Source: a virus
Length of the DNA stretch: 47,578 nt
Direction: 5' to 3' (one strand)
IMG/VR virus record: IMGVR_UViG_3300023179_000170
Span: 1 to 47,578 of that record
Shown here: piece by piece, positions 1 to 47,578 of the stretch
Layout: each line of letters opens with the position of its first letter
How positions within the stretch are numbered: the first letter of the stretch is position 1
Notes under the pieces: generated by a model
The model's database searches: none
Told to the model about the DNA's origin: nothing
Seen by the model: only the letters and a program-made list of their open reading frames with translations
Translations under genes and position numbers: made by a program

Positions 1-178
1 GCATGTCCTGATCGCGCTCGACCACCGACATGATCTCCAGCATTTCGCGCTGCCGATGGATGTTTGCGCGCAGCATGTCGCTGGGGATGTCGCCAAGGCT
101 CGGGTCCGGGTCCGCGTTGCCGCGCACCGGGATGCGGTCCGTGATGCTGATGATGACGCCGCCGATGGGTTTGAGCAT
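1..178 (-). CDS. Hypothetical protein, leftward, truncated by the window edge
   Basis: This leftward frame starts with ATG at 178, preceded by a clear GGGAGGA ribosome-binding site, and stays open for 59 codons to base 1. It begins MLKPIGGVIISIT and continues with an Asp/Pro-rich stretch, then a basic and acidic helical segment (NIHRQREMLEIM). I do not recognise the family. It is the second gene of the leftward immunity transcript, after the repressor, and a repressor-type operator (218-234) lies in its presumed promoter, so it is probably controlled by the phage repressor. If the molecule is circular and the two window ends join, the frame would continue for 17 more residues to a TGA at 47526-47528, giving a 76-aa protein. 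That junction is an inference. Confidence 0.6.
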   Translation of the reverse strand, partial: MLKPIGGVIISITDRIPVRGNADPDPSLGDIPSDMLRANIHRQREMLEIMSVVERDQDM

Positions 179-214
179 GTCGATCCTCCCGCGCCGTCGT
201 GGCGCGATGGGAGG

Positions 215-244
215 AGTGTTGCCGATGGGGCAACGATCTGTCAA
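215..244 (-). promoter_or_regulatory. Leftward promoter with operator in its spacer
   Basis: Reading leftward, a perfect -35 hexamer TTGACA (244-239) is followed four bases later by the 17-bp operator 234-218. A weak -10 (AACACT, 220-215) lies at 18-bp spacing. The partial gene starting at 178 is just downstream. The same order, TTGAC then four bases then operator, recurs rightward at 658-684, which supports both as repressor-controlled promoters. Confidence 0.5.
218..234. promoter_or_regulatory. Repressor operator 1
   Basis: A 17-bp perfect inverted repeat, GTTGCC-GATGG-GGCAAC. It is one of four copies around the repressor gene and lies between the repressor stop and the start of the leftward gene at 178. 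Confidence 0.75.
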
Positions 245-252
245 CCGAATTC

Positions 253-269
253 GTTGCCGGGCGGGCAAC
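253..269. promoter_or_regulatory. Repressor operator 2
   Basis: A 17-bp perfect inverted repeat, GTTGCC-GGGCG-GGCAAC, 35 bases (centre to centre) from operator 1. Its last base is the first base of the repressor stop codon. No promoter-like hexamers flank it at the spacing seen for operators 1 and 4, so it may be auxiliary. Confidence 0.7.
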
Positions 270-598
270 TATTTGTTGTCGCCGGCTGCTTTCAGCGATG
301 CCAAGAACGCGCCCAGCATGCGCAATGCCTGGGGCCGCTCGACCTCCGGCAGGCTCTCCCAAATGGACCAGATGGCGTCAGCATCGGCAGGGTTGCGCAT
401 GATGAGTGAAGCGGGGTCGGTCTGTAAGCATTCCGACGCGGCTTCAAGAAAATCCTGAGTATAGGGCCGCAGGCCGCGTTCTATCTTTGACAATTGACCT
501 TTGTGAATGTGCAATCTGTCGGCCAGTTGTTCGACAGTGTAGCCGCGATGCTTGCGCCATTCGCGCAAGAAGATGGGTCGTCGCTGTCGTTGCCTCAT
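269..598 (-). CDS. XRE-family phage repressor (CI-like)
   Basis: This is a 109-aa leftward protein from ATG 598; an in-frame ATG at 610 is an alternative start. Residues about 20-42 form a helix-turn-helix of the Cro/C1 (XRE) family (TVEQLADRLHIHKGQLSKIE), followed by a helical C-terminus. No LexA-type Ser/Lys peptidase domain is present, and the protein is much shorter than lambda CI, so induction would need another signal. It diverges from the Cro-like gene at 695 and is surrounded by four GTTGCC-N5-GGCAAC palindromes, one of them (589-605) over its own start codon. That suggests autoregulation. Its role as the lysogeny repressor is inferred from position, orientation and the operators. Confidence 0.8.
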   Translation of the reverse strand: MRQRQRRPIFLREWRKHRGYTVEQLADRLHIHKGQLSKIERGLRPYTQDFLEAASECLQTDPASLIMRNPADADAIWSIWESLPEVERPQALRMLGAFLASLKAAGDNK

Positions 599-605
599 TG
601 GCAAT
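589..605. promoter_or_regulatory. Repressor operator 3 (over the repressor start)
   Basis: Inverted repeat GTTGCC-TCATT-GGCAAT, one mismatch from the other three copies. It covers the repressor ATG at 598-596, so binding would block the repressor's own transcription or translation initiation. The mismatch suggests the weakest site, filled last. Confidence 0.65.
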
Positions 606-657
606 CCCATCCAGCGATGCGCGCCTGTTGTCAGGGGCCGACCCGGCAACAAAGCAG

Positions 658-687
658 TTGACGAAGTGTTGCCCGTGAGGCAACGTT
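658..687 (+). promoter_or_regulatory. Rightward early promoter with operator in its spacer
   Basis: The -35 hexamer TTGACG (658-663) is followed after four bases by operator 4. A weak -10 (AACGTT, 682-687) lies at 18-bp spacing. It would drive the Cro-like gene at 695 and the early operon behind it. The geometry mirrors the leftward promoter at 215-244. Confidence 0.5.
668..684. promoter_or_regulatory. Repressor operator 4
   Basis: A 17-bp perfect inverted repeat, GTTGCC-CGTGA-GGCAAC, ending 10 bases before the Cro-like start codon and placed between the -35 and -10 of the rightward promoter. Confidence 0.75.
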
Positions 688-694
688 CGCGGCG

Positions 695-955
695 ATGAAC
701 AACCCCCTGAAGTCATACCTGTCGGCCCGAGGTATCACGGCCGTTGCCTTTGCGGAACGCATCGACGTTTCGCCGGCATACCTTTCCCGGCTGATGTCGG
801 GGGAGCGTGAGGCCGACGCGACGTTCCTTGGAAAAGTCTTTCGCGAGACCGATGGCGTTGTGACGCCGACCGAATGGGTTGGCTGGTTCGACACGCTTCG
901 CGATCCGGTTTCCGGCCTCATTCACACACAGCGGCGCACCGAGGGGGCGGCCTGA
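695..955 (+). CDS. Cro-like XRE transcriptional regulator
   Basis: An 86-aa protein. Residues about 14-38 (AVAFAERIDVSPAYLSRLMS) match the helix-turn-helix of the Cro/C1 family. It is the first gene of the rightward early operon and diverges from the repressor, the usual position of cro. Operator 4 lies immediately upstream and leaves only a weak ribosome-binding site. The gene ends in TGA overlapping the next ATG by one base. The antirepressor (Cro) role is inferred from position. Confidence 0.75.
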   Translation: MNNPLKSYLSARGITAVAFAERIDVSPAYLSRLMSGEREADATFLGKVFRETDGVVTPTEWVGWFDTLRDPVSGLIHTQRRTEGAA

Positions 956-1074
956 TGCGCCCCGCCTATGTGCTGGCCGGCCTCGCCGCCATCGCCGCAT
1001 CCGTGCTCGTCGCCGGCGCGCTCATCGCGTGGATGCTCGACACCGCGCTGCTGATGCTCACGGGGCAGCCATGA
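955..1074 (+). CDS. Small single-pass membrane protein
   Basis: A 39-aa product beginning MRPAYVLAGLAAIAASVLVA. It is almost entirely one hydrophobic helix (about residues 5-35) with no charged residue inside it except one Asp near 29. The start ATG overlaps the stop of the Cro-like gene (TGATG) and its own stop overlaps the next start (ATGA), so it is translationally coupled. The family is unknown. Its reality rests on the exact overlaps on both sides. Confidence 0.6.
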   Translation: MRPAYVLAGLAAIAASVLVAGALIAWMLDTALLMLTGQP

Positions 1075-1163
1075 CCCGCGACCGCGATCCCATCTGGCCC
1101 TACGCGCTCGCCGTGCTCATTGGCGCGCTCTTCATCGCAGCGCTCACCGCGGAGTGGCGGTGA
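1071..1163 (+). CDS. Very small single-pass membrane protein
   Basis: A 30-aa product: a charged N-terminus (MTRDRDPIW) followed by one hydrophobic helix (YALAVLIGALFIAALTAEW). It is coupled to both neighbours by ATGA and TGATG overlaps. It is too short to assign. Membrane location follows from the hydrophobic segment. Confidence 0.55.
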   Translation: MTRDRDPIWPYALAVLIGALFIAALTAEWR

Positions 1164-1375
1164 TGGGGCGCCAGACACCCGCCGCAGAATGGCGCCGCCT
1201 CACGCCGACGCAGCAACGCGCGCTCGACGTCATGGGCGAGGCCGAGCCCATCGCGCTGCCCTGGCACGTGCTGCGTCCGTTGCTCCAGCGCGACCTCGCA
1301 GAGCCGCGCCGCAGCGGACACATCCTGACGCCGTTCGGCGTCGAGGTCAGGGATTTCGGGAGGAGAGGACGATGA
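1163..1375 (+). CDS. Hypothetical small protein, possible winged-helix fold
   Basis: A 70-aa soluble, basic protein (MGRQTPAAEWRRLTPTQQRA at its start). The helix-rich first half followed by GHILTPFGVEVRDFG, which could be a two-stranded wing, recalls a small winged-helix DNA-binding fold. That is weak evidence. The start overlaps the previous stop (TGATG); the stop lies just before the ribosome-binding site of the next gene. Confidence 0.55.
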   Translation: MGRQTPAAEWRRLTPTQQRALDVMGEAEPIALPWHVLRPLLQRDLAEPRRSGHILTPFGVEVRDFGRRGR

Positions 1376-1674
1376 AAGAACGCCATCCGTGGGTGGAAGA
1401 AGCGCGCGAGCTGCTGGAGGCCGGCGACCTACCGCAACATGAGATCGCCGCGCGCTTCGGCGTTTCCCGCGGCGGCATGCTGCGCGCCTGCTTTCCTGAC
1501 CGCTATTGCAAGTATGTCAGGCCCTATAAAGAGATCAATGACCGCGAACAGGACGCGCGTGATCTGCGCGCCCTTCGACTGCGCGACGAGGGTATGGACC
1601 CGCTACGCATCGCGCGTCTGATTGCAGCTCCGGTCGAACACGTTCGCGAACTGTTTGCGGAGTGCGAGGCGTGA
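1372..1674 (+). CDS. Helix-turn-helix DNA-binding protein
   Basis: A 100-aa protein with a strong GGGAGGAGAG ribosome-binding site before ATG 1372. It contains two apparent helix-turn-helix segments: residues about 19-38 (HEIAARFGVSRGGMLRACF) and about 75-93 (DPLRIARLIAAPVEHVREL). It sits in the early regulatory stretch between Cro and the replication genes, so it may be an early or late gene regulator. The specific role is unknown. It is followed by a GTG start overlapping its stop. Confidence 0.65.
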   Translation: MKERHPWVEEARELLEAGDLPQHEIAARFGVSRGGMLRACFPDRYCKYVRPYKEINDREQDARDLRALRLRDEGMDPLRIARLIAAPVEHVRELFAECEA

Positions 1675-2093
1675 GCGAAGACATCGTCACTCCCACCTGG
1701 GCTACCGTGCGCGCGCTGAAGGAAGAGAACCAGCGGCTGCGCGAAGAACTGGAGGCGCTGCGCGAGACGAGCCTGACGGCGCGCGAGGCGCAGACCGTGC
1801 GCCTTATGTTGCGGTTGAAGCAGCCGCGTATTCAGGCGACAATTCTTGGCCGCCTCTGGCGCGGCCGCAACGCGTCCGTGGTCACGATTGCACAGCTGAT
1901 GTCTGCGCTCTACGGCGACAATCCCAACGGCGTTGATGACAAGATCGTGCCAGTCTATGTGTGCAAGATCCGGCGCCAGTTTGGCCGTGACTGCATTTTG
2001 ACGGTGCATGGCACAGGTTACAAGCTGGCTGCAGAGTTTGCCGCTCAATTGACCGATATTCTGCAGGACGCAACTCCCGCGAGGGCGGCATGA
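1671..2093 (+). CDS. Winged-helix (OmpR/PhoB-like) regulator
   Basis: A 140-aa protein starting at GTG 1671, overlapping the previous stop (GTGA). Residues about 12-40 form a charged coiled coil. The C-terminal half has the pattern of an OmpR/PhoB-type winged helix: a helix ending VYVCKIRRQFG and a wing ILTVHGTGYKLA, close to the TVRGVGYRL signature. There is no receiver domain, so this is a stand-alone DNA-binding unit, as found in other phage early regions. Its target is unknown. Confidence 0.7.
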   Translation: MSEDIVTPTWATVRALKEENQRLREELEALRETSLTAREAQTVRLMLRLKQPRIQATILGRLWRGRNASVVTIAQLMSALYGDNPNGVDDKIVPVYVCKIRRQFGRDCILTVHGTGYKLAAEFAAQLTDILQDATPARAA

Positions 2094-2638
2094 CCGCCGT
2101 CCTGGGAGTCGATCCGGGCAAGACCGGGGCCATGGCGCGCTACAGCGACGCCCATGACTCGCTTGAAATTCTCGACATGCCGACGCTGGTCGTCGCCAAA
2201 GGCAAGAAGACCGTCACGCGCATCGACGCCGTGGCGCTCGCGTTCCGCCTGCAGCAACTCGCCTCCCGCGGGCTTGATCTGATTGTGCTTGAGCAGCCCA
2301 TGGCGATGCCGGGCCAGAACAGCGCCTCCGTGTTCGATATCGGGCGCAGCTTCGGCATGATCGAGGGCATCATCGGGACGCTGAAGATCCGCTGCGAGAT
2401 CGCGCACCCCGCCGCCTGGAAGCGCACGATGAAGTGCGGCGCGGCGAAGGACAGTTCCATCGCCCGCGCCACGCAGCTCCTGCCGCAGCATGCCCAGCTC
2501 TGGCCGCTGAAGAAGCACGCAGACCGCTGCGAGGCCGCGCTGCTGGCGCTCTATGGGATCGAACACCTTTTGCCGCGGGCCGACTTCCGGCCGTCCCGCA
2601 CCGACGGCGCCGCCGGAAAAGGAACAACACCGTCATGA
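2090..2638 (+). CDS. RuvC-like Holliday junction resolvase
   Basis: A 182-aa protein of the RNase H-like RuvC fold. The first strand carries GVDPGKTGA with the catalytic Asp8. The second acidic residue is Glu68 in VLEQP, and the last helix has Asp145 and Glu148 in DRCEAALLALYG. These match the RuvC active-site layout. It would cut four-way or branched DNA before packaging or during recombination. The last ~20 residues are disordered and basic. It is coupled to neighbours by ATGA overlaps and leads the recombination block. Confidence 0.85.
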   Translation: MTAVLGVDPGKTGAMARYSDAHDSLEILDMPTLVVAKGKKTVTRIDAVALAFRLQQLASRGLDLIVLEQPMAMPGQNSASVFDIGRSFGMIEGIIGTLKIRCEIAHPAAWKRTMKCGAAKDSSIARATQLLPQHAQLWPLKKHADRCEAALLALYGIEHLLPRADFRPSRTDGAAGKGTTPS

Positions 2639-3450
2639 CATTCCGCATCATCACCGCCGACGAACGGCTCGCCGAAGAACGCGGGCCCAAAGTCCTGATC
2701 GCCGGCCCTTCCGGCGTCGGCAAGACCACGCTGCTGCGCACCGTCGATCCGTCGGCGTGGCTGTTCCTTGATCTCGAAGCCGGCGATCTCGCCGTGCAGG
2801 ACGTGCCGATCGACCAGGTGCGACTGCGCACATGGCCCGAGTGCCGCAACATGGCGGCATGGATCGGGGGGCCGAACATGGCGCTGCCGCAAGAGGCGGC
2901 CTACAGCCCGCAGCATTACGCCACTGTCTGCAATGACCTCGGCGACCCGCGCCAGCTCGACAAATACGAAGGGGTTTTTGTCGATTCCCTGACTGTCGCG
3001 GCGCGCATCTGCCTCGGCTGGGCGCTGCAGGAAACCATGACGCCGAAGGGTGAGCCGGACACCCGCGGCGCCTACGGCCTGCTTGGCCGGGAGATGATGG
3101 CGTGGCTGACCCAGCTTCAGCACGCGCGCGCCAAGGCGGTCGTGCTCGTCGCCATCCTCGAAGCCGTCAAGGACGACTTCAACCGCATCTCGTGGGAGCT
3201 GCAGATCGACGGCTCCAAAACCGGGCGCGAACTGCCCGGCATTGTGGATGAAGTGATCGGCATGGGGCTCGTGACGTTTGAGGGCGAGGAGAAGCCGCAG
3301 CGCGCCTTCCTCTGCACGCCCGACGCGCCAGACTTCCCCGGCTTCACGCCGAAAGATCGCTCCGGGCGTCTCGACGCCTATGAACCCCCGCATCTTGGCA
3401 AGCTGATCGCCAAGCTGACCGCCCGGCCCGCGGTTTCCAAAGCGGCCTAA
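2635..3450 (+). CDS. RecA-fold ATPase, Sak4-like recombinase
   Basis: A 271-aa protein with Walker A GPSGVGKTT (Gly24 to Thr32, Lys30) and a Walker B-like strand ending at Asp117 (VFVDSLT). Length and context fit the phage Sak4/RecA-like single-strand annealing ATPases (AAA_24 type) encoded beside an ssDNA-binding protein. The next gene is such a candidate. The start ATG 2635 overlaps the previous stop. I place it in Sak4 from Walker motif spacing and neighbourhood; a plain RecA-like ATPase is the alternative. Confidence 0.8.
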   Translation: MTFRIITADERLAEERGPKVLIAGPSGVGKTTLLRTVDPSAWLFLDLEAGDLAVQDVPIDQVRLRTWPECRNMAAWIGGPNMALPQEAAYSPQHYATVCNDLGDPRQLDKYEGVFVDSLTVAARICLGWALQETMTPKGEPDTRGAYGLLGREMMAWLTQLQHARAKAVVLVAILEAVKDDFNRISWELQIDGSKTGRELPGIVDEVIGMGLVTFEGEEKPQRAFLCTPDAPDFPGFTPKDRSGRLDAYEPPHLGKLIAKLTARPAVSKAA

Positions 3451-3476
3451 CCCAAAGCAACGAAAGCACGCAAACG

Positions 3477-4061
3477 ATGACGAACCTCTACGACTATTCC
3501 ACCGCCGACCGCTCCAGCTTCGATCTGGTGCCCGCCAAGACGCAGGCCCCTGCGATCTTTGCGGTGCGCGCCGGCGATCAGGGCACGCCGGAGAACGCCT
3601 TCTCCGTCACGCGCTCCGGGCTCTATCAGCTGACGCTGGAAGCCACGATCACCGAAGGCGAGTACGCCAAGCGCAAGATCTTCCACCGCATCACCGTCGG
3701 CGCGGCGCCCGGAACGCAACTGACCGAAGGCCAGGAAAAGGGCATCAATATCGGCAAGCAGTTCCTGCGCTCGCTGCTGGAGGCCGGCCGCGGTTTCGCG
3801 CCGACCGACGAATCGCCGCAGGCCATCGAGGCGCGCAAGATGTCGTCCATCTTTGAACTCGACGGCCTTGAAGCGTGGATCGAAGTCGGCATCGAAGTCG
3901 ACAAGACCGGCCAGTACGGCGACAAGAACACGATCCGTCGCATTCTGCCCGCAAAGGCCAGCGAGCGCGCCGCCGGCGCACCCGCCTCGGCTCCGGTCGC
4001 AGCGCCCCGGACGCCGGCGCGATCGGCTGCTCCGGCCGCTCCCGCCAAGCGGGGCTGGTAA
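3477..4061 (+). CDS. DUF669-like putative ssDNA-binding protein
   Basis: A 194-aa protein. The first ~150 residues form a beta-rich globular domain (YDYSTADRSSFDLVP... followed by GLYQLTLEATITEGEYAKRK). This resembles the DUF669 family that accompanies phage Sak4 recombinases and may bind ssDNA. The last ~40 residues are an Ala/Pro-rich flexible tail, a layout reminiscent of SSB proteins, but ending in basic rather than acidic residues. A 26-base gap separates it from the ATPase. It likely coats ssDNA for annealing and replication. Confidence 0.65.
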   Translation: MTNLYDYSTADRSSFDLVPAKTQAPAIFAVRAGDQGTPENAFSVTRSGLYQLTLEATITEGEYAKRKIFHRITVGAAPGTQLTEGQEKGINIGKQFLRSLLEAGRGFAPTDESPQAIEARKMSSIFELDGLEAWIEVGIEVDKTGQYGDKNTIRRILPAKASERAAGAPASAPVAAPRTPARSAAPAAPAKRGW

Positions 4062-4339
4062 TGCCGGCGGCCCGCGCCGATGCGACCGCGATGGTGTTTG
4101 ATCGCCACGTCGCATCGATCTCGGAAGGCCTGTTGAGCGCGGACGAGGAGGGCGGCATCATCGCCGTCCTCCCACGCCTCTGGGCGCTCGCCGAAGAGAT
4201 GCGCGTCATCGACAAGCCGATTGCAGACTGGGAGCGGGAAGAGCTGCTGCGCTTCCTCACGCTTGCGATCCGCAGCGCCGTCCCGCTGCGCCACATCAAC
4301 TACCTGTCGCCGGACATGAACGATGCCATTCCCTTCTGA
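4061..4339 (+). CDS. Hypothetical small helical protein
   Basis: A 92-aa acidic, helix-rich protein starting at ATG 4061, overlapping the TAA of the previous gene. No family is recognised; there are no cysteines or membrane segments. Its 3' end overlaps the nuclease gene by 17 bases. The position between the ssDNA-binding candidate and the nuclease suggests an accessory replication or recombination role, which is only inferred from context. Confidence 0.6.
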   Translation: MPAARADATAMVFDRHVASISEGLLSADEEGGIIAVLPRLWALAEEMRVIDKPIADWEREELLRFLTLAIRSAVPLRHINYLSPDMNDAIPF

Positions 4340-5075
4340 AAGCGGATACGATCTCAACCGGAGCAGTACGCTGCGCGAAGCGTTCGCCGCATCGATTGCG
4401 GAACGGATCGACGCTGCGCCCGCCGAAGAGCGCGAGGCGCGCAATTATCTCGGCGCATCGCTCATCGGCGAGCCTTGCGCTCGCCGCATCCAATACGAGG
4501 TCCTCGCCGCGCCCGCCGAGCCGCACAGCGCCAGAACCCTGCGCATCTTTCGCCGCGGGCATCTGTTCGAGGCGGAGGTTGCAGGCTGGCTGCGCCAGGC
4601 GGGCTTCAAGGTGTCCACCCTGAATCCGTCCACGCTGCAGCCCTACGGCTTCTCCGTCGCCAAGGGGCGCTTTCGCGGGCACATCGACGGGATCATCTTT
4701 GACGGGCCCGCCGTCGACGGCCTGACTTACCCCTGCATCTGGGAGAACAAGGCGCTCGGCGAAAAGGGCTGGAAGGAACTGGTCAAGCACGGCGTCGCCA
4801 GGGCGCATCCGCAATACGCCGATCAGATCGCGCTCTATCAAACCTACATGGACAGCCAGGCGCCGGCGCTGCTGACGGCGGTCAACGCCAACACCATGGA
4901 GATCTGGGCCGAAGCCGTCGCCTTTGACCCCGCGCGCGCCCAGGCCGCGTCCGACCGCGCCATCCATATCCTTCGCGCCATCGACGCCGGAGACCTTCTG
5001 CCTCGCATCGGAGACGACCCAGAGCGCTTTCCGTGCGGCTGGTGCCGGTTCCGTGAACACTGCTGGAAGGGCTGA
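4323..5075 (+). CDS. PD-(D/E)XK nuclease with Fe-S cluster cysteines (Cas4/RecB-like)
   Basis: A 250-aa protein. The PD-(D/E)XK core is visible as GHIDGI (Asp122) followed by WENKALG (Glu141, Lys143). One N-terminal cysteine (Cys52 in EPCARRIQYE) and three C-terminal ones (Cys238, Cys241, Cys247 in CGWCRFREHC) have the spacing expected for the iron-sulphur cluster of Cas4/AddB-type nucleases. It would resect DNA ends for the Sak4-like annealing system. The start overlaps the preceding gene by 17 bases; the stop overlaps the primase-helicase start. Confidence 0.85.
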   Translation: MPFPSESGYDLNRSSTLREAFAASIAERIDAAPAEEREARNYLGASLIGEPCARRIQYEVLAAPAEPHSARTLRIFRRGHLFEAEVAGWLRQAGFKVSTLNPSTLQPYGFSVAKGRFRGHIDGIIFDGPAVDGLTYPCIWENKALGEKGWKELVKHGVARAHPQYADQIALYQTYMDSQAPALLTAVNANTMEIWAEAVAFDPARAQAASDRAIHILRAIDAGDLLPRIGDDPERFPCGWCRFREHCWKG

Positions 5076-7087
5076 TGTCGGTGCTGCACGAACTGCCTTG
5101 CCGGCCAGACCCCGACGCCATGCTCGACATGACGACGGCGCTGTTCGCCAATGCGACAGCGGGCAAGGTGGAGCTTGCATGGACCAGTCCGCGCGAGCCG
5201 CACAACATCACCGGCGCACGCCTGTTTGCCGTGCAGGACATCGGCGCTCTGGTCGAACACGCGACGCGCCTCAATGTCACGCCGAACCGCAACGTCTATG
5301 TGTCCGCCGGACTGCGCAAGGAAACCGCCGCCTCGGATCGGCGCTGCGGCCTCTCCGACGTTCTCGCCGTCGCCGCGCTCAAGGCTGACTGCGACGCCCC
5401 CGGCTGCGTCGAAACCGCGCTGCAAATCTCGGAGGCCATCGGCATTGAGCCGACCTACGCCATGTTCACGGGCAAGCACCCGCATTTGCGCGGCTCGCTC
5501 TGGTGGCTCCTGGATGTTCCGTCCGAAGACTTCTCCCGCTGCGTCGCCATCGAACGCGCGCTGCAAGCAAAGTTCGGTTCCGATCCTGCGGTCTGCGAGC
5601 CCGCTCGGGTCATGCGCCTTGCCGGTTCCGTCGCCTGGCCCCTGAAGCAGGGGCGCGTGCTGGAAATGACTGGCCCCTTGCAGGCGCCGGTGCGGGCCAA
5701 GCCCTACACCCTTGATGAACTTGAATCCGCGCTTCGCGGCGCCGGCGCGATGCCCAAGCCGGCCGCCACCGCCACGATCCTTGACTTCAGCGCCGCCAAG
5801 CCAACTCTCGATCTTGACGGCCTGATCGAAAAGGCCCGCGAGCCCAGCCGCTGGCACGACGCCGCGCGCGACGCCGTCGCCCATCTTGTCGGCCGCGGCA
5901 CGCCCCCGGACGTCGTTCTTGATGTTCTCACCACGCCGCTCCAGCAGCCCGGCTTCTCCTGGATGCAGACCCGCAAGGAGCTGCAGGTCATGCTGTCCGG
6001 CGCACTGGCGAAGGGGATGGGGCGGGAGGCAAAACCGCAGGAGGCGGAGGAGGCAAAGGAGGCGCCAAGGCTGGCGTCTTCGCCCTTCGTCACCATCGAC
6101 GACATGCTGGCGAAGCCGCCGCCGGACTGGCTGGTCAGAGGCTATCTCATTGACGTCGGCGTCTCTGTCCTGTTTGGACCGCCCGGCAGCTTCAAGTCCT
6201 TCATCGCCCTCGACCTCGCTCTCTCCGTGGCCCACGGCCTCGACTGGCGTGGGGTCCCCGTCCGTGAGGCCCGCAAGACGCTCTACATCTGCGCTGAAGG
6301 CCAGTACGGTTTTGGGACCCGCGGCCTTGTCTGGCGCGAACACCGGGGCAAGGGAGCCGTCTGCGCGGGCTTCTGGATGCTGCCTGCGCCCGTCAATTTT
6401 CTTGTCGCCGACAATGTCGATCTCCTCGCCAAGCACATCGGCGAGTTCGGCGTAGATGCCCGCTTCATCGTCATCGACACCCTCGCCAAGAATTTTGGCG
6501 GCGGCGACGAGAACAGCACCCAGGACATGAACAAGTTCATTGCCGGTGTGGAAAGGTTGAACGCCGCCCTCAAGGCGCACGTTCTCGTCGTCCACCACAC
6601 AGGCAAGGACGTCAGCAAGGCCGAGCGGGGCTCTTCAGCCCTCCGCGGCGGCGTTGACGCGGCATTCCACCTGATCCGGGACGAGACGTCGGACCGCGTC
6701 ACCGTGCGATGCCTGAAGCAGAAGGACGGCCCCGAACCAGACGACCTCGCACTCCTGTGTCCGGTCGTCGAAGCGGTCCATCCGATTACCGGGGAGGTCG
6801 TCACGTCACGCCTTCCAACCCTGGATGAGCAGCCGATCGTCTCGCGATCTTCGGCCCGCCTCACCCGCAAGCAGCGCGCCGTTCTGGCGACGCTCGACAT
6901 TGGATCCGGGTCCCTTGCGACTCTCGCCGCACGCACCGGAACCGACAAAAGCAACCTTCGCCGCACCTTAAATGAACTGATTGCAATGCGCTTCGTTCGC
7001 CTCACGGATTCGGGGGTCTACGAGCTTGTGGTCATTTCTGAAACCGTTGGCGCTCATGGAGAAAGAGATGAAAATGACTACGATTGA
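5075..7087 (+). CDS. Primase-helicase fusion (AEP-like primase plus RepA-like AAA helicase)
   Basis: A 670-aa replication protein. Residues about 40-200 look like an archaeo-eukaryotic-type primase: KADCDAPG (Asp105, Asp107), then KHPHLRGSLWWLLD and ARVMRLAGSVAWPLK, in the order seen in phage prim-pol domains. Residues about 335-560 are a RecA-fold helicase of the RepA/RSF1010 (AAA_25) type: Walker A GPPGSFKS (368-375), Walker B FIVIDT (Asp468), and HVLVVHHTGKD with the motif-3-like His. The C-terminal ~60 residues form a winged helix (TGTDKSNLRRTLNELIAM). It would prime and unwind for a host polymerase. The iteron-like cluster starts inside its last codons. Confidence 0.85.
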   Translation: MSVLHELPCRPDPDAMLDMTTALFANATAGKVELAWTSPREPHNITGARLFAVQDIGALVEHATRLNVTPNRNVYVSAGLRKETAASDRRCGLSDVLAVAALKADCDAPGCVETALQISEAIGIEPTYAMFTGKHPHLRGSLWWLLDVPSEDFSRCVAIERALQAKFGSDPAVCEPARVMRLAGSVAWPLKQGRVLEMTGPLQAPVRAKPYTLDELESALRGAGAMPKPAATATILDFSAAKPTLDLDGLIEKAREPSRWHDAARDAVAHLVGRGTPPDVVLDVLTTPLQQPGFSWMQTRKELQVMLSGALAKGMGREAKPQEAEEAKEAPRLASSPFVTIDDMLAKPPPDWLVRGYLIDVGVSVLFGPPGSFKSFIALDLALSVAHGLDWRGVPVREARKTLYICAEGQYGFGTRGLVWREHRGKGAVCAGFWMLPAPVNFLVADNVDLLAKHIGEFGVDARFIVIDTLAKNFGGGDENSTQDMNKFIAGVERLNAALKAHVLVVHHTGKDVSKAERGSSALRGGVDAAFHLIRDETSDRVTVRCLKQKDGPEPDDLALLCPVVEAVHPITGEVVTSRLPTLDEQPIVSRSSARLTRKQRAVLATLDIGSGSLATLAARTGTDKSNLRRTLNELIAMRFVRLTDSGVYELVVISETVGAHGERDENDYD

Positions 7088-7197
7088 CCACAATGACCAC
7101 GAAAATGACCACGCGAGGCGTTCCAGCGTGGTCATTCGTGGTCATCATCCTACGGATGACCACACCACGCGCCTTGACCACGGCCAGAGCGGACCAC
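7028..7197. repeat. Iteron-like TGACCAC repeat cluster, candidate replication origin
   Basis: Eight copies of the octamer (A/T)TGACCAC, plus one 7-base variant. Forward copies: 7084-7091, 7093-7100, 7105-7112, 7156-7163, 7174-7181 and GGACCAC at 7191-7197. Inverted copies: 7028-7035, 7128-7135 and 7138-7145. They cover the end of the primase-helicase gene and the first ~40 codons of the next gene, where they force a His/Asp-rich peptide. Such clusters mark initiator-binding iterons in phage and plasmid origins; the function here is inferred. Confidence 0.6.
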
Positions 7198-7556
7198 AAT
7201 CCAATTTTGACCGGGCCACTGACGAGACGTTGGCGGCCGTGAAGCGGATCGAGGCCGAGATCGAGAAGTTGGAAGTCGAACGGAAGCGGCTGCGCGCCGA
7301 ACTGGTCGCGGCGGTGTCGGCGACCGAAGAGCGAAAGATTGTTCGACCCGGAGGGACGATCACGCTCGCCGCCGGGAAGGCCACGCTCAAGGTCGATGAC
7401 GCGGCGAAGCTGCCGAAGGAGCTGACCCGTGTCGTGGTCGAGCCCGACAAGGACGCGATCATCGACCTGATTGAATCCGGCCGCCCCGTCGCTGGCTGTT
7501 CGCTGGCTCGCGCCGCGCCGCATGTCGTCATCCGCTGGGCGAAGGGAGCTGCGTGA
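7068..7556 (+). CDS. Gp157-like phage protein
   Basis: A 162-aa protein from ATG 7068, chosen because GGAG lies six bases upstream; ATG 7056 and 7074 are alternatives. Residues 1-50 are unusual, His/Asp-rich and encoded by the TGACCAC repeats. Residues about 55-90 form a coiled coil (RIEAEIEKLEVERKRLRAEL). The C-terminal part (GKATLKVDD, LPKELTRVVVEPDKDAIIDL, IESGRPVAG) matches the Siphovirus Gp157 family in order and key residues. Gp157 genes sit beside phage recombination genes; the molecular role is not settled. Confidence 0.7.
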   Translation: MKMTTIDHNDHENDHARRSSVVIRGHHPTDDHTTRLDHGQSGPQSNFDRATDETLAAVKRIEAEIEKLEVERKRLRAELVAAVSATEERKIVRPGGTITLAAGKATLKVDDAAKLPKELTRVVVEPDKDAIIDLIESGRPVAGCSLARAAPHVVIRWAKGAA

Positions 7557-7951
7557 TGCGCCATGTGATCTTCGCCCTCGCCCTCGCCGGCGGGCTCTGC
7601 TGCATCGCCGGCCTGCTCGCCGCCATCGGCGGCGGCGACTGGCTCGTCCCGCTCGCCTCCGGCCTCGCCCTCGAAGCCCTGGCCCTCGCCCTCGTCGCCC
7701 ACGCCGCCCGTGCGCCGGGGTTCCGAGAGTCGCCGGCGCAGCCATCCGCAACCATGACCCTGCCGGAGATCGAGTCCGTCATGGCGGAGAACGGCGGGTT
7801 TGCGGCAGACCTGCGTCGCCAAGCCGACGACGCCGAACGCCTCGCGCTGGAAAACCCGGACCAGGCCGACGCCATCCGCGCCGACGCCGCCCGGTTTCGC
7901 GCCATCGCCGACTCCGTCGATCCGCCCCCCGCCGCCGGGAGTGCGTCATGA
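7556..7951 (+). CDS. Membrane protein with soluble helical tail
   Basis: A 131-aa protein. ATG 7556 overlaps the previous stop (TGATG) with GGGAG seven bases upstream; a GTG one codon earlier is possible. Two hydrophobic segments (about residues 4-24 and 30-50) are followed by a charged helical domain (about 65-120, EIESVMAENGGFAADLRRQA). Family unknown. It belongs to the block of small membrane proteins between replication and packaging. Confidence 0.6.
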   Translation: MRHVIFALALAGGLCCIAGLLAAIGGGDWLVPLASGLALEALALALVAHAARAPGFRESPAQPSATMTLPEIESVMAENGGFAADLRRQADDAERLALENPDQADAIRADAARFRAIADSVDPPPAAGSAS

Positions 7952-8187
7952 AGAGCCTGGGACGGCGTGCAGGCGGCCTTCTCGGTCGCCTGCCGGATAG
8001 CACCGTGGCGCGACGCGAAGGCCGCTCAGGCGCCAGCGGAGGCGTTTCTGGGGGTATGTCTGCGGCGGGGGCGGTCGCCGCGAGCGCTGCAGTCGCCGTC
8101 GCCGCCACCATCGCCGGGGGCAGTTTCGGCGGAACCGCAGGGTCGCGGTCCGGCTCAAGCGGCGGCGGACGCGGGGAGGAGCGCTGA
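7948..8187 (+). CDS. Small Gly/Ala-rich protein
   Basis: A 79-aa protein. A basic N-terminus (MKSLGRRAGGLLGRL) is followed by an Ala/Val segment (about 43-62, AGAVAASAAVAVAATIAGG) that could span a membrane, then a Gly/Ser/Arg tail. Starts and stops overlap both neighbours (ATGA and TGATG), which is the main evidence that it is real. Function unknown. Confidence 0.5.
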   Translation: MKSLGRRAGGLLGRLPDSTVARREGRSGASGGVSGGMSAAGAVAASAAVAVAATIAGGSFGGTAGSRSGSSGGGRGEER

Positions 8188-8957
8188 TGGCGATCCACTC
8201 TCCAGCCCGCGCCATGGCGATCGCCGAACAAGTCGCCGGCCGCTACCGGATCACGGTGGACCACCTGCTCTGCGCGCGTTGGGACCGCTATGTCGTCCAC
8301 GCCCGCGCCGAAGTCGCCGTCCGCATCCGCGACGATCTCGGATGGTCGTCCCGCGCCATTGGCCGCTGGCTCGGATGCAGCCATCCGAATGTGCGGAAAC
8401 TTTTCAGTTACCACAAAATGAGGCCCCCATGGGCCGCCATGACAGGAGATGTGGACCCGGCCTCGATCCTTCACCTTGCCCGCGATGACCAGGCCAGGCG
8501 CCTTGCGGAAGCCGAACAGCGCGCCGCCGACGCCGCCCGCGAGATTGACCGCCTGTCCGGCGTCCACCTGACAGAGGCGCTGGCCGAACAGCTTGGCCTG
8601 CTCACCCGTTGCGCCATCGTGCTGGCGATCTGCGCGGAGAACTATCCCCGCGTCGTTCGCGGCGTCGCCATCCTCCAGGGCTACGACCACGCCTGCAGCG
8701 TTCTCGGTTACGGCGCCAGAAACGGCGCCACCTATGATCTCATGAAGAAGAACTTCTCCTCGCTCGACCGCGCCTTCGCCGAACAAGGCTGGCCCCAGCC
8801 CACCGAGTGCGGCGATCTCCCGGCGTCGCGCCGCCTCACGCACGCCGCCGCAGACATGCTGGCGCTGCGCTTCGGCGTCCCGCGCCGGTCGCAGATGATG
8901 CTGGCTGCTGAAGGACGTTCACCACCCATTCCCTCACGCGCCCGCAGTGTGGCGTGA
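8187..8957 (+). CDS. DnaA domain IV-like DNA-binding protein
   Basis: A 256-aa protein preceded by GGGGAGGAG. Residues about 8-75 resemble DnaA domain IV: IAEQVAGRYRITVDHLL, then the basic ARAEVAVRIRDDLG helix, then SSRAIGRWLGCSHPNVRKL. This corresponds to the DnaA signature helix (normally GGRDHTTV), but the signature is only partly kept, so DNA specificity probably differs. No AAA domain is present. The C-terminal ~150 residues are helical and unassigned. Together with the TGACCAC repeats 1 kb upstream, it is a candidate initiator or replication regulator. Confidence 0.6.
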   Translation: MAIHSPARAMAIAEQVAGRYRITVDHLLCARWDRYVVHARAEVAVRIRDDLGWSSRAIGRWLGCSHPNVRKLFSYHKMRPPWAAMTGDVDPASILHLARDDQARRLAEAEQRAADAAREIDRLSGVHLTEALAEQLGLLTRCAIVLAICAENYPRVVRGVAILQGYDHACSVLGYGARNGATYDLMKKNFSSLDRAFAEQGWPQPTECGDLPASRRLTHAAADMLALRFGVPRRSQMMLAAEGRSPPIPSRARSVA

Positions 8958-8993
8958 CCCGAGCCATGCGCTCGTCAATCAAGGGCTGAAACC

Positions 8994-9104
8994 ATGACCG
9001 TCAAGACCACCAAGCGCCCCGCGCCAAAGACCGCCCAGAAGTCCGCGCCCGCTGCGAAAAGCGCGCCGGCCCGCGGCAAGACAGACGCCAAGCGCAAGGC
9101 CTGA
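8994..9104 (+). CDS. Small Lys/Ala/Pro-rich basic peptide
   Basis: A 36-aa peptide starting MTVKTTKRPAPKTAQKS, with 11 lysine or arginine residues and no hydrophobic core. It resembles histone-H1-like basic tails and may bind nucleic acid, but this is composition only. An AAGGG sequence lies eight bases upstream of the ATG, and it ends two bases before the next start. It sits in a 150-base gap between confident genes. Confidence 0.45.
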   Translation: MTVKTTKRPAPKTAQKSAPAAKSAPARGKTDAKRKA

Positions 9105-9106
9105 CC

Positions 9107-9574
9107 GTGCCGGACGGCGCCGTCACCCTGCAGCAACGCCGCCCGTTCGATCCCGTCACGGCGCACGCCGCCGAGAAGGGGGCGCGGGAGGCGTGGCAGG
9201 CGCGTGCAAGCGAGGCCGAAGCGCTGGTCCTCAAGGCTCGCGCCGAGCGTGACGCCGCCATCGAACGCGCCGCGCGCGCCGAGGCCGGGGCGGACGCCGC
9301 ACACCGCGACGCCGAACGCCAGCACCGCATCGGCTACCTCGAAGCGCGGTCCAAGTACGGTCTCGGCGGCATGGCGCTCGGTCTTGTGCTGACCGCCATC
9401 GTCGCCACCGGCTCCGCCCAGTTCAACGCCTGGCGGCAGGCCATGGCCGTGCGCGAGACCGTCAAGGCGTCCAACGAAGCCTTCGGGCAGGGCGTCGCCG
9501 TCGGCGCCGTCCGTGCGGACGCCGAGGACAAGGGCCTCAATCGCGGCCGCGAACCCGCGGATGCGCCGCGATGA
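9107..9574 (+). CDS. Coiled-coil single-pass membrane protein
   Basis: A 155-aa protein starting at GTG 9107. Residues about 20-75 are a long charged helix (ARASEAEALVLKARAERDA), then a transmembrane segment (about 85-105, GLGGMALGLVLTAIVATGSA), then a ~45-residue polar tail. Family unknown. It is followed by a chain of three tiny membrane genes, all joined by ATGA overlaps. Confidence 0.6.
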   Translation: MPDGAVTLQQRRPFDPVTAHAAEKGAREAWQARASEAEALVLKARAERDAAIERAARAEAGADAAHRDAERQHRIGYLEARSKYGLGGMALGLVLTAIVATGSAQFNAWRQAMAVRETVKASNEAFGQGVAVGAVRADAEDKGLNRGREPADAPR

Positions 9575-9639
9575 TCGTCGCCGGCTTCATCCTGCTGACG
9601 ACCGCCATCGCCGCCGTGACGGAGCTGGTCGGCGCATGA
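9571..9639 (+). CDS. 22-aa membrane peptide
   Basis: ATG 9571 overlaps the stop of the previous gene (ATGA), and its own TGA overlaps the next ATG. The peptide is MIVAGFILLTTAIAAVTELV plus two residues, essentially one short hydrophobic helix. Its reality rests only on the exact chain of overlaps and on the hydrophobic pattern shared with the next two genes. Confidence 0.4.
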   Translation: MIVAGFILLTTAIAAVTELVGA

Positions 9640-9713
9640 CCATGATCCTCATCACCCTTCTGGTCGCCGCCGGCATCGTCGGCGCGTGCTTCCTGTTCGA
9701 GGCGATCCGATGA
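9636..9713 (+). CDS. 25-aa membrane peptide
   Basis: Starts at ATG 9636, overlapping the previous stop, and ends overlapping the next start (ATGA at 9710). The product, MTMILITLLVAAGIVGACFL plus FEAIR, is one clean transmembrane helix with a single cysteine. Function unknown. Confidence 0.45.
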   Translation: MTMILITLLVAAGIVGACFLFEAIR

Positions 9714-9853
9714 CCGTCGCGCTCTTCATCCTTGCCATGCTGGCGCTCGCCGCCGTGGTTGCATGGATCGCCCGCTCCACCGTCTGGAGCCGCGTCAAGG
9801 GCACGGCCCCGGAGGCCGCGCCGTCCGATCCGCCCAAGGGAGACGCCCCGTGA
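9710..9853 (+). CDS. 47-aa single-pass membrane protein
   Basis: ATG 9710 overlaps the previous stop. A transmembrane helix (residues 2-20, TVALFILAMLALAAVVAWI) is followed by a basic patch (ARSTVWSRVK) and a Pro/Ala tail. The layout (short outside end, basic inside tail) fits a small inner-membrane protein. The next gene's GTG overlaps its stop. Function unknown. Confidence 0.5.
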   Translation: MTVALFILAMLALAAVVAWIARSTVWSRVKGTAPEAAPSDPPKGDAP

Positions 9854-10284
9854 ACTTGATGGAGATCGCCACCCGCGAGCAGGAAGAACGCCGCAAGCTT
9901 AAGGCCAGCCGGCAGGCGCTTGCCATATCGCGCAAGGAATCCGCCAAACTTGAAGAGGCGATCGCCGAAAGCCTGCGTGTGATCGATGATCTGGAACAGC
10001 ACGCCAAGCGTGCCTTTGACGCTGCCCGCGGCATTCTGAATGACGGACGCCTCCCGCCGAATGACGTGATCGTGGAGCCGGGTGGCCTGACATACGTCGA
10101 TCGTTACGCTCCAACGCCAGACTCCGCCGCCGCCTTGTCCCCACCCGCTGGCGACGGCGAGGGCGGCTCGCCCGGTACTCCTCCTGACGCTCAGCCGGGC
10201 GAGCCGTCTCCCTCTCTGGCCGGCGTGTTCGGCGACAGCAGCGGGCCGCTCGAAGTCACCTATCGCAACGGAGCGCCGGCTTGA
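9850..10284 (+). CDS. Coiled-coil protein with Pro/Gly-rich tail
   Basis: A 144-aa protein. GTG 9850 is preferred because AAGGGAG lies seven bases upstream and the start overlaps the previous stop (GTGA). Residues 1-55 are a highly charged coiled coil (EIATREQEERRKLKASRQAL). After about residue 75 it becomes a Pro/Gly/Ser-rich linker-like tail. No family is recognised. It is the last well-supported gene before the terminase. Confidence 0.6.
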   Translation: MNLMEIATREQEERRKLKASRQALAISRKESAKLEEAIAESLRVIDDLEQHAKRAFDAARGILNDGRLPPNDVIVEPGGLTYVDRYAPTPDSAAALSPPAGDGEGGSPGTPPDAQPGEPSPSLAGVFGDSSGPLEVTYRNGAPA

Positions 10285-10352
10285 CCCTGGTCGTCCTTGA
10301 TGCTCGACGGCGCGCCGCCGGACGCCATGTCGGCGCGCGGATGATGGGGTGA
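10281..10352 (+). CDS. Possible 23-aa peptide
   Basis: TTG 10281 overlaps the stop of the preceding gene (TTGA) and has GGAG seven bases upstream. The frame gives a basic 23-residue peptide (LTLVVLDARRRAAGRHVGAR, then MMG) ending three bases before the small terminase gene. It may be a genuine coupling peptide or chance. Confidence 0.25.
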   Translation: MTLVVLDARRRAAGRHVGARMMG

Positions 10353-10355
10353 GCG

Positions 10356-10850
10356 ATGGCGGGCGGCAGGCCAACCATGTACTCGCTGGCGCTCCAGGAT
10401 GAGATCGTCGAGCGCATGTGCCGGGGTGAGACGGTAACGTCGATCTGCGAGTTGGAGCACATGCCAACGCTGGTCACGCTCTGGCGCTGGAACCGGGACA
10501 ATCCGGAGTTTTGTAAGGCCCTCACGCAAGCGCGCGCGGATCGGGCCCACGTCTGGGCCGAGCAGGGCATCGAGATCGCCGACGACGGATCGCGCGACAT
10601 CGTGATCGTGAAGGGCCGGAACGGCGAGGACGAGGAGCGCGTCAATCACGACCACATTCAGCGCTCGCGCCTTCGGGTGGAAACCCGCATGCGGCTGGCC
10701 GAGAAGCACAATCCGGCGGTGTACGGGCAGAAGGTCCAGCAGGAACTGACCGGCAAGGATGGCGGGCCAGTCGAAATGTCTGACGTCACAGAGCGCGAGA
10801 TTGCGCGCCGCATGGCCTTCGCGCTGATGAAAGGCGCTCCGGAGGGCTAG
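10356..10850 (+). CDS. terS: Terminase small subunit (Sf6-like)
   Basis: A 164-aa protein. The N-terminal half (residues 1-60: GGRPTMYSLALQDEIVERMC, then MPTLVTLWRWNRDNPEF) is the helix-turn-helix DNA-recognition region typical of Sf6-like small terminases. The following helices (KALTQARADRAHVWAEQG) match the family's oligomerisation core. It would recognise the packaging site and present DNA to the large subunit. It lies directly upstream of terL, with the TAG overlapping the GTG start of terL. Confidence 0.85.
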   Translation: MAGGRPTMYSLALQDEIVERMCRGETVTSICELEHMPTLVTLWRWNRDNPEFCKALTQARADRAHVWAEQGIEIADDGSRDIVIVKGRNGEDEERVNHDHIQRSRLRVETRMRLAEKHNPAVYGQKVQQELTGKDGGPVEMSDVTEREIARRMAFALMKGAPEG

Positions 10851-12475
10851 TGACCGCCCTTGACGATCTTCTCAAGCGATACAAGGCGTTGCCGCCGGAA
10901 GACCAGGAGCAGCTGAAGAAGGATGCGCTGGCCGCAACGGCGCGCATGCGCTGGGTGCCGAATCCAGGACCGCAGACCGACGCCTATTTCAGCAAGGCGG
11001 ACCTCCTCTACTATGGCGGGAGCGCCGGAGGCGGAAAGAGCCAGCTTCTGCTTGGCCTCGCGGTCAACGAGCACCGCGTCAGCCGGCTCTTCCGGCGCCA
11101 GTTCAAGGACATCGACGGCGAAGGCGGGCTCGTGCCGAGCCTCGCCACCATCCTCGGCTCTACCGCCGGCTATCGCGGCGACAAGCACGTCTGGACCATC
11201 CCCGGCAAGGAGCGGCGCACCATCGAGTTCGCGGCGTTTGAGACGCCCAAGGAAGCCGAGGCCTACCAAGGCCGCGCGGCCGATCTGTTTGGCTTTGATG
11301 AGGCGGTGCAGTTCCAGGAGGAGATTGTCCGCTTCATCACGGGCTGGAACCGCACCACCATTCCGGACCAGCGCTGCCGCGTCGTGCTGGCGTCGAATCC
11401 GCCGCTGACCCCGGAAGGGCTGTGGATCTTCGAATGGTTTGCGCCATGGCTCGACCCCAAGCACCCGCGACCGGCCAAGCCGGGCGAGTTGCGCTGGTTC
11501 ACCCAGATCAACGGCGTCGAGACGGAGGTCCAGGCGGACTATCAGAACGAAGTTGTCGACGCGCAGGGCAATGTGATGCTGGTGCGGCCCAAGTCGCGCA
11601 CCTTCATCCCTGCCAGCCTGAGCGACAATCCGGATCTGCTGGAAAGCGGGTACGCCTCCACGCTGGCGAACCTGCCAAAGCACATGCAGGACGCGCTGCT
11701 GGGCGGTCAGTTCAAGACGCACCTCGAAGATGCAGACCGACAGGTCATCCCGGCGGACTGGGTGCTGAAGGCGCAGGAGCGCTGGGCGCTGCGCAAGCGC
11801 GACCTGATCGAGAAGCCGATGACAGCAGTGGGCGCAGACGTCGCCGATGGCGGTCGCGACCGCATGGTGGTGACGCCACTGCACGGGACGACGTTCGGCG
11901 AGCCGCACATCGTTCCCGGCGCCGAGGTGAAGAGCACGCCCGACAAGGCCGCCGCGATCCTGAAGGTCGCCAAGGATGACCCGCAGATCAACATTGACTG
12001 CGGCGGCGGCTACGGCGGCGGCGTGTCCGACATGCTGGAGTCCAACCGCTTCAACGTGGTGCGCTGCAAGGGGGGGATGAGGTCGATCGCCACCGATCGG
12101 GACCGCACCCGCGGCTTCGCCAACAAGCGGGCCGAATGGATCTGGCGCTTCCGGGAGGCGCTGGACCCTGACCGGGGAGACGACATAGCGCTGCCGCCCG
12201 GGCGGGAGATCGTCGCCGAGCTGTGCGCCTTTCGCGAAAAGGCTCATGCCGACATGCGGCAGGTGATCGCCATCGAGGATAACGACGAGATCAGCAAGCG
12301 CCTTGGCCGCTCGCCGGACATCGCGTGGTCGCTGTTCTTCGCCTGGGCGGAGCCGCAGCCCGGCATCCGCGAACTGCGCGCCAGCAGCAACCCGCACCGG
12401 AGACGGCGCGCACATTCCCCGCCAGTTCACTCCGGCTACGCGACGGCAAAGGCGAAGTTCACCCGCCGCAGGTAG
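10850..12475 (+). CDS. terL: Terminase large subunit
   Basis: A 541-aa packaging motor starting at GTG 10850 (TAGTG overlap; GGAGGG upstream). The ATPase domain has Walker A GGSAGGGKS (56-64) and Walker B DLFGFDEA (Asp150, Glu151). The C-terminal RNase H-like nuclease has GADVADGGRDR (Asp330), INIDCGGGYGG (Asp383) and GRSPDIAWSL (Asp490), the three acidic residues expected. It cuts and pumps DNA into the prohead. The last ~45 residues are an Arg-rich flexible tail. Length is normal for the family. Confidence 0.93.
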   Translation: MTALDDLLKRYKALPPEDQEQLKKDALAATARMRWVPNPGPQTDAYFSKADLLYYGGSAGGGKSQLLLGLAVNEHRVSRLFRRQFKDIDGEGGLVPSLATILGSTAGYRGDKHVWTIPGKERRTIEFAAFETPKEAEAYQGRAADLFGFDEAVQFQEEIVRFITGWNRTTIPDQRCRVVLASNPPLTPEGLWIFEWFAPWLDPKHPRPAKPGELRWFTQINGVETEVQADYQNEVVDAQGNVMLVRPKSRTFIPASLSDNPDLLESGYASTLANLPKHMQDALLGGQFKTHLEDADRQVIPADWVLKAQERWALRKRDLIEKPMTAVGADVADGGRDRMVVTPLHGTTFGEPHIVPGAEVKSTPDKAAAILKVAKDDPQINIDCGGGYGGGVSDMLESNRFNVVRCKGGMRSIATDRDRTRGFANKRAEWIWRFREALDPDRGDDIALPPGREIVAELCAFREKAHADMRQVIAIEDNDEISKRLGRSPDIAWSLFFAWAEPQPGIRELRASSNPHRRRRAHSPPVHSGYATAKAKFTRRR

Positions 12476-12479
12476 GCCC

Positions 12480-12704
12480 ATGTCGTTCATGAAGCCCAAG
12501 ATGCCGCCGCCGGCCCCGCCTCCGCCGCCGGTCACGCCCATCCCGGACGCCACGGACGCCACGGCGCGCCAGGCACAGGCCGATGCGCTGGCGATGATCA
12601 AGAAGCGCCGGGGTCGCGCCTCCACCATCATGTCCGGGACCACCGGCGACACAACTGCGCCGCCCACGCGCCGGCGCCAGCTTGGCTACGGGCAAGCTAG
12701 CTGA
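12480..12704 (+). CDS. Small Pro-rich protein between terminase and portal
   Basis: A 74-aa protein. Residues 7-20 are proline-rich (PPPAPPPPPVTPIP), then comes a helix (DATARQAQADALAMIKKRRG) and a Ser/Thr/Arg tail ending in RRRQLGYGQAS. Comparable small Pro-rich genes sit before the portal in many podoviruses; function is unknown. The portal ATG follows the TGA by one base. Confidence 0.65.
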   Translation: MSFMKPKMPPPAPPPPPVTPIPDATDATARQAQADALAMIKKRRGRASTIMSGTTGDTTAPPTRRRQLGYGQAS

Positions 12705-12705
12705 C

Positions 12706-14394
12706 ATGGAGCGCTGGTCGGTTCAGGACATCTGTGAGCGTGGCGACAAGGCGTTCGAGCGCTTCAGGAACTGGCACACCCTGAACCAGGTCATTGCCGA
12801 GATCTTCTACCCGGAGCGCGCGGACTTCACGCGCACCATCTCGACCGGCGAGGAAATCTACTGGGAGATCTTCGACGGCGAGCCGATCCTGATGCGCCGC
12901 GACCTCGCCAACCAGCTCGGCGCCATGCTGCGCCGGCGCGGCGCGCGCTGGTTCGAGGCCAAGGCTTATCCCCGCGAACTCAACCGGATCGACGCCGTCG
13001 CCAAGTGGTGCGAGGCGTCCACCGACGTCCAGCGCGAGGTGATCTATGCGCCGTTCACCCGCTTCACCGAGGCGTTCCAGGAGTCCGACAACGACTATGT
13101 GGCGTTCGGCGCGTCGGTGCTGTCGCACACCTACAACCAGCAGCGCACCGGCCTCTTCTTCCGTTGCCTGCACCTGCGGGACTGCGCGTGGTACGTGAAC
13201 GGCGACGGCGTCGCCGACGAAATGCACGAGACGATGCGCCTCACGCTGTCGCAGATGAAGCGCATGGGCTTTGTCCTGCCGAAGGATGAGGAGAAGCGTT
13301 TCGAAAAGGACCCGCACCGCGAGGGTCAGATCCGGCGCTGCGTCGTTCCGGCGGACCAGTTCGCGCACGGCAAGGGCATTCCGCGCGATGCGAAGTACGC
13401 CGTGGCCTATGTGTGGCCCGAGTATAAGCACCTGATGGTTCCGGCCGACCAGCCCCAGCCATGGTTCAAGACGTGGCCCTATCTGGTCCGGCGCTTCACG
13501 TCCGTCACCCATGAGCCGTTCGGCCGCTCGCCCTGCACCGGCGTCGCGCTGGCTGACAGCCGCATGCTCAACCAGGCGCAGATGGCGATCATCGAGGGCA
13601 TGGAGAAGGCGGTGAACAAGCCGCTGATCGCGCCCAATGACAGCGTCGCGGACGGCATCAACATCCGCGCCGGCGGGGTCAGCTATTACGACGCGCAGTC
13701 CGCCATCGGCGCGCGGGAGCCCATCTATGCGCTTGACGTGTCGCAGCCGGAGCGCGGCATGGAGTTCGTGGCGGAGCGGCGCCAGTTCCTGGGGCGGGCG
13801 TTCTTCCAGAACCTCATCAAGCTGCCGCCGATCGATGGCGCGGCGATGACGGCGTTCGAGGTCAATGAGCGCATCGAGCAGTATGTCCGCGAGGCTGCGC
13901 CGATCTTCGAGCCCATGGAGGCAGAGAACGCGCAGATCATGGAGGGCATCTTTGAGCGCATCCGCGACGCCGATGGCCCCGGCAATCCGTGGGGCGCGTT
14001 CCCGGAGCCGCCGGAAGAACTGTTGGGCGCCGAGATCCGGTTCGAGTTCGACACGCCGCTGACCGCGACCTATCGCAAGCAGAAGACGGAACAGGCGGTG
14101 GCGGTGCTCAACTATGTCGGCGCGCAGGCGGCGTTCGACCCCGGCATTGTGGACAACATCGACTTCGACGCCATGGGCCGCGACGCGCTGAAGGGCCTTG
14201 GCCTGCCGTCATGGCTGAAGGACGAGAAGACTGTCGCCGCCGTGCGTGAGCAGAAGGCGGAACAGCAGCAGATGACCGAGGCCGCCAACCTTGCCTTGCA
14301 GGCGGCGCAGATGGGCATGACCGGCAAGTCCAAAGGAGCGCCGCAACTGCCGGCGCCGGACCCGGTGATGGCGGCAATGACAGGAGGGACTTGA
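12706..14394 (+). CDS. Portal protein (T7-like head-tail connector)
   Basis: A 562-aa protein from ATG 12706; an in-frame TTG at 12682 inside the previous gene is less likely. The sequence fits the head-to-tail joining family of T7-like podoviruses. There is an early RDLANQLGAMLRRRGARWFE segment near residue 75, a central FGRSPCTGVALADSRMLNQ, and MTAFEVNERIEQY before the C-terminal helical part. The C-terminus is Gln/Ala-rich (QKAEQQQMTEAANLALQAAQ). Twelve copies would form the DNA channel at one capsid vertex. Confidence 0.88.
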   Translation: MERWSVQDICERGDKAFERFRNWHTLNQVIAEIFYPERADFTRTISTGEEIYWEIFDGEPILMRRDLANQLGAMLRRRGARWFEAKAYPRELNRIDAVAKWCEASTDVQREVIYAPFTRFTEAFQESDNDYVAFGASVLSHTYNQQRTGLFFRCLHLRDCAWYVNGDGVADEMHETMRLTLSQMKRMGFVLPKDEEKRFEKDPHREGQIRRCVVPADQFAHGKGIPRDAKYAVAYVWPEYKHLMVPADQPQPWFKTWPYLVRRFTSVTHEPFGRSPCTGVALADSRMLNQAQMAIIEGMEKAVNKPLIAPNDSVADGINIRAGGVSYYDAQSAIGAREPIYALDVSQPERGMEFVAERRQFLGRAFFQNLIKLPPIDGAAMTAFEVNERIEQYVREAAPIFEPMEAENAQIMEGIFERIRDADGPGNPWGAFPEPPEELLGAEIRFEFDTPLTATYRKQKTEQAVAVLNYVGAQAAFDPGIVDNIDFDAMGRDALKGLGLPSWLKDEKTVAAVREQKAEQQQMTEAANLALQAAQMGMTGKSKGAPQLPAPDPVMAAMTGGT

Positions 14395-14395
14395 G

Positions 14396-14788
14396 ATGTC
14401 GGGCTTTGCCTACGGCCGCGATGCGCTTGGCAACGCGGTCCCGATCCGGGTGGATTCCAGCGGCAACATGACCGGCGGGGGCGGCGGCGCCGGACCAACC
14501 GCCGATGGCACGCCCGGCACCGGGACCGTCACCAGCGTTGCATCGGTGACGACCGCGAACGGCGTTGACCTGCTGGCGGCCAACACGGCGCGCTATTCGG
14601 CGATGATCTGGAATGACGATTCCTTTGGTCTCTATGTGTTGCTCGCGTCCGGCAACGTCACGACGTCGAACTACAGTCTGTTTGTTCCGTCCAATTCGGG
14701 TGTCTGGGTTGACGGGTACACCGGCATTATCCGGGGCCTGTGGGCGGGTGACGGTTCGGGCGCAGCGCGGATCACGGAGATCACCTGA
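14396..14788 (+). CDS. Structural protein, beta-rich
   Basis: A 130-aa protein with a strong AGGAGGG site upstream of ATG 14396. The N-terminal ~45 residues contain a Gly-rich hinge (GGGGGAGPTADGTPG). The rest is Ser/Thr/Gly-rich, likely all beta (LLAANTARYSAMIWND, NYSLFVPSNSGVWVDGYTG). This resembles small head decoration or fibre proteins placed after the portal. The assignment is by composition and position only. Confidence 0.6.
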   Translation: MSGFAYGRDALGNAVPIRVDSSGNMTGGGGGAGPTADGTPGTGTVTSVASVTTANGVDLLAANTARYSAMIWNDDSFGLYVLLASGNVTTSNYSLFVPSNSGVWVDGYTGIIRGLWAGDGSGAARITEIT

Positions 14789-15246
14789 TGATCCAGCAAC
14801 TCGCCAACTTCCGCGCCGGCACGCCAACGAATGACAATGCCGCGGCCGGCCTGATCGGCGAAGTCATCACGTCCACAGTGCTGGCGGGTTCGGCCATCGC
14901 CTTGACCAGCAATACGGCAGCCAACATCACGTCGATCTCGCTCACGGCCGGCGACTGGGACGTCTATGGCGTTGTGAACTATCTGTGCGGCGCGACCACC
15001 AACGTCACGCAGTTGTACGCTTCCATTTCCCAGACCACCGCGACGGTGGACACCACGCCCGGCGCGTTCAACAACCAGAGCTTTCCTGGCTCGGTGCTCG
15101 GCAATGGCGGCGTTCCTACAGTGGTTCCTCCAGTGATCCGCAAGAGCCTGGCGTCCACGACCACCATGTTCCTTGTAGGCTTCGGCACGTTCACGGTGTC
15201 CACGCTGTCGGTTTACGGCATGATCTGGGCGAGGAGGGCGCGATGA
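14788..15246 (+). CDS. Structural protein, beta-sandwich-like
   Basis: A 152-aa Ser/Thr-rich protein. LTSNTAANITSISLTAGDWD followed by VYGVVNY is a pattern repeatedly seen in small phage virion proteins with a jelly-roll-like fold. It has few charged residues and no membrane helix. The start overlaps the previous stop (TGATG). It probably decorates the head, or forms part of a neck fibre together with the previous protein. Confidence 0.6.
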   Translation: MIQQLANFRAGTPTNDNAAAGLIGEVITSTVLAGSAIALTSNTAANITSISLTAGDWDVYGVVNYLCGATTNVTQLYASISQTTATVDTTPGAFNNQSFPGSVLGNGGVPTVVPPVIRKSLASTTTMFLVGFGTFTVSTLSVYGMIWARRAR

Positions 15247-15446
15247 CGCGGGAAGAGGCGCTGGCCGCGCTGCACGATCTGGCGCAGACGGACTTCATCG
15301 GCGGGCCGTTCGATCGCGATCCCATCGACTATATCGCCCACGATCCCGGCGGCGACGCCGTGCCGTACATCTGGCCGTGGCGCTCAAGTCGCCCGTGCCC
15401 GTTCCCGGAACTGGTGCGCGACCCGGCCGAGACGGAGACGCCGTGA
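15243..15446 (+). CDS. Hypothetical small protein
   Basis: A 67-aa acidic protein, starting MTREEALAALHDLAQTDFIG and rich in Asp and Pro, with many aromatic residues (PYIWPWRS). It is coupled by ATGA to the previous gene and by GTGA to the next. No family is recognised. Confidence 0.55.
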   Translation: MTREEALAALHDLAQTDFIGGPFDRDPIDYIAHDPGGDAVPYIWPWRSSRPCPFPELVRDPAETETP

Positions 15447-15760
15447 AGCGCCCGCCTCCGGCGCCGTTGCCGGCGGGCGTGCTTGGGCTTCTGGGCGCCG
15501 GCGTTCCCGATACCGACACGGAGGTTGCGCTGCGGGCGTGGTCGCGGGGCAACGCCTCCGAGGCCCAGCAGCGCATTGCCTTCGCCTATGTCAGCGGTGA
15601 GCTGTGCGGCGTTGGCCGCGTGCCCTTCACGGGCGATACCGAGGGGACCGCGTTTCGCTGCGGCGCGCAGGCCGTGGGGCAGGCGCTGTGCGCGCTTGTC
15701 GGCGCCAGCGTGGCGTATATTCCAGGGCGACCCGCGACGACGGAGATCGAGGGCGACTAG
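15443..15760 (+). CDS. Bbp19-like small phage protein
   Basis: A 105-aa protein starting at GTG 15443 (GTGA overlap). The C-terminal ~60 residues (EAQQRIAFAYVSGELCGVG, TAFRCGAQAVGQALCALVG) follow the Bbp19-like pattern: a helix, a small loop with a phage-typical F-x-G, then a G-x-x-x-V helix. These proteins are found between portal and capsid genes in podoviruses; the role is unknown. The N-terminus is Pro-rich. Confidence 0.55.
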   Translation: MKRPPPAPLPAGVLGLLGAGVPDTDTEVALRAWSRGNASEAQQRIAFAYVSGELCGVGRVPFTGDTEGTAFRCGAQAVGQALCALVGASVAYIPGRPATTEIEGD

Positions 15761-15787
15761 CGTTCCCCGCACATTCACCGCGCGCGC

Positions 15788-16744
15788 GTGACCCAAGCGT
15801 CCATGGAAAACTGGACTCAGGTTCGCGAGCAACTGGCGGCGGCCGCACCCGACCACGCCGAAGCGCTCGCCAAATATGAAGATCCGAAGGCGTTCATCCA
15901 GGCCGCGCTACGGCCGGACCCGCCGGACTGGCGCAAGCAGATTGCCGGCGACAACGCCGACGATCTGAAAGCGCTGGAGCGTTTCCCGGATGAGGGCGCG
16001 CTGTACAAGGCGTTTCGCGACACGCAGACCGCGCTGCGCGAGAGCGGGCGGATCAAGATCCCCGGCGAGAACGCGACGCCGGAAGAGGTTGCCGCCTACC
16101 GCAAGGCCATGGGCGTGCCGGACGGGCCGGACGGCTACAAGGTCAGCGTGAAGCCGCCGGAAGGCTATGAGCCCACGGACGCGGACAAGACGTTCCTCGA
16201 CACCGCGACCAAGAAGCTGCACGAGGCCGGCGCCCCGCCGCAATTCGTGGACCTGATGCACGAGCTCTATTTCGGCGGCGTCGCCAACAGCCTGTCTGAG
16301 CTGGAAGCGCGCTATGACGACAGCGCGCTGAAGGCCGACAAGGCGCTGACGGACCTTTGGGGGTCGCGCAAGACCGAGAACGTCGCCTATGCGAACGCGG
16401 CGGTGGCGCAGTACTTCGGCCCCGGCGAGAACGGCGCAAACCCGGCGCTGGTCGATCTCAAGATTGAGGCGCCGGACGGTTTCGTCGGCAATCTCGGCGA
16501 CTGGCCGCCGTTTGTGGCGATGATGGCCCAGGTGGGCCGCCAGCACGCCGAGGACCCGTACTTCCTCAAGGCCATGGGCCAGCAGGATGTCCCCGATCCA
16601 GTGCAGCGTAAGGAGCAGATCATGGCGCTCCGCAGCACCAACCCGAAAGAATATGCGCGCCTCGCCGCAGAGGGCGGCGAACTCGACAAGCTGAACGCTG
16701 CGATCGAGCGCCAGGCGCAGCGCAAGGGAAATCGCGCCGCCTAG
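15788..16744 (+). CDS. Head scaffolding protein
   Basis: A 318-aa highly charged, mainly helical protein encoded directly before the major capsid, the standard position for the scaffold. GTG 15788 gives the longest frame; ATG 15803 is an alternative, and neither has a strong ribosome-binding site. The middle part (GVPDGPDGYKVSVKPPEGYE) recurs in podovirus scaffolds. The C-terminal helix (ELDKLNAAIERQAQRKGNR) is basic and amphipathic, as needed to bind the capsid protein. It would be lost from the mature particle. Confidence 0.75.
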   Translation: MTQASMENWTQVREQLAAAAPDHAEALAKYEDPKAFIQAALRPDPPDWRKQIAGDNADDLKALERFPDEGALYKAFRDTQTALRESGRIKIPGENATPEEVAAYRKAMGVPDGPDGYKVSVKPPEGYEPTDADKTFLDTATKKLHEAGAPPQFVDLMHELYFGGVANSLSELEARYDDSALKADKALTDLWGSRKTENVAYANAAVAQYFGPGENGANPALVDLKIEAPDGFVGNLGDWPPFVAMMAQVGRQHAEDPYFLKAMGQQDVPDPVQRKEQIMALRSTNPKEYARLAAEGGELDKLNAAIERQAQRKGNRAA

Positions 16745-16765
16745 GCGGTTCGACATCAGGCTCCG

Positions 16766-16793
16766 GCGTGCGTCTGAGGCGATCGGCGCACGC
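16766..16793 (+). other. Hairpin downstream of the scaffold gene
   Basis: GCGTGCG (16766-16772) pairs with CGCACGC (16787-16793) around a 14-base loop, just after the scaffold stop. No T-run follows, so a simple intrinsic terminator is unlikely. Confidence 0.4.
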
Positions 16794-16804
16794 AAGGAGC
16801 CCGC

Positions 16805-16874
16805 GGCCTACCCGGCGATGAGCCGGCCCCGCGACTCGTGAAGGACACGCGCCGGCCCCGCAAGGCCTACCCGG
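16805..16874. repeat. Short direct repeats in the capsid leader
   Basis: GGCCTACCCGG occurs at 16805-16815 and 16864-16874. GCCGGCCCCGC occurs at 16822-16832 and 16851-16861. The order of the two motifs is mirrored. They lie in the 204-base untranslated region between scaffold and capsid, which otherwise holds only hairpins and the ribosome-binding site. Confidence 0.55.
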
Positions 16875-16904
16875 TGCGCTGACCGGCATCGCCATCCCTT
16901 GAGA

Positions 16905-16923
16905 CGTGCGCGTCCTGCGCACG
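16905..16923 (+). other. Stable hairpin 25 bases before the capsid start
   Basis: CGTGCGC (16905-16911) pairs perfectly with GCGCACG (16917-16923) around a five-base loop. It leaves the GGAGAG ribosome-binding site (16936-16941) free. It may protect the 5' end of the capsid mRNA or be a processing site. No T-run follows. Confidence 0.45.
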
Positions 16924-16948
16924 CTCCCGATTGATGGAGAGAACGGCC

Positions 16949-17812
16949 ATGGCCGTGTTCACTTTCGACTCAACGTTCCGCACAAAGTACAGTGACGAGT
17001 TCCGCTACGACTTCGAACGCAAGGGCGCCAAGCTGAAGATGGCGTGCCGCACCGATGGCGTGGTGCGCGGCGATACAGTGAAGTGGGATGTCGTCGATCC
17101 CGCCGATGACGCCAACATCCGCGGCCGAAACGGCATGATCCCGGAATCGCAGCTCGGCTACAGCCAGGTGACGGGCACGCTGACGGAGTACTTCAAGAAG
17201 TACCCGATCGACAGCTTCGACGAGTTCCGCGGCAACCCGACCGTGCGTTCGGCCATGTCGATGCGCGGCATCAACGCGATCAACCGGGCCATCGACAACG
17301 GCATTCGCGACGCCATGGACGCGTCTGCGACTAACATCACGGCGAGCACGGACGGCGCGTCGAACCAGGCGGTGGCGCTGTCCACGCTGGCGCGCGTCGA
17401 TTACTGGCTGTCGTTCCTGCTGGAAGCGGACGTGCCGGCCGACGACGGGCAGATCTGGGCGGTGGTTTCGGTCAAGGCCATGCTGCAGATGCAGAAGATC
17501 AACGAGTTCAAGTCGTCGGACTTCGTCGAATACAAGCCGATGCCGGACATGCCTAGCAGCCGTGTCCTGCGCTGGCAGGGCGTGAACTGGCTTACCTACA
17601 ACGGCCTGTCCGGCAAGGGGACGAACTCCTGCAAGATGTATATGTGGCACCAGTCGGCCATGGGTCATCAATGCACCGAGCCGGAAGCGCACGCCTACTA
17701 CTACGAGTCGCAGGACCGCTTCGAGACGTGGTTCAAGACCATGCAGGTCGCCAAGACGGTGCTGCCCCGCGGCATTGTCCGCTTCTACCACGACGACACC
17801 GCGGCTCTCTAA
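16949..17812 (+). CDS. Major capsid protein
   Basis: A 287-aa protein. ATG 16949 is chosen because GGAGAG lies seven bases upstream. The position (after scaffold, before tail genes), length and sequence style (MAVFTFDSTFRTKYSDEFRY, then SFDEFRGNPTVRSAMSMRG, IWAVVSVKAMLQMQKINEFK, PRGIVRFYHDD at the end) fit the HK97-fold capsid proteins of proteobacterial podoviruses. It has its own long leader with hairpins and is followed by a terminator-like hairpin, consistent with high expression. Confidence 0.8.
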   Translation: MAVFTFDSTFRTKYSDEFRYDFERKGAKLKMACRTDGVVRGDTVKWDVVDPADDANIRGRNGMIPESQLGYSQVTGTLTEYFKKYPIDSFDEFRGNPTVRSAMSMRGINAINRAIDNGIRDAMDASATNITASTDGASNQAVALSTLARVDYWLSFLLEADVPADDGQIWAVVSVKAMLQMQKINEFKSSDFVEYKPMPDMPSSRVLRWQGVNWLTYNGLSGKGTNSCKMYMWHQSAMGHQCTEPEAHAYYYESQDRFETWFKTMQVAKTVLPRGIVRFYHDDTAAL

Positions 17813-17838
17813 GGCCTGACACCGGAAAGGACTGACAC

Positions 17839-18180
17839 ATGGCTTATTCGAATTCCGGCCTGAAGTACTGCCGCAAGGTGCTCGACTTCGGCGGCCAACT
17901 TGGCGGGGCGATCTGGATTCTCGACACCGTCGATGCCCAGGCAACTGTCTATGCCGCCGGCTATATCAGCGACGGCAACCTGCTCGGGTTCCGCAAGGGG
18001 GATATTGTCATCGCCCGACGCTGGACCACGACGCTCCCGACGACGGACGCCGAACTGAAGACGGCCGCCGCAACGGCAAACGTGCTGATCTCGGTGTTCA
18101 TCCATTTCGTGATCGGCATCAGCACGACTGGCCTGCCGGACCTCACGGACGGCCTCGCGATCACCGCGACGAACACGTAA
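17839..18180 (+). CDS. Small capsid-associated protein
   Basis: A 113-aa protein with GGAAAGGA upstream of ATG 17839. It is hydrophobic-polar balanced and likely beta-rich (ATVYAAGYISDGNLLGFRKG, IVIARRWTTTLPTTDAELK). Position directly after the major capsid gene and before a terminator-like hairpin suggests a head decoration or stabilising protein. No family is firmly recognised. Confidence 0.6.
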   Translation: MAYSNSGLKYCRKVLDFGGQLGGAIWILDTVDAQATVYAAGYISDGNLLGFRKGDIVIARRWTTTLPTTDAELKTAAATANVLISVFIHFVIGISTTGLPDLTDGLAITATNT

Positions 18181-18185
18181 GACGG

Positions 18186-18203
18186 CGTTCCCTACGGGTT
18201 CAC
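18186..18203 (+). repeat. 18-bp intergenic element, copy 1
   Basis: The 18-mer CGTTCCCTACGGGTTCAC lies just after the capsid block and is repeated with one mismatch at 37436-37453 before the tail fibre gene. CCC/GGG in its middle could form a very small stem. Confidence 0.5.
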
Positions 18204-18208
18204 CGCCG

Positions 18209-18237
18209 GGGGCGAGAGTGCAGGCTCTCGCCCCTTT
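18209..18237 (+). terminator. Intrinsic terminator-like hairpin after the capsid genes
   Basis: GGGGCGAGAG (18209-18218) pairs perfectly with CTCTCGCCCC (18225-18234) around a six-base loop and is followed by TTT. The T-run is short, so it may act as a partial terminator that lowers expression of tail genes relative to capsid. Confidence 0.6.
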
Positions 18238-18271
18238 GGCTGTTCAGGGGGCGGACGATCAGGAGCCCTTG

Positions 18272-18736
18272 ATGGCCGCAGAGAAATCCAAGCCTGTGCA
18301 GCGTTGCCCAAAGGGGGCGCTCTTCATCGAATCCGAAAGCGCTGTGCCGGGCGGCCGGGGTCTCTGGTACTGCCGGGCGCCCGCGGATCACACCATCGAG
18401 GACGTGCTGAAGCCGGACTATTTCGGCCTGTCGCAGGGCGAGAGAGGTCTGCGTTGCGGCGACATGATCTATATCGAGCCGGAAAGCGCGCTGTGGGCGG
18501 TGACGGTGCGCATCATGGCGCTGATGCCGTCGATCCAGCAGGTCAAGGTGCGCGAAGTCGCGCACATGCGGCAGGTCTATGAGGTCAAGCCGCCGTCCGG
18601 GTTCCGCTTTGAGTGGGCGGGGATGAACGAGCGCTGGCAGATCTACAAGGGCGAAGTGCTGGTCGATGGCGGCTTCGACAACCAGGACGAGTGCCTGGAG
18701 CGTGTCCAGGAACTGATGCGCCAGAAGGCGGCTTGA
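18272..18736 (+). CDS. Hypothetical virion or assembly protein
   Basis: A 154-aa protein. ATG 18272 is chosen for AGGAG six bases upstream. The sequence contains RCPKGALFIESESAVPGGRG near the start and GDMIYIEPESALWAVTVRIM in the middle. Position between capsid and tail tube genes suggests a head-completion or connector role. The family is not recognised. Confidence 0.55.
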   Translation: MAAEKSKPVQRCPKGALFIESESAVPGGRGLWYCRAPADHTIEDVLKPDYFGLSQGERGLRCGDMIYIEPESALWAVTVRIMALMPSIQQVKVREVAHMRQVYEVKPPSGFRFEWAGMNERWQIYKGEVLVDGGFDNQDECLERVQELMRQKAA

Positions 18737-18737
18737 C

Positions 18738-19373
18738 ATGCCGACGCGCGAGAGCGTCCTGAATGACGCGCTGGCGCTTCTGGGCCAGCCGCGCATGAGC
18801 GGCCCGGCCGACACATCGACATGGGTGCGCCGTCTTGAGGGCGGGTTTGACGGCGTGGCGCAGCGGATGCTGGAAATCCACCCGTGGAACTTCGCCACGG
18901 TGCGGGAAGCGCTGGCTGCGGCGGCGGAGACCTCGCTGTCATCGTCCGGGCTGTCCCTGCAGGGCCGGTCCTACGCCTACACCAAGCCCGCCGTGGCGCG
19001 GATCGTGCTGGTCAACAGTTCCGGCGCCTGGTCCGACAATGGCGAGACGGGGCATTATGAAGATGAGGGCGGCTACATCTTCACCGACCTCTCGCCGTGC
19101 TGGCTGTTCTACATCAGCAAGAGTTGGCTGACCCGGATCGGGTCGTGGCCGGCGGTGTTTGCGTGGGCTGTGGCGACGGAACTGGCGTCCTCGCACGCCG
19201 AGGTGTCCACCAAGGACAGCGGCAAGCAGGAACAATTGATGATGCGCGCGCGGGAAGCGCTGCGGGCGGCGCGCTCATGGGATGCGTCGCAGCGGCCGTT
19301 CACGGCGCACCCGGAGGGCCGCTGGGTTCGGTCACGCCGCGGAATCGGGCGCAATCCGTACTGGGACGTCTGA
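18738..19373 (+). CDS. Tail tubular protein A (T7 gp11-like adaptor)
   Basis: A 211-aa protein with the T7 gp11 pattern: an N-terminal helix (ESVLNDALALLGQPRM), HPWNFATVREAL near residue 55, and a long C-terminal helix (QEQLMMRAREALRAARSWDA) ending in an Arg/Pro-rich tail with NPYWDV. The family forms a dodecameric ring under the portal. It is immediately followed by the gp12-like gene. Confidence 0.85.
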   Translation: MPTRESVLNDALALLGQPRMSGPADTSTWVRRLEGGFDGVAQRMLEIHPWNFATVREALAAAAETSLSSSGLSLQGRSYAYTKPAVARIVLVNSSGAWSDNGETGHYEDEGGYIFTDLSPCWLFYISKSWLTRIGSWPAVFAWAVATELASSHAEVSTKDSGKQEQLMMRAREALRAARSWDASQRPFTAHPEGRWVRSRRGIGRNPYWDV

Positions 19374-19374
19374 C

Positions 19375-22014
19375 ATGGGCGCGGTGACGGTGGGCTGGCC
19401 GGCGTTCAACGGCGGCGAGGTCGGCGAGGAGTTTCTGGCGCGGGCGGACGTGGACGTCTATCCGACCACCTGCGCCACGATGGAAAACATCTTTCCGCTG
19501 ATCCAGGGGCCCATGATCAAGGCGCCGGGCACGGAGTATGTCGAGACGCTGGCGGGCCCAGGCTGGCTGCTGCCGTTCGTGTTCAACATTGACCAGACCA
19601 TCGGGCTTTTGTTCTCGGCCTCCAAGATCCAGTTCATCTTTGACGGCGCGCTGATCCTGTCGGCGGGCGGGCCGGCGACGATCGGCAACTTTACCGATTC
19701 CAGCGATGTCGGCGCTTCGGTCACCACGGGGGCGACGTCCTCCATCCTGACCGCAACGGCGTCGGCGGATGCGAAGGCGCGGTCGACGATCACCACGGCG
19801 AGCCCGCTGGTGGCGTGCAGCCTGCAGTTCACAGTGGGCACGCGGCCCATCAAGGTGCGGATCGGGACGAGCGCCGGGGCTGCCGACATCGTGGCCGAGA
19901 CGACGTTCGCGCCGGGCACGCATGTCCAGACCTTCACGCCCGGCGTCTCGCCTTACTATCTGCAGGCCACGCTGGAGGATGAGGGGAGGTCGTCGATCAC
20001 GGCGATCTCCGCGCTGGCGGCGGGTCCGCTTTCGGTGTCGGCGCCGTACCAGGCCGCGGACTTCCGCCGGCTCCGCCACGAGCAGAGCGCAGACACGTTC
20101 TGGATCTATCACGACGAGTACCGCACGCGGGTGCTGGAGCGGCGGTCGAACACATCCTGGTCGCTGCGCCTGTTCCGGCCCACGGACGGGCCGTTCATGA
20201 TCGAGAACGACACCACCGTCACGCTGACGCCAAGCAACCGCACCGGGTCGGCGACGGTGACGGCGAGCGCGGCGACGTTCACGGCAAATGATGTGGGCCG
20301 GATTCTGGAACTGGTTTACACCGGCCAGCGGGTGGACGCGACATTCAGCGCGCTGAACCAGACCAGCAGCAGCGTGCGAATCACCGGCACCGGGGCGAAC
20401 CGCAATTTTCACTATATCGTCGCGTCGGGCCTGACCGGCACGGTCGTGCTGCAGCGGTCGGTGGGCAATGAGATCGACTGGGTGGACTATGAGACCGTGA
20501 CCACGTTCGGGTCCGACGTTTCCATCAGCGACGGGCTCGACAACCAGATCATCTATTACCGGCTGAAGGTGACGGCGTACACGTCCGGGTCGGCGGCGAT
20601 CACGATCTTCTATTCGCTTGGCGAGACGATCGGGAACGGCGAGATCAGCGCTTACACGTCAACGACGCAGGTGACGGTGGAGATCGCCAAGGGCTTCGGC
20701 GGCGATGGCTCCGGCACGACGCGCTGGAGCCTGGGTGCATGGTCGGATGGCGAGGGCTGGCCCACGGCGGGGACGCTGTGGGACGGACGCCACTGCATTG
20801 TGCGCGATGACCGGCTCTGGATCAGCGCCAGCGACGACTATGAGAGTTTCGCCGTTGGCACGGACGATGCTGACGCGATCTCGCGGCGTATGGGAACCGG
20901 CGCAGTCAATATCGCGCGATGGATCGAGGGCGGGTCGCGGCTGCTCATCGGCGCGGCTGGCGCGGAACTGGAAGTGCGGTCGAACGCCAGCGACGAACCG
21001 ATCACGCCGACGAACATCAACCTTCGCACGGCGTCTGGCCGCGGATCGGCGGCGGTGCAGGCGCTGGCGGTCGGGGACCGGCGCGTCGCCTATGTGTCGC
21101 GGTCCGGGCGTCGGCTGTGTCAGATGCTCTATGACATCGAAAGCAACGCGCACCGCTCCGACGACATGACGCGGCTGCACAAGGACATCGCCGGCGCCGA
21201 TGACGGGCAGTTCATCCAGCTTGCCTGGCAGCAGGAGCCGGAATCCCGCATCTGGTGCCTGCGCGACGACGGGCAGATCGCGGTGATGCTCTATGCGCCG
21301 GATGAGGGCGTCTATGGCTGGTCGCGGTTAAAGGCCGCGGGCGTGGATGCGACCTATACCAGCGTCTGCATCCTGCCCGGCACGCCGGAAGACACGGCCT
21401 ATGTGATTGTGCAGCGCACGGTGAACGGCGCGGCGGTCTATCACCTCGAACGCTTCAAGCCGGAACGGGTGACCACAAGCGCGGACGCCTGGCGGGTTCA
21501 CGCCGGCCTGCAATACTCCGGGGCGGCGGCAACAACGCTGACAGGGCTTGACCATCTGGAAGGCGAGAGCGTCGCGATCTGGGCGAACGGGCGTGTGCAT
21601 CCTTCGCGCACGGTGACAAGCGGGGCGGTGACGCTCGACTATGCAGTCACGAAAGCCATTGCGGGCCTCAACTATTCCGGCCTGTGGAAGTCCGCCAAGC
21701 TGGCCTATGGGTCACGGCTGGGATCGGCGCTGTCGGCGGAAAAGCAGGTCAAGCGGCTGGGCGCGATCGTGCGCGACACGGCGGTGGGGGCGCTGTCCTA
21801 TGGCCGCGACTTCACCAACACGGACATTGTCGGCACGGAGTTCGAGGACGGGTATCTCATGGACACGGCGGTTCCGCTGGCCTCGTTGGAGGTGAACCAG
21901 ATGTTCGACGGCGAGACCGACACGGATTCGCGGGTGTGCCTCGTCATGGACAAGCCGGCGCCGGTGATGGTGCTGGCGCTTATTCCCCACATGGATCTCC
22001 AGGAGCGGACGTGA
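19375..22014 (+). CDS. Tail tubular protein B (T7 gp12-like nozzle)
   Basis: An 879-aa protein starting at ATG 19375, one base after the previous stop. The N-terminal MENIFPLIQGPMIKAPGTEY fits the NxxPxxxGxxxxxPGT signature of gp12-like nozzle proteins. The rest is beta-rich, with repeats of SA/TA-rich strands (VTASAATFTANDVGRILELV). Six copies would form the tail nozzle. The C-terminus (LALIPHMDLQERT) leads into an overlapping GTG. Confidence 0.85.
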   Translation: MGAVTVGWPAFNGGEVGEEFLARADVDVYPTTCATMENIFPLIQGPMIKAPGTEYVETLAGPGWLLPFVFNIDQTIGLLFSASKIQFIFDGALILSAGGPATIGNFTDSSDVGASVTTGATSSILTATASADAKARSTITTASPLVACSLQFTVGTRPIKVRIGTSAGAADIVAETTFAPGTHVQTFTPGVSPYYLQATLEDEGRSSITAISALAAGPLSVSAPYQAADFRRLRHEQSADTFWIYHDEYRTRVLERRSNTSWSLRLFRPTDGPFMIENDTTVTLTPSNRTGSATVTASAATFTANDVGRILELVYTGQRVDATFSALNQTSSSVRITGTGANRNFHYIVASGLTGTVVLQRSVGNEIDWVDYETVTTFGSDVSISDGLDNQIIYYRLKVTAYTSGSAAITIFYSLGETIGNGEISAYTSTTQVTVEIAKGFGGDGSGTTRWSLGAWSDGEGWPTAGTLWDGRHCIVRDDRLWISASDDYESFAVGTDDADAISRRMGTGAVNIARWIEGGSRLLIGAAGAELEVRSNASDEPITPTNINLRTASGRGSAAVQALAVGDRRVAYVSRSGRRLCQMLYDIESNAHRSDDMTRLHKDIAGADDGQFIQLAWQQEPESRIWCLRDDGQIAVMLYAPDEGVYGWSRLKAAGVDATYTSVCILPGTPEDTAYVIVQRTVNGAAVYHLERFKPERVTTSADAWRVHAGLQYSGAAATTLTGLDHLEGESVAIWANGRVHPSRTVTSGAVTLDYAVTKAIAGLNYSGLWKSAKLAYGSRLGSALSAEKQVKRLGAIVRDTAVGALSYGRDFTNTDIVGTEFEDGYLMDTAVPLASLEVNQMFDGETDTDSRVCLVMDKPAPVMVLALIPHMDLQERT

Positions 22015-22499
22015 TCGAACCGCTGACATGGCGCGACCTGCGGGAGTGGGGCGGCGCGGCCGACGCATGGAGCGACGGGCAGCTTGTGCGCCTTCCGATG
22101 ACTGGATTCGTGCGCCGCAGCGCCGGGGCCATCGAGGCCATTGGCGGCGTGATCTGGTTTGCGGGGCGACCGACCGGAAACTTCGCCATGACCGACGCCT
22201 TTCGGGCCAGTTCACGTTCCCGCTGGGTTCACCGCTACGCCGTGCAGGTGCTTGAGGCGGTCCAGCGGTTCGAGCCTGTGATCTACGCCACGGCGGACGA
22301 TTTTCCGGCCGCGGCGCAATGGCTTGAACGCCTTGGTTTCGTGCGATCGGGCGGAGAGTGGATACGTGTCATTCATGGCTGCGCTTCCGGCGATGGCGTT
22401 GAAGGCGGGGTCCTTCGTCATGGCGAACGGGATGAAGGCGGCGTCGCTGGCGTCTACGGGTCTTGGCGTTCTGGGCGCGCTGCGCCAGGGGTCCGCTGA
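22011..22499 (+). CDS. GNAT-fold acetyltransferase-like virion-region protein (gp13-like)
   Basis: A 162-aa protein from GTG 22011, with AGGAG upstream and a GTGA overlap. Residues about 1-118 look like the GNAT-like proteins found at the T7 gene 13 position: ITWRDLREW-like start, IEAIGGVIWFAGRPTGNFAM, then YATADDFPAAAQWLERLGF, which matches the GNAT C-terminal motif. The last ~40 residues (after WIRVIHG) are Gly-rich and are encoded in a 134-base overlap with the next gene, so they may be recent. Catalytic activity is not certain. Confidence 0.65.
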   Translation: MIEPLTWRDLREWGGAADAWSDGQLVRLPMTGFVRRSAGAIEAIGGVIWFAGRPTGNFAMTDAFRASSRSRWVHRYAVQVLEAVQRFEPVIYATADDFPAAAQWLERLGFVRSGGEWIRVIHGCASGDGVEGGVLRHGERDEGGVAGVYGSWRSGRAAPGVR

Positions 22500-22956
22500 G
22501 GCGGCGGCGGGCAACGCCACGGCAGCGTCGGCCTACCAGGCCGCGGGCCAGCAACGCGCGGTGTCGCAGCGGGAGGCGGAGCGCCAGCGCATCGACAATC
22601 GCCGGCTGATGTCACGCCAGCGCACGGTGATGGCGGCGAACGGATTTGACTCCACCGATGCGACCTCTCGCGCGATTGTGGGCGAGACGGCGAAGGAAGC
22701 CACCCTTCAGGAACTGCTGGAACTCGCCAAGGGCGAGGACGCCGCGCGGATGACGGAGTACAGTGGCCAGCTTGCGCAGTACGCCGGTCAGGCGGCGAAG
22801 GCCGCAAGCCGGCTGAGCGCGGGCGCGCGGCTCATTTCGGGCGCGCTGTCGTGGCGTGACCGCTTTGGCGACGGTGGCAAAGACAGCAAAGCGCTGATGG
22901 CGAAGGGCGGCGGGGGCTACGTCGCAACGGTCAGCCCGTCCAGGCATAGTCGCTGA
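22366..22956 (+). CDS. Internal virion protein (T7 gp14-like)
   Basis: A 196-aa protein. GTG 22366 has GGAGAG seven bases upstream; ATG 22375 would leave the site too far away. An N-terminal hydrophobic segment (residues 4-40) is followed by an Ala/Gln/Arg-rich helix (QQRAVSQREAERQRIDNRRL) and MAANGFDSTDATSRAIVGE. These are the usual features of the gp14-like core protein that enters the outer membrane during DNA ejection. The first 134 bases overlap the GNAT-like gene in another frame. Confidence 0.75.
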   Translation: MSFMAALPAMALKAGSFVMANGMKAASLASTGLGVLGALRQGSAEAAAGNATAASAYQAAGQQRAVSQREAERQRIDNRRLMSRQRTVMAANGFDSTDATSRAIVGETAKEATLQELLELAKGEDAARMTEYSGQLAQYAGQAAKAASRLSAGARLISGALSWRDRFGDGGKDSKALMAKGGGGYVATVSPSRHSR

Positions 22957-24449
22957 TGGCCCGCCTCCCGGGACCGGAGGATGTCCAGCGCACGCCGCTG
23001 GCGGTGACGCGCCGCATCGTGGAGGCGCCGGTCGATCAGAGCGGCGGGCAGATGGTGCGTGTTGCCGACGCCGCCAGCGAACTGCTGGGACGGGTCCGGG
23101 ACGCGCAGATCGAGGCGGAGGTGCGCGCCGCGGACTCGCGCTATGCGCTGGATCTCGACCGCGCCCGGCGCGAGCTGGAGGCCGACAACGACTACACGAC
23201 CTATGAGCAGCGCTTTCAGCAGAAGGCGCAGGAGCTGCGCAATACCTACGCGGAGCGCCTGTCATCGCCGGCGCATCGCCGGTTGTGGACGCAGCGCGCC
23301 GACGCGCAGGCGGCGCAGGGCACGGTGCAGGTCCGCGATCTCGCGCGCCGCAAGAGCATTGAAGGTGCGGTGTCAGGCGTCGTCCAGTTGGGGGCCGCGG
23401 CGCAGGAGATCATCGACGATGACGGCGCGCCGGAGAGCCTGCAGGTCAGCCAGCTTCAAAGCTACGCGCATATGGTCCGCTCCAACGTTTCACGTGGAAT
23501 CATCCCCGCCGACGACGGCGAGCGCATGGTCGCCACCATGGAGCAATACTACCGGACGAGGGCGGAGCAGCGCTCCCTTGTCGCCGGGGCGCAGCGTGCG
23601 GCTGATGCGGTGTTTGCGGACCCGCGGCTGGTCACGCTGGACGACAAACTGGGCTGGGTGCGCCAGAACGTGCCGGAGGGAAAGGCGCGGGCGGCGGCCG
23701 AGGATGAGGTCGCGCAGCGGTTCCAGCGGCAGCGTGTGGCGCGGGAAGAGAGCCAGGAGCAGGATCGCATCGCCTTCATGCGGGCCGAGAACGGCGACGG
23801 GACGCTGGACGGCGCGACGCGGGCGCGGATCGAACAGGAGCAGCCGGACTTCATCCAGCAGCGGCGCGAGTATCGCCGCTCGCTCTGGCGCCAGGGCGTG
23901 GCGGACGTGGAGACCGCGCGGCGCGAGGCGCAGCTTCAGTCGCAATCGGCGACGGACGGGCTGATCGCCGACGCGCTCAACGACCCCGCCAAGTTGCGCA
24001 GGCTCATGGAGGCGACGCCGGAGCAGTTGCAGCGTATCACGGCGCGGCTGGAGCCGGATGACGCCGTTCGGCTCGGGCAGTTCCGGGCAAGGGCGCTTGG
24101 CCGCGGCGGCGGCGACGACGCGCAGGCGCAATTGGTCGAGAAGGTGTTTTCCGACCTCTATAGCCGGGCGGAGCCGCAGGCTGTGCTGATGCTCGACGGC
24201 GAGTTCGGCGGAACGAAGGGCAAGGGTGAGGTCAACAAGGCCCAGTTGCGGCGCTATCTTCTTGGCAATGCGCGGGAGTTCGTGACGCGCTATGGCCGGG
24301 CGCCAAGCGAGCAGGAACTGACGACCATCGTCAATCGCGGGTTTGAGCAGCAGCGCACGCGCAACGAGTACGGTCAGTCCTTCCAGTACCGCTTCGGTCG
24401 CCCGCCGCCGTTGCCGCTCACCGCGGAAGAGCAGAAGCCGCCGCGATGA
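22956..24449 (+). CDS. Internal virion core protein (T7 gp15-like)
   Basis: A 497-aa highly helical, charged protein with no membrane segment. Long heptad-like stretches (DLDRARRELEADNDYTTYEQ, QSYAHMVRSNVSRGIIPADD) and the position between the gp14-like protein and a transglycosylase-bearing ejection protein match T7 gp15, a part of the inner core that forms the periplasmic ejection tube. Both ends overlap neighbours by TGATG/ATGA. Confidence 0.75.
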   Translation: MARLPGPEDVQRTPLAVTRRIVEAPVDQSGGQMVRVADAASELLGRVRDAQIEAEVRAADSRYALDLDRARRELEADNDYTTYEQRFQQKAQELRNTYAERLSSPAHRRLWTQRADAQAAQGTVQVRDLARRKSIEGAVSGVVQLGAAAQEIIDDDGAPESLQVSQLQSYAHMVRSNVSRGIIPADDGERMVATMEQYYRTRAEQRSLVAGAQRAADAVFADPRLVTLDDKLGWVRQNVPEGKARAAAEDEVAQRFQRQRVAREESQEQDRIAFMRAENGDGTLDGATRARIEQEQPDFIQQRREYRRSLWRQGVADVETARREAQLQSQSATDGLIADALNDPAKLRRLMEATPEQLQRITARLEPDDAVRLGQFRARALGRGGGDDAQAQLVEKVFSDLYSRAEPQAVLMLDGEFGGTKGKGEVNKAQLRRYLLGNAREFVTRYGRAPSEQELTTIVNRGFEQQRTRNEYGQSFQYRFGRPPPLPLTAEEQKPPR

Positions 24450-27400
24450 CGGAGCCCGTCACCAAGGACGATCTCTGGGGCGAGCTGGGCGCGTCGCCGT
24501 CCGACAAGGAGCGCGACGACCGCACGCTCGACCAGCAGGCGCGGGACAATTTCTGGCGCTCGCTGGATGAGGACGCGGACGCCCGCGCCCGGATGGCGCG
24601 CAATGCGCAGGCGCTCGGGACCGCGCCGGTGCTGGGCAAGGAGGCCGAAACCCGGCTGCAGCGGCTCGCCGACGCCAAGACGGCGCAGGAGACGATCAAC
24701 GCCAACAAGGGGCTGCAGGGGTGGTTCTCCAACCTGCACCGGGCGACGATCTCGCACGACGACGTCGAGGGGCTGGCGGGGATTGAGAAGGCCGCTGGGT
24801 TCCTGACGTTGGATGATCTGCGGCGGGGCTGGAACACGCTGACAAGGCGGCCGGACGCCGTGAACACTGCCGTGCGCGCCAACATGGGCAACGCCGGGGT
24901 GGGGCCGGACGCCGGGCGGGGTGCGGCGGCGCGCGTCGGGGCGATTGGCCGCCAGGTCAACAATTCGTGGACGGCGTCGCAGCTCGACGCTAAGGCGGCC
25001 CGGCTGGAGACTCGCAGGGCGGCGGCCGTGGTGGGCGCCGGAGACTGGACCGAGGCCGACCAGCGGGAGCTGGACGATGCGCGAACGGAAGCAGCCCTCC
25101 GAAGACTGGGTGGTCTTCAAAAGGTTCCTGATACTCTTGTTGGCGTTCTCAATTCTGGCGCCTCTGGTATCGTTTCTGGTGGCGTGGGGATGGTACGTGG
25201 CCCGGTAGACGCCGGGACCAACGTCGCCGAAAACGCCATCGCGGCGTCCAATCCGTTCTGGAAGTACGGGCGCTTTGCGCCTTACGCCGCCATGTCGGGG
25301 ATGCCGAAGGCGGAGGCCGTCGCTCCGCGCACAAGCCCCGTCATGGCTGGCCTGATGAAAATGGCCGGCGCGACGCCGGACCAATCGCTCGCGGCCAGCG
25401 CGCTTCTGTCGGCCGCGTCCGCTGACCCGCGTGTCGGGTTCCTTCGGGGGTCTGCGGAGTTTACGGCGGAGCAGGAAGCGGGCGGTGCTTTTCAGCAATA
25501 CCGGCAAGTCCAGACGCTCGACGGCCGCCCGCTCAATGAAAAGTACGCCGCGGAAGCGGCGATGCTCGTCGGCGCCATCAATGCTGGGCTTGAGTTTGGC
25601 ACCGGCGCGCTGATCGGCGGGGCATGGGGCTCGACGCGGGAACTGCGCGACAAGTTGCTGGCGCAGGGCGGACAGGCGGCGGTGCGGCGTTTTGCGCTGG
25701 GCGAGATCGTCAAGAAATACGGCTTGCGCGTGCTCGCCACCGGCGCCGGCGAAGGTACGGAAGAGGTGGTGCAGGCCGCCAGTACGCAGACATTTGAAGA
25801 GTTCGCCAAACTGAAAGACGGCGGCGAGTTCGCCCCGACGGACTGGAGCGCCTTCGCCGCATCGGCGCTGGAGCAGGGCGCCTATGGCTTTGCGGGCGGC
25901 CTCATGTTCGGCCTGCCGGTCATGGGCGTCGAACTGCGCGCCGACCTCCAGGCCCGCGACGCAGCGCTCGCCACCCGCGACCGGGTGCTGGCGCTGGCGG
26001 ATGCGGCGAAGAAGGCCAGGCTCACGACCCGCGACCCCGACGCCGCGGCGGCATTCATTGACGACCACGCCGCGCCGGGTGCGCCGCCGATCCTGATCGA
26101 CGTGCAGGGCATGATGACGCTGGCCCAGGAGGCGCGCCAGTCGCCGGAGGAGTTCGCGCAGTCGCTGGGCATCGCGCCAGAGCGCTACCGCGCCGCGGTG
26201 GAAGGCGACGGCGTCATCGAGGTGTCTGCCGGTCACTACGCGACGCGCATCGCGCTGACGGCCCACGGGCCGAAGCTCGCAGACCACATCAGCATGGACC
26301 GCAGCCAGCCGACCCCGGCGCAGGCGGAAGCCGCGGTGAAGGAGGCGGAAGCGCAGGTCGCCGCGGTGCAGAAGGCGGCGGAGGAAGAAAGCCGCACGCT
26401 GGTCGAGAAGGCCAAGGCCCACCCGGACTATGAGGTCTTGCGCAAGGAGGTCGAGGGCATCCTGACCGCTGGCGGCGCGGGCGACCGCGGCGCCGTGAAG
26501 ATGCAGGCCGAACTGATCGCCGCGAACATGGCGGCGAACGCCGACAAGCTGGACCCGGAGACCTATCCGATCGGGCGCGGCGACATGGTGAGCGTCGGCG
26601 GCTCTGCGGAGCGCCTGTCGGAGACGCCCGCGCCGGAGCCGCGCCGGGTGCGCGAGATCATCACCACCGCCGACGGCGAGCGCCAGGCGCTGCTTGAAGG
26701 CTCCTCCGTGCCGGTCCCGGTGGAGCAGTTGACGCGCGAGGGGCCGGTGTCGCCCATCGCCGTCTTCAGCCGCTTCAATCTGCGGGTGGAGTCCTACAAG
26801 GACCGCGAGGCTGCGGCGACGGCGGAGGCCGATTTCTTCGCGCGCATGGGCGCCGCTACGCCCGCAAGCGGCGTGACGATGAACCAGTTTGCGGGGGTCC
26901 GCGCCAAGACTGCAAACCGGGGCGCGCTGGCGGATGCGCAACAGCGGATCGCCAGCGGCGAGGACGCGGAAGTCGTGCGCCGGGAAACCGGGTGGTTTCA
27001 GGGCGACGACGGGTCGTGGAAGTTCGAGATCGACGACAGCAAGGCGCGCTTCACCAAGATGCCGAAGAAGCCGGGCTTTCACGGCGACGAGCTTGGTTTT
27101 GAAGGGCCGCTGGGCCGAATCCTGGACCACCCGGACCTGTTCCGCGCCTATCCGTCTCTCTACAAATTCCCCGTGCGGATCGAGATCACGCACGAACCAA
27201 TGATGTCGCACTTCAGTTCAACTGGGCTGAACGTCGAAGGCGAGACGCAGGAGGAGGCCATGGCCATCCTCATGCACGAAATCCAGCACTACATTCAGGA
27301 CGTCGAGAAATGGGAAGGCGGCGCGAACCCTGCCGCGGCGGAGCCGATGCGGGAGAACTGGTACAACGCCATCGTCAAGCTGATGGAAGACCTGCAGGCC

Positions 27401-29032
27401 GAGGGCCGCGGCCACAACATGATCCCGGAACTGGACTGGCTCCTGACGAAGATCGCGGAGTTTAATCCGGGCGACAACAACAGCTTCTTCGGCGGCCCCA
27501 GTGGATTTGCCGTGCGCGGTTACGAAACCACCATCGGCGAGACGGAGGCGCGGAATACGCAGGCTCGCCTGCGGATGACCAAGAAGCAGCGCAACGAGAC
27601 GCCGCCGGACGTCACGCGCGACGTGCCCCGCGGCGCTACCGTCACGCGCGAGTTCCCGTTCATCATGCGCGAAGGCGCGGAACAGGAACTGGAAGACGCG
27701 GTCAAGAAAGCATCCGCGGCCATTGGCTTGCCCTGGACAAAGAATGCGCAGGATCGCGGACTCACCGGCGAGCGCATTCTTGGAATGATTACGCAGGGCG
27801 GATTTGGGGGCGCGCGCGGTTACAACACGTTTGTGGCGCGGGATGCTGCGCAAAAACTAGCGCGTGGTACGCATGACTGGGGCGGACCGCTGGACGATTG
27901 GGATATCAAGCATCTGGAAAAGGACCTTCAAGATTCCACGCAGATCCTTCAAGTCCTCGACGCCGTAGAAGCGACCGGTGTCCAGAACCGCCTGTTTGCA
28001 GATGCATCGGCGTTCGGGCTTGTGTCGGACCTGGAAGTCGAGGGCTATCGCCGGCAGGTGGACGAGAAGGGCCGTCCGCTGAAGCGCGCCGACGACGGCA
28101 TGGAGCCGGCGTCGTATCGCATCGCCACATCCCCCGCCCCCACCCCACTCCAGATCGCCGAAGCCCTGCGCGAGGCGGCGCGGTGCGCGGCGGAGATGAG
28201 CGCGGCGGCTGCCGCGGGCGGCACGGCGGCGTTCATGGCGGGCAATGCGATTGCGGCGACGGCGGCGCTGCCGGCGGGGATCGCGGTGTCGGCAGCGACG
28301 GCGGCTCAGAACGAGGCCGAAGCGCAGCGGAGGGCGGAAGAGGAGCGGATTGCACGCGCGCGGGCGGAAGCCGAAGCCAGGGCGGCGGAAGAGAAGCGCA
28401 AGGCCACGCTCAAGCGCGACAATTTCGCGGGCTATCTGTCGGAACTGCCGTCCATCGATGCGATGTACCCGGAGGTCGCGAAAGAACTTGGCGTGCCGGA
28501 GCAGTACCTGCGCGATCTTGTCCAGCATGAGAGCGGCGGCGACTTTGCGGCGGATGCGCCGACGTCCAGTGCGTTCGGCGCCGGGCAGTTCATCAATGAT
28601 GCATGGAAGACCGAAACGGCGCTGATGGATGGTCGCTACGGGCCGGAGCCGTGGGCCGGGCAGGAGCAGCGCGACATGGATATGGAGCGGGCGCAGCCGA
28701 ACTGGATGCTGCTCGCCATTGCACAGCGGGCGCGCCGCGATGCGGTCGGGCTGCGCAACGCCATCGGGCGCACGCCGACGCAGGGCGAGGTCTATCTGGC
28801 GCACTTCCTCGGGCCGAAAGCGGCGGTGGATCTGATCGAGGCCGCCGACCGCGGGGTCAAGAACGCGGCGGCGCATTTCAAGGACGCCGCGAAGGCCAAC
28901 CGGAGCGTGTTCTACGAGGGCGGCGATCTGCGGCGCCCGCGCACGGCGGCGGGCGTGCGGGACAAGCAGACGGAAGGGTTCTCTTCCGAGAAATTCACCA
29001 TCGGCGCAACGCGCTTTGAGGATACGCCCTGA
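24446..29032 (+). CDS. Giant ejection protein with zincin motif and lytic transglycosylase (gp16-like)
   Basis: A 1528-aa protein in the T7 gp16 position. In order: an N-terminal helical region with a Gly-rich hydrophobic segment (about 215-260); a helical middle; a module starting MNQFAGVRAKTA (812) and containing ETGWFQGDDGSWKFEI; a zinc peptidase motif HEIQH (944-948); an Ala-rich membrane-like segment (about 1255-1290); a charged coiled coil; and a C-terminal SLT-type lytic transglycosylase with Glu1362 in QHESGG, then AFGAGQFI and YLAHFLG (1450-1456). In T7 the transglycosylase is N-terminal. It would be injected and open the cell wall. A 43-aa gene is nested in another frame at 25077-25208. 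Confidence 0.85.
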   Translation: MTEPVTKDDLWGELGASPSDKERDDRTLDQQARDNFWRSLDEDADARARMARNAQALGTAPVLGKEAETRLQRLADAKTAQETINANKGLQGWFSNLHRATISHDDVEGLAGIEKAAGFLTLDDLRRGWNTLTRRPDAVNTAVRANMGNAGVGPDAGRGAAARVGAIGRQVNNSWTASQLDAKAARLETRRAAAVVGAGDWTEADQRELDDARTEAALRRLGGLQKVPDTLVGVLNSGASGIVSGGVGMVRGPVDAGTNVAENAIAASNPFWKYGRFAPYAAMSGMPKAEAVAPRTSPVMAGLMKMAGATPDQSLAASALLSAASADPRVGFLRGSAEFTAEQEAGGAFQQYRQVQTLDGRPLNEKYAAEAAMLVGAINAGLEFGTGALIGGAWGSTRELRDKLLAQGGQAAVRRFALGEIVKKYGLRVLATGAGEGTEEVVQAASTQTFEEFAKLKDGGEFAPTDWSAFAASALEQGAYGFAGGLMFGLPVMGVELRADLQARDAALATRDRVLALADAAKKARLTTRDPDAAAAFIDDHAAPGAPPILIDVQGMMTLAQEARQSPEEFAQSLGIAPERYRAAVEGDGVIEVSAGHYATRIALTAHGPKLADHISMDRSQPTPAQAEAAVKEAEAQVAAVQKAAEEESRTLVEKAKAHPDYEVLRKEVEGILTAGGAGDRGAVKMQAELIAANMAANADKLDPETYPIGRGDMVSVGGSAERLSETPAPEPRRVREIITTADGERQALLEGSSVPVPVEQLTREGPVSPIAVFSRFNLRVESYKDREAAATAEADFFARMGAATPASGVTMNQFAGVRAKTANRGALADAQQRIASGEDAEVVRRETGWFQGDDGSWKFEIDDSKARFTKMPKKPGFHGDELGFEGPLGRILDHPDLFRAYPSLYKFPVRIEITHEPMMSHFSSTGLNVEGETQEEAMAILMHEIQHYIQDVEKWEGGANPAAAEPMRENWYNAIVKLMEDLQAEGRGHNMIPELDWLLTKIAEFNPGDNNSFFGGPSGFAVRGYETTIGETEARNTQARLRMTKKQRNETPPDVTRDVPRGATVTREFPFIMREGAEQELEDAVKKASAAIGLPWTKNAQDRGLTGERILGMITQGGFGGARGYNTFVARDAAQKLARGTHDWGGPLDDWDIKHLEKDLQDSTQILQVLDAVEATGVQNRLFADASAFGLVSDLEVEGYRRQVDEKGRPLKRADDGMEPASYRIATSPAPTPLQIAEALREAARCAAEMSAAAAAGGTAAFMAGNAIAATAALPAGIAVSAATAAQNEAEAQRRAEEERIARARAEAEARAAEEKRKATLKRDNFAGYLSELPSIDAMYPEVAKELGVPEQYLRDLVQHESGGDFAADAPTSSAFGAGQFINDAWKTETALMDGRYGPEPWAGQEQRDMDMERAQPNWMLLAIAQRARRDAVGLRNAIGRTPTQGEVYLAHFLGPKAAVDLIEAADRGVKNAAAHFKDAAKANRSVFYEGGDLRRPRTAAGVRDKQTEGFSSEKFTIGATRFEDTP
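25077..25208 (+). CDS. Nested 43-aa membrane protein in an alternative frame
   Basis: Inside the ejection gene, a second frame starts at ATG 25077 with GGGAG seven bases upstream. It encodes a charged N-terminus (MRERKQPSEDWVVFKR), a strong transmembrane helix (FLILLLAFSILAPLVSFLVA) and WGWYVAR. In this stretch the ejection-protein frame uses mostly T-ending codons, unlike the rest of the gene, while the nested frame keeps G/C at third positions. That codon pattern suggests the nested frame is the constrained one. It could be a holin- or antiholin-like peptide; function is unproven. Confidence 0.6.
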   Translation: MRERKQPSEDWVVFKRFLILLLAFSILAPLVSFLVAWGWYVAR

Positions 29033-32000
29033 TGCACCCGGAATGCCGCGCCCGCGTGTCGAAGGTTCTCGGCCGGGAGGTCACCGACGACATGGACGCG
29101 GCGCTGACGCAGCGCATCGAGGCGTCAATGCGCACGCTGTCGCGGCAGGACGTGGCGGCGTGGCGCGCGCTGCCGCAGACGGAGAAGTGGCGCCGGGCGG
29201 CGGACCATGCTGCGGCGCAGGTGGAGGCCGCGGCGGTGGGGCAGACCTTCAACCAGGATGGCGCCGTCTCTCGCGCACAGGCCGCAGGCTATCAGGGCGC
29301 CGACACCGGCGAGGCGGTGGAGTGGCTGCGCGCTAAGGCCAAGGGTCTCGACATGAGCACGGAAGCGCGCATGGCGAGGGCGAGAGAGCAGGGCTGGGAT
29401 ACGAGCAAGCCGCAGTATCACGGCACCCCATCCAGATCTTCGGAACACAACAACAAATATGTTCGCGCAGAAGGCGACGATAGGTACATCCCGCTATTTG
29501 AGGCTTTTGATTCAACAAAGGGAGCAGCCTCAGATAGCGGATGGTTAGGAAGTGGCGGCGTCTATGTTACAGAAGATCCTGAATATGCGTTCGAGTTCGG
29601 AGATAGAATTCTCCCGCTGTTCATACGGACATCCAAACCATTTGATGTACTGGACTCTAACACCACCAGTTACGAGTCATTGTTCTTGCTGCGAAAGCAA
29701 GTGCAAGAACTCGGGATGCAATTGCCAGAAAAGTGGCGTCTTGATCTAACGGAGCCTCCCGCAAAGAAGACATTCAAGTCGTATGACGGTAGGCAAATAA
29801 CCACGCACTACACAGTGCGAGAGGCGCCGAACTCGGAAGACCCGAATACAAGATGGGCCGTGGTCTCTGGGTCAAGGCCCTATGCAGAAAGTCGTTCTGG
29901 AATTGTTGAGGCGAGCGGGCCGACGCGTGAACAAGCAATTGGGCTATTCAACGACAATCAACGCAGCGGTGGAAAGCCTTTCGGCTTCTCCAGCCGCTTG
30001 ATCGGAGACTACGGACCGAAGCGTTTTGTGGAAGACCTTAAGGCACGCGGATTTGATTCCGTGCGCGCAGTGGATTCTCAGAATGGCAGGGTTTCAGAAA
30101 CACTTGTCTTCGACCCCCGCAACATCCGCTCCATCCACGCCGCCTTCGATCCTGACTTCAAGGACAGCGCGAACCTGCTCGCCCAGGGCGAACCCGCCGT
30201 CGGCGTCCGCGGCGACTTCACGATCTGGCGCGCTGACGCCCGGTGGCGCGTCAATGAGCTGGAGCGCCAGACGCGCATCCGGCTCTACGCCGCGCGCGAC
30301 ATGTCCACGATGCTCCACGAAACGGGGCACCTGTTCCTTGAGGTCATGCGCACGCTGGCGCCGTCGAGCCCGCAGATCGCGGCGCAACTGGAGGACGTGC
30401 GCCAGTGGGCGGGCCTGAAGGACGGCGAAGACTTTGAGGAGCGCCACCACGAACTGTTCGCGCGGACGTTTGAGGCCTACCTGATGGAGGGGAAGTCGCC
30501 GTCGCTGCGCCTCAGGAAGGCGTTCGAGGCGTTCAAGGCGTGGCTGACGGCGATCTATCGCGCCGTCACCGGCCGGCTCGTGACGCGCGACGGGATCGAC
30601 TATGGCGCGACGCGACTCTCACCGGAAATCCGCGCCGTGTTCGACCGGATGGTGGCGACGGACGCCGAGATCGCACAGGCCCGCGCGCTGCAGGGCATGG
30701 AGCCGCTGACGCAGGCCCAACTCGGGCTGACCGATGAGGCTTATGCGAAATATCTGGCGTCCTTCGAGCGGGCGCGCGTCGCGGCCGAGAACGACCTGCG
30801 CGCCGAAACGATCCGCCAGGTCATGCGCAAAAAGCGGGCGGAATGGAAGCGCCGCGAGGCGCAGCATCGCCGCGTCGTGACGCTGAACGTGAACGGCCGG
30901 CGCGAGTACCGGGCCGAAGACCTGTTCACCGATGGCCGCTGGCGCGATGGCGTCGGCGTCGGGCAGGCGCTGCCGCCGGACGAGGCGATGCAGGACCGGG
31001 ACGAGGCGGAGGCTGCGGGGGCGCAGGCGGAGCGGGAGATCATCGACGGCCGCAGCTACGACCAGTTCGCCGGACCGCGCGCCCGCACGGCGGACCTGTC
31101 GAAACTGAAGCAGGCGCAGGATCGCGTCGCGGCAGGGGAAGACCCCGAACAGGTGCGCAAGGACACCGGCTGGTTCAAGGACAGCGCGGGCCAGTGGCAG
31201 TTCGAGATCAGCACGGCGGATGTGCGCGTGCGGCTGACCCCGGAAGCGGCTGCCGCGGCCAATGCGTCGCGACGGCTAAACGCGATGGAGGTCCGGCACG
31301 CGCTGATGGTCGGCGACATGGATGCCTTCATGGACCCGCTGTCGCCACTGGCGCAGCACTATGCGCTGCTACCCGACGTACTGGATGCCAAGGATCTGAT
31401 CGAGGCGTACCCAGACCTTGCCAGCCTCCGGGTCGTGTTCGTGAACATGCCCGCCGGGTTCAACGGGGCCGCCCTGCCAGAGGACTACCAGACGGGGCGT
31501 CCCGGTTTCATCCTCCTGGATAGCCATCTGTCCATCGAGAAGGCGAGATCGACCCTCATTCACGAGCTTCAGCATGTGATCCAGGCCTCCGAGGAGTGGA
31601 TGGTCGGCGGAATGCCGGAGCAGGCGTCCGCCTATATCGACCTCGCCGATCAGGACACCGTCGATGCGGTGCTGTTGCGGCTGAAGGCGGCGGGGCTGCC
31701 GGCGACATCGAACAACGTATATCGCGTCTTCACCGGGGAGGATCAAGCCTTCGAGTCCGAGGCGCGCCGCAACATGACGCCGGAAGAACTGCAGGCGACG
31801 CCGCCCGTTAACGCCTATGCGCCGTCCCTGCCGACGCGGCCGAACTCCCGCGCCGGGCTGGAGGACTTCAAGGACCGGGTGCTGAAACGGTTCGGGATCG
31901 TGCTGTCCGTGGGGCCGTCGCTGTCGCGGGAGCCCCTGTGGTTCTCCGCGCTGGAGCGCGCGGTGGAGGGCTCGCAGACCAAGAAGGCGAGCGCGGCGCA

Positions 32001-35000
32001 ATGGTGGGCGACGCTCTCCAAGACGCCGGGGGTCAAGAAGGAAGAACTGGAGTGGACCGGCCTCAAGGACTGGCTGGATGGGCAGGAGGCGGAGCAGGCG
32101 CGCCCCGGCCGCAACAGTTCGGACAAGGGCGTCAGCCGCGACGACATTCTTGCTTTCGTCCGTGCCAACGGCGTGCGCGTCGAGGAGACGGTGCTGGGGG
32201 ATATGTCTCTCCAGAATCGCGAGCAATTGGATGAACTGCAACGCGAGCTATTGCCGCTCGTGGAGGAGCAAGATCGTCTTCGCGCTGAACTGGATACATT
32301 GGCAAATTTCGCCCGCAATGCCGACGATCAGAGGCTGAAGACGGCCGCCGCTGAAAGGCAACAACAAAATCGGGCGCGTTTGCGGGTAATTGGACCACAA
32401 ATTCTTGATCTGATGGAGCGCCAGGATTTCCTGCGTGGAGACAACGTCCGCACCAAATGGTCCAGCTACACCCTCCCCGGCGGCGAGAACTATCGCGAGC
32501 TGCTGCTGAGGTTGCCGGGTGGCACTCGCGACGATGTTCGCCCGTCGCCAGAAGTTGTGGCGAATTATCAGGAGGAGTGGGACGGGCTTGTCGTTCAAGT
32601 TCGCGAAGCCCGCGCAAAAGGGCAGCGCGCTTACGAAACGGAAGTCCAAGATAAAATGGATGAACTTCACGCTCGTATGGTGCGTGAAACTATTGAGCAG
32701 AACCCAAGGCTGGTTCGCGACCCCTACACCTCCTCCCACTGGGACGAGCCGAACGTCCTCGCGCACGTCCGTTTTAAGGAGCGCACCGACGCTGACGGCG
32801 CGCGCGTGCTGGCGATCGAGGAGGTCCAGAGCGACTGGCACCAGGCCGGGCGGGAGAAGGGGTATAAGGCCGGCGACGCGGAGCAGCGACTTCGCGATGC
32901 TGAAGAAGCGCAACGCGAAGCTTACAGGGCGATGGACGTCGCCAGTAACGCAGGGCGAAAGTATCTTGCGGAGGTTGGCGACATAGATTTTCAGGATCGG
33001 CAGGCTGCGGCTTCGCATGGGGCTGTGCTTGGCTGGCTCAGGCTTCGGAAGGGCGATGCTCAAGCAGCCGAGCTGGCGGCGCGGGTCTATGAAGCGATGG
33101 GCGCTGCGGATAGGGCCGCAGAGGAGACGCGCGGCGCGCGGGCGGCGGCCACCAAAGGCGTCCCCGACGCTCCGTTCAAGAACAACGCCTGGGCCGCGCT
33201 CGCGCTGAAGCGCATGGTTCGCTGGGCGGCCGAGAACGGTTTTGACAAGATCGCGTGGATTCCGGGGCAGGTGGCAGTGGAGCGGTTCGGAATCGAGAAG
33301 CAGATCGATAGCCTTGAACTGTGGAAGGATCGCGACGGCAGGGAAAAGCTCTACGCCTATCGCGGCGACCGCATGGTGCAAGAAATCACGATCACGGAGC
33401 AGCAGCCGCTGGAAGCGGTGATTGGCAAGGAACTGGCGGAGAAGTTGCGGAACGGACAGCGCAACACAACGGCCGACAGAGCTGAGGGGGGTGAGCATCG
33501 CTCGCTTTCCGGCGTTGACCTCAAGATCGGCGGCGACGGGATGCGCGCGTTCTACGACCGCATCCTGCCGAACATCGCCAACGACCTCGGGAAGAAGTAC
33601 GGGGCGAAGGTGGGGGAGGCGAAAATCGGCATGGGAGCGCCGAGCAAAGCCGACTTGGACGCACGATGGGCTCGCATCGCAGCGGGCGAAGATGGCGTGC
33701 CGCACCCCGGCGAAGCGCAACAAAAAATGCACTCCCTCCCCATCACGCCCGCGCTCAAGGAGGCCGCGCTGGGCGGCTTCCCAATGTTCCAGAACGACCC
33801 CTCCATTACGCCGGACCCGAAGCCCGACTGGTGGAAGAAGATGAAGCTGGACCGGCGCCAGATCGAGGAGACCTACGGGCCGGAGGTCGCGGCGAAGCTG
33901 GAGGGCATGTTCGCCACGGCGGAAGAGGAGGCTGCGACCGCCGCCGCAGAGATCGAGAAAGCCAACGCCGACCTGAAGCAGGCCAAGCGCCTCTGGGTCT
34001 GGATCAGGGAGAAGGGCGGGATTCGCGCCGATGACGCCGGGGCCATTGTGGATGGCGACAAGCGCTTTCCCATGCTGGTCCGCAAGAACGGGATGGGCCT
34101 CGACGACCTCGCCCGCGCCGCCGTGGAAGAGGGCTTTGCGCCGATGCGCAAGGACGCAGACGGCTACATCATCCCGCTTGATCCTGAAGAATTGCTGGAC
34201 ATGCTGCGCCGGGATGTCGGCGGCGATCCGCAGTATCGCGTCACGAACGACGAGGCCCGCGAAACTCTGGCGCGCTATCAGGCGTCCGGGATCGACACGA
34301 GCCTCACAGGCAAGGCGCTGCGTGAACAGGTTCGGGAGACGATGCTGGAACAGGCACGGCTTGGCGTCGATCCCGACGAGATCGCGCCGCTCTTGGGCTT
34401 CTCCTCCGGCGACGAGATGATCCAGGCGCTGGCGGCGCGGCGCCCGCGCGCCGACGTCATCAAGGAAGAGACCGACGCCGCGATGCGCGACGAGTTCGGC
34501 GACATGATGGAGGACGGCTCCCTCATGGACGAGGCCAAGCTGCGCGCACACGCCGTCGCACAGGAAAAGGCGCTGGAGATCGAACTGGAAGCCATCCGGC
34601 GCGCGACCGGCGGGCGGGCAAGGCCCATGGCCGCCGCGGCGAAGCAGGCGGCGGAGCGCCAGTTGAAGGCCATGACGGTGGGCCAGGTGCTGAACCCGGA
34701 CCAGTTCCTTGCCGCCGAACGCCGCTTCGGGATGCAGGCGCAGAAGGCGCTGGCGCGGGGCGACACGGCTGCGGCGCTGGAGGCCAAGCACCGCCAGCTT
34801 GTGTCGTGGCATCTCTATCGCGGCGCCCGCGCCGCCGCCGACAAGGTGCAGAAAGCGGTCAAGCGCTGGTCGTCGCTGTCGGACAGCACGACGGTGCGCA
34901 ACGGCATCGCAGAGCCGGAGCGCGACATGATCGACATGATCCTCGAGCGGATCGACCTGAAGCCGCGCTCGCGGGCCGAAGAACGCCGCAGTGCGGCGGA

Positions 35001-37341
35001 ATGGTTCATGTCCGTCGAGGCGCGCGGACTCTCGGGGATGCGGGGCGTCGATCCCGAAACGCTGGCGCAGATCGGGCCGCGGCCGATGCGCTCGCTGACG
35101 GTTGCGGAGTTCGATGAGGTCGCGGAAGTGATCCGCAACATCGCGTTCCTTGGGCGCAATGTGGGGAAGATGCTGGCCGCGGAGCGCGCGCGCGAGGTCG
35201 AAGAGGTCAAGCGGGGCCTGCTGGATCGCGCTGAAGCGGAATGGAAGGGCGCGCTCGATCCGAAGTCCCGACCGTCGGATTCGCTGCTGGCGCGGGCGCG
35301 GCGCAACGTCGATGCGTTCCACGGCGCCAACCTCAAGATCGACTATCTCATGCGCCTGATGGACGGGCTGAAGGACAATGGCCCTTGGGCGCGGATCTTC
35401 TCGCATCCGGCGCAGGAGGCCGCCGACCGTTTGCATCAGCGCCAGATTGCAACCATGCAGCAGTTCGCCGCGCTTCTGGAGCGCCAAGGCGTCACCCGCA
35501 AGGAACTCGGGCAGATGCTGACGCGCAACATCTGGATTCCCGAAATTGGGGAAAACCTGACGCGCCACCAGATCGTCTCCGTCGCGCTCAACATGGGCAA
35601 TGAGTACAACCGCGAGGGCGTCAAGGCGGGCGAGGGCTGGGACGATGCGCAGCTTGCGGCTGTGCTCGCGAAGATGCGCAAGCAGGACTGGGATCTTGTG
35701 CAGGCGCTGTGGGACCATATCGGCCAGTGGAAGGAGGAATCCTTCGCGCTGGATGAAAAGACCCGCGGCGTGCGCCCGCGGGAGGTCATCGCTGCACCGG
35801 TGCAGACGCCGTTCGGGACCTATCGCGGCGGGTACTGGCCGGTCGCGTTCGATCCGCTGCGCTCCGATGCGGCCGCGAAGCGCGAGGCGCGGGACGCGGT
35901 CAATGCGGAGCTCGGCGGCGGCTATCGTACACCCGCCACCGCGCGGGGTCGCCTCGAGGCGCGGCAGGGCACCGGCGGCCAACCGTTCCGGCTTGACTGG
36001 CTCGGTGTGCTGGACAAGCACACCCGCGAGACGCTGACCGACCTGACGCACCGCGAACTGGTCATCGACCTGCGTCGCCTCAAGGCCGACAGCCGCATCC
36101 GGCTTGCGATCTCCAACGTGGCCGGCGATGGCGCGGTGCGCGCGCTGGACGACTGGGTCAACCGCCTGACGCGCAAGGCGCCGGTGACGGCCTATGGCGA
36201 TCTCGGCGGCATTGCCGCCTATCTGCGCCGCACGGGCACGCAGTCGCAAATGGGCTTTAAGCTGTCGGTGGGTCTGCTCAACGCGCTGGGCGCGCTGCAG
36301 GCGATTCCGCGCAATGGGTTCGCGGCGCAGTTGAAGCAGTCTGGCATCTCGTTCGGCCGCGACTTCCCGCTGATGGTGGCGTCTCAGATCGGATCGCTGT
36401 TCGGCGGCGACGGGACGATGCCCAAGCGCGTCGCCTTCGTGCGCGAGAAGTCCGCCATGATGAATGCGCGGATGGGGCAGTTTGACCGGGAAATCGCCAA
36501 CGACACTGGCGTCCTGGAGGTCAAGGCGACGGTGCTTGGCCGGCGCGATTACTCGCTCATGTCCAAGGACTGGGAGGATGCGGCGCACTATTTCACCGGG
36601 CTCATGGACGCCGCGGTCTCCGTGCCGACATGGCTTGCGGCCTATGAAAATGCCATGGCCGGGAAGGTCGGCGGCATCGAACTGGCTGATGAGGCGGCGG
36701 CGATCCGGCACGCCGATCAGGTGGTGCGCACAACGCAGGGCTCCGGCGCCACGCAGGACCTGTCGGCGTTGCTCGCGACGAATAACGAGTTCCAGCGCCT
36801 CTTCACCATGTTCATGAGCTGGGCGAACGGGTTCTACAACCAGTTGTTCGCGGAACAATTTCCCGGCGTGATGCGCGGCAAGATCAGTCCCGTGCGGTTT
36901 GCGGTCAACATGATCGCGATCTGGCTGCTGCCGGCGTTCCTGTCGGCGTGGTTCTATGGGCTGGGCGACGATGGTGAGGACGAGGACAAGAAGGCGCGGC
37001 AGATCGTGACGGAAGTGCTGCTCTATCCGGCGCAGTCGATCCCGTTCGTGCGCGACGCCCTGTCCTCGGTGTTCGAAGACTACCGCCCGCAGACGCCGCT
37101 GGCGACCGCGCTGGATCGCGCCGGGCGCCTCTCGGGCGCAGTTGAGGGCGGCGACGGCGAGAAGATCGCCAAGCAAAGCTACATGCTGTTCGGCTCGCTC
37201 TTTGGCGCGCCGACGCAGTTCTGGGTCACCGGGGACTATCTCTATGACGTGACGGTGGGCGACGAGGATCTGCAGGACTGGACCGACCCGGAAACCGCGG
37301 GCGACGCCTTCAGCCAGGCGTTCGTGAGAGACACGCGTTAG
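29032..37341 (+). CDS. Giant polyvalent protein: ADP-ribosyltransferase-like, zincins and C-terminal membrane region
   Basis: A 2769-aa protein, translationally coupled to the ejection gene (TGATG). It resembles the large polyvalent proteins that phages deliver with their DNA. In order: residues about 127-385, an ART-PolyVal-like domain (YHGTPS at 129; SGGVYVTEDPEYAFEFGD near 173; FDPRNIRSIHAAFDPDFKD at 360); a zincin HETGH (429-433) with a downstream ELFARTFEAYLMEG; a FAGPRARTA/DTGWFKD module (about 676-728); a second zincin HELQH (844-848); WTGLKDWL; a conserved EEVQSDWH block (1264-1270); long helical regions; NMGNEYNREG (about 2187) and GGYWPV; and a membrane segment (about 2624-2645). 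It probably blocks host defences and processes proteins on entry. Domain names are from motif recognition only. Confidence 0.75.
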   Translation: MHPECRARVSKVLGREVTDDMDAALTQRIEASMRTLSRQDVAAWRALPQTEKWRRAADHAAAQVEAAAVGQTFNQDGAVSRAQAAGYQGADTGEAVEWLRAKAKGLDMSTEARMARAREQGWDTSKPQYHGTPSRSSEHNNKYVRAEGDDRYIPLFEAFDSTKGAASDSGWLGSGGVYVTEDPEYAFEFGDRILPLFIRTSKPFDVLDSNTTSYESLFLLRKQVQELGMQLPEKWRLDLTEPPAKKTFKSYDGRQITTHYTVREAPNSEDPNTRWAVVSGSRPYAESRSGIVEASGPTREQAIGLFNDNQRSGGKPFGFSSRLIGDYGPKRFVEDLKARGFDSVRAVDSQNGRVSETLVFDPRNIRSIHAAFDPDFKDSANLLAQGEPAVGVRGDFTIWRADARWRVNELERQTRIRLYAARDMSTMLHETGHLFLEVMRTLAPSSPQIAAQLEDVRQWAGLKDGEDFEERHHELFARTFEAYLMEGKSPSLRLRKAFEAFKAWLTAIYRAVTGRLVTRDGIDYGATRLSPEIRAVFDRMVATDAEIAQARALQGMEPLTQAQLGLTDEAYAKYLASFERARVAAENDLRAETIRQVMRKKRAEWKRREAQHRRVVTLNVNGRREYRAEDLFTDGRWRDGVGVGQALPPDEAMQDRDEAEAAGAQAEREIIDGRSYDQFAGPRARTADLSKLKQAQDRVAAGEDPEQVRKDTGWFKDSAGQWQFEISTADVRVRLTPEAAAAANASRRLNAMEVRHALMVGDMDAFMDPLSPLAQHYALLPDVLDAKDLIEAYPDLASLRVVFVNMPAGFNGAALPEDYQTGRPGFILLDSHLSIEKARSTLIHELQHVIQASEEWMVGGMPEQASAYIDLADQDTVDAVLLRLKAAGLPATSNNVYRVFTGEDQAFESEARRNMTPEELQATPPVNAYAPSLPTRPNSRAGLEDFKDRVLKRFGIVLSVGPSLSREPLWFSALERAVEGSQTKKASAAQWWATLSKTPGVKKEELEWTGLKDWLDGQEAEQARPGRNSSDKGVSRDDILAFVRANGVRVEETVLGDMSLQNREQLDELQRELLPLVEEQDRLRAELDTLANFARNADDQRLKTAAAERQQQNRARLRVIGPQILDLMERQDFLRGDNVRTKWSSYTLPGGENYRELLLRLPGGTRDDVRPSPEVVANYQEEWDGLVVQVREARAKGQRAYETEVQDKMDELHARMVRETIEQNPRLVRDPYTSSHWDEPNVLAHVRFKERTDADGARVLAIEEVQSDWHQAGREKGYKAGDAEQRLRDAEEAQREAYRAMDVASNAGRKYLAEVGDIDFQDRQAAASHGAVLGWLRLRKGDAQAAELAARVYEAMGAADRAAEETRGARAAATKGVPDAPFKNNAWAALALKRMVRWAAENGFDKIAWIPGQVAVERFGIEKQIDSLELWKDRDGREKLYAYRGDRMVQEITITEQQPLEAVIGKELAEKLRNGQRNTTADRAEGGEHRSLSGVDLKIGGDGMRAFYDRILPNIANDLGKKYGAKVGEAKIGMGAPSKADLDARWARIAAGEDGVPHPGEAQQKMHSLPITPALKEAALGGFPMFQNDPSITPDPKPDWWKKMKLDRRQIEETYGPEVAAKLEGMFATAEEEAATAAAEIEKANADLKQAKRLWVWIREKGGIRADDAGAIVDGDKRFPMLVRKNGMGLDDLARAAVEEGFAPMRKDADGYIIPLDPEELLDMLRRDVGGDPQYRVTNDEARETLARYQASGIDTSLTGKALREQVRETMLEQARLGVDPDEIAPLLGFSSGDEMIQALAARRPRADVIKEETDAAMRDEFGDMMEDGSLMDEAKLRAHAVAQEKALEIELEAIRRATGGRARPMAAAAKQAAERQLKAMTVGQVLNPDQFLAAERRFGMQAQKALARGDTAAALEAKHRQLVSWHLYRGARAAADKVQKAVKRWSSLSDSTTVRNGIAEPERDMIDMILERIDLKPRSRAEERRSAAEWFMSVEARGLSGMRGVDPETLAQIGPRPMRSLTVAEFDEVAEVIRNIAFLGRNVGKMLAAERAREVEEVKRGLLDRAEAEWKGALDPKSRPSDSLLARARRNVDAFHGANLKIDYLMRLMDGLKDNGPWARIFSHPAQEAADRLHQRQIATMQQFAALLERQGVTRKELGQMLTRNIWIPEIGENLTRHQIVSVALNMGNEYNREGVKAGEGWDDAQLAAVLAKMRKQDWDLVQALWDHIGQWKEESFALDEKTRGVRPREVIAAPVQTPFGTYRGGYWPVAFDPLRSDAAAKREARDAVNAELGGGYRTPATARGRLEARQGTGGQPFRLDWLGVLDKHTRETLTDLTHRELVIDLRRLKADSRIRLAISNVAGDGAVRALDDWVNRLTRKAPVTAYGDLGGIAAYLRRTGTQSQMGFKLSVGLLNALGALQAIPRNGFAAQLKQSGISFGRDFPLMVASQIGSLFGGDGTMPKRVAFVREKSAMMNARMGQFDREIANDTGVLEVKATVLGRRDYSLMSKDWEDAAHYFTGLMDAAVSVPTWLAAYENAMAGKVGGIELADEAAAIRHADQVVRTTQGSGATQDLSALLATNNEFQRLFTMFMSWANGFYNQLFAEQFPGVMRGKISPVRFAVNMIAIWLLPAFLSAWFYGLGDDGEDEDKKARQIVTEVLLYPAQSIPFVRDALSSVFEDYRPQTPLATALDRAGRLSGAVEGGDGEKIAKQSYMLFGSLFGAPTQFWVTGDYLYDVTVGDEDLQDWTDPETAGDAFSQAFVRDTR
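29430..30100. other. AT-richer segment encoding the ADP-ribosyltransferase-like domain
   Basis: Base composition drops visibly here (for example 26 G/C in the 60 bases 29641-29700, against roughly two thirds elsewhere). Codons with A or T at the third position become common. The edges match the ART-like domain, so the domain was probably exchanged or acquired as a unit. Confidence 0.65.
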
Positions 37342-37435
37342 GGAATGTGAGCCCGATCCGTTCGAAGACCCCCTGCGGGCCTACGAAGAGGGCCTGCTGC
37401 GGGACACCAAGTAGCAATTTCAGGGCTCTAGCGCC

Positions 37436-37453
37436 CGTTCCCTGCGGGTTCAC
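37436..37453 (+). repeat. 18-bp intergenic element, copy 2
   Basis: CGTTCCCTGCGGGTTCAC, one mismatch from the copy at 18186-18203. It lies 23 bases before the tail fibre start, in the 135-base gap after the polyvalent gene. That gap also holds a start-less open frame (37328-37414) and the CTGCGGG motif at 37373-37379, 37397-37403 and within this element. Confidence 0.5.
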
Positions 37454-37476
37454 TGCGTCGCGCCTGAAAGGGGCGC

Positions 37477-40392
37477 ATGACGCTCGCTGTTGAGACTCCC
37501 CGCGCCGTCTTCACAGGCTCCGGCACGCGGGGGCCGTTCACGCTCACCGTGGGCGGCACGCCGATCACCTATCTGGCGAAATCGCAACTGGTGGTCCGGC
37601 GCTACTCCTCCACCGGAACGCCGACAACGCTGGTCGAGGGCGTCAATTACTCCGTCAGCGCGGACTCGGTGGCGACGGGCGGCTCGGCGGCGTCGGTCAC
37701 GCTTGATGCGTCGCAGGCGGTTCTGTCGTCCAGCGAGAGGCTGGAAGTCGAGCGCGTCACGTTACCGTCGCAATCGCAGGCATTCGGCGCGGCAAGCGGC
37801 TTTTCGGCGGCGTCCACGGAACGCACGCTCGACCAGATCGTCCGCATCCTGCAGGAACTGGACGACCGCGCCGATCGCGCGCTGATGCTGTCGCCGCTGG
37901 ATTCGGGCGGTTACACCTTGCCTCCGGCCGCGCAGCGCGGGCCATCCGAGGGCAAGCAGTATGCGCTGGGCTTCAACACCAGCACCGGCGCGCCGCAGCT
38001 TGTGGAAGTTTCGGCGGCCAGCGTGTTCGGCGGGGACGGCGACAAGGGCGATGTCGTCGTCTCATCCAGCGGCACGATCTTCACGCTTGTTGCGGCCAAG
38101 GTGCTGGAAAAGCTGCTGACGGTGGACGGGGCGGGATCGCTTCTGGATGCCGATAAACTGGACGGCGAGCACGCGTCGGCATTTGCTCTCAACAACGCCT
38201 ATGACGTGCGCCGCTACGGCGCGGCGTGCAATCTGCGCACTGTCCGCGACGGCGCCATGACAACGGGCTCCGCAGTCCTCACAAGCGCCACGGCGGCGTT
38301 CACGGCTAACGATGTCGGCAAGATCATTGGTGTGCAGGGCGCCGTGCCGAACGCGGCCAACGGATCAACCAAGCCGCTGTGCACGACCATCGCTTCCTAC
38401 CAGTCGCCGACGCAGGTGACGCTGACGGCGGCGGCCACGCGCACCGTGACCGGGGCCGAAGTCAAGTGGGCGACCGACGACAGTGTTGCAATTCAGGCGG
38501 CAATGGCGGCGGCAGGCGCGGCCGGCGGCGGCACGGTGGTTGTTCCCGGCCTTTGCGGTATCGCGACGACGCTCGACTTTTCGACCATGGACCGCGTCGT
38601 CGTCACCAGCGACATCAATGTCCATGCCGTAGACTCCACCGGCTTCAATGAGGACTTGCCGCGATCCCTGTCGCGCGTGCGCTCCGGGGTCGCGTGGCTG
38701 GGCGCGTATGGCGGCTACATGGCCCAGAACGACATCGGCACATGGGAGGATGGAACCTATGTGAAGCGGCAGGGTAACGGCCTCAAGCGGATTTTGCTGG
38801 ACTGCTTTGGGCAGGCGGCGGGCGGATGGCGCACGTTTTCTGTACTGGCGTTTACAGCGGATGAGGTCACGGTCGCGCGGTTCACGTCGTTCGGGGCGAC
38901 TTTCGGCGTTACGACCAACCGTACTGCGGCGGCGCAATGGGACAATGTGGCCTCGCAACAGGTCAAAGTCTCGCGCTCGGTGTTCGTCAATCGCGGGGCG
39001 CCCGTCTATGGCGCCAAGGGCCTAGCGGTCTGGGGCGACAAGAGCGACTTTCGAGGCAACTGCAACTATTACGAGTTCACGGACTGCACCTGGCTGATTG
39101 AGAACGACGCCAGCCTTGACAATGTCTGGCTGGAACAACTCGACACGACGGACTTTATCGGCTGCACCTGGAATGGCCGGGCCGTTCTGCACTCGGCGGA
39201 AAGCGCCGGAGCCAGTGCGCTGTCGATCTTCAACGGCCTGTCGCATCTCACTGAACTTCTGACCACGGCTGGCGCGCCAGCCACGGAAACGGTGCGTCTG
39301 CCGGCGGGCGTTTACAATTTCACGGCGACGGGCGGCACGAACGGCACGGTGACGTCCTCGGATCTCACGCTGACGGGGACAACGGTCTCCACCGGCGCCG
39401 CAGTCCAGTTCACCGTGGGCGCCGGGCCGGAAAAGCTGGCGTCTCCGTCTGTAGCGGGTAGCGAGACCATTACCCTTTCGGTAGGCACATGGCTGGCGAC
39501 CGCCAGCGGAACTGGCGCCACCATCAAGGTGACGGCGGGCACGGCAGTCATCGCCGGCGCCAATGTCTCCGGCACGATTTCGGACGTGATCGAAGTCACG
39601 ACGGCGGGCACGGTGACCGTCACGAAAGTAGGGTCTTCGACGCCCACGTTCTCGGTCAAGTGCATTGGCGGCAACGTCCTGTTCACCAAGAACGGCGCGG
39701 TGTCGGCGTGGACTTGCAAGATCAGGAACGCCAACAGCCAGGCGCGCACGGTCACGTTCACGTCCTGCTCCGGTATTGTGGTCGCCAAGAATGCGCCGAC
39801 ACTGGGCGCGGGTTTCCATGCGCAGAACCACGAGGTCATCTCGTATGACCTGGAGAACGTCGGTGTCCTGCCGATCATTGAGCCCGGCGCCGATATCAAG
39901 GTCTCCACCAATGCGAGCCCCGGACAGGCGGTGGGCTCGCTGGATTATGGCCGGCGCTTTCCTGGCGTGAAAGCAAAGCTGGCGCTGGCGCAGTCGATCC
40001 CGGACAGTGCGTGGACGTCGATCACATGGCCGACGCCGGACGCCAATTCGCTCAGCATGTGGGCGGCGGGCGCGCCGACGCGCATCACTAAGGGGCACGC
40101 GAGCAACGCGGCCGATTCCAACAATGTTCTGGATATCAGCATCGACGCCTCGGTCTCGTTTGCGACCAGCGCCACTGGGTACCGGTTTATCGCCATCCTG
40201 AAGAATGGCGCGACCCGCACGATTGTCGCCAGTGCGACGGCGGTCGCGGGCGGCAATTCAACAGTGATTTCCGGATTCTACGAGGATCAACCCGCCCCCG
40301 GCGATTACTACGAACTACAGGTCTTCCAGACGTCTGGCGGCGCGCTCAACGCGGAAGCGACGCTGACAAAGATTTCCGCGCGGGCCTGGTGA
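37477..40392 (+). CDS. Tail fibre or tailspike with T7-type anchor
   Basis: A 971-aa protein. Residues about 1-130 match the T7 gp17 N-terminal anchor pattern (PFTLTVGGTPITYLAKSQLV, then TLVEGVNYSV and FGAASGFSAASTERTLDQIV). Residues about 240-360 begin a pectate-lyase-like beta-helix (YDVRRYGAACN, then TDDSVAIQAAMAAAGAAGGG). Middle repeats are Thr/Gly/Val-rich strands. Residues about 838-971 (SIPDSAWTSITWPTPDANS to the end) look like a jelly-roll tip for receptor binding. It attaches to the tail and recognises, or enzymatically degrades, surface polysaccharide. Start ATG 37477 has AAAGGGG upstream. Confidence 0.85.
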   Translation: MTLAVETPRAVFTGSGTRGPFTLTVGGTPITYLAKSQLVVRRYSSTGTPTTLVEGVNYSVSADSVATGGSAASVTLDASQAVLSSSERLEVERVTLPSQSQAFGAASGFSAASTERTLDQIVRILQELDDRADRALMLSPLDSGGYTLPPAAQRGPSEGKQYALGFNTSTGAPQLVEVSAASVFGGDGDKGDVVVSSSGTIFTLVAAKVLEKLLTVDGAGSLLDADKLDGEHASAFALNNAYDVRRYGAACNLRTVRDGAMTTGSAVLTSATAAFTANDVGKIIGVQGAVPNAANGSTKPLCTTIASYQSPTQVTLTAAATRTVTGAEVKWATDDSVAIQAAMAAAGAAGGGTVVVPGLCGIATTLDFSTMDRVVVTSDINVHAVDSTGFNEDLPRSLSRVRSGVAWLGAYGGYMAQNDIGTWEDGTYVKRQGNGLKRILLDCFGQAAGGWRTFSVLAFTADEVTVARFTSFGATFGVTTNRTAAAQWDNVASQQVKVSRSVFVNRGAPVYGAKGLAVWGDKSDFRGNCNYYEFTDCTWLIENDASLDNVWLEQLDTTDFIGCTWNGRAVLHSAESAGASALSIFNGLSHLTELLTTAGAPATETVRLPAGVYNFTATGGTNGTVTSSDLTLTGTTVSTGAAVQFTVGAGPEKLASPSVAGSETITLSVGTWLATASGTGATIKVTAGTAVIAGANVSGTISDVIEVTTAGTVTVTKVGSSTPTFSVKCIGGNVLFTKNGAVSAWTCKIRNANSQARTVTFTSCSGIVVAKNAPTLGAGFHAQNHEVISYDLENVGVLPIIEPGADIKVSTNASPGQAVGSLDYGRRFPGVKAKLALAQSIPDSAWTSITWPTPDANSLSMWAAGAPTRITKGHASNAADSNNVLDISIDASVSFATSATGYRFIAILKNGATRTIVASATAVAGGNSTVISGFYEDQPAPGDYYELQVFQTSGGALNAEATLTKISARAW

Positions 40393-40403
40393 TGGAGAGA
40401 CAC

Positions 40404-41069
40404 ATGGACACGAATTCTCTTCGCGAGGCGGCGGCTACCCTTCGCACCCATACCCGTGATCGCATTGGCGACATCATGGGGCGCGTGCGCTGGCTGGCGA
40501 TGGAGGTGCAGAAGGTTGCGCTTGAAATCGAGGGCACGACGCAAGAGGAAGAAGACCTGCGCGAAGTCGCCGCTGCCATGCTGCGCTACTCCTCGCGGTA
40601 TGACGCACGGGCGCCGGAGCCGCCGCCGGTGGGGGCGCTTGTCGAGCCGCACTCGCCCAAGATTCCGGAAGCGCCTGCCATCCCGGAGCCTGTCAGCGTT
40701 TATGACGCGGACACGGCGACGCGAACGCTTGAGGCGCCTTCGGAGCCCCGCGAGTTCCTGTGGCTTCGGCCGGACCTCTGGAACACGCTGGCGGAAGCGC
40801 AGGCCGCGTTGCGCGGACACATCCAGCAGGAGCACGCCGCGCGGACGCAGACGCGGGCCATTGCGCTTGAGGCGGTGGTTGACCTGGCGCTCCTGGACAA
40901 GCGCACAGAGGCGCAGGAAATCGAACTGTCGCAACACAGCCTGCTGAAGGACCGCCTTCGCAATGTGGATGCGGTGCGGGCCGACAAGCTGGCGGAAGTG
41001 GCCGCGCTCACCTCTCTGGAAAGCGCGCGCGCCTATGCCGGCACGGTGCCCGTCGGGTGGGAGACATGA
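40404..41069 (+). CDS. Hypothetical protein after the tail fibre, possible fibre-assembly role
   Basis: A 221-aa protein. ATG 40404 is favoured for GGAGA five bases upstream. Two helical parts (residues 1-70 and about 115-221) flank a Pro-rich linker (PEPPPVGALVEPHSPKIPEA). The C-terminal half, ending ESARAYAGTVPVGW, resembles the short domains seen beside tail fibre genes (DUF4376-like). This hints at a fibre chaperone or accessory role. No peptidoglycan hydrolase motif is visible. It overlaps the spanin gene by ATGA. Confidence 0.45.
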   Translation: MDTNSLREAAATLRTHTRDRIGDIMGRVRWLAMEVQKVALEIEGTTQEEEDLREVAAAMLRYSSRYDARAPEPPPVGALVEPHSPKIPEAPAIPEPVSVYDADTATRTLEAPSEPREFLWLRPDLWNTLAEAQAALRGHIQQEHAARTQTRAIALEAVVDLALLDKRTEAQEIELSQHSLLKDRLRNVDAVRADKLAEVAALTSLESARAYAGTVPVGWET

Positions 41070-41944
41070 GCTTCGACGAATGGCATGACAGCGACGAACA
41101 CGCCCGCGCTGCGGCGCAGGAGGATGCGTGGTTTGAGCGTAACCGCGTCGAAATCAGCCTCGGCACGCTGCTGTTCCTGACGTGGTGGTTCATGCCGCGC
41201 CTCGTGGCGCTCGTCTGCCTTGGGCTTCTTGTTGCGTTCGCAGTGCTGCGCCGCGTTCCGCAGGCGCTGCCGACGCTGCGCTTCATCTGGCGCGTCTGCC
41301 TGATGCCGCTGGCGAAGATCGACGACTGGATCATGGCGCGCTGGCGGGCGTTCAAGATCGTGCTCGGCAAGCGCATGGTCGCCATGCAGGCGGACTGGCA
41401 GGTGCTGCAAGAATGGCTGCGGCTGGCGCTGAAGCGGGAAAAGGACGACCGCGTCGTCTCCGCCATGGCCTACCATCAAGGCTTTGTGTCGGGCCGCGTG
41501 CTGTCGCCGCTCAATGTGCTCGGGCGCTGGATTCCGGCCATTGCCTTCGGGATCGGCATGCTGCTTGCGGGATCGGTGCAGTCCTGGCGCATCCACAACA
41601 TCAAGGAAAAGCTGAGCGAGGCGACGGAGAGTGCGCAAAGCTGGCAGGCTGAAGCGAAGCAGGCGCGTGCGGATGCGGCGGCGATTGCCATCCAGCGGAA
41701 CGCCGACGTGAACGCGGCCAACGCACGGGCGCTGGAGACGGCGGAACTTCTTAGGGCTGAGCGGGAGAGGGTCGAACAACTCTCTACGCGGGAAAGGAGA
41801 CGTAGGAATGAAGCTCAACGCGCTGCTGCTGGCGGGCCCCCTCCTGATTTTGAACGGAGCCTGCGCGACATTGCCAATCCCCAAGCGGGCGCCGCCCCCG
41901 GCGCCGATGCCGCCCCCGCGGCCGGCGGTGATCGTCCCGGCTGA
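41066..41944 (+). CDS. Rz: Rz-like i-spanin with an extended N-terminus
   Basis: A 292-aa protein. Residues about 33-61 and 152-173 are hydrophobic membrane segments. About 178-245 form a long charged coiled coil (KEKLSEATESAQSWQAEAKQ), the part that in i-spanins crosses the periplasm. The C-terminus is Pro/Ala-rich. Typical Rz proteins are about 150 aa with one membrane segment, so ~150 residues with an extra membrane region are added here. The o-spanin gene starts inside this gene in another frame, the classic Rz/Rz1 arrangement. Confidence 0.7.
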   Translation: MSFDEWHDSDEHARAAAQEDAWFERNRVEISLGTLLFLTWWFMPRLVALVCLGLLVAFAVLRRVPQALPTLRFIWRVCLMPLAKIDDWIMARWRAFKIVLGKRMVAMQADWQVLQEWLRLALKREKDDRVVSAMAYHQGFVSGRVLSPLNVLGRWIPAIAFGIGMLLAGSVQSWRIHNIKEKLSEATESAQSWQAEAKQARADAAAIAIQRNADVNAANARALETAELLRAERERVEQLSTRERRRRNEAQRAAAGGPPPDFERSLRDIANPQAGAAPGADAAPAAGGDRPG

Positions 41945-42188
41945 ATGCACGGTGCCGCCGGCGCCGCGGACGCCGTTCCAGCCGCCGGACTTGCCGACGC
42001 TTGCAGCGCTCGATTCCAAGAACCCGCTGCCGCACTGGATCAGCCGCACGTCGCGCGCTGAAACCCTGGCGACGGCGCTGCTGGGCGAAGTAGACCGCAT
42101 CCTGACCGAGGACCGCACGCGCGACGCGCTGGCGGAAAGCTGCGCGCGCTGGGCCGACAGGGTCGCGCGCGAGCAGGCGGGCCAATGA
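41808..42188 (+). CDS. Rz1: Rz1-like o-spanin lipoprotein
   Basis: A 126-aa protein starting inside the i-spanin gene in another frame (overlap 41808-41944), with AAAGGAG eight bases upstream. A lipoprotein signal (MKLNALLLAGPLLILNGAC) ends at Cys19; the -3 residue is Asn rather than the usual Leu. A strongly Pro-rich stretch follows (KRAPPPAPMPPPRPA), as in Rz1. It would sit in the outer membrane and fuse membranes with the i-spanin at lysis. It is longer than most Rz1 proteins because of a C-terminal helical domain. Confidence 0.75.
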   Translation: MKLNALLLAGPLLILNGACATLPIPKRAPPPAPMPPPRPAVIVPAECTVPPAPRTPFQPPDLPTLAALDSKNPLPHWISRTSRAETLATALLGEVDRILTEDRTRDALAESCARWADRVAREQAGQ

Positions 42189-42619
42189 CAGACTCTCTGC
42201 CCGGCAATCAAGGGGAGTGGTGGCGCGACCGCGTCTGGGACCTGCAGGCGCGGGTATCCTCTCATGAAGCCCGCATCGAAGCGCTTCACGGTGCGGACAA
42301 GGAACATCGCGACGACATTCACGACTTGCGCCGCGAGATGACGCTGTTGCGCCAGGAGATGGCGAAAGGGTTCGCCGACCTGAGCGTCAAGATGGATCTT
42401 CATCTGGGGTCCATGCGGGCGGAAATCTCGGAACTCAGGAACCTCCCGCCGCTCACGCCGCCGATCCAGACGCAGACGCTGCCCCAGATTCCGATCCGCT
42501 GGATCGTGATCGGCGGCCTTGCGCTGGTCGGCGCCATCGCGTCGGCGTCGTTTGCGCTGGGGGTCATGTCCGATCCGAAGGAGGCGTTTCACGCCGCCAC
42601 AAGCGCGCTGACGCAGTAA
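42185..42619 (+). CDS. XhlA-like holin or lysis membrane protein
   Basis: A 144-aa protein with a coiled coil (residues about 17-80, SSHEARIEALHGADKEHRDD, EMTLLRQEMAKGF) and a single C-terminal transmembrane helix (about 105-127, WIVIGGLALVGAIASASFAL). This is the layout of the haemolysin XhlA family, which works with holins in cell lysis. It lies directly after the spanin pair, with an ATGA overlap. A pinholin-like or accessory role is equally possible. Confidence 0.6.
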   Translation: MTDSLPGNQGEWWRDRVWDLQARVSSHEARIEALHGADKEHRDDIHDLRREMTLLRQEMAKGFADLSVKMDLHLGSMRAEISELRNLPPLTPPIQTQTLPQIPIRWIVIGGLALVGAIASASFALGVMSDPKEAFHAATSALTQ

Positions 42620-42635
42620 GACACAAGGGCTGGAT

Positions 42636-43676
42636 ATGAGTGAGAAGAAGCCGAACCTGTGGTGGCGCTGGATCGCTGACTACTGGAGCGATCCGCGCAA
42701 GGTCTTCGAGGCGCAGCGTGTCGAGGACATGTGGCGCAAGTTCTTCAAGCTGTGCTGGATTCTGGGCTCGGTCTACATCCTGTTCTGGGTGGCGGGGCCG
42801 ACCAACGTCAAGGCGCTCCAGCTCTGGATGGAGGACGATGCACTCGCGGCGGCGACCGCCTGGGCGATGACGTGGATGTCGTTCCTCGCCTTCTCGATCG
42901 TGCGCTATGCGTCGGCGGGTCTCGCGCCGATCACGTTCTATATCCCGCTCATCCCGCGCAAATGGCACGCCGAACCGCTGAGCCTGCCGTCGCTGTCGGT
43001 GCTGATGGGCTCGGTCCTGGTGCTTGCGCTGCTCTATGTGCAGTTCACCAACGCCTTCAACATGTACGCGCACGAGGCGCTGAAGTCGGGCGGCGCGGCT
43101 ACGACGCAGCTTTCGGCAGCGTCCTCGGAAGTGGCCGATCTGGAAGCCGCGCTGCGCCAGGTGAACGAGGGCGAGCGGGCGACGCTGGCGCGGATCGACG
43201 CCGACCTCTCCCGCGTCGCGCCGGAAAAGACGCTGACGATCCGCACGCTCGGCGCGCAGCGGCAAGACGCCGTGGACAAGGCCGCGGCGGAGCGCCGGCG
43301 CATCCAGGCGGAACTGAAGGAGGCTCGCCGAACGAACGTCGCGACCACGCAGACCGTCTCCGATCCGCGGCCGGTGGACGGCTATTACGCCGCCGCGCTC
43401 GGCATTGAGCGCACGCTGATGTCGGCGCTGAACGATGCGCAGCGATCGGCGCTGGTGGAGCTGTTGCTGGTCATGGGTCTCGGCCTTGGCCTTGTGGCGG
43501 CGACCTCGAAGCTTGGCGTGCGCGAAGCCGCGGAACTGAAGGCGACGACGGAGCCGGAGGCTGCGCCTGAGGAGAAGGCGCCGGAAGATAAGGCTAGCAA
43601 TGTGACGCCGTTCCCAGGCCGCAAGAAGTTCCTGCTGCCGGCGGGCGTCGGCGACTATGTTGAGGAGGCCGCGTGA
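42636..43676 (+). CDS. Multi-spanning membrane protein with coiled coil, coupled to the phage Hsp70
   Basis: A 346-aa protein with four likely membrane segments: about residues 38-54 (LCWILGSVYILFWVAG), 70-93, 116-140 (LSVLMGSVLVLALLYVQFTN) and 270-288 (LLLVMGLGLGLVAATS). Between the third and fourth is a charged coiled coil (about 155-235). The tail contains SNVTPFPGRKKF. The stop overlaps the start of the Hsp70 gene (TGATG), so the two are made together. The leftward protein at 46294-47001 has the same layout and a similar SNVT tail. Function unknown. Confidence 0.6.
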   Translation: MSEKKPNLWWRWIADYWSDPRKVFEAQRVEDMWRKFFKLCWILGSVYILFWVAGPTNVKALQLWMEDDALAAATAWAMTWMSFLAFSIVRYASAGLAPITFYIPLIPRKWHAEPLSLPSLSVLMGSVLVLALLYVQFTNAFNMYAHEALKSGGAATTQLSAASSEVADLEAALRQVNEGERATLARIDADLSRVAPEKTLTIRTLGAQRQDAVDKAAAERRRIQAELKEARRTNVATTQTVSDPRPVDGYYAAALGIERTLMSALNDAQRSALVELLLVMGLGLGLVAATSKLGVREAAELKATTEPEAAPEEKAPEDKASNVTPFPGRKKFLLPAGVGDYVEEAA

Positions 43677-45529
43677 TGGCTAAGGCAATCGGGCTGGACC
43701 TTGGCACGACAACGTCAAGCGCGTCCTACTTCGACGGACGCTCCGCGCGCATCCTTGCCGCCGACGAGCGCGACCGCGCGCTGCGGACGGTGGTGACGTT
43801 CGACTCCTCGGGTCAGATCCGCGTCGGGCGCTTCGCGCACAACACGTCGGCGACGCATGCGGAGTTCTCGTTCCGCTCGCTGAAGCGGCTGCTTGGGCGT
43901 CAGTATAACGATCCGCTCGTGCAGGAGATCGCCGAGCACGTCAGCTATGACCTCTCCATGGGGCCGAACGGCGAAGCGTGGGTGCGCACGCCGACCGGGC
44001 AGGCGTCGCCGGAAGAGCTGCTGAGCCATGTGGTCCGCAAGCTGAAGCAGACCGCGGAGACCGCGCTGGGTGAGAAGGTCAGTTTCGCCGTCGTTGGCGT
44101 GCCGGCGAATTTCAACGAGATCCAGAAGGAGGCGGTGCGCAAGGCCTGCGGCATGGCGGGCCTTGAGGTGCGCAAACTCCTGCGGGAACCCACGGCGGCG
44201 GCCATCGCCTATGGGATCGAACGGGGCCTTGGCAAGACCATCGCGGTCTATGACCTCGGCGGCGGCACGTTCGACTGCACGATCCTGAAGGTGACGGAGC
44301 GGCGCTATCGCGCCATCGGCACTGCGGGCGACACATTCCTGGGTGGCGACGACTTCGATGCGGCGCTGGCCGATCACATCGCGGAACGGTTCCGCGCCAA
44401 GCATGACTTCGATCCGCGCAGCCAGGCGCTCGCGCTGGACCGGCTGCTGGTCAATGCGGAGATCGCCAAGGTCGCGCTGTCAGGCGAGGCGCAGTACCGC
44501 GTGTTCGATCCGCGGTTCGGCATCGACCCGAAAAGCCACGCCTTCGCGGACCTCGATGAGACCGTGACGCGGCCGGAGTTCGAGGATCTGGTCGAACACC
44601 TGATCGACCGCACGCGCCCGCCCTGCGAGGCGGCGATGCGCATGGCGAAGGTGACGGCGCGCCAGATCGACGATGTGGTTCTGGTCGGCGGCATGACGAA
44701 GATGCCGCGCGTGCGCGAGGTGGTGGAGGAGATTTTCGGCCGCACACCGACGGGCGAGAAGATCAATCCGCTGGAAGCGGTCACCATGGGCTGCGCCGTC
44801 ATGGCCGCGGCGATTGCGGGCGAGACCAAGGCCATCGCGCTGGACGATATCACCGGGCAGTCGTTCGGCGTCGAAGCGTCGGGCGGCGCGTTCGTGCCGG
44901 TCATCAAGGCCGGGACGCGCGTGCCCTATTCGCGCACGGTGCGCACCGGGCCGGCGGCGGACGGCGCCACCTGGGCGCGGGTGCGCGTCTATCAGGGCGA
45001 CGCCCGCGTCGCGCGCGACAACCCGCTGCTCGGCGAGATCGTCCACAAGGAGATCACGCCGAAGCGGAAGGGCGAGGCGGACATCGACTTGACCTTCGAT
45101 CTCGATGAAGACGCGATCCTCACCGTCACGATGCTCGATGTCGAAAGCGGCGTCGCGGTGTCGAACCGCATTCATGCCGAGACCGGCCTGAGCGCCGAAG
45201 CGATCGACGATCTGGGCGGCCTGTCGGAAGACGATGAGGTCGGGCCGGAGGAAGAGCCGGACGACGCCGAGCCGGTGCGCGGCGGCGTTTCCGATCAGGG
45301 CCATGCAGAAAATCCGCCCGCCAATGACGATTTTGTCCCAACAGATTGGGACACGGCGTCTGAAGAGACGCAACCCGCTGTTCCGCAGGCCGCAGAAGCG
45401 GACCCAGCCCCCGACTTGGCGGCTGTCGCGGATTCGGGCGCGGCGGGGGATTTCGATCCCTCGCCGCTGCCGGACGAGGATGACGCGCCGCCGATGCCGG
45501 GGCGCCCGATCTATGAGGCGGCGGAATGA
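43676..45529 (+). CDS. dnaK: Phage-encoded Hsp70/DnaK chaperone
   Basis: A 617-aa protein from ATG 43676 (AGGAGG seven bases upstream; TGATG overlap). The ATPase domain carries the Hsp70 signatures: GLDLGTTTSS (6-15), VYDLGGGTFDCTI (191-203) and VLVGGMTKMPRVREVV (338-339 Gly-Gly), plus EPTAAAIAYG. A linker and a beta substrate-binding region follow (about 385-500: SFGVEASGGAFVPVIKAG). The helical lid is absent; instead the last ~110 residues are an acidic, Pro-rich disordered tail (SEDDEVGPEEEPDDAEP). No DnaJ or GrpE gene is present, so host partners would be needed. Roles could include virion assembly, folding the giant proteins, or lysis control; none is proven. Confidence 0.93.
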   Translation: MAKAIGLDLGTTTSSASYFDGRSARILAADERDRALRTVVTFDSSGQIRVGRFAHNTSATHAEFSFRSLKRLLGRQYNDPLVQEIAEHVSYDLSMGPNGEAWVRTPTGQASPEELLSHVVRKLKQTAETALGEKVSFAVVGVPANFNEIQKEAVRKACGMAGLEVRKLLREPTAAAIAYGIERGLGKTIAVYDLGGGTFDCTILKVTERRYRAIGTAGDTFLGGDDFDAALADHIAERFRAKHDFDPRSQALALDRLLVNAEIAKVALSGEAQYRVFDPRFGIDPKSHAFADLDETVTRPEFEDLVEHLIDRTRPPCEAAMRMAKVTARQIDDVVLVGGMTKMPRVREVVEEIFGRTPTGEKINPLEAVTMGCAVMAAAIAGETKAIALDDITGQSFGVEASGGAFVPVIKAGTRVPYSRTVRTGPAADGATWARVRVYQGDARVARDNPLLGEIVHKEITPKRKGEADIDLTFDLDEDAILTVTMLDVESGVAVSNRIHAETGLSAEAIDDLGGLSEDDEVGPEEEPDDAEPVRGGVSDQGHAENPPANDDFVPTDWDTASEETQPAVPQAAEADPAPDLAAVADSGAAGDFDPSPLPDEDDAPPMPGRPIYEAAE

Positions 45530-45747
45530 TTGGCCTGCAGCTTAACCCGCCGATCTTCTGCGTAACACCCAAGGGCGACGGCATGGCGCGGATCGTCTTC
45601 GACTACGGGCCCGACATGAACCCGGTGTTCCTGGTGGAGCTGAACGAGAGCAGGGAGTGGCTATGCTTCGACATGATCGACATGCGGGGATCGGCGAATG
45701 CGATGTGGAATCTCGATCATCCCGAGCCGCCAGAGAGCCGGGCGTGA
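45526..45747 (+). CDS. Conserved-looking small phage protein
   Basis: A 73-aa protein (LNPPIFCVTPKGDGMARIVF, then DYGPDMNPVFLVELNESREW, later RGSANAMWNLDHP). This LNPPI-x-x-TPKG-x-G-x-A...DYG pattern is common in small proteins near the lysis genes of many phages; their role is unknown. The start overlaps the Hsp70 stop (ATGA) and the stop overlaps the next GTG. Confidence 0.65.
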   Translation: MIGLQLNPPIFCVTPKGDGMARIVFDYGPDMNPVFLVELNESREWLCFDMIDMRGSANAMWNLDHPEPPESRA

Positions 45748-46001
45748 AGAACCGCGAGTTTGAGACCCTGACGGAAGCGCCGCTGCCGGGCGACGGTAAA
45801 GTCCGCGTCTGGCGCACGCAGTCGTCGCTGGAGGCGGCCTGCGCGGCGAAGAACGAGGATGTGATTGACGTGATCTGGCGACACGCCGACGCGCCGTGGC
45901 GGACCCTGGCGCTGGCGCTGGAGGAGATCGAAGGCGTGTCCGCGATCGCCATCACCGACTGCGCCGGCAACGGCATCACCCTTTATCCCGACTGGAAATA
46001 G
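45744..46001 (+). CDS. Hypothetical small protein
   Basis: An 85-aa protein from GTG 45744 (GTGA overlap). It shows an alpha/beta pattern: KVRVWRTQSSLEAACAAKNE, then a helix LALALEEIEGVSA and a final strand AIAITDCAGNGITLYPDW. No family is recognised. The strand-helix-strand order would fit a small regulatory or binding domain. Confidence 0.55.
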   Translation: MKNREFETLTEAPLPGDGKVRVWRTQSSLEAACAAKNEDVIDVIWRHADAPWRTLALALEEIEGVSAIAITDCAGNGITLYPDWK

Positions 46002-46028
46002 CCGCATGGGGCGGCGATGGAGGCCAGC

Positions 46029-46187
46029 ATGGCAGACAGACAGATGACGATCCCGGCGCTCCTGCCGGACGGGTGGCGCCTGCATCAGTTGGTGGTGTTC
46101 GGGGTGCTGCTGTCGCAGGCGCTGAATCTCGGCACGGACATCTATGTGAAGTTCCTCGCGCCGGTCGTCCGAGGCCTGCTCAACTGA
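46029..46187 (+). CDS. Small possible membrane protein, end of the late operon
   Basis: A 52-aa product (MADRQMTIPALLPDGWRLHQ, then LVVFGVLLSQALNLG). ATG 46029 has GGAGG five bases upstream; in-frame ATG 46017 is an alternative. One moderately hydrophobic segment (about 21-35) could associate with a membrane. It is the last rightward gene before the bidirectional terminator. Function unknown. Confidence 0.5.
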   Translation: MADRQMTIPALLPDGWRLHQLVVFGVLLSQALNLGTDIYVKFLAPVVRGLLN

Positions 46188-46262
46188 GGTTGAGCCGAAA
46201 CACGCGTGCCAGATAACCGAGGCGCGCGTCGCCTCTTGCGGCAAACGTGCGCGCCAAAAAAT

Positions 46263-46290
46263 AAGCCCCCGACCGCAAGGCCGGGGGCTT
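46263..46290. terminator. Bidirectional intrinsic terminator
   Basis: AAGCCCCCG (46263-46271) pairs with CGGGGGCTT (46282-46290); the inner loop can close further as CC-GCAA-GG, a GNRA tetraloop. T-rich sequence follows on the + strand (46289-46294), and an A-run (46256-46261) gives a T-run on the - strand. It separates the convergent late operon and the leftward membrane gene. Confidence 0.9.
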
Positions 46291-46293
46291 TTC

Positions 46294-47001
46294 TCATTTC
46301 TTGGCCCAGCGCTTGCGGACCAGTTCACGTCCCGCGTTGAACTCGGTGACGTTTGAGGGCGCCTCGGAAGCGGCTTCTTTCCGCGCGTGCCTCATGCCGA
46401 TTGCCCAGAACCCGAAGAACTCCAGGCACTCGATCAGTGCAACGATGGCCCACTGAAGGGGGCTGGGCATCTGTGGCGCCGGACGAGCCGGCGTTGCAAT
46501 CGCTTCGACCCTGGCTTGCGCCGCGGCCCGCAGCGGTTCGAGACGAGCGAGTTCCGTCGTCCGCGCCGCCTGCAGCGTCGCCAGCCGCATGGCCGGAATG
46601 TCCGACCGCAGCGGCGGCACCGCATTGATCTCCGCCTCTACCTTTGCAAGCGCGGCGACTGCGGCTGCCTTGGCCGCCATCGCCTGCTCATAGGGCGCAG
46701 ACCGCTGCGCCTCGTTTGTCGCAATCGCCTGCTTGCCGCTCCAGCCCGTGAAGAGCAGACAGGCGACGCCAAGGCCGATCAGCCCGAGGCGCCGGCTCCC
46801 GGCGATGGCGGCGGCGTTGGCTGCCGCTCGCGCGGCGAACACCTGACATCCGACCGTCATCGCCACGGTGATGGGAACCATGATCCCCGCCGCGTTCTGG
46901 GTCCAACCCCAGATCCCGGCCGCCGCCCACGCGGCGATCACCACCCACAAAGCCGCGGCGCTGAGCCAGTTTCCCCGCGGCATGTTTTCGACCAGCTTCA
47001 T
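46294..47001 (-). CDS. Multi-spanning membrane protein with coiled coil (possible lysogenic conversion gene)
   Basis: A 235-aa leftward protein. ATG 47001 is chosen because GGAG lies upstream at a good distance. Hydrophobic segments at about 13-31 (SAAALWVVIAAWAAAGIWG), 37-60 and 70-88 are followed by an Ala/Glu/Leu-rich coiled coil (about 100-175), then a fourth segment (about 186-206, WAIVALIECLEFFGFWAIGM) and a basic tail with SNVTEFNAGRELVRKRWAKK. It is transcribed against all late genes from its own promoter. That position is typical of morons such as superinfection exclusion genes; this is inference. The layout parallels the protein at 42636-43676. Confidence 0.7.
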   Translation of the reverse strand: MKLVENMPRGNWLSAAALWVVIAAWAAAGIWGWTQNAAGIMVPITVAMTVGCQVFAARAAANAAAIAGSRRLGLIGLGVACLLFTGWSGKQAIATNEAQRSAPYEQAMAAKAAAVAALAKVEAEINAVPPLRSDIPAMRLATLQAARTTELARLEPLRAAAQARVEAIATPARPAPQMPSPLQWAIVALIECLEFFGFWAIGMRHARKEAASEAPSNVTEFNAGRELVRKRWAKK

Positions 47002-47043
47002 GTTCTGTCTCCAACCAGCGCCGGCTGGCGCTGTGCAGTACGT

Positions 47044-47072
47044 ATATAATACGCCCTGCCGACCGGCGTCAA
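47044..47072 (-). promoter_or_regulatory. Promoter of the leftward membrane gene
   Basis: On the - strand, TTGACG (47072-47067) is followed after 17 bases by TTATAT (47049-47044), or after 15 bases by TATTAT (47051-47046). The gene starts at 47001. The -10 lies inside the TACGTATATAA repeat. Confidence 0.55.
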
Positions 47073-47131
47073 CGTCAGTACGTGTGCAATGACGGATTCG
47101 GGTACGTATCTGGATTAACGAATTGAACGCC

Positions 47132-47161
47132 TTGCGCCCCAAGGGCTCATACGTATATAAC
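47132..47161 (+). promoter_or_regulatory. Promoter of the ribbon-helix-helix gene
   Basis: TTGCGC (47132-47137), 18 bases, then TATAAC (47156-47161), inside the second TACGTATATAA repeat and 30 bases before the ATG at 47192. Confidence 0.5.
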
Positions 47162-47191
47162 ACGTACTGCCAACGGCTGGAGATTAACCAC

Positions 47192-47443
47192 ATGACGAAA
47201 AAGAAATCCGGCGCCAGCAAGGAAACCGCGCGCCAGCGCGCCTATCACCAGCGCGTTGTGGACGAGGGCGGCAAGCGCGTGGTGCTGTTGCTCAAGAAGG
47301 ACGAGGCGGAAGCCCTGGCCGAGGCGGCGGCGCTGCATGGCGGACAGAAGGAAGTGCTGCTGAAGGGCATGGAGGCGCTGCGATCGCGCGCCAACGACCT
47401 CACCCAGGATCAGGTCATCGACTGGATCAAGCGGAACACGTAG
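47192..47443 (+). CDS. Ribbon-helix-helix (Arc/CopG-like) regulator
   Basis: An 83-aa protein. ATG 47192 has GGAG eleven bases upstream. A basic N-terminus (MTKKKSGASKETARQRAYHQ) leads to a beta-strand (KRVVLLLKKDE) and two helices (AEALAEAAALHGG, QKEVLLKGMEALRSR), the Arc/MetJ/CopG fold order. A C-terminal helix (LTQDQVIDWIKRN) may aid dimerisation. It diverges from the membrane gene, and TACGTATATAA and CAGTACGT repeats lie between the two; it probably represses both promoters. An antitoxin role is an alternative, but no partner toxin is recognised. Confidence 0.7.
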   Translation: MTKKKSGASKETARQRAYHQRVVDEGGKRVVLLLKKDEAEALAEAAALHGGQKEVLLKGMEALRSRANDLTQDQVIDWIKRNT

Positions 47444-47578
47444 GCCGCGACGGCGTCATGCAGGCGGCGGAGTAGGCTCCACCCCCGGCGCGACCGCAAA
47501 TCAGTTGCTGGAGGTTTTTGACGGATCACGTCGCCGACACGTTGCAAGCCGGCTGATTTGCCGCTATATGTCGATTGC
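47444..47578. other. Right-end non-coding segment with an inverted repeat
   Basis: No rightward gene is visible. A perfect 9-bp inverted repeat, GCAAATCAG (47496-47504) and CTGATTTGC (47553-47561), is separated by 48 bases. If the ends of the window join, the leftward gene at 1-178 would extend into this segment and stop at 47526-47528. No repeat shared with the left end was seen. Confidence 0.4.

Follow-up and report, generated by a model that had tools for sequence, protein, structure and literature searches.

A TGACCAC repeat array at the end of a RepA-type primase-helicase gene as a putative phage replication origin

At the 3' end of the primase-helicase gene P0002, the 47,578-bp stretch of DNA analysed here, an IMG/VR virus record (hereafter the window), carries an array of short repeats extending from position 7028 to 7197. 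These most probably are iterons that P0002 would bind with its C-terminal winged helix, and the array would serve as the replication origin of the phage. The sequence-only reading had already proposed iterons and a candidate origin at this place, and comparison with related sequences supports the idea, whereas GC skew did not: among the window and three circular relatives, a minimum was located near the array in one only, and GC skew, giving no pointer to the array, is not counted as support.

The repeat array and the primase-helicase gene

In the window, there are 12 copies of the heptamer TGACCAC, compared with a mean of 4.3 and a maximum of 9 in dinucleotide shuffles. Eight of these copies fall, as exact heptamers, within 7028-7181, the other four being scattered and as many as chance predicts, and the runner-up 7-mer cluster elsewhere in the window comprises five copies in 250 bp. 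Two further copies with one mismatch each (TGACTAC at 7075 and GGACCAC at 7191) carry the array to 7197 and bring it to ten sites with the consensus ATGACCAC(G/A), occupying both strands. Iterons 2 (7075..7081), 3 (7085..7091), 4 (7094..7100), 5 (7106..7112), 8 (7157..7163), 9 (7175..7181) and 10 (7191..7197) lie on the plus strand, iterons 1 (7028..7034), 6 (7128..7134) and 7 (7138..7144) on the minus strand; apart from iterons 2 and 10, all are exact. The earlier claim of a repeat array in both orientations is borne out by this enrichment, though its description as nine copies of an 8-bp element has to be revised to ten sites with a constant part of 7 bp, the preceding A being found in six sites only. 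Likewise, the array does adjoin the primase-helicase gene but does not begin right after it: iteron 1 lies inside the gene, the array start overlaps the last 20 codons (7028-7087), and the TGA stop (7085-7087) opens iteron 3.

The core of the array (7094..7144) consists of two inward-facing iteron pairs, 7094 and 7106 facing 7128 and 7138, the inner sites being 22 bp apart from start to start, and is able to form a hairpin when single-stranded. With 46% AT, the array is AT-richer than the window (34%), and a stretch at 7040..7110, a possible melting site, reaches up to 62% AT in 50 bp, so that the AT peak is located left of the core and not between the inward pairs. An Rfam search of the window gave no match.

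P0002 (5075..7087, plus strand; 670 aa) is predicted to combine, in one ORF, an AEP primase, a hexameric helicase of the RSF1010 RepA type and a C-terminal winged helix. In the AlphaFold2 model (pLDDT 83), the AEP primase (residues ~13-222) is followed by linker helices (247-312), a RepA-type RecA-fold helicase (~335-585), a winged helix (~598-651) and a disordered tail (655-670), the latter being encoded where the array starts. The helicase part is matched by Pfam AAA_25 (E 3e-34) and, in a PDB profile search (24 relatives), by RSF1010 RepA (1g8y, 1.4e-11), which was also its top fold match with a Z of 23.7. The same profile search revealed PrimPol AEP 6zp9 (1.7e-5), and the RSF1010 RepB' primase 3h20 was among the Foldseek matches (TM-score 0.46 by target length), while the Pfam scan found no Toprim domain, an AEP match being obtained instead. 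VIA-align of the whole model returned helicase-domain matches only and is uninformative on the other domains. The winged helix, our proposed iteron reader, is encoded by 6869..7027 on the plus strand (residues ~599-651); Pfam gave a weak MarR/IclR HTH match at the C-terminus, and the domain searched alone matched MarR-type winged-helix DNA-binding proteins with modest E-values.

On the 5' side of the array, and all in the same direction, follow genes for a RuvC-like resolvase, a Sak4-like protein, a phrog_2300 ORF, a Cas4-like exonuclease and P0002. The window also encodes a terminase, a head-tail adaptor, and major head and tail proteins, and displays two very long ORFs 3' of the tail genes (24446-29032 and 29032-37341, with 1528 and 2769 aa, respectively). 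An ORF of 971 aa at 37477-40392 matches, in PHROG, a protein of the pectin-lyase type and a structural protein of virions; it possibly encodes a depolymerase or tail spike.

Arrays at helicase gene ends in relatives

Megablast unveiled no close DNA relatives among phage records, and blastn yielded a 75-base helicase match only. The closest relatives, L149 and L152, have a helicase that is 44% identical over residues 3 to 652, and L149 shares the same three genes upstream of it. Both carry eight to nine ATGACAAC repeats directly 3' of the helicase stop, in a non-coding stretch without a long open frame, a Gp157 homolog or a His/Asp peptide, meaning that a TGAC-type DNA repeat at the helicase end has been kept and the peptide has not. 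At the helicase end of the loci related via the Cas4-like exonuclease (L136-L142), no array was found.

For a wider survey, 183 usable loci, originating from two collection scans with helicase alignment, one with a single relative, and earlier loci, were reduced to 110 non-redundant ones at 70% identity, and an array was defined as one 7-mer present four or more times between -50 and +250 of the helicase stop. Such arrays were present at 75 of the 110 helicases, with at least five copies at 61 and at least six at 48, while none of 550 shuffles reached four copies. Dense arrays (at least five copies) occurred in 50-54% of the scanned segments overlapping the stop; elsewhere within 3 kb on either side, no offset exceeded 3%. 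In 35 of the 110 relatives, a simple count revealed no array; these may use degenerate or different sites, and the length of the helicase C-terminus (median 109 v 116 aa) fails to account for them. Both orientations were found in 71 of 80 arrays, the commonest iteron spacing was 9-10 bp, about one helical turn, and the array regions were 5-7% AT-richer than their own locus. The repeat words differ among lineages and include CGGGACA, CGTGACA, ACCTACA, CGCAACA, TGCGGAA and GTCGGAA in addition to TGACCAC. One locus (L275) displayed 17 sites of (C)GGTGAC 3' of the helicase, many of them 6-7 bp apart as opposed to the usual 9-11 bp.

The heptamer alone is not diagnostic, since TGACCAC clusters also exist in viral contigs without this helicase. 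Scanning viral contigs for triplets of TGACCAC gave at least 120 loci, and among the matches listed eight have a helicase homolog, none shown adjacent. Four loci (L019, L023, L027 and L127) contain dense one-direction TGACCAC arrays of 8-12 copies, with no helicase homolog in the stretch examined. In the circular records Methylobacterium currus unnamed4, Caenibius p1 and pKp_Goe_795-4, the annotations of which are incomplete, the helicase is the only annotated replication initiator; in M. currus unnamed4, a toprim protein adjoins it. Some survey loci may be satellites and not phages. The 17-kb circular Klebsiella record pKp_Goe_795-4 (L315, CP018459.1), which has the helicase and an array together with genes for capsid, terminases, head-tail adaptor, tape measure and integrase, resembles a small prophage or a satellite that forms capsids more than an ordinary plasmid.

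The repeat word follows the C-terminal domain of the helicase. Using 54 arrays with domains that could be cut out, and after removal of array-encoded residues, we obtained a partial Mantel correlation of 0.38 between word and C-terminal domain given the core (reached in 0 of 2000 permutations), compared with a weak 0.10 between word and core given the C-terminus (61 of 2000), the pairs in this as in the layout and conservation tests not being independent. With the analysis restricted to arrays entirely outside the gene, the respective values were 0.30 (0/2000) for the C-terminus and 0.16 (12/2000) for the core. Locus L216 has a distant core, but its C-terminus resembles those of the sphingomonad group, and it carries the word of this group, TGCGGAAG. 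Both the covariation and L216 are what reading of the repeats by the winged helix would produce.

In part, arrays retain their layout although their words differ. Among 1314 pairs of arrays with unlike words, 20 (1.5%) had at least six sites in register, against 0.23% when gaps and orientations were shuffled; L165 (ACCTACA) and L207 (CGTGACA), for example, have seven sites in register despite their different words. In some lineages, all iterons would thus have changed their word jointly with order, spacing and direction kept, which suggests joint evolution of reader and sites as a single specificity cassette. The core of two inward-facing pairs is present in 25 of 80 arrays, the window included (null mean 4.8, maximum 9). 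In L149, it flanks the palindrome GTGGTAATTACCAC, and core palindromes beat shuffles by more than one pair in 13 of 28 cores. Short palindromes between inward pairs were also seen in L148, L165, L178, L206, L281 and others, often centred on TATA or CTAG, e.g., ACCCTATAGGGT. Among related arrays sharing a word, iterons were 89% and spacers 75% conserved, the iterons being higher in 100 of 107 pairs, a figure to which the alignment itself contributes by favouring repeats.

Other readings of the array

The sequence-only reading had also described a His/Asp-rich N-terminus of a Gp157-like protein as a by-product of the DNA repeat. The peptide is indeed present in the frame of the Gp157-like ORF (7074..7556, plus strand), the N-terminus of which is array-encoded, but its assignment to the protein depends on a gene start that is a candidate only: besides ATG codons at 7056, 7068 and 7074, there is a TTG at 7230 that leaves the whole array outside the gene. 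The Pfam Sipho_Gp157 match of P0001 (E 4.7e-12) covers residues 82-183 only, phage Gp157 homologs align only from residue 60 or 87 on, with residues 1-59 never matched, and no relatives of the Gp157-like protein were found in viral contigs. GC3 is 0.59 in the array-encoded part (7074-7211), compared with 0.82 further along the frame, and 0.29 in the last helicase codons. As judged from the sequences compared, the peptide is a by-product of the DNA repeat, the comparison with relatives that had been proposed as a check showing the DNA repeat to be kept without it. The reverse case, with selection acting on the His/Asp-rich N-terminus and the DNA repeat being secondary, can practically be discounted even though the frame is open and Met starts are present: the iterons stand in both orientations, the site at 7028 is outside every ATG-started version of the gene, and we rejected the peptide as a selected feature on the non-coding repeats of L149 and L152, the fall in GC3 and the Gp157 homologs without this region.

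Binding by the winged helix would also fit a control element or second cis-element, involved in copy number or incompatibility, with replication starting elsewhere. Such a role would share the binding evidence of an origin, i.e., the position lock and the word covariation deduced from sequence, and P4 replication needs both its ori1 and such an element, crr. We nevertheless consider it unlikely, as the window has no second TGACCAC cluster, the four other copies being scattered at chance level, and as the PICI and SaPI arrays at the same position are full origins (PMC6092414, PMC7581432). Recognition of a stem-loop and not of iterons, on the precedent of pRN1 (PMC4234260), with the inward pairs folding into a large hairpin or a cruciform, seems very doubtful: the single strand of 7060-7200 is predicted to fold into a strong hairpin (z -5.2), which makes a structural role possible, but only 25 of 80 arrays have the inward-pair core, and a hairpin of repeats is not general, given that nine of 80 relatives' arrays have a single orientation and many run mostly in one direction. 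The two orientations and the spacing of ~10 bp would suit repressors or ParB-like proteins as well, HTH proteins are encoded nearby, and the winged-helix model resembles plasmid centromere-binding proteins too. That the array represents operators or partition sites of another phage DNA-binding protein is still highly improbable, because it stays with the helicase in widely differing phages and plasmids, its word varies along with the C-terminal domain of that protein, and no sigma-70-like promoter, nor any convincing promoter or terminator, was found at the array.

If the array is an origin of iterons read by P0002, as we prefer, the winged helix would bind the iterons cooperatively, helicase hexamers would load at the inward-facing pairs, the adjacent AT-rich DNA would melt, and the fused primase would lay down the first primers. 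With the sites at the gene's own end, they and their reader would stay linked as a single exchangeable cassette.

Comparison with known replication systems

In lambda, the iterons are located inside gene O, the product of which is not known to be a helicase. The analogy with lambda drawn from the sequence holds insofar as the iterons overlap a replication gene; it fails in that the array lies at the 3' end and beyond, overlapping only the last 20 codons (7028-7087) and not the body of the initiator gene. P4 alpha, whose helicase is SF3/D5-like, resembles P0002 in uniting a primase, a helicase and a C-terminal winged helix (predicted in P0002) in one polypeptide. The P4 winged helix binds short origin repeats, and the covariation of word and C-terminal domain would fit such a role in P0002. 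P4 alpha differs in its Toprim primase (PMC4234260), P0002 having an AEP instead, and P4 has two separate repeat regions compared with one TGACCAC cluster in the window, a record that may be incomplete. ORF904 of pRN1 also joins Prim/pol, helicase and C-terminal winged helix, and pRN1 requires the DNA directly 3' of this gene as an origin, but this is a stem-loop without iterons (PMC4234260) and the helicase belongs to SF3.

With the IncQ plasmid RSF1010 and its oriV, P0002 shares the RepA-type helicase by fold and sequence, with a predicted hexamer, the AEP primase, RepB' being among the fold matches, and iterons read by the initiator, as proposed here. RSF1010 uses three separate polypeptides, RepA, RepB' and RepC (PMC4234260), whereas primase, helicase and winged helix form one chain here, and the iterons of the window, unlike those of RSF1010, are short, bidirectional and situated at the gene's end.

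In the pri-rep-ori segments of SaPI and PICI (SaPIbov1, EcCICFT073), the initiator helicase reads DNA through a C-terminal domain, to which the predicted winged helix of P0002 would correspond. The C-terminus of SaPI Rep recognises iterons that immediately follow the rep gene on its 3' side (PMC7581432), the position at which the window also carries them, and a rep-ori segment of an E. coli PICI maintains a plasmid (PMC6092414). Iteron words differing by lineage and AT-richer array DNA are further common features. The SaPI Rep helicases are of the DUF927 or Primase_Cterm/D5 type (PMC7581432) and P0002 is a RecA-fold RepA-type protein (AAA_25), a fold contrast resting on SaPI Rep, since the E. 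coli PICI Pri-Rep may belong to the P0002 helicase family. Moreover, unlike these satellites, the window belongs to a tailed phage that itself encodes a terminase as well as head and tail proteins. The SaPI/PICI iteron sets flank an AT-rich region; the window has two inward pairs in an AT-richer array, with the AT peak left of the core. We infer that the P0002 array works like a PICI origin, with a helicase fold of the RSF1010 RepA kind.

No description of arrays at RepA-type helicase gene ends in phages was found in the literature accessible without subscription. On balance, we lean towards a widespread class of replicons, hitherto undescribed, in phages and phage-plasmids, having an RSF1010-type helicase (fused to the primase in P0002), an exchangeable C-terminal winged helix and cognate iterons at the gene's own end. 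An arrangement regarded as peculiar to PICIs (PMC6092414) would thereby be extended to a different helicase fold. As a rule, it would predict origin and initiator in many phages, prophages and phage-plasmids, in which the genes concerned carry only annotations such as "AAA family ATPase" or "helicase RepA family protein", and the natural reader-site pairs would provide a data set on how origin specificity shifts when all sites of an array must change together.

Follow-up and report, generated by a model that had tools for sequence, protein, structure and literature searches.

A candidate overprinted membrane-protein gene within the ejection-type gene of an uncultured phage

Introduction

Genes nested on the same strand within larger genes are known from tiny ssDNA and ssRNA phages, and in large dsDNA phages they are skipped by standard gene callers. 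One such case is gene E of phiX174, which lies in gene D; in PMC8227390, third-position T of the host gene is described as becoming second-position T of the nested gene, which gives the codons of a Leu-rich helix. That work also uses codon usage as a criterion of age, the usage of the newer frame lying further from that of the genome than the usage of the ancestral frame. The levivirus sgl genes are presented, in the relevant sections of PMC7693330, as de novo, lineage-specific open reading frames (ORFs) with a Shine-Dalgarno (SD) sequence and one transmembrane (TM) helix, often placed in the +1 frame of poorly conserved stretches. A search of the open-licence literature returned no report of an overprinted gene inside the ejection protein of a short-tailed phage.

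The DNA analysed here, called the window, is the IMG/VR record IMGVR_UViG_3300023179_000170, a virus record of its own of 47,578 bases derived from an uncultured viral contig. The segment 25077-25208, which lies out of frame in a large ejection-type gene, is interpreted as a genuine overlapping gene, overprinted in this phage lineage and encoding a single-pass membrane protein, with a probability of roughly 0.6. That it is a translated nested gene of either origin, overprinted or captured, is regarded as quite likely. The kind of nested gene is already known; this member is new, and its local reversal of codon bias is unusually clear.

The phage, the host gene and its relatives

Matches were obtained, in order, for a terminase, a head-tail adaptor (phrog_332), a tail protein (phrog_376) and then ejection-type genes. 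This gene order, together with the matches, assigns the phage to the short-tailed phages, with BcepC6B, epsilon15 and HTVC010P as relatives, and the surroundings of the host gene follow the epsilon15/BcepC6B-type order. The host gene is the following.

24446-29032, plus strand: host gene for an ejection-type protein of 1528 aa, with LPD22 at residues 38-117, LPD23 at residues 814-869 and a transglycosylase-like C-terminus at residues about 1249-1510

Two other regions of the window deserve mention. The tail gene ORF 19282-22014 is over-extended; the start in agreement with relatives is the ATG near 19375, after the gene 18738-19373. A spanin-like pair was recognized at 41057-41944 and 41808-42188. 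Its first member is a candidate inner-membrane spanin, which has an additional hydrophobic stretch at the N-terminus, and the ORF that overlaps it is lipoprotein-like.

Homologs of the N-terminal part of the host protein were collected at 34 loci (L093-L126) by alignment-based scans; single-query scans with the main protein, the tail protein and the 2769-aa protein found no relatives, whereas alignment queries did. The 34 rows include some near-duplicates, which were left out of the relatives' profiles; L093 lies on the contig of L022, and L097 and L120 share one contig. A profile of the relatives matched the main protein with a best-domain E of 3.9e-34. Among the matches listed (the best 80 of at least 600) the nearest record is L022, with a capsid protein 78% identical and a tail protein 46% identical, and it is without the nested ORF; these matches gave no relative near enough for synonymous sites to be compared.

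The nested open reading frame and its predicted product

The elements at the start of the nested frame are listed below.

25077-25208, plus strand: nested ORF of 43 aa in frame +1 of the gene that starts at 24446, with ATG at 25077 and TAG at 25206-25208
25065-25069, plus strand: GGGAG, SD-like, 7 nt 5' of the nested ATG and in the predicted loop of a small hairpin, CCAGC-GGGA-GCUGG (RNA fold)
25043-25072, plus strand: main-frame motif DWTEADQREL, residues 200-209, which aligns in relatives as lTxxExxrL

The nested ORF, whose translation is MRERKQPSEDWVVFKRFLILLLAFSILAPLVSFLVAWGWYVAR, lies wholly within the coding frame of 24446-29032 on the same strand, and the frame of 43 aa, its ATG, the GGGAG site, the spacing and the length given in the initial annotation were all borne out by the sequence. 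The SD is supplied by the Arg-Glu (R-E) codons of the motif DWTEADQREL. A GGAG-type SD precedes two of the 22 +1-frame ATGs of the host gene, and 34 stops occur in the +1 frame over its 1528 codons.

The nested protein has a basic N-terminus, with five basic residues before a single hydrophobic helix at residues about 17-41. AlphaFold2, run on the single sequence of 43 aa, gave a helix at 8-42 with a mean pLDDT of 87.6, and the distribution of charges predicts an N-in, single-pass topology with almost nothing outside. The Kyte-Doolittle value over 19 residues (KD19) of the nested segment is 2.78, the second highest of the nine stop-to-stop segments above 2.2 in a six-frame scan of the whole window. 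Elsewhere in the window, at 9253-9850, strongly hydrophobic helices occur in three overlapping frames, which are probably small membrane genes.

The 43 aa gave no homolog in phages, plasmids, Pfam or NCBIfam; the best PHROG match (E=0.48, unknown function) and the PDB matches, which were to designed helical channels (E 0.15-0.87), were regarded as noise. In 21 records a single match was returned, in the record of L022 (E=0.001 over 27 aa), and it was rejected as chance, being antisense to another ORF; the 31 other records searched gave none, an empty result that alone shows little.

Codon usage in the two frames

The main frame has a third-position GC content (GC3) of 0.83 over the whole gene and of 0.80-1.0 in most upstream 20-codon windows, falling to 0.30-0.45 inside the nested ORF, while GC1 (0.70-0.80) and GC2 (0.45-0.55) show no fall across the segment. 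T occupies the third position in 19 of the 43 codons, the maximum for the host gene, so that the run of T-ending codons reported earlier is confirmed. Among 9988 windows of 42 codons taken from 16 chosen genes, none has a lower main-frame CAI than the segment, and 11 of the 12 lowest-CAI windows overlap it. Because the third positions of the main frame are the second positions of the +1 frame, T at these sites encodes Phe, Leu, Ile, Met or Val. In the helix part, counting codons where both bases are possible, T and A stand at third positions in a ratio of 13:1, against about 9:5 expected.

The initial annotation also took the G/C-ending codons of the nested frame as a sign that the nested gene is the older or more constrained of the two. 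Such positions are present (0.77), but they are less telling than supposed, being the first positions of the main frame, which are 0.71 G/C gene-wide; since G/C third positions are thus the default of the nested frame, greater age does not follow. The codon usage of the nested frame correlates with that of the phage genes at r=0.31, and that of the main frame in the overlap at r=-0.01, the means being 0.66 for gene windows and 0.29 for ordinary +1 windows. The nested value is equalled or exceeded by 47% of ordinary +1 windows and is worse than 95% of gene windows, and for CAI as well as for codon correlation the nested frame falls in the lowest 4-5% of gene windows. Its codon usage is therefore no better than that of ordinary off-frame windows in +1, and the claim of an older nested gene is not supported. 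The age criterion of PMC8227390 would expect the lower value in the newer frame; the reverse is found here, and both values are low. The codon usage of either frame seems to be a compromise, which fits dual coding, and the nested frame is not thereby shown to be older.

Tests against chance

Two null models were built from the host gene, its codons being either resampled by phage usage (n=2000) or permuted (n=1000). An off-frame ORF of at least 30 aa with KD19 of at least 2.0 arose in 0/2000 resampled and 0/1000 permuted genes. When synonyms were permuted inside the segment only, 69% of the permutations gained a stop, 31% stayed open, 25% reached a KD of 2.0 and 0.8% reached the observed hydropathy. 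With the usage of the phage's own low-GC stretch, stops appeared in 96% of cases, and none of 20000 was as hydrophobic as observed.

A maximum-likelihood frame-switch scan, in which the stops of the other frame were neutral and which was blind to ATG and stop, returned a +1-coded segment at 25082-25205 with log-odds of 18.6, within two codons of the ATG and the stop. The same log-odds in 300 codon permutations of the host gene had a mean of 6.2 and a maximum of 13.3. As a positive control, the scan with stops penalised recovered a true overlap, that between the gene 18738-19373 and the over-extended ORF that starts at 19282. The null genes and the frame-switch scan thus both give a second-frame coding signal that exceeds chance. 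The CAI of the nested frame (0.45) is only mildly above that of off-frame windows, being matched in 6% of open off-frame windows and in 8.6% of those in the +1 frame.

The scan was also run more widely, on 174 stop-to-stop ORFs of loci with GC of at least 0.58. As a significance test this run was rejected, since it is not a clean null and several of its scores exceed 18.6, the top ones belonging mostly to real neighbour genes under over-long ORFs or to wrong-strand ORFs; it was kept as a lead only, for L111, L103 and L099. In view of GC3, CAI, the null models and the frame-switch scan, the sequence is best read, as had been proposed, as holding a small gene for a membrane protein out of frame within an ejection-type gene.

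The main-frame linker in this phage and in relatives

A similar nested ORF is absent at all 34 loci. When the whole main ORF is considered, four of them (L114, L116, L121 and L123; GC 0.46-0.60) have an off-frame segment with KD19 above 1.6, and only that of L114 lies in the equivalent linker. In this low-GC relative, a hydrophobic +1 ORF without a clear SD extends over the linker at 3816-4055, probably by composition alone.

In relatives the nested segment corresponds to a variable linker, Gly/Ala-rich and hydrophobic, which does not align. AlphaFold2 was applied to main residues 1-468 of the window in an alignment that also took in 28 of the 34 loci (L120 and L122-L126 not all included), and a confident helix was obtained at 203-220; the nested gene begins over the end of the conserved main-frame helix. 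The model also delimits the following segment, and the linker under the nested hydrophobic part is probably disordered.

25133-25276, plus strand: main-frame low-confidence linker, residues 230-277, pLDDT mostly below 50 (AlphaFold2), overlapping the nested hydrophobic part

The main-frame interval from the motif at 200-209 to an EQEAG motif at about 342 comprises 135 residues, compared with 73-106 (median 93) at the 34 loci. The surplus of about 42 aa over the relatives' median is close to the 44 codons of the nested gene, and its position was assessed by a deletion scan against two profiles of relatives.

25193-25348, plus strand: main-frame residues 250-301, where the surplus of about 43 aa fits slightly better than in the nested segment

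Removal of 43 residues from 250-262 onward beats removal of 211-253 by about 8 bits. This speaks weakly for a main frame that existed before and was later overprinted, the extra residues lying beside the nested gene. The distribution of the nested frame is also the narrower, the N-terminal part of the host being found at 34 loci with no nested homolog in their records; since relatives conserve the main protein to either side of the segment and the nested gene was not found in them, the main gene looks to be the ancestral frame.

Other nested genes in the ejection family

The locus L111 carries at 5790-6011 a 73-aa +1 ORF inside a homologous ORF of 1686 aa, with an SD-like GGAGAGG and a dip in main-frame GC3, and this nested ORF matches phrog_2423 (E=3.1e-6). 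At 5643-5936 of L099 a homolog of it (49% over 43 aa), with an SD-like site, also lies nested in the +1 frame. A search of 31 records found phrog_2423 genes at other places in four of them, among these a second site in the record of L111 itself, and genes of this type stand alone in the relatives G023, G027, G036 and G044. The likeness to the present nested ORF consists in a small +1 gene in a homologous ORF, an SD-like sequence and a GC3 dip; the difference is that the phrog_2423 genes lie over main residues of about 804-903, encode a different protein which is not a membrane protein, and belong to a family that also stands alone. The nested and standalone copies together indicate that small genes do come to be placed out of frame in this ejection gene, and that at least one kind belongs to a family that occurs separately too. 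An off-frame coding signal of 83 aa was also seen inside the homologous ORF of L103, at 7044-7295, without a family match; it may be a nested gene or a frameshift.

It is tempting to speculate, though tentatively, that the linkers of the giant ejection genes of these podoviruses serve as nurseries for out-of-frame small genes, there being at least two unrelated cases, at different sites of a single gene family, in which the codon bias of the host gene yielded locally. The present reversal was found blind from the sequence of a high-GC genome, which provides a simple way of scanning GC-rich phages for small membrane genes that lie hidden. Within this gene family the scan also brought out a second small nested gene, one backed by homology. 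If the nested ORF is translated, structural genes of tailed phages pay a codon cost for an embedded protein.

Origin of the nested frame

According to the preferred reading, the nested gene would have arisen by overprinting of the loose, Gly/Ser/Val-rich linker of the ejection protein. Translation would be initiated at the internal ATG 25077 of the late structural mRNA, from the SD given by the main-frame Arg-Glu codons, and the product would be a 43-aa single-pass protein with its basic N-terminus inside and its helix across the inner membrane. Selection on nested second positions, where T gives Leu, Phe, Val or Ile, would have driven the main third positions to T against the G/C bias of the phage. 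Translation, membrane insertion and late timing are what we infer.

The initial annotation had suggested that a small membrane gene may have been captured. On this reading a pre-existing gene was inserted, its length leaving open the main frame, which reads through it as a linker. The long main-frame interval, with a surplus near the length of the nested gene, speaks for this, as do the phrog_2423-type genes, standalone elsewhere and nested in L111 and L099, which suggest that genes of this family do undergo such insertions. The deletion scan, however, puts the surplus just downstream, which slightly disfavours capture; moreover, searches of phages, plasmids and the relatives' records gave no homolog of the 43 aa that stands alone, and the nested codon usage is not native-like. 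Capture is therefore considered unlikely, though it is the best placed of the alternatives.

It is somewhat less likely that the +1 frame is untranslated and that the T-ending stretch results from a slow-translation patch, a recent recombination or an RNA signal. A Gly/Ser/Val-rich linker with T-ending codons yields Leu, Val and Phe automatically in +1, as seen in the share of within-segment permutations that stay open and reach a KD of 2.0, and the linker of L114 indicates that such frames form easily once third positions are T. Yet the hydropathy actually seen is attained by hardly any of those permutations, the helix part favours T over A, and the codon change begins and ends with the nested ORF. 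If a low-GC piece had been brought in by recombination, GC would be lower at every codon position and not at the third alone, and an RNA structure signal was not found, the segment having neither an Rfam match nor an unusual fold. The low-GC stretch used for comparison, 29,400-30,100 inside the 2769-aa gene, has GC lowered at all codon positions and looks like an acquired domain (peptide with HGT...); as a second nested gene it was rejected because every codon position falls.

The weakest alternative is a compensated frameshift, two opposite indels near 25077 and 25208, either real or due to assembly of this uncultured contig, whereby the main protein itself would carry the helix; in its favour the nested peptide put into the main protein scores higher against the relatives' profiles (120.2 vs 111.4 and 116.4 vs 110.2), and the relatives' linkers are of Gly/Ala-rich, hydrophobic character. 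It is improbable, since the advantage disappears without residues 259-301 (135.5 main, 132.0 nested), a native frame should show ordinary codon usage and not values in the lowest few per cent of gene windows, and both ends of the switch coincide with an SD-preceded ATG and a stop although such +1 sites are few, which makes an artefactual double frameshift unlikely. Overprinting in this lineage thus remains the preferred origin.

Possible role and comparison with known systems

As regards function, a late inner-membrane protein that helps or times lysis is the first choice, a doubtful guess made by analogy; superinfection exclusion or an ejection-related membrane role would be the next guesses. 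The nested ORF resembles embedded lysis genes in being short, preceded by an SD, endowed with one TM segment and placed inside a large gene. Embedded, specific to its lineage and predicted to have a single helix behind a basic N-terminus, its product recalls the phiX174 E and levivirus Sgl proteins. A Leu-Ser dipeptide is typical of lysis proteins of the MS2 L type, and none occurs in the nested 43 aa. The ORF would not be a sole lysis gene, given the spanin-like pair, nor does it lie where a holin or antiholin would be placed, being 16 kb from that pair; no holin or antiholin family was matched in Pfam or NCBIfam, and the function of the best PHROG match is unknown.

The host gene order matches that of the ejection proteins gp14-16 of T7 and gp13-17 of epsilon15, as outlined in the passages of PMC8954989 on these proteins, and a transglycosylase-like domain is shared; the nested ORF differs in matching none of them. 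With the embedded sgl genes of leviviruses, as far as the cited sections describe them, the locus has in common lineage specificity, an SD, one TM helix, the +1 frame and a position in a weakly conserved stretch of a large gene. Leviviruses differ in being ssRNA phages without another lysis system, and Sgl activity was tested there, the present ORF being known from its sequence.

A further likeness, drawn without any claim of sequence similarity, is to gene E in gene D of phiX174 (Microviridae), where the gene of a small membrane protein is likewise enclosed completely by a structural-morphogenesis gene and read in another frame, although the present phage is a tailed dsDNA phage with spanin genes of its own, for which a lysis role of the nested product is only guessed. 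In phiX174 T-ending codons are found genome-wide, so that E was nearly free; here the genome favours G/C-ending codons, and the bias is reversed locally.

Follow-up and report, generated by a model that had tools for sequence, protein, structure and literature searches.

What kind of protein is encoded by the very long gene at 29032..37341 of this virus genome, and what could it do for the phage that carries it? The DNA analysed was an IMG/VR virus record in its entirety (47,578 bases), referred to here as the window, and the features described below lie on its plus strand unless stated otherwise. An earlier note on this DNA had proposed a 2769-aa polyvalent protein at this place; the open reading frame (ORF) and its coordinates are confirmed, and the protein was found to contain an ADP-ribosyltransferase (ART) domain, two zincin-type sites and a domain with a predicted GNAT fold. 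The best explanation of the whole, to which we assign a probability of about 0.6, is that this gene, here termed gene B, specifies the C-terminal portion of a giant polyvalent protein of the ejection type, from a short-tailed phage resembling BPP-1, and that in this protein a constant backbone is combined with changeable enzymes.

Gene B, its family and its neighbours

Gene B begins with ATG, runs for 2769 codons and ends with TGA. That it is protein-coding follows from its matches to many phage proteins over much of its length (23-46% identity in homology searches) and from its GC content by codon position (0.69/0.46/0.81). Antisense to it lies a 1642-aa ORF (32248-37176), which we take to be a consequence of the high GC at third positions. 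Four motifs mark the gene B product, namely YHGT at residues 129-132, HETGH at 429-433, HELQH at 844-848 and EEVQSDWH at 1263-1270, and the two HExxH motifs among these are the only ones in the protein. The domain calls reported here are not chance matches, since the same profiles gave no matches when used to search reversed ORFs.

The affiliation of gene B comes mainly from its C-terminal part. Bbp10 of Bordetella phage BPP-1, like about 80 phage records, aligns with residues ~411-640 and ~1700-2750 at 23-32% identity, and residues 1764-2752 match phrog_9880 with an E-value of 1.5e-222. We delimit a C-terminal backbone, conserved in Bbp10-family proteins, at residues 1774-2753 (34351..37290). 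It includes the single predicted membrane segment (residues ~2618-2645, 36883..36966), which has the best 19-residue Kyte-Doolittle mean in the protein (1.81) and is its sole strongly hydrophobic stretch, as expected from the earlier mention of a membrane segment near the C-terminus. At the other end, residues 1-115 (29032..29376) align from residue 1 with the virion structural protein family phrog_684 (E 6e-11). A profile-guided scan of viral contigs, in which the profile was an alignment of five C-terminal regions, recovered 284 relatives of the C-terminal region; scans of the same contigs with a single LPD23-zincin segment or a single C-terminal region yielded no confirmed relative.

Database records of Bbp10 relatives give these proteins a different role, that of a lysis protein or "crystallin beta/gamma motif lysin" (PMC9239159). 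Against this annotation, gene B has no match to a lysin or crystallin family in Pfam, and BPP-1 and phage AF carry separate endolysin or Rz genes, so that a function in lysis appears extremely improbable.

The neighbourhood of gene B has a BPP-1-like order: tail protein, internal virion protein, 497-aa gene, transglycosylase gene, giant gene and then fibre. The first of these is a 910-aa tail (nozzle) protein homologous to bbp13 (19282..22014), followed by a 210-aa internal virion protein (22324..22956; phrog_418, E 3.6e-17) and by the 497-aa gene (22956..24449), which by gene order occupies the position of the bbp11/gp15-like proteins and, among the relatives examined, has a detectable relative in the locus L152 only. 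The transglycosylase gene, here termed gene A, directly precedes gene B.

Gene A and the two-gene split

Gene A (24446..29032) encodes 1528 aa, and profile searches place it in the protein family of gene B, of which it supplies the N-terminal part. It opens with an LPD22 domain (residues 38-117, 24557..24796; Pfam E 2.3e-9), a domain that also opens the single giant ORF in the relatives L068 and L035. There follow a conserved N-core (residues ~345-702, 25478..26551), homologous to Bbp10 243-585; a second LPD23 domain (residues 814-869) with a zincin motif, HEIQH, at residues 944-948 (together 26885..27289; Pfam E 5e-22), paralogous to the LPD23-zincin pair of gene B; and a C-terminal lytic transglycosylase-like region (residues ~1337-1510, 28454..28975; phrog_4067, E 1.1e-23). 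Detection of the N-core required profiles, a single-sequence search in three relatives having given no match. Three profiles, built from relatives only for Bbp10 segments 39-167, 243-444 and 449-585, each found gene A as the sole match among the 438 ORFs of the window, in colinear order and with E-values of 2e-7, 6e-14 and 4e-12, the latter two covering the N-core.

In 86 of 103 relatives the N-core and the C-terminal region reside in one ORF. The other 17 comprise 14 that start at a contig end and three split loci, the window, L055 and L161, which are the only ones among the 103 with the N-core in a separate ORF. The N-core match in gene A, together with the unsplit state of these relatives, identifies genes A and B as halves of what was ancestrally a single chain; their combined length here is about 4,300 residues. 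The earlier note was thus right that gene B is coupled to the gene before it, but the upstream "ejection protein" does not stand as a separate family, for it carries the N-terminal half of the chain.

Could the two-gene state instead be a sequencing or assembly frameshift within a single ORF? The predominance of unsplit relatives would fit such an error, as would the geometry of the frames: the frame of gene B is open upstream to 29020 only, so that both frames are open together over a very short distance (29020-29032), compatible with a single indel. The junction itself (29018..29034) argues otherwise. The start of gene B shares one base with the stop of gene A (TGATG), and a well-spaced GAGGA at 29018-29022 is likely its ribosome-binding site; the alignment with phrog_684 from the first residue is what a true N-terminus would give, and two further split loci exist. 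We consider a frameshift artefact improbable, and prefer the reading in which genes A and B are natural partners that are probably translated in a coupled manner. A natural split of this kind suggests that the N- and C-terminal parts are able to work as separate chains.

Taken by its parts, gene B has the late virion gene location of the polyvalent class and the C-terminal backbone and zincin of the Bbp10/phrog_9880 family, with the N-core of that family in the adjacent gene A. Its membership in both the class and the family, here in a rare version that is both split and rearranged, is well supported.

Enzymatic modules and their arrangement

The first module of gene B is the ART domain (residues 124-390, 29401..30201), with the motifs YH129-130, GVY178 and SE356. 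A full-length Pfam search of gene B missed this domain, but the isolated segment 124-391 matches ART-PolyVal (PF18760) with an E-value of 3.3e-6 at 28.3 bits, just under the Pfam cut-off of 31.2, and all 20 members of the ART alignment match PF18760, the best at 5e-26. The ADP-ribosyltransferase-like domain noted from the sequence is upheld, and Tyr129 and His130 had been placed correctly. His130, the strand-1 histidine, is invariant in the alignment, and Tyr178 lies in the strand-2 motif G-x-[YF]-x-T. The strand-5 acidic position is probably Glu356 here (SETLVF), with D or E at or beside this column in relatives, and is Asp in the published Tox-ART-HYD2/ART-PolyVal family (PMC5512222). In the PDB, the ART family profile comes closest to mono-ADP-ribosyltransferases of the H-Y-E type (E ~0.004), which agrees with the HYD2 clade of ARTs described for polyvalent proteins (PMC5512222).

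Next comes ZN1, a probable zincin of the Bbp10 type (residues 416-593, 30277..30810) with HETGH at 429-433, E474 and E481. The HExxH motif is intact in all 92 relatives with data, and both glutamates in all 96, at a mean identity of only 39%; a profile search of ZN1 against the PDB gave no match. In Bbp10, residues 700-1000 have been assigned to a zincin family and used as the seed of a phage zincin family (PMC3650047). Farther on, an LPD23 domain (residues 678-727, 31063..31212; Pfam E 2.3e-17) precedes ZN2, an LPD23-linked zincin (residues ~740-935, 31249..31836) with HELQH at 844-848 and a weak match to Peptidase_M78. The ZN2 module and its paralogue in gene A share 28% identity over 282 columns (E 3e-25). 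Both zincin motifs recognized earlier are accordingly embedded in conserved modules, and genes A and B together possess three zincin-type sites.

The last and largest module surrounds the EEVQSDWH motif. The earlier note had listed this motif as a conserved block; its conservation is borne out in 49 sequences, in which Q1266, E1156 and P1381 are invariant and E1264, S1267, D1268 and Y1508 are retained at 94-98%, but the block is part of a domain that had gone unrecognized. This domain extends over ~620 residues (~966-1588, 31927..33795) and is predicted, from structural models, to be a GNAT acetyltransferase fold with coiled-coil insertions. Model secondary structure places these insertions at residues 1060-1139 (32209..32448) and, between beta4 and alpha3, at residues 1283-1374 (32878..33153). 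Relatives of the domain were found in 62 viral contigs, at 84 places in bacterial and archaeal genomes and in 5 of 50,697 phage records. Profile searches revealed nothing in the PDB, and the 49 members gave no meaningful match to a Pfam or NCBIfam family, GNAT models included.

The fold prediction comes from two models. The AlphaFold2 model of the window's own domain has a pLDDT of 86.8, and its structural neighbours other than coiled coils have the GNAT fold (Rv1916, the ICL2 C-terminal domain, AtaT and TacT2); coiled-coil matches dominated the results when all 643 residues of the model were used for the fold search. The GNAT assignment was tested with L032, a distant and short homologue (411 aa) with fewer insertions, whose AlphaFold model has a pLDDT of 85 and a pTM of 0.81. 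The best 50 VIA matches of this model all have the GNAT fold (Z 7.3-9.6, 116-149 aligned residues). In Foldseek, SSAT and NatD ranked first, with weak E-values (5.6e-3 at best), so the assignment rests on the uniformity of the fold matches. Against a library of viral models, L032 retrieved 27 uncharacterised or "polyvalent" phage proteins at E <= 0.001, with N-acetyltransferases soon after. The AtaT, TacT and KacT toxins and the Rv1916/ICL2 C-terminal domain of M. tuberculosis share the predicted fold (VIA Z 8.8-9.6, 127-149 aligned residues) at about 8-12% identity; the phage domain differs from them in its coiled-coil insertions and in showing no classical cofactor loop.

Landmarks of the domain include beta4 (1258-1266), which would bear E1263 and E1264, the VPxAPF motif (1377-1382) and the 94% conserved Y1508 in alpha4, these residues being assigned to elements by the order of the elements only. 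In GNATs, alpha4 often bears the general acid. Between beta4 and alpha3, the Q/RxxGxG/A pyrophosphate loop was not seen; the region reads QSDWHQxGRKxGY, then continues into the coiled-coil insertion and resumes with the conserved VPxAPF before alpha3. CoA binding is uncertain for this reason, and we speak of a GNAT fold without placing the domain in the GNAT family itself. Among polyvalent domains, two RimI-like GNAT families are listed, one of them often beside an ART (PMC5512222); identity of the EEVQSDWH domain with either is unlikely, judged from the failure of any of the 49 members to match a Pfam GNAT model.

A cleavage-like linker of the form [LF]xQ at domain ends, LLAQ after the ART and PMFQ after the GNAT-like domain, was considered as a shared feature and rejected: Q occurs in only 13 of the 41 sequences with a letter at that position, and comparison with shuffles shows no clear enrichment of the motifs.

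The order of these modules sets the window apart. A median of 92 residues separates ZN1 from the C-terminal region in the 100 ORFs that contain both, and the effector domains normally lie upstream of ZN1. Long insertions between ZN1 and the backbone are confined, within this set, to the window (1185 residues), L152 (1224) and L068 (557; L085 is the same record). L152 is the one relative with the same kind of arrangement, in which effectors stand between ZN1 and the C-terminal backbone. Compared with L068, its closest relative, gene B has about 955 extra residues, 640-1594, which are exactly the LPD23-ZN2-GNAT block; in L068 the GNAT-like domain lies before ZN1, whereas in the window it lies between ZN1 and the backbone. 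The block is followed by a linker (residues 1595-1714, 33814..34173) that, in the alignment with L068, comes directly after ZN1. The long helical regions remarked on earlier are of two kinds, some being coiled coils inserted in the EEVQSDWH domain and the rest belonging to the Bbp10-family backbone. ART and GNAT-like modules change place between relatives. The ART has a GC3 of 0.59 and the GNAT-like domain one of 0.75, compared with 0.86-0.88 for the backbone. The contrast is modest, 68 of 2768 circular shifts being as extreme; the low values are consistent with a later gain of these two modules. The literature and databases searched contain no description of the EEVQSDWH domain or of this arrangement.

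By the profiles used, 51 of the 100 relatives have neither an ART nor a GNAT-like module, and the constant parts of the family are backbone segments. These observations, along with the large coiled-coil insertions and the missing canonical GNAT loop, would suit a mainly structural ejection protein, a channel or tape in which the two modules have decayed or serve as non-catalytic spacers or binding parts. Yet the ART retains its H, Y and acidic positions across a diverse set, and the conservation within the GNAT-like domain has the pattern of an active site. We view a mainly structural role of this kind as unlikely, though the most credible of the alternatives, and favour a backbone that carries working enzymes.

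A proposed model of ejection and enzyme delivery

In the favoured model, three elements would make up the constant backbone: the N-core, the zincin of the Bbp10 type, and the C-terminal region including the membrane segment. Most likely this backbone resides in the phage head and leaves it before or together with the DNA, helping the latter to cross the envelope. The changeable enzymes would be the ART, the LPD23-linked zincin and the GNAT-fold domain of gene B and the second LPD23-zincin and transglycosylase of gene A, of which the transglycosylase probably opens the peptidoglycan. In nearly all relatives ZN1 marks the boundary where the changeable enzymes meet the backbone, and from this position it probably cuts the chain and releases the enzymes into the host cytoplasm, where the freed ART and GNAT-like domain may modify host molecules.

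Packaging and injection of both chains are plausible from gene order and by analogy. The literature searched contained no virion proteomics of Bbp10 or a homologue, and in the consulted passages of the BPP-1 cryo-EM paper, Bbp16 and Bbp17 are the only proteins identified. The nearest analogy comes from Burkholderia podoviruses, in which the DarB-like gp69 of JC1 (4515 aa) was represented by 51 unique peptides in purified virions, together with its 510-aa and 196-aa neighbours (PMC9144972). Like gene B, JC1 gp69 and Bcep22 gp75 are giants encoded after genes for ~200-aa and ~500-aa proteins and contain two HExxH sites.

The same proteins bear on the suggestion in the earlier note that the gene B product shields incoming DNA from host defences; P1 DarB/DdrB would be the model for such a role. 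In JC1 and Bcep22, the giant at the corresponding genomic position carries a DarB-like annotation (PMC9144972), and domains of this protective type occur among polyvalent proteins (PMC5512222). Homology to the JC1 protein was nevertheless rejected, as the family profiles have no match to gp69 and neither backbone nor modules show detectable homology to it or to Bcep22 gp75. Nor did the Pfam scan reveal a DarA, DarB, ParB, methylase, helicase or ArdC domain in gene A or gene B. An anti-restriction or anti-defence shield thus finds no specific support, and we judge it quite improbable beside the delivery of enzymes by an ejected backbone.

Among known systems, Bbp10 itself (2052 aa, phrog_9880) resembles genes A and B in its N-core, zincin and C-terminal backbone and in adjoining an internal virion protein and a transglycosylase gene. 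It differs in being a single ORF without ART, LPD23 or GNAT-like module by the profiles used, and in the distance from zincin to C-terminal region, about 110 residues against the 1185 of gene B. The ejection proteins of T7 are not known to possess an ART, zincin or GNAT-like module. The likeness of T7 gp14-gp15-gp16 to the genes described here lies in gene position and order and in the transglycosylase (PMC8954989). Polyvalent proteins as a class share with genes A and B the joining of unrelated enzymatic domains in one chain, a zincin hub, the same ART Pfam family, LPD22 and LPD23 and the late gene position (PMC5512222). Genes A and B stand out by the division of the chain over two genes and by the EEVQSDWH domain, which matched no Pfam or NCBIfam family. 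The general kind, a giant phage polyvalent protein, is already known. New are the model-based assignment of a GNAT fold to a common unnamed domain, the two-gene split and the recognition that the zincin usually lies between cargo and backbone, a rule partly broken here.

It is tempting to go further and speculate, as a tentative possibility that we would not call probable, that the EEVQSDWH domain founds a new acyltransferase family that is injected into the host and holds the cofactor in a distinct manner, being carried by many phages in the ejection protein, often beside an ART, freed by the zincin in the host cytoplasm and domesticated by bacteria as a stand-alone gene.

Bbp10-family giants can fill a sixth of a phage genome, and most are labelled "hypothetical" or, misleadingly, "lysin". 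With the GNAT-fold assignment, acyl transfer becomes a biochemical hypothesis for a domain that no Pfam or NCBIfam model was found to cover, and the parts list proposed here, a constant backbone, a fixed zincin and changeable enzymes, makes the question of which proteins phages inject along with their DNA a testable one.

Split, fused and interrupted architectures

The giant Bbp10-family polyvalent protein, encoded by two genes in the window, is also naturally split at two further loci (L055 and L161), in each of which another large ORF separates the gene for the conserved N-terminal segment (N-core) from the C-terminal gene. At a third related locus, a single ORF of 3744 aa (L047:3126-14357) corresponds to much of both window genes fused, and comprises the N-core, a transglycosylase-like region, an LPD23-zincin, the GNAT-like domain, a zincin and the C-terminal backbone. 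In L152:3176-13150, the Bbp10 zincin is separated from the C-terminal region by an insertion that carries an LPD23-zincin and an ART; among the relatives, only L152 shares with the window an insertion of >1100 residues at this place. It is also the sole relative whose upstream gene (538 aa) resembles the window's 497-aa gene (22956-24449, plus strand).

Upstream enzymes, record labels and an antisense frame

In the relative L035, the giant gene is preceded by one (L035:3376-5550) that encodes a Peptidase_M23 domain, whereas BPP-1, the Bordetella phage carrying Bbp10, and Carin1 have an SLT transglycosylase at this position; cell-wall enzymes are swapped at the same genomic place. Public records of relatives (e.g. 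L082 and L084) name Bbp10-family proteins 'lysin', 'lysis protein' or 'crystallin beta/gamma motif', and comparison of the window's C-terminal gene (29032-37341, plus strand) with Pfam matched no lysin or crystallin family. Most of this gene is covered by an antisense open frame of 1642 codons (32248-37176, minus strand), which probably results from the high GC content at third codon positions.

Stand-alone EEVQSDWH genes in bacteria

The EEVQSDWH domain, with its predicted GNAT fold, also occurs as stand-alone genes of ~550 aa in about 20 gammaproteobacterial genomes (loci L214, L215, L217, L220, L222, L223, L225, L228-L230, L233-L240 and L245). None of the ten tested had a Pfam match. At the three loci inspected, the neighbours are apparently ordinary chromosomal genes, and the gammaproteobacterial stand-alone genes are apparently domesticated copies.

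Follow-up and report, generated by a model that had tools for sequence, protein, structure and literature searches.

A Lidless, Divergent Hsp70 Encoded in the Lysis Region of a Small Podovirus

Introduction

To our knowledge, all bacterial Hsp70s that have been studied well require both J-proteins and a lid. Lid-deleted DnaK still binds peptide, with reduced affinity and 10–100 times faster exchange, according to the account of Buczynski 2001 given in PMC7083937. Ssz1, which forms the yeast ribosome-associated complex with Zuo1, has no lid, carries a detached linker, does not hydrolyze ATP and serves one dedicated partner (PMC7083937). The closterovirus protein Hsp70h, a "misbehaving chaperone", is built into the virion tail (PMC3622897). 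Among bacterial viruses, full-length dnaK genes have been published in large phages, some of them copies from recent host transfer (PMC12619734), and the J-protein Rki of phage RB43 works through host DnaK and stabilizes sigma-32 (PMC3486835).

Here we describe an Hsp70 encoded in the IMG/VR record IMGVR_UViG_3300023179_000170, a viral DNA of 47,578 bases that was analyzed as a whole and is referred to as the window. Over about 510 residues of nucleotide-binding domain (NBD) and β-type substrate-binding domain (β-SBD), this protein resembles alphaproteobacterial DnaK and contains complete ATP motifs. Unlike DnaK, it has neither an α-helical lid nor the canonical C-terminus, its J-docking, linker and cleft residues are changed, it falls below the NCBIfam DnaK cutoffs, and its gene has no dnaJ or grpE neighbor. 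With Ssz1 it shares an NBD and β-SBD without lid and a noncanonical linker, but Ssz1 is eukaryotic, ribosomal and nonhydrolyzing, the partner of the phage protein is a candidate, and the common trait comes without sign of common descent. The full-length DnaK proteins of Lak phages, huge phages, moraphages and IMG/VR contigs (PHROG_22485) are likewise phage-encoded, yet in them the lid and every J-docking residue are retained, and most known cases occur in jumbo phages or other lineages. Hsp70h is also a viral Hsp70 with a nonstandard assembly or scaffold role (PMC3622897), such as we propose here from sequence, but it is a plant RNA virus protein and a known virion component, and it matches structurally at 15–25% identity. 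Rki is comparable as a case of phage interference with the Hsp70 system (PMC3486835); it recruits host DnaK as a J-protein, whereas the present phage encodes no J-protein but an Hsp70 with a face that would probably repel the J-domain helix. What is unusual is a lidless, divergent form of Hsp70 in a 47-kb podovirus. The interest lies in the structured loss, in which the switch is kept and the cochaperone and client parts are changed, and not in the mere presence of an Hsp70 in a phage.

Results and Discussion

The record has no end repeats and represents a small tailed phage, a podovirus of the BPP-1/BcepC6B-like kind. In addition to the genes in Table 1, it encodes a T7/epsilon15-type portal, a BcepC6B-like tail protein, very large internal proteins, Sak4, a Cas4-type exonuclease and a primase/helicase. 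The divergent C1/Cro-type HTH pair at the left end reads as an immunity region and makes a temperate lifestyle probable; none of the genes scanned was found to encode an integrase. The very large late proteins are encoded at 24446–29032 and 29032–37341. The first, of 1528 aa, contains a transglycosylase domain, and no endolysin gene is recognizable in the lysis cassette. The second, of 2769 aa, carries an LPD23 large-polyvalent-protein domain, matches phrog_9880 over its last 1000 residues and looks like an ejected internal protein. None of 48 TerL-related records, many of which are fragments, contains an Hsp70. This count rules out Hsp70 as a group trait of the related podoviruses and marks it as an accessory gene of this lineage.

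Table 1. Features of the window discussed in the text
Feature	Coordinates	Strand	Basis
C1-type HTH repressor	272..652	-	Pfam HTH_31/HTH_3 E 1e-11, PHROG regulators
HTH gene divergent from the C1-type repressor	695-955	+	PHROG regulators
Terminase large subunit, BPP-1/Acidovorax AP1 type	10850..12475	+	phrog_979; tblastn 38-41%
Rz-like inner-membrane spanin with extra N-terminal TM region	41057..41944	+	phrog_739 E 0.0018 (weak), TM segments
Rz1-like outer-membrane lipoprotein spanin, overlapping the Rz end	41808..42188	+	read from sequence
144-aa protein, coiled coil and C-terminal TM, possibly holin-type	42185..42619	+	hydropathy, inference
346-aa membrane protein coupled upstream of Hsp70, candidate partner	42636..43676	+	hydropathy, AF2
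Lidless divergent Hsp70, 617 aa	43676..45529	+	Pfam HSP70, AF2 model, alignments
Hsp70 domains: NBD about residues 1-383, linker 384-396, β-SBD about 397-507, then acidic disordered tail			
Acidic, disordered C-terminal tail replacing the α-helical lid	45215..45526	+	pLDDT, composition, no lid relic
73-aa ORF that overlaps the stop of Hsp70, without relative	45526..45747	+	family searches
Terminator-like hairpin closing the late operon	46263..46290	.	best score on minus strand
Second membrane protein, same architecture (3 TM, coiled coil, TM4, tail)	46297..47220	-	hydropathy

The Hsp70 gene comes after those for the tailspike, the spanin pair and a small TM protein. It belongs to an unbroken series of genes, overlapping or set close together, at the end of which stands a terminator-like hairpin (11 such hairpins were found in the window, versus 4.5 expected in shuffled sequences). 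An earlier note on this DNA had located the gene in the lysis region and described it as coupled to a membrane protein. Both statements are borne out, the former by the Rz-like/Rz1-like pair upstream and the latter by a TGATG overlap: the ATG of Hsp70 shares bases with the TGA of the preceding membrane-protein gene, which is consistent with translational coupling. The ORF is real and without interruption, with an in-frame GTG at 43673 as an alternative start. The Rz-like spanin bears its additional TM region on an N-terminal extension of ~150 residues; the Rz1-like protein starts with a signal/lipobox-like sequence (LLILNGAC) and has a proline-rich body.

The Pfam score, an actin-type NBD with phosphate-1, phosphate-2 and adenosine motifs, and the β-SBD place the protein in the Hsp70 superfamily. 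Pfam HSP70 (PF00012) matches residues 5–515 with an E-value of 4.9e-134 and 448 bits (cutoff 20.6). Searches of PDB chains with phmmer returned E-values of about 1e-109 for mitochondrial Hsp70 and 1e-105 for DnaK, and the alignment to DnaK stops near DnaK residue 515, where SBDα starts. The phage Hsp70 profile PHROG_22485 (E 5.8e-129) is matched over positions 1–509 of 634, the lid part being without match. An AlphaFold2 model, computed from an alignment that included 19 lid-bearing Hsp70s, is confident for the NBD (pLDDT about 88) and moderately so for the β-SBD (about 70), with low values at residues 387–416, which form the linker and the first strands. The best Foldseek matches are DnaK. 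The full ATPase domain and β substrate-binding region described earlier are therefore confirmed, in a lidless form that is so far known from one sequence.

The replacement of the lid by ~110 acidic, predicted disordered residues also agrees with the earlier description. Residues 501–617 reach a pLDDT of about 30 with one short helix (507–513), and from residue 511 onward the tail contains 32 D/E, 3 R/H and no K. The model has the Ssz1-type combination of NBD and β-SBD without a lid, and the SBDα lid expected of a DnaK equivalog is missing. When alphaproteobacterial and E. coli lid sequences were used as tblastn queries, the best E-value across the whole window was 0.27, and no frame of the stretch after the β-SBD gave a match. 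Since no lid sequence occurs in any frame near the gene, we can rule out that the tail is a frameshifted or relic lid. We found no description of a lidless phage Hsp70 in the open literature searched.

That Hsp70s are rare in phages, as had been stated, is too strong. At least 563 viral-contig stretches code for Hsp70 relatives, though some of these contigs could belong to hosts, and complete dnaK genes of large phages are in print (PMC12619734). Several INPHARED "phage" records with dnaK or hscA resemble bacterial contigs, and one "Acinetobacter phage" record contains a host-like iscR-iscS-iscU-iscA-hscB-hscA-fdx run. Several public "phage" records with a complete dnaK have the appearance of host contigs and were left out as phage evidence; phage Hsp70 counts drawn from such collections call for care. 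Single-protein scans of viral and genome collections returned no close relative of our protein and one partial match at 30%. On the human-gut phage contig MT835719, positions 5980–7668 code for another Hsp70-like protein, 562 aa long and divergent, whose helical C-terminus is shortened; it is about 30% identical to our protein.

Identity is highest to alphaproteobacterial DnaK (40–42%), with 36–39% to gamma- and betaproteobacterial proteins and most phage copies. The NCBIfam cutoffs are missed both for DnaK (464 vs 648, 441 vs 823, 381 vs 1019 and 377 vs 1002 bits) and for HscA (372 vs 709 and 369 vs 620 bits), and no isc genes were found among the neighbors. The Hsp70 branch has a length of 7.1 in a tree under C20; in a second tree it measures 2.4 against a median of 0.14 (~15 times). 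Neither tree gives it a supported placement. AU tests reject placement neither with the alphaproteobacteria (p = 0.42) nor with the gamma/beta group (p = 0.17). An alphaproteobacterial source, favored by identity, appears most likely. The codon usage is like that of the virion genes (r = 0.973). The gene is an old capture or has diverged fast, and is not a recent host gene. Recent capture of a host dnaK with a breakpoint, which the earlier note had named as evidence that would count against its reading, is ruled out by the best identity of 42%, the long branch and the phage-like codon usage. An assembly chimera is unlikely: the gene overlaps both neighbors and has a composition in common with them.

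Residue conservation was scored against 97 Hsp70s. The ATP-binding and catalytic residues D8, T11, T12, K70, P143, E171, D194, T199 and D201 are all retained, and the ATP site as a whole keeps 21 of its 23 consensus residues, the exceptions being R345K and D368L. A broken ATPase site, the other outcome that had been considered damaging, is therefore not what the sequence suggests. Binding of ATP is well supported by these residues; since K70, E171, T199 and D201 are kept, hydrolysis is feasible and likely.

The interfaces are retained far less well. At clamp, linker and J-docking positions, the roles of which were taken from PMC6843406, PMC8215388 and PMC7289447, the protein carries Y145N, D148E, R151K, K155R, R167K, N170R, E217R, V218A, D326M, Q378M, L390A, L392D, P396G, K414A and N415G, and the arch and pocket of the cleft carry T403A, F426T, T428P and V436A. 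The linker reads IALDD instead of the conserved VLLLD; together with R151K, R167K, D326M and K414A, this sets the protein apart from the linker and relay of a DnaK equivalog. Near-invariant positions are retained at 21/23 in the ATP site, 5/15 in the interface, 2/7 in the cleft and 78/132 in the remainder, so that 71 of 177 are lost overall. The difference between ATP site and interface (Fisher test, p = 3e-4) is indicative, as the interface and cleft lists combine literature with our own picks made after viewing the alignment.

A comparison with 114 distinct Hsp70s from viral contigs provides a cleaner test. R151, R167, N170, E217, V218, Q378, L392 and V436 are present in every one of these proteins and changed here; Y145, equally without exception among them, is N. 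The hairpin that receives helix II of the J-domain has a net charge of +3, compared to −2 to −6 in all 114. The lid is present in 113, and the single exception runs off the contig end. Even the Lak-phage Hsp70, which is more divergent (30% identity to our protein), keeps R151, R167, N170 and V436, and no Hsp70 from viral contigs carries the N170R motif REPTAAAxAYG. As read from the sequence, then, invariant positions have changed in three places: the face that docks J-proteins, the linker and relay between the domains, and the peptide cleft. This main point was absent from the earlier note.

J-domains are basic on their helix-II side, so a basic docking hairpin is expected to repel host J-proteins. 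Exchange of L390/L392 in the linker to A/D abolishes DnaK function in cells and weakens DnaJ binding (PMC6843406). Other coupling and docking residues are still in place (L391, D393, P419, D477, D481, P143 and K70, with the charge preserved in R167K), which would allow a partial J response or allostery. A canonical cycle of J-triggered hydrolysis, linker docking and lid closure is nevertheless unlikely. Consistent with the earlier note, neither a J-domain (PF00226) nor a GrpE gene (PF01025) was found in the whole record.

These changes bear on the proposal, made in the earlier note, that the protein assists folding of the very large virion proteins. It would do so as a lidless, fast-exchange Hsp70 that uses host DnaJ and GrpE to fold chains of 1,500–2,800 aa. 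The two very large late proteins and the intact ATP site fit this idea, as does the behavior of lid-deleted DnaK, which still binds peptide although both its on and its off rate are raised (Buczynski 2001, as cited in PMC7083937). The inverted charge of the docking hairpin, the changes at R151, R167, N170, E217, V218 and Q378, the linker substitution L392D and the pocket substitutions V436A and F426T all point the other way, and related podoviruses with a similar head and tail region do without an Hsp70 (0/48 records). We consider a working folding chaperone unlikely. Since the J-docking face, relay/linker and cleft are altered, general refolding with host DnaJ is unlikely, and since these positions hardly vary among other Hsp70s, even in phage proteins that have diverged further, the virion-folding role is unsupported. 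Of the earlier interpretation, the description is borne out and this role is not; action at the membrane, the other role that had been suggested, may apply and would fit the gene pairing. The protein has probably turned into something besides a general folding machine.

Could the gene simply be decaying cargo, a captured dnaK that drifts out of function and lost its lid first? The very long branch, the single occurrence and the 71 lost near-invariant residues would be compatible with this scenario. The intact 617-aa ORF and the phage-like codon usage argue against decay, as do a coding pattern like that of virion genes, the overlap of start and stop with the adjacent genes, and an ATP site that is kept far better than the other invariant positions. 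We judge this explanation very improbable.

The coupled 346-aa protein comprises three TM segments, a long coiled-coil hairpin, a fourth TM segment and a cytosolic tail ending in ...SNVTPFPGRKKFLLPAGVGDYVEEAA (tail end, RKKFLLPAGVGDYVEEAA; tail peptide, RKKFLLPAGVGDY). Single-sequence AF2 predicts the hairpin with a pLDDT of 93–96 and the remainder with low values, and database searches returned no family or tblastn match. By a crude Hsp70-site score, RKKFLLPAG ranks top in the tail; since 209 of 5000 shuffles equal this score, the site is a suggestion. The second membrane protein, convergent with the late operon, is encoded by an ORF that extends to 47220 with a plausible ATG near 47000. Its tail motif SNVTEFNAGR is similar to SNVTPFPGRKK of the 346-aa protein, a likeness reached by 642 of 20000 shuffles. 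BLAST finds no link between the two, and neither has a database relative; the second is possibly a distant paralogue of the first. The existence of a protein of the same architecture without an adjoining Hsp70 weakens the case for an exclusive Hsp70 pairing.

From this evidence we tentatively favor, at somewhat less than an even chance, a neofunctionalized, ATP-binding, J-independent scaffold of the Ssz1 type that is probably partnered by the coupled membrane protein, a pairing suggested by gene order and the shuffle-equalled tail motif. A dnaK gene, most likely alphaproteobacterial, would have been taken up by a temperate podovirus in the distant past and then have acquired a new function. 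Its product would bind and perhaps slowly hydrolyze ATP without host DnaJ or GrpE and would not run a canonical grip-and-release cycle. As a nucleotide-dependent scaffold, it may hold one dedicated partner through the degenerate β-SBD or the NBD, in the way that Zuo1 is held by the lidless Ssz1. For this partner, the coupled 4-TM coiled-coil protein is the best candidate, as its cytosolic tail ends in a basic-then-hydrophobic sequence (RKKFLLPAG) of the kind bound by Hsp70s. Working at the inner membrane, either late or in the lysogen, the pair might for instance control lysis or exclude superinfecting phages. This role is proposed solely from the position of the gene, which lies where the lysis segment ends, beside the immunity region. 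In its boldest form, which we think unlikely to hold, the protein would be the first J-independent, nucleotide-switched membrane scaffold among phage Hsp70s and a prokaryotic Ssz1 analogue, with the acidic tail or the membrane partner replacing lid and J-domain and the inverted, basic docking face serving an acidic ligand of its own.

Two further roles were weighed. As a decoy or inhibitor of host Hsp70, the protein could bind DnaK substrates, sigma-32 or a chaperone-sensing defense component without processing them, and so alter the heat-shock response or block a defense. Phage takeover and counter-defense genes are usually early; this gene lies in the late operon, its altered cleft makes shared substrates less likely, and PADLOC reports no match in its neighborhood. 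The decoy role is quite unlikely on these grounds, even though an ATP site without J response could be dominant-negative, Rki sets a precedent by stabilizing sigma-32 through host DnaK (PMC3486835), and the bNACHT25 defense needs DnaJ, phage chaperones having been proposed as counter-defense (PMC12619734). The precedent of Hsp70h (PMC3622897) raises the alternative that the protein takes part in the structure or assembly of the virion. A viral-structure search retrieves the closteroviral protein, and the gene belongs to the late operon, where it comes after the tail genes. This likeness reflects the generic Hsp70 fold, however, and the gene stands beyond the spanins, outside the head and tail genes; we give a virion role very little credence.

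Conclusions

The proposed nucleotide-dependent scaffold with a membrane partner can be approached experimentally, as a soluble protein of 617 aa is directly open to standard DnaK assays. If the proposal is true, a bacterial-virus Hsp70 of natural origin that keeps its ATPase and loses J-dependence and lid would separate, within a single protein, the ATP-switch role from the client-gripping cycle. It would also provide a bacterial parallel to eukaryotic Ssz1 and closteroviral Hsp70h.
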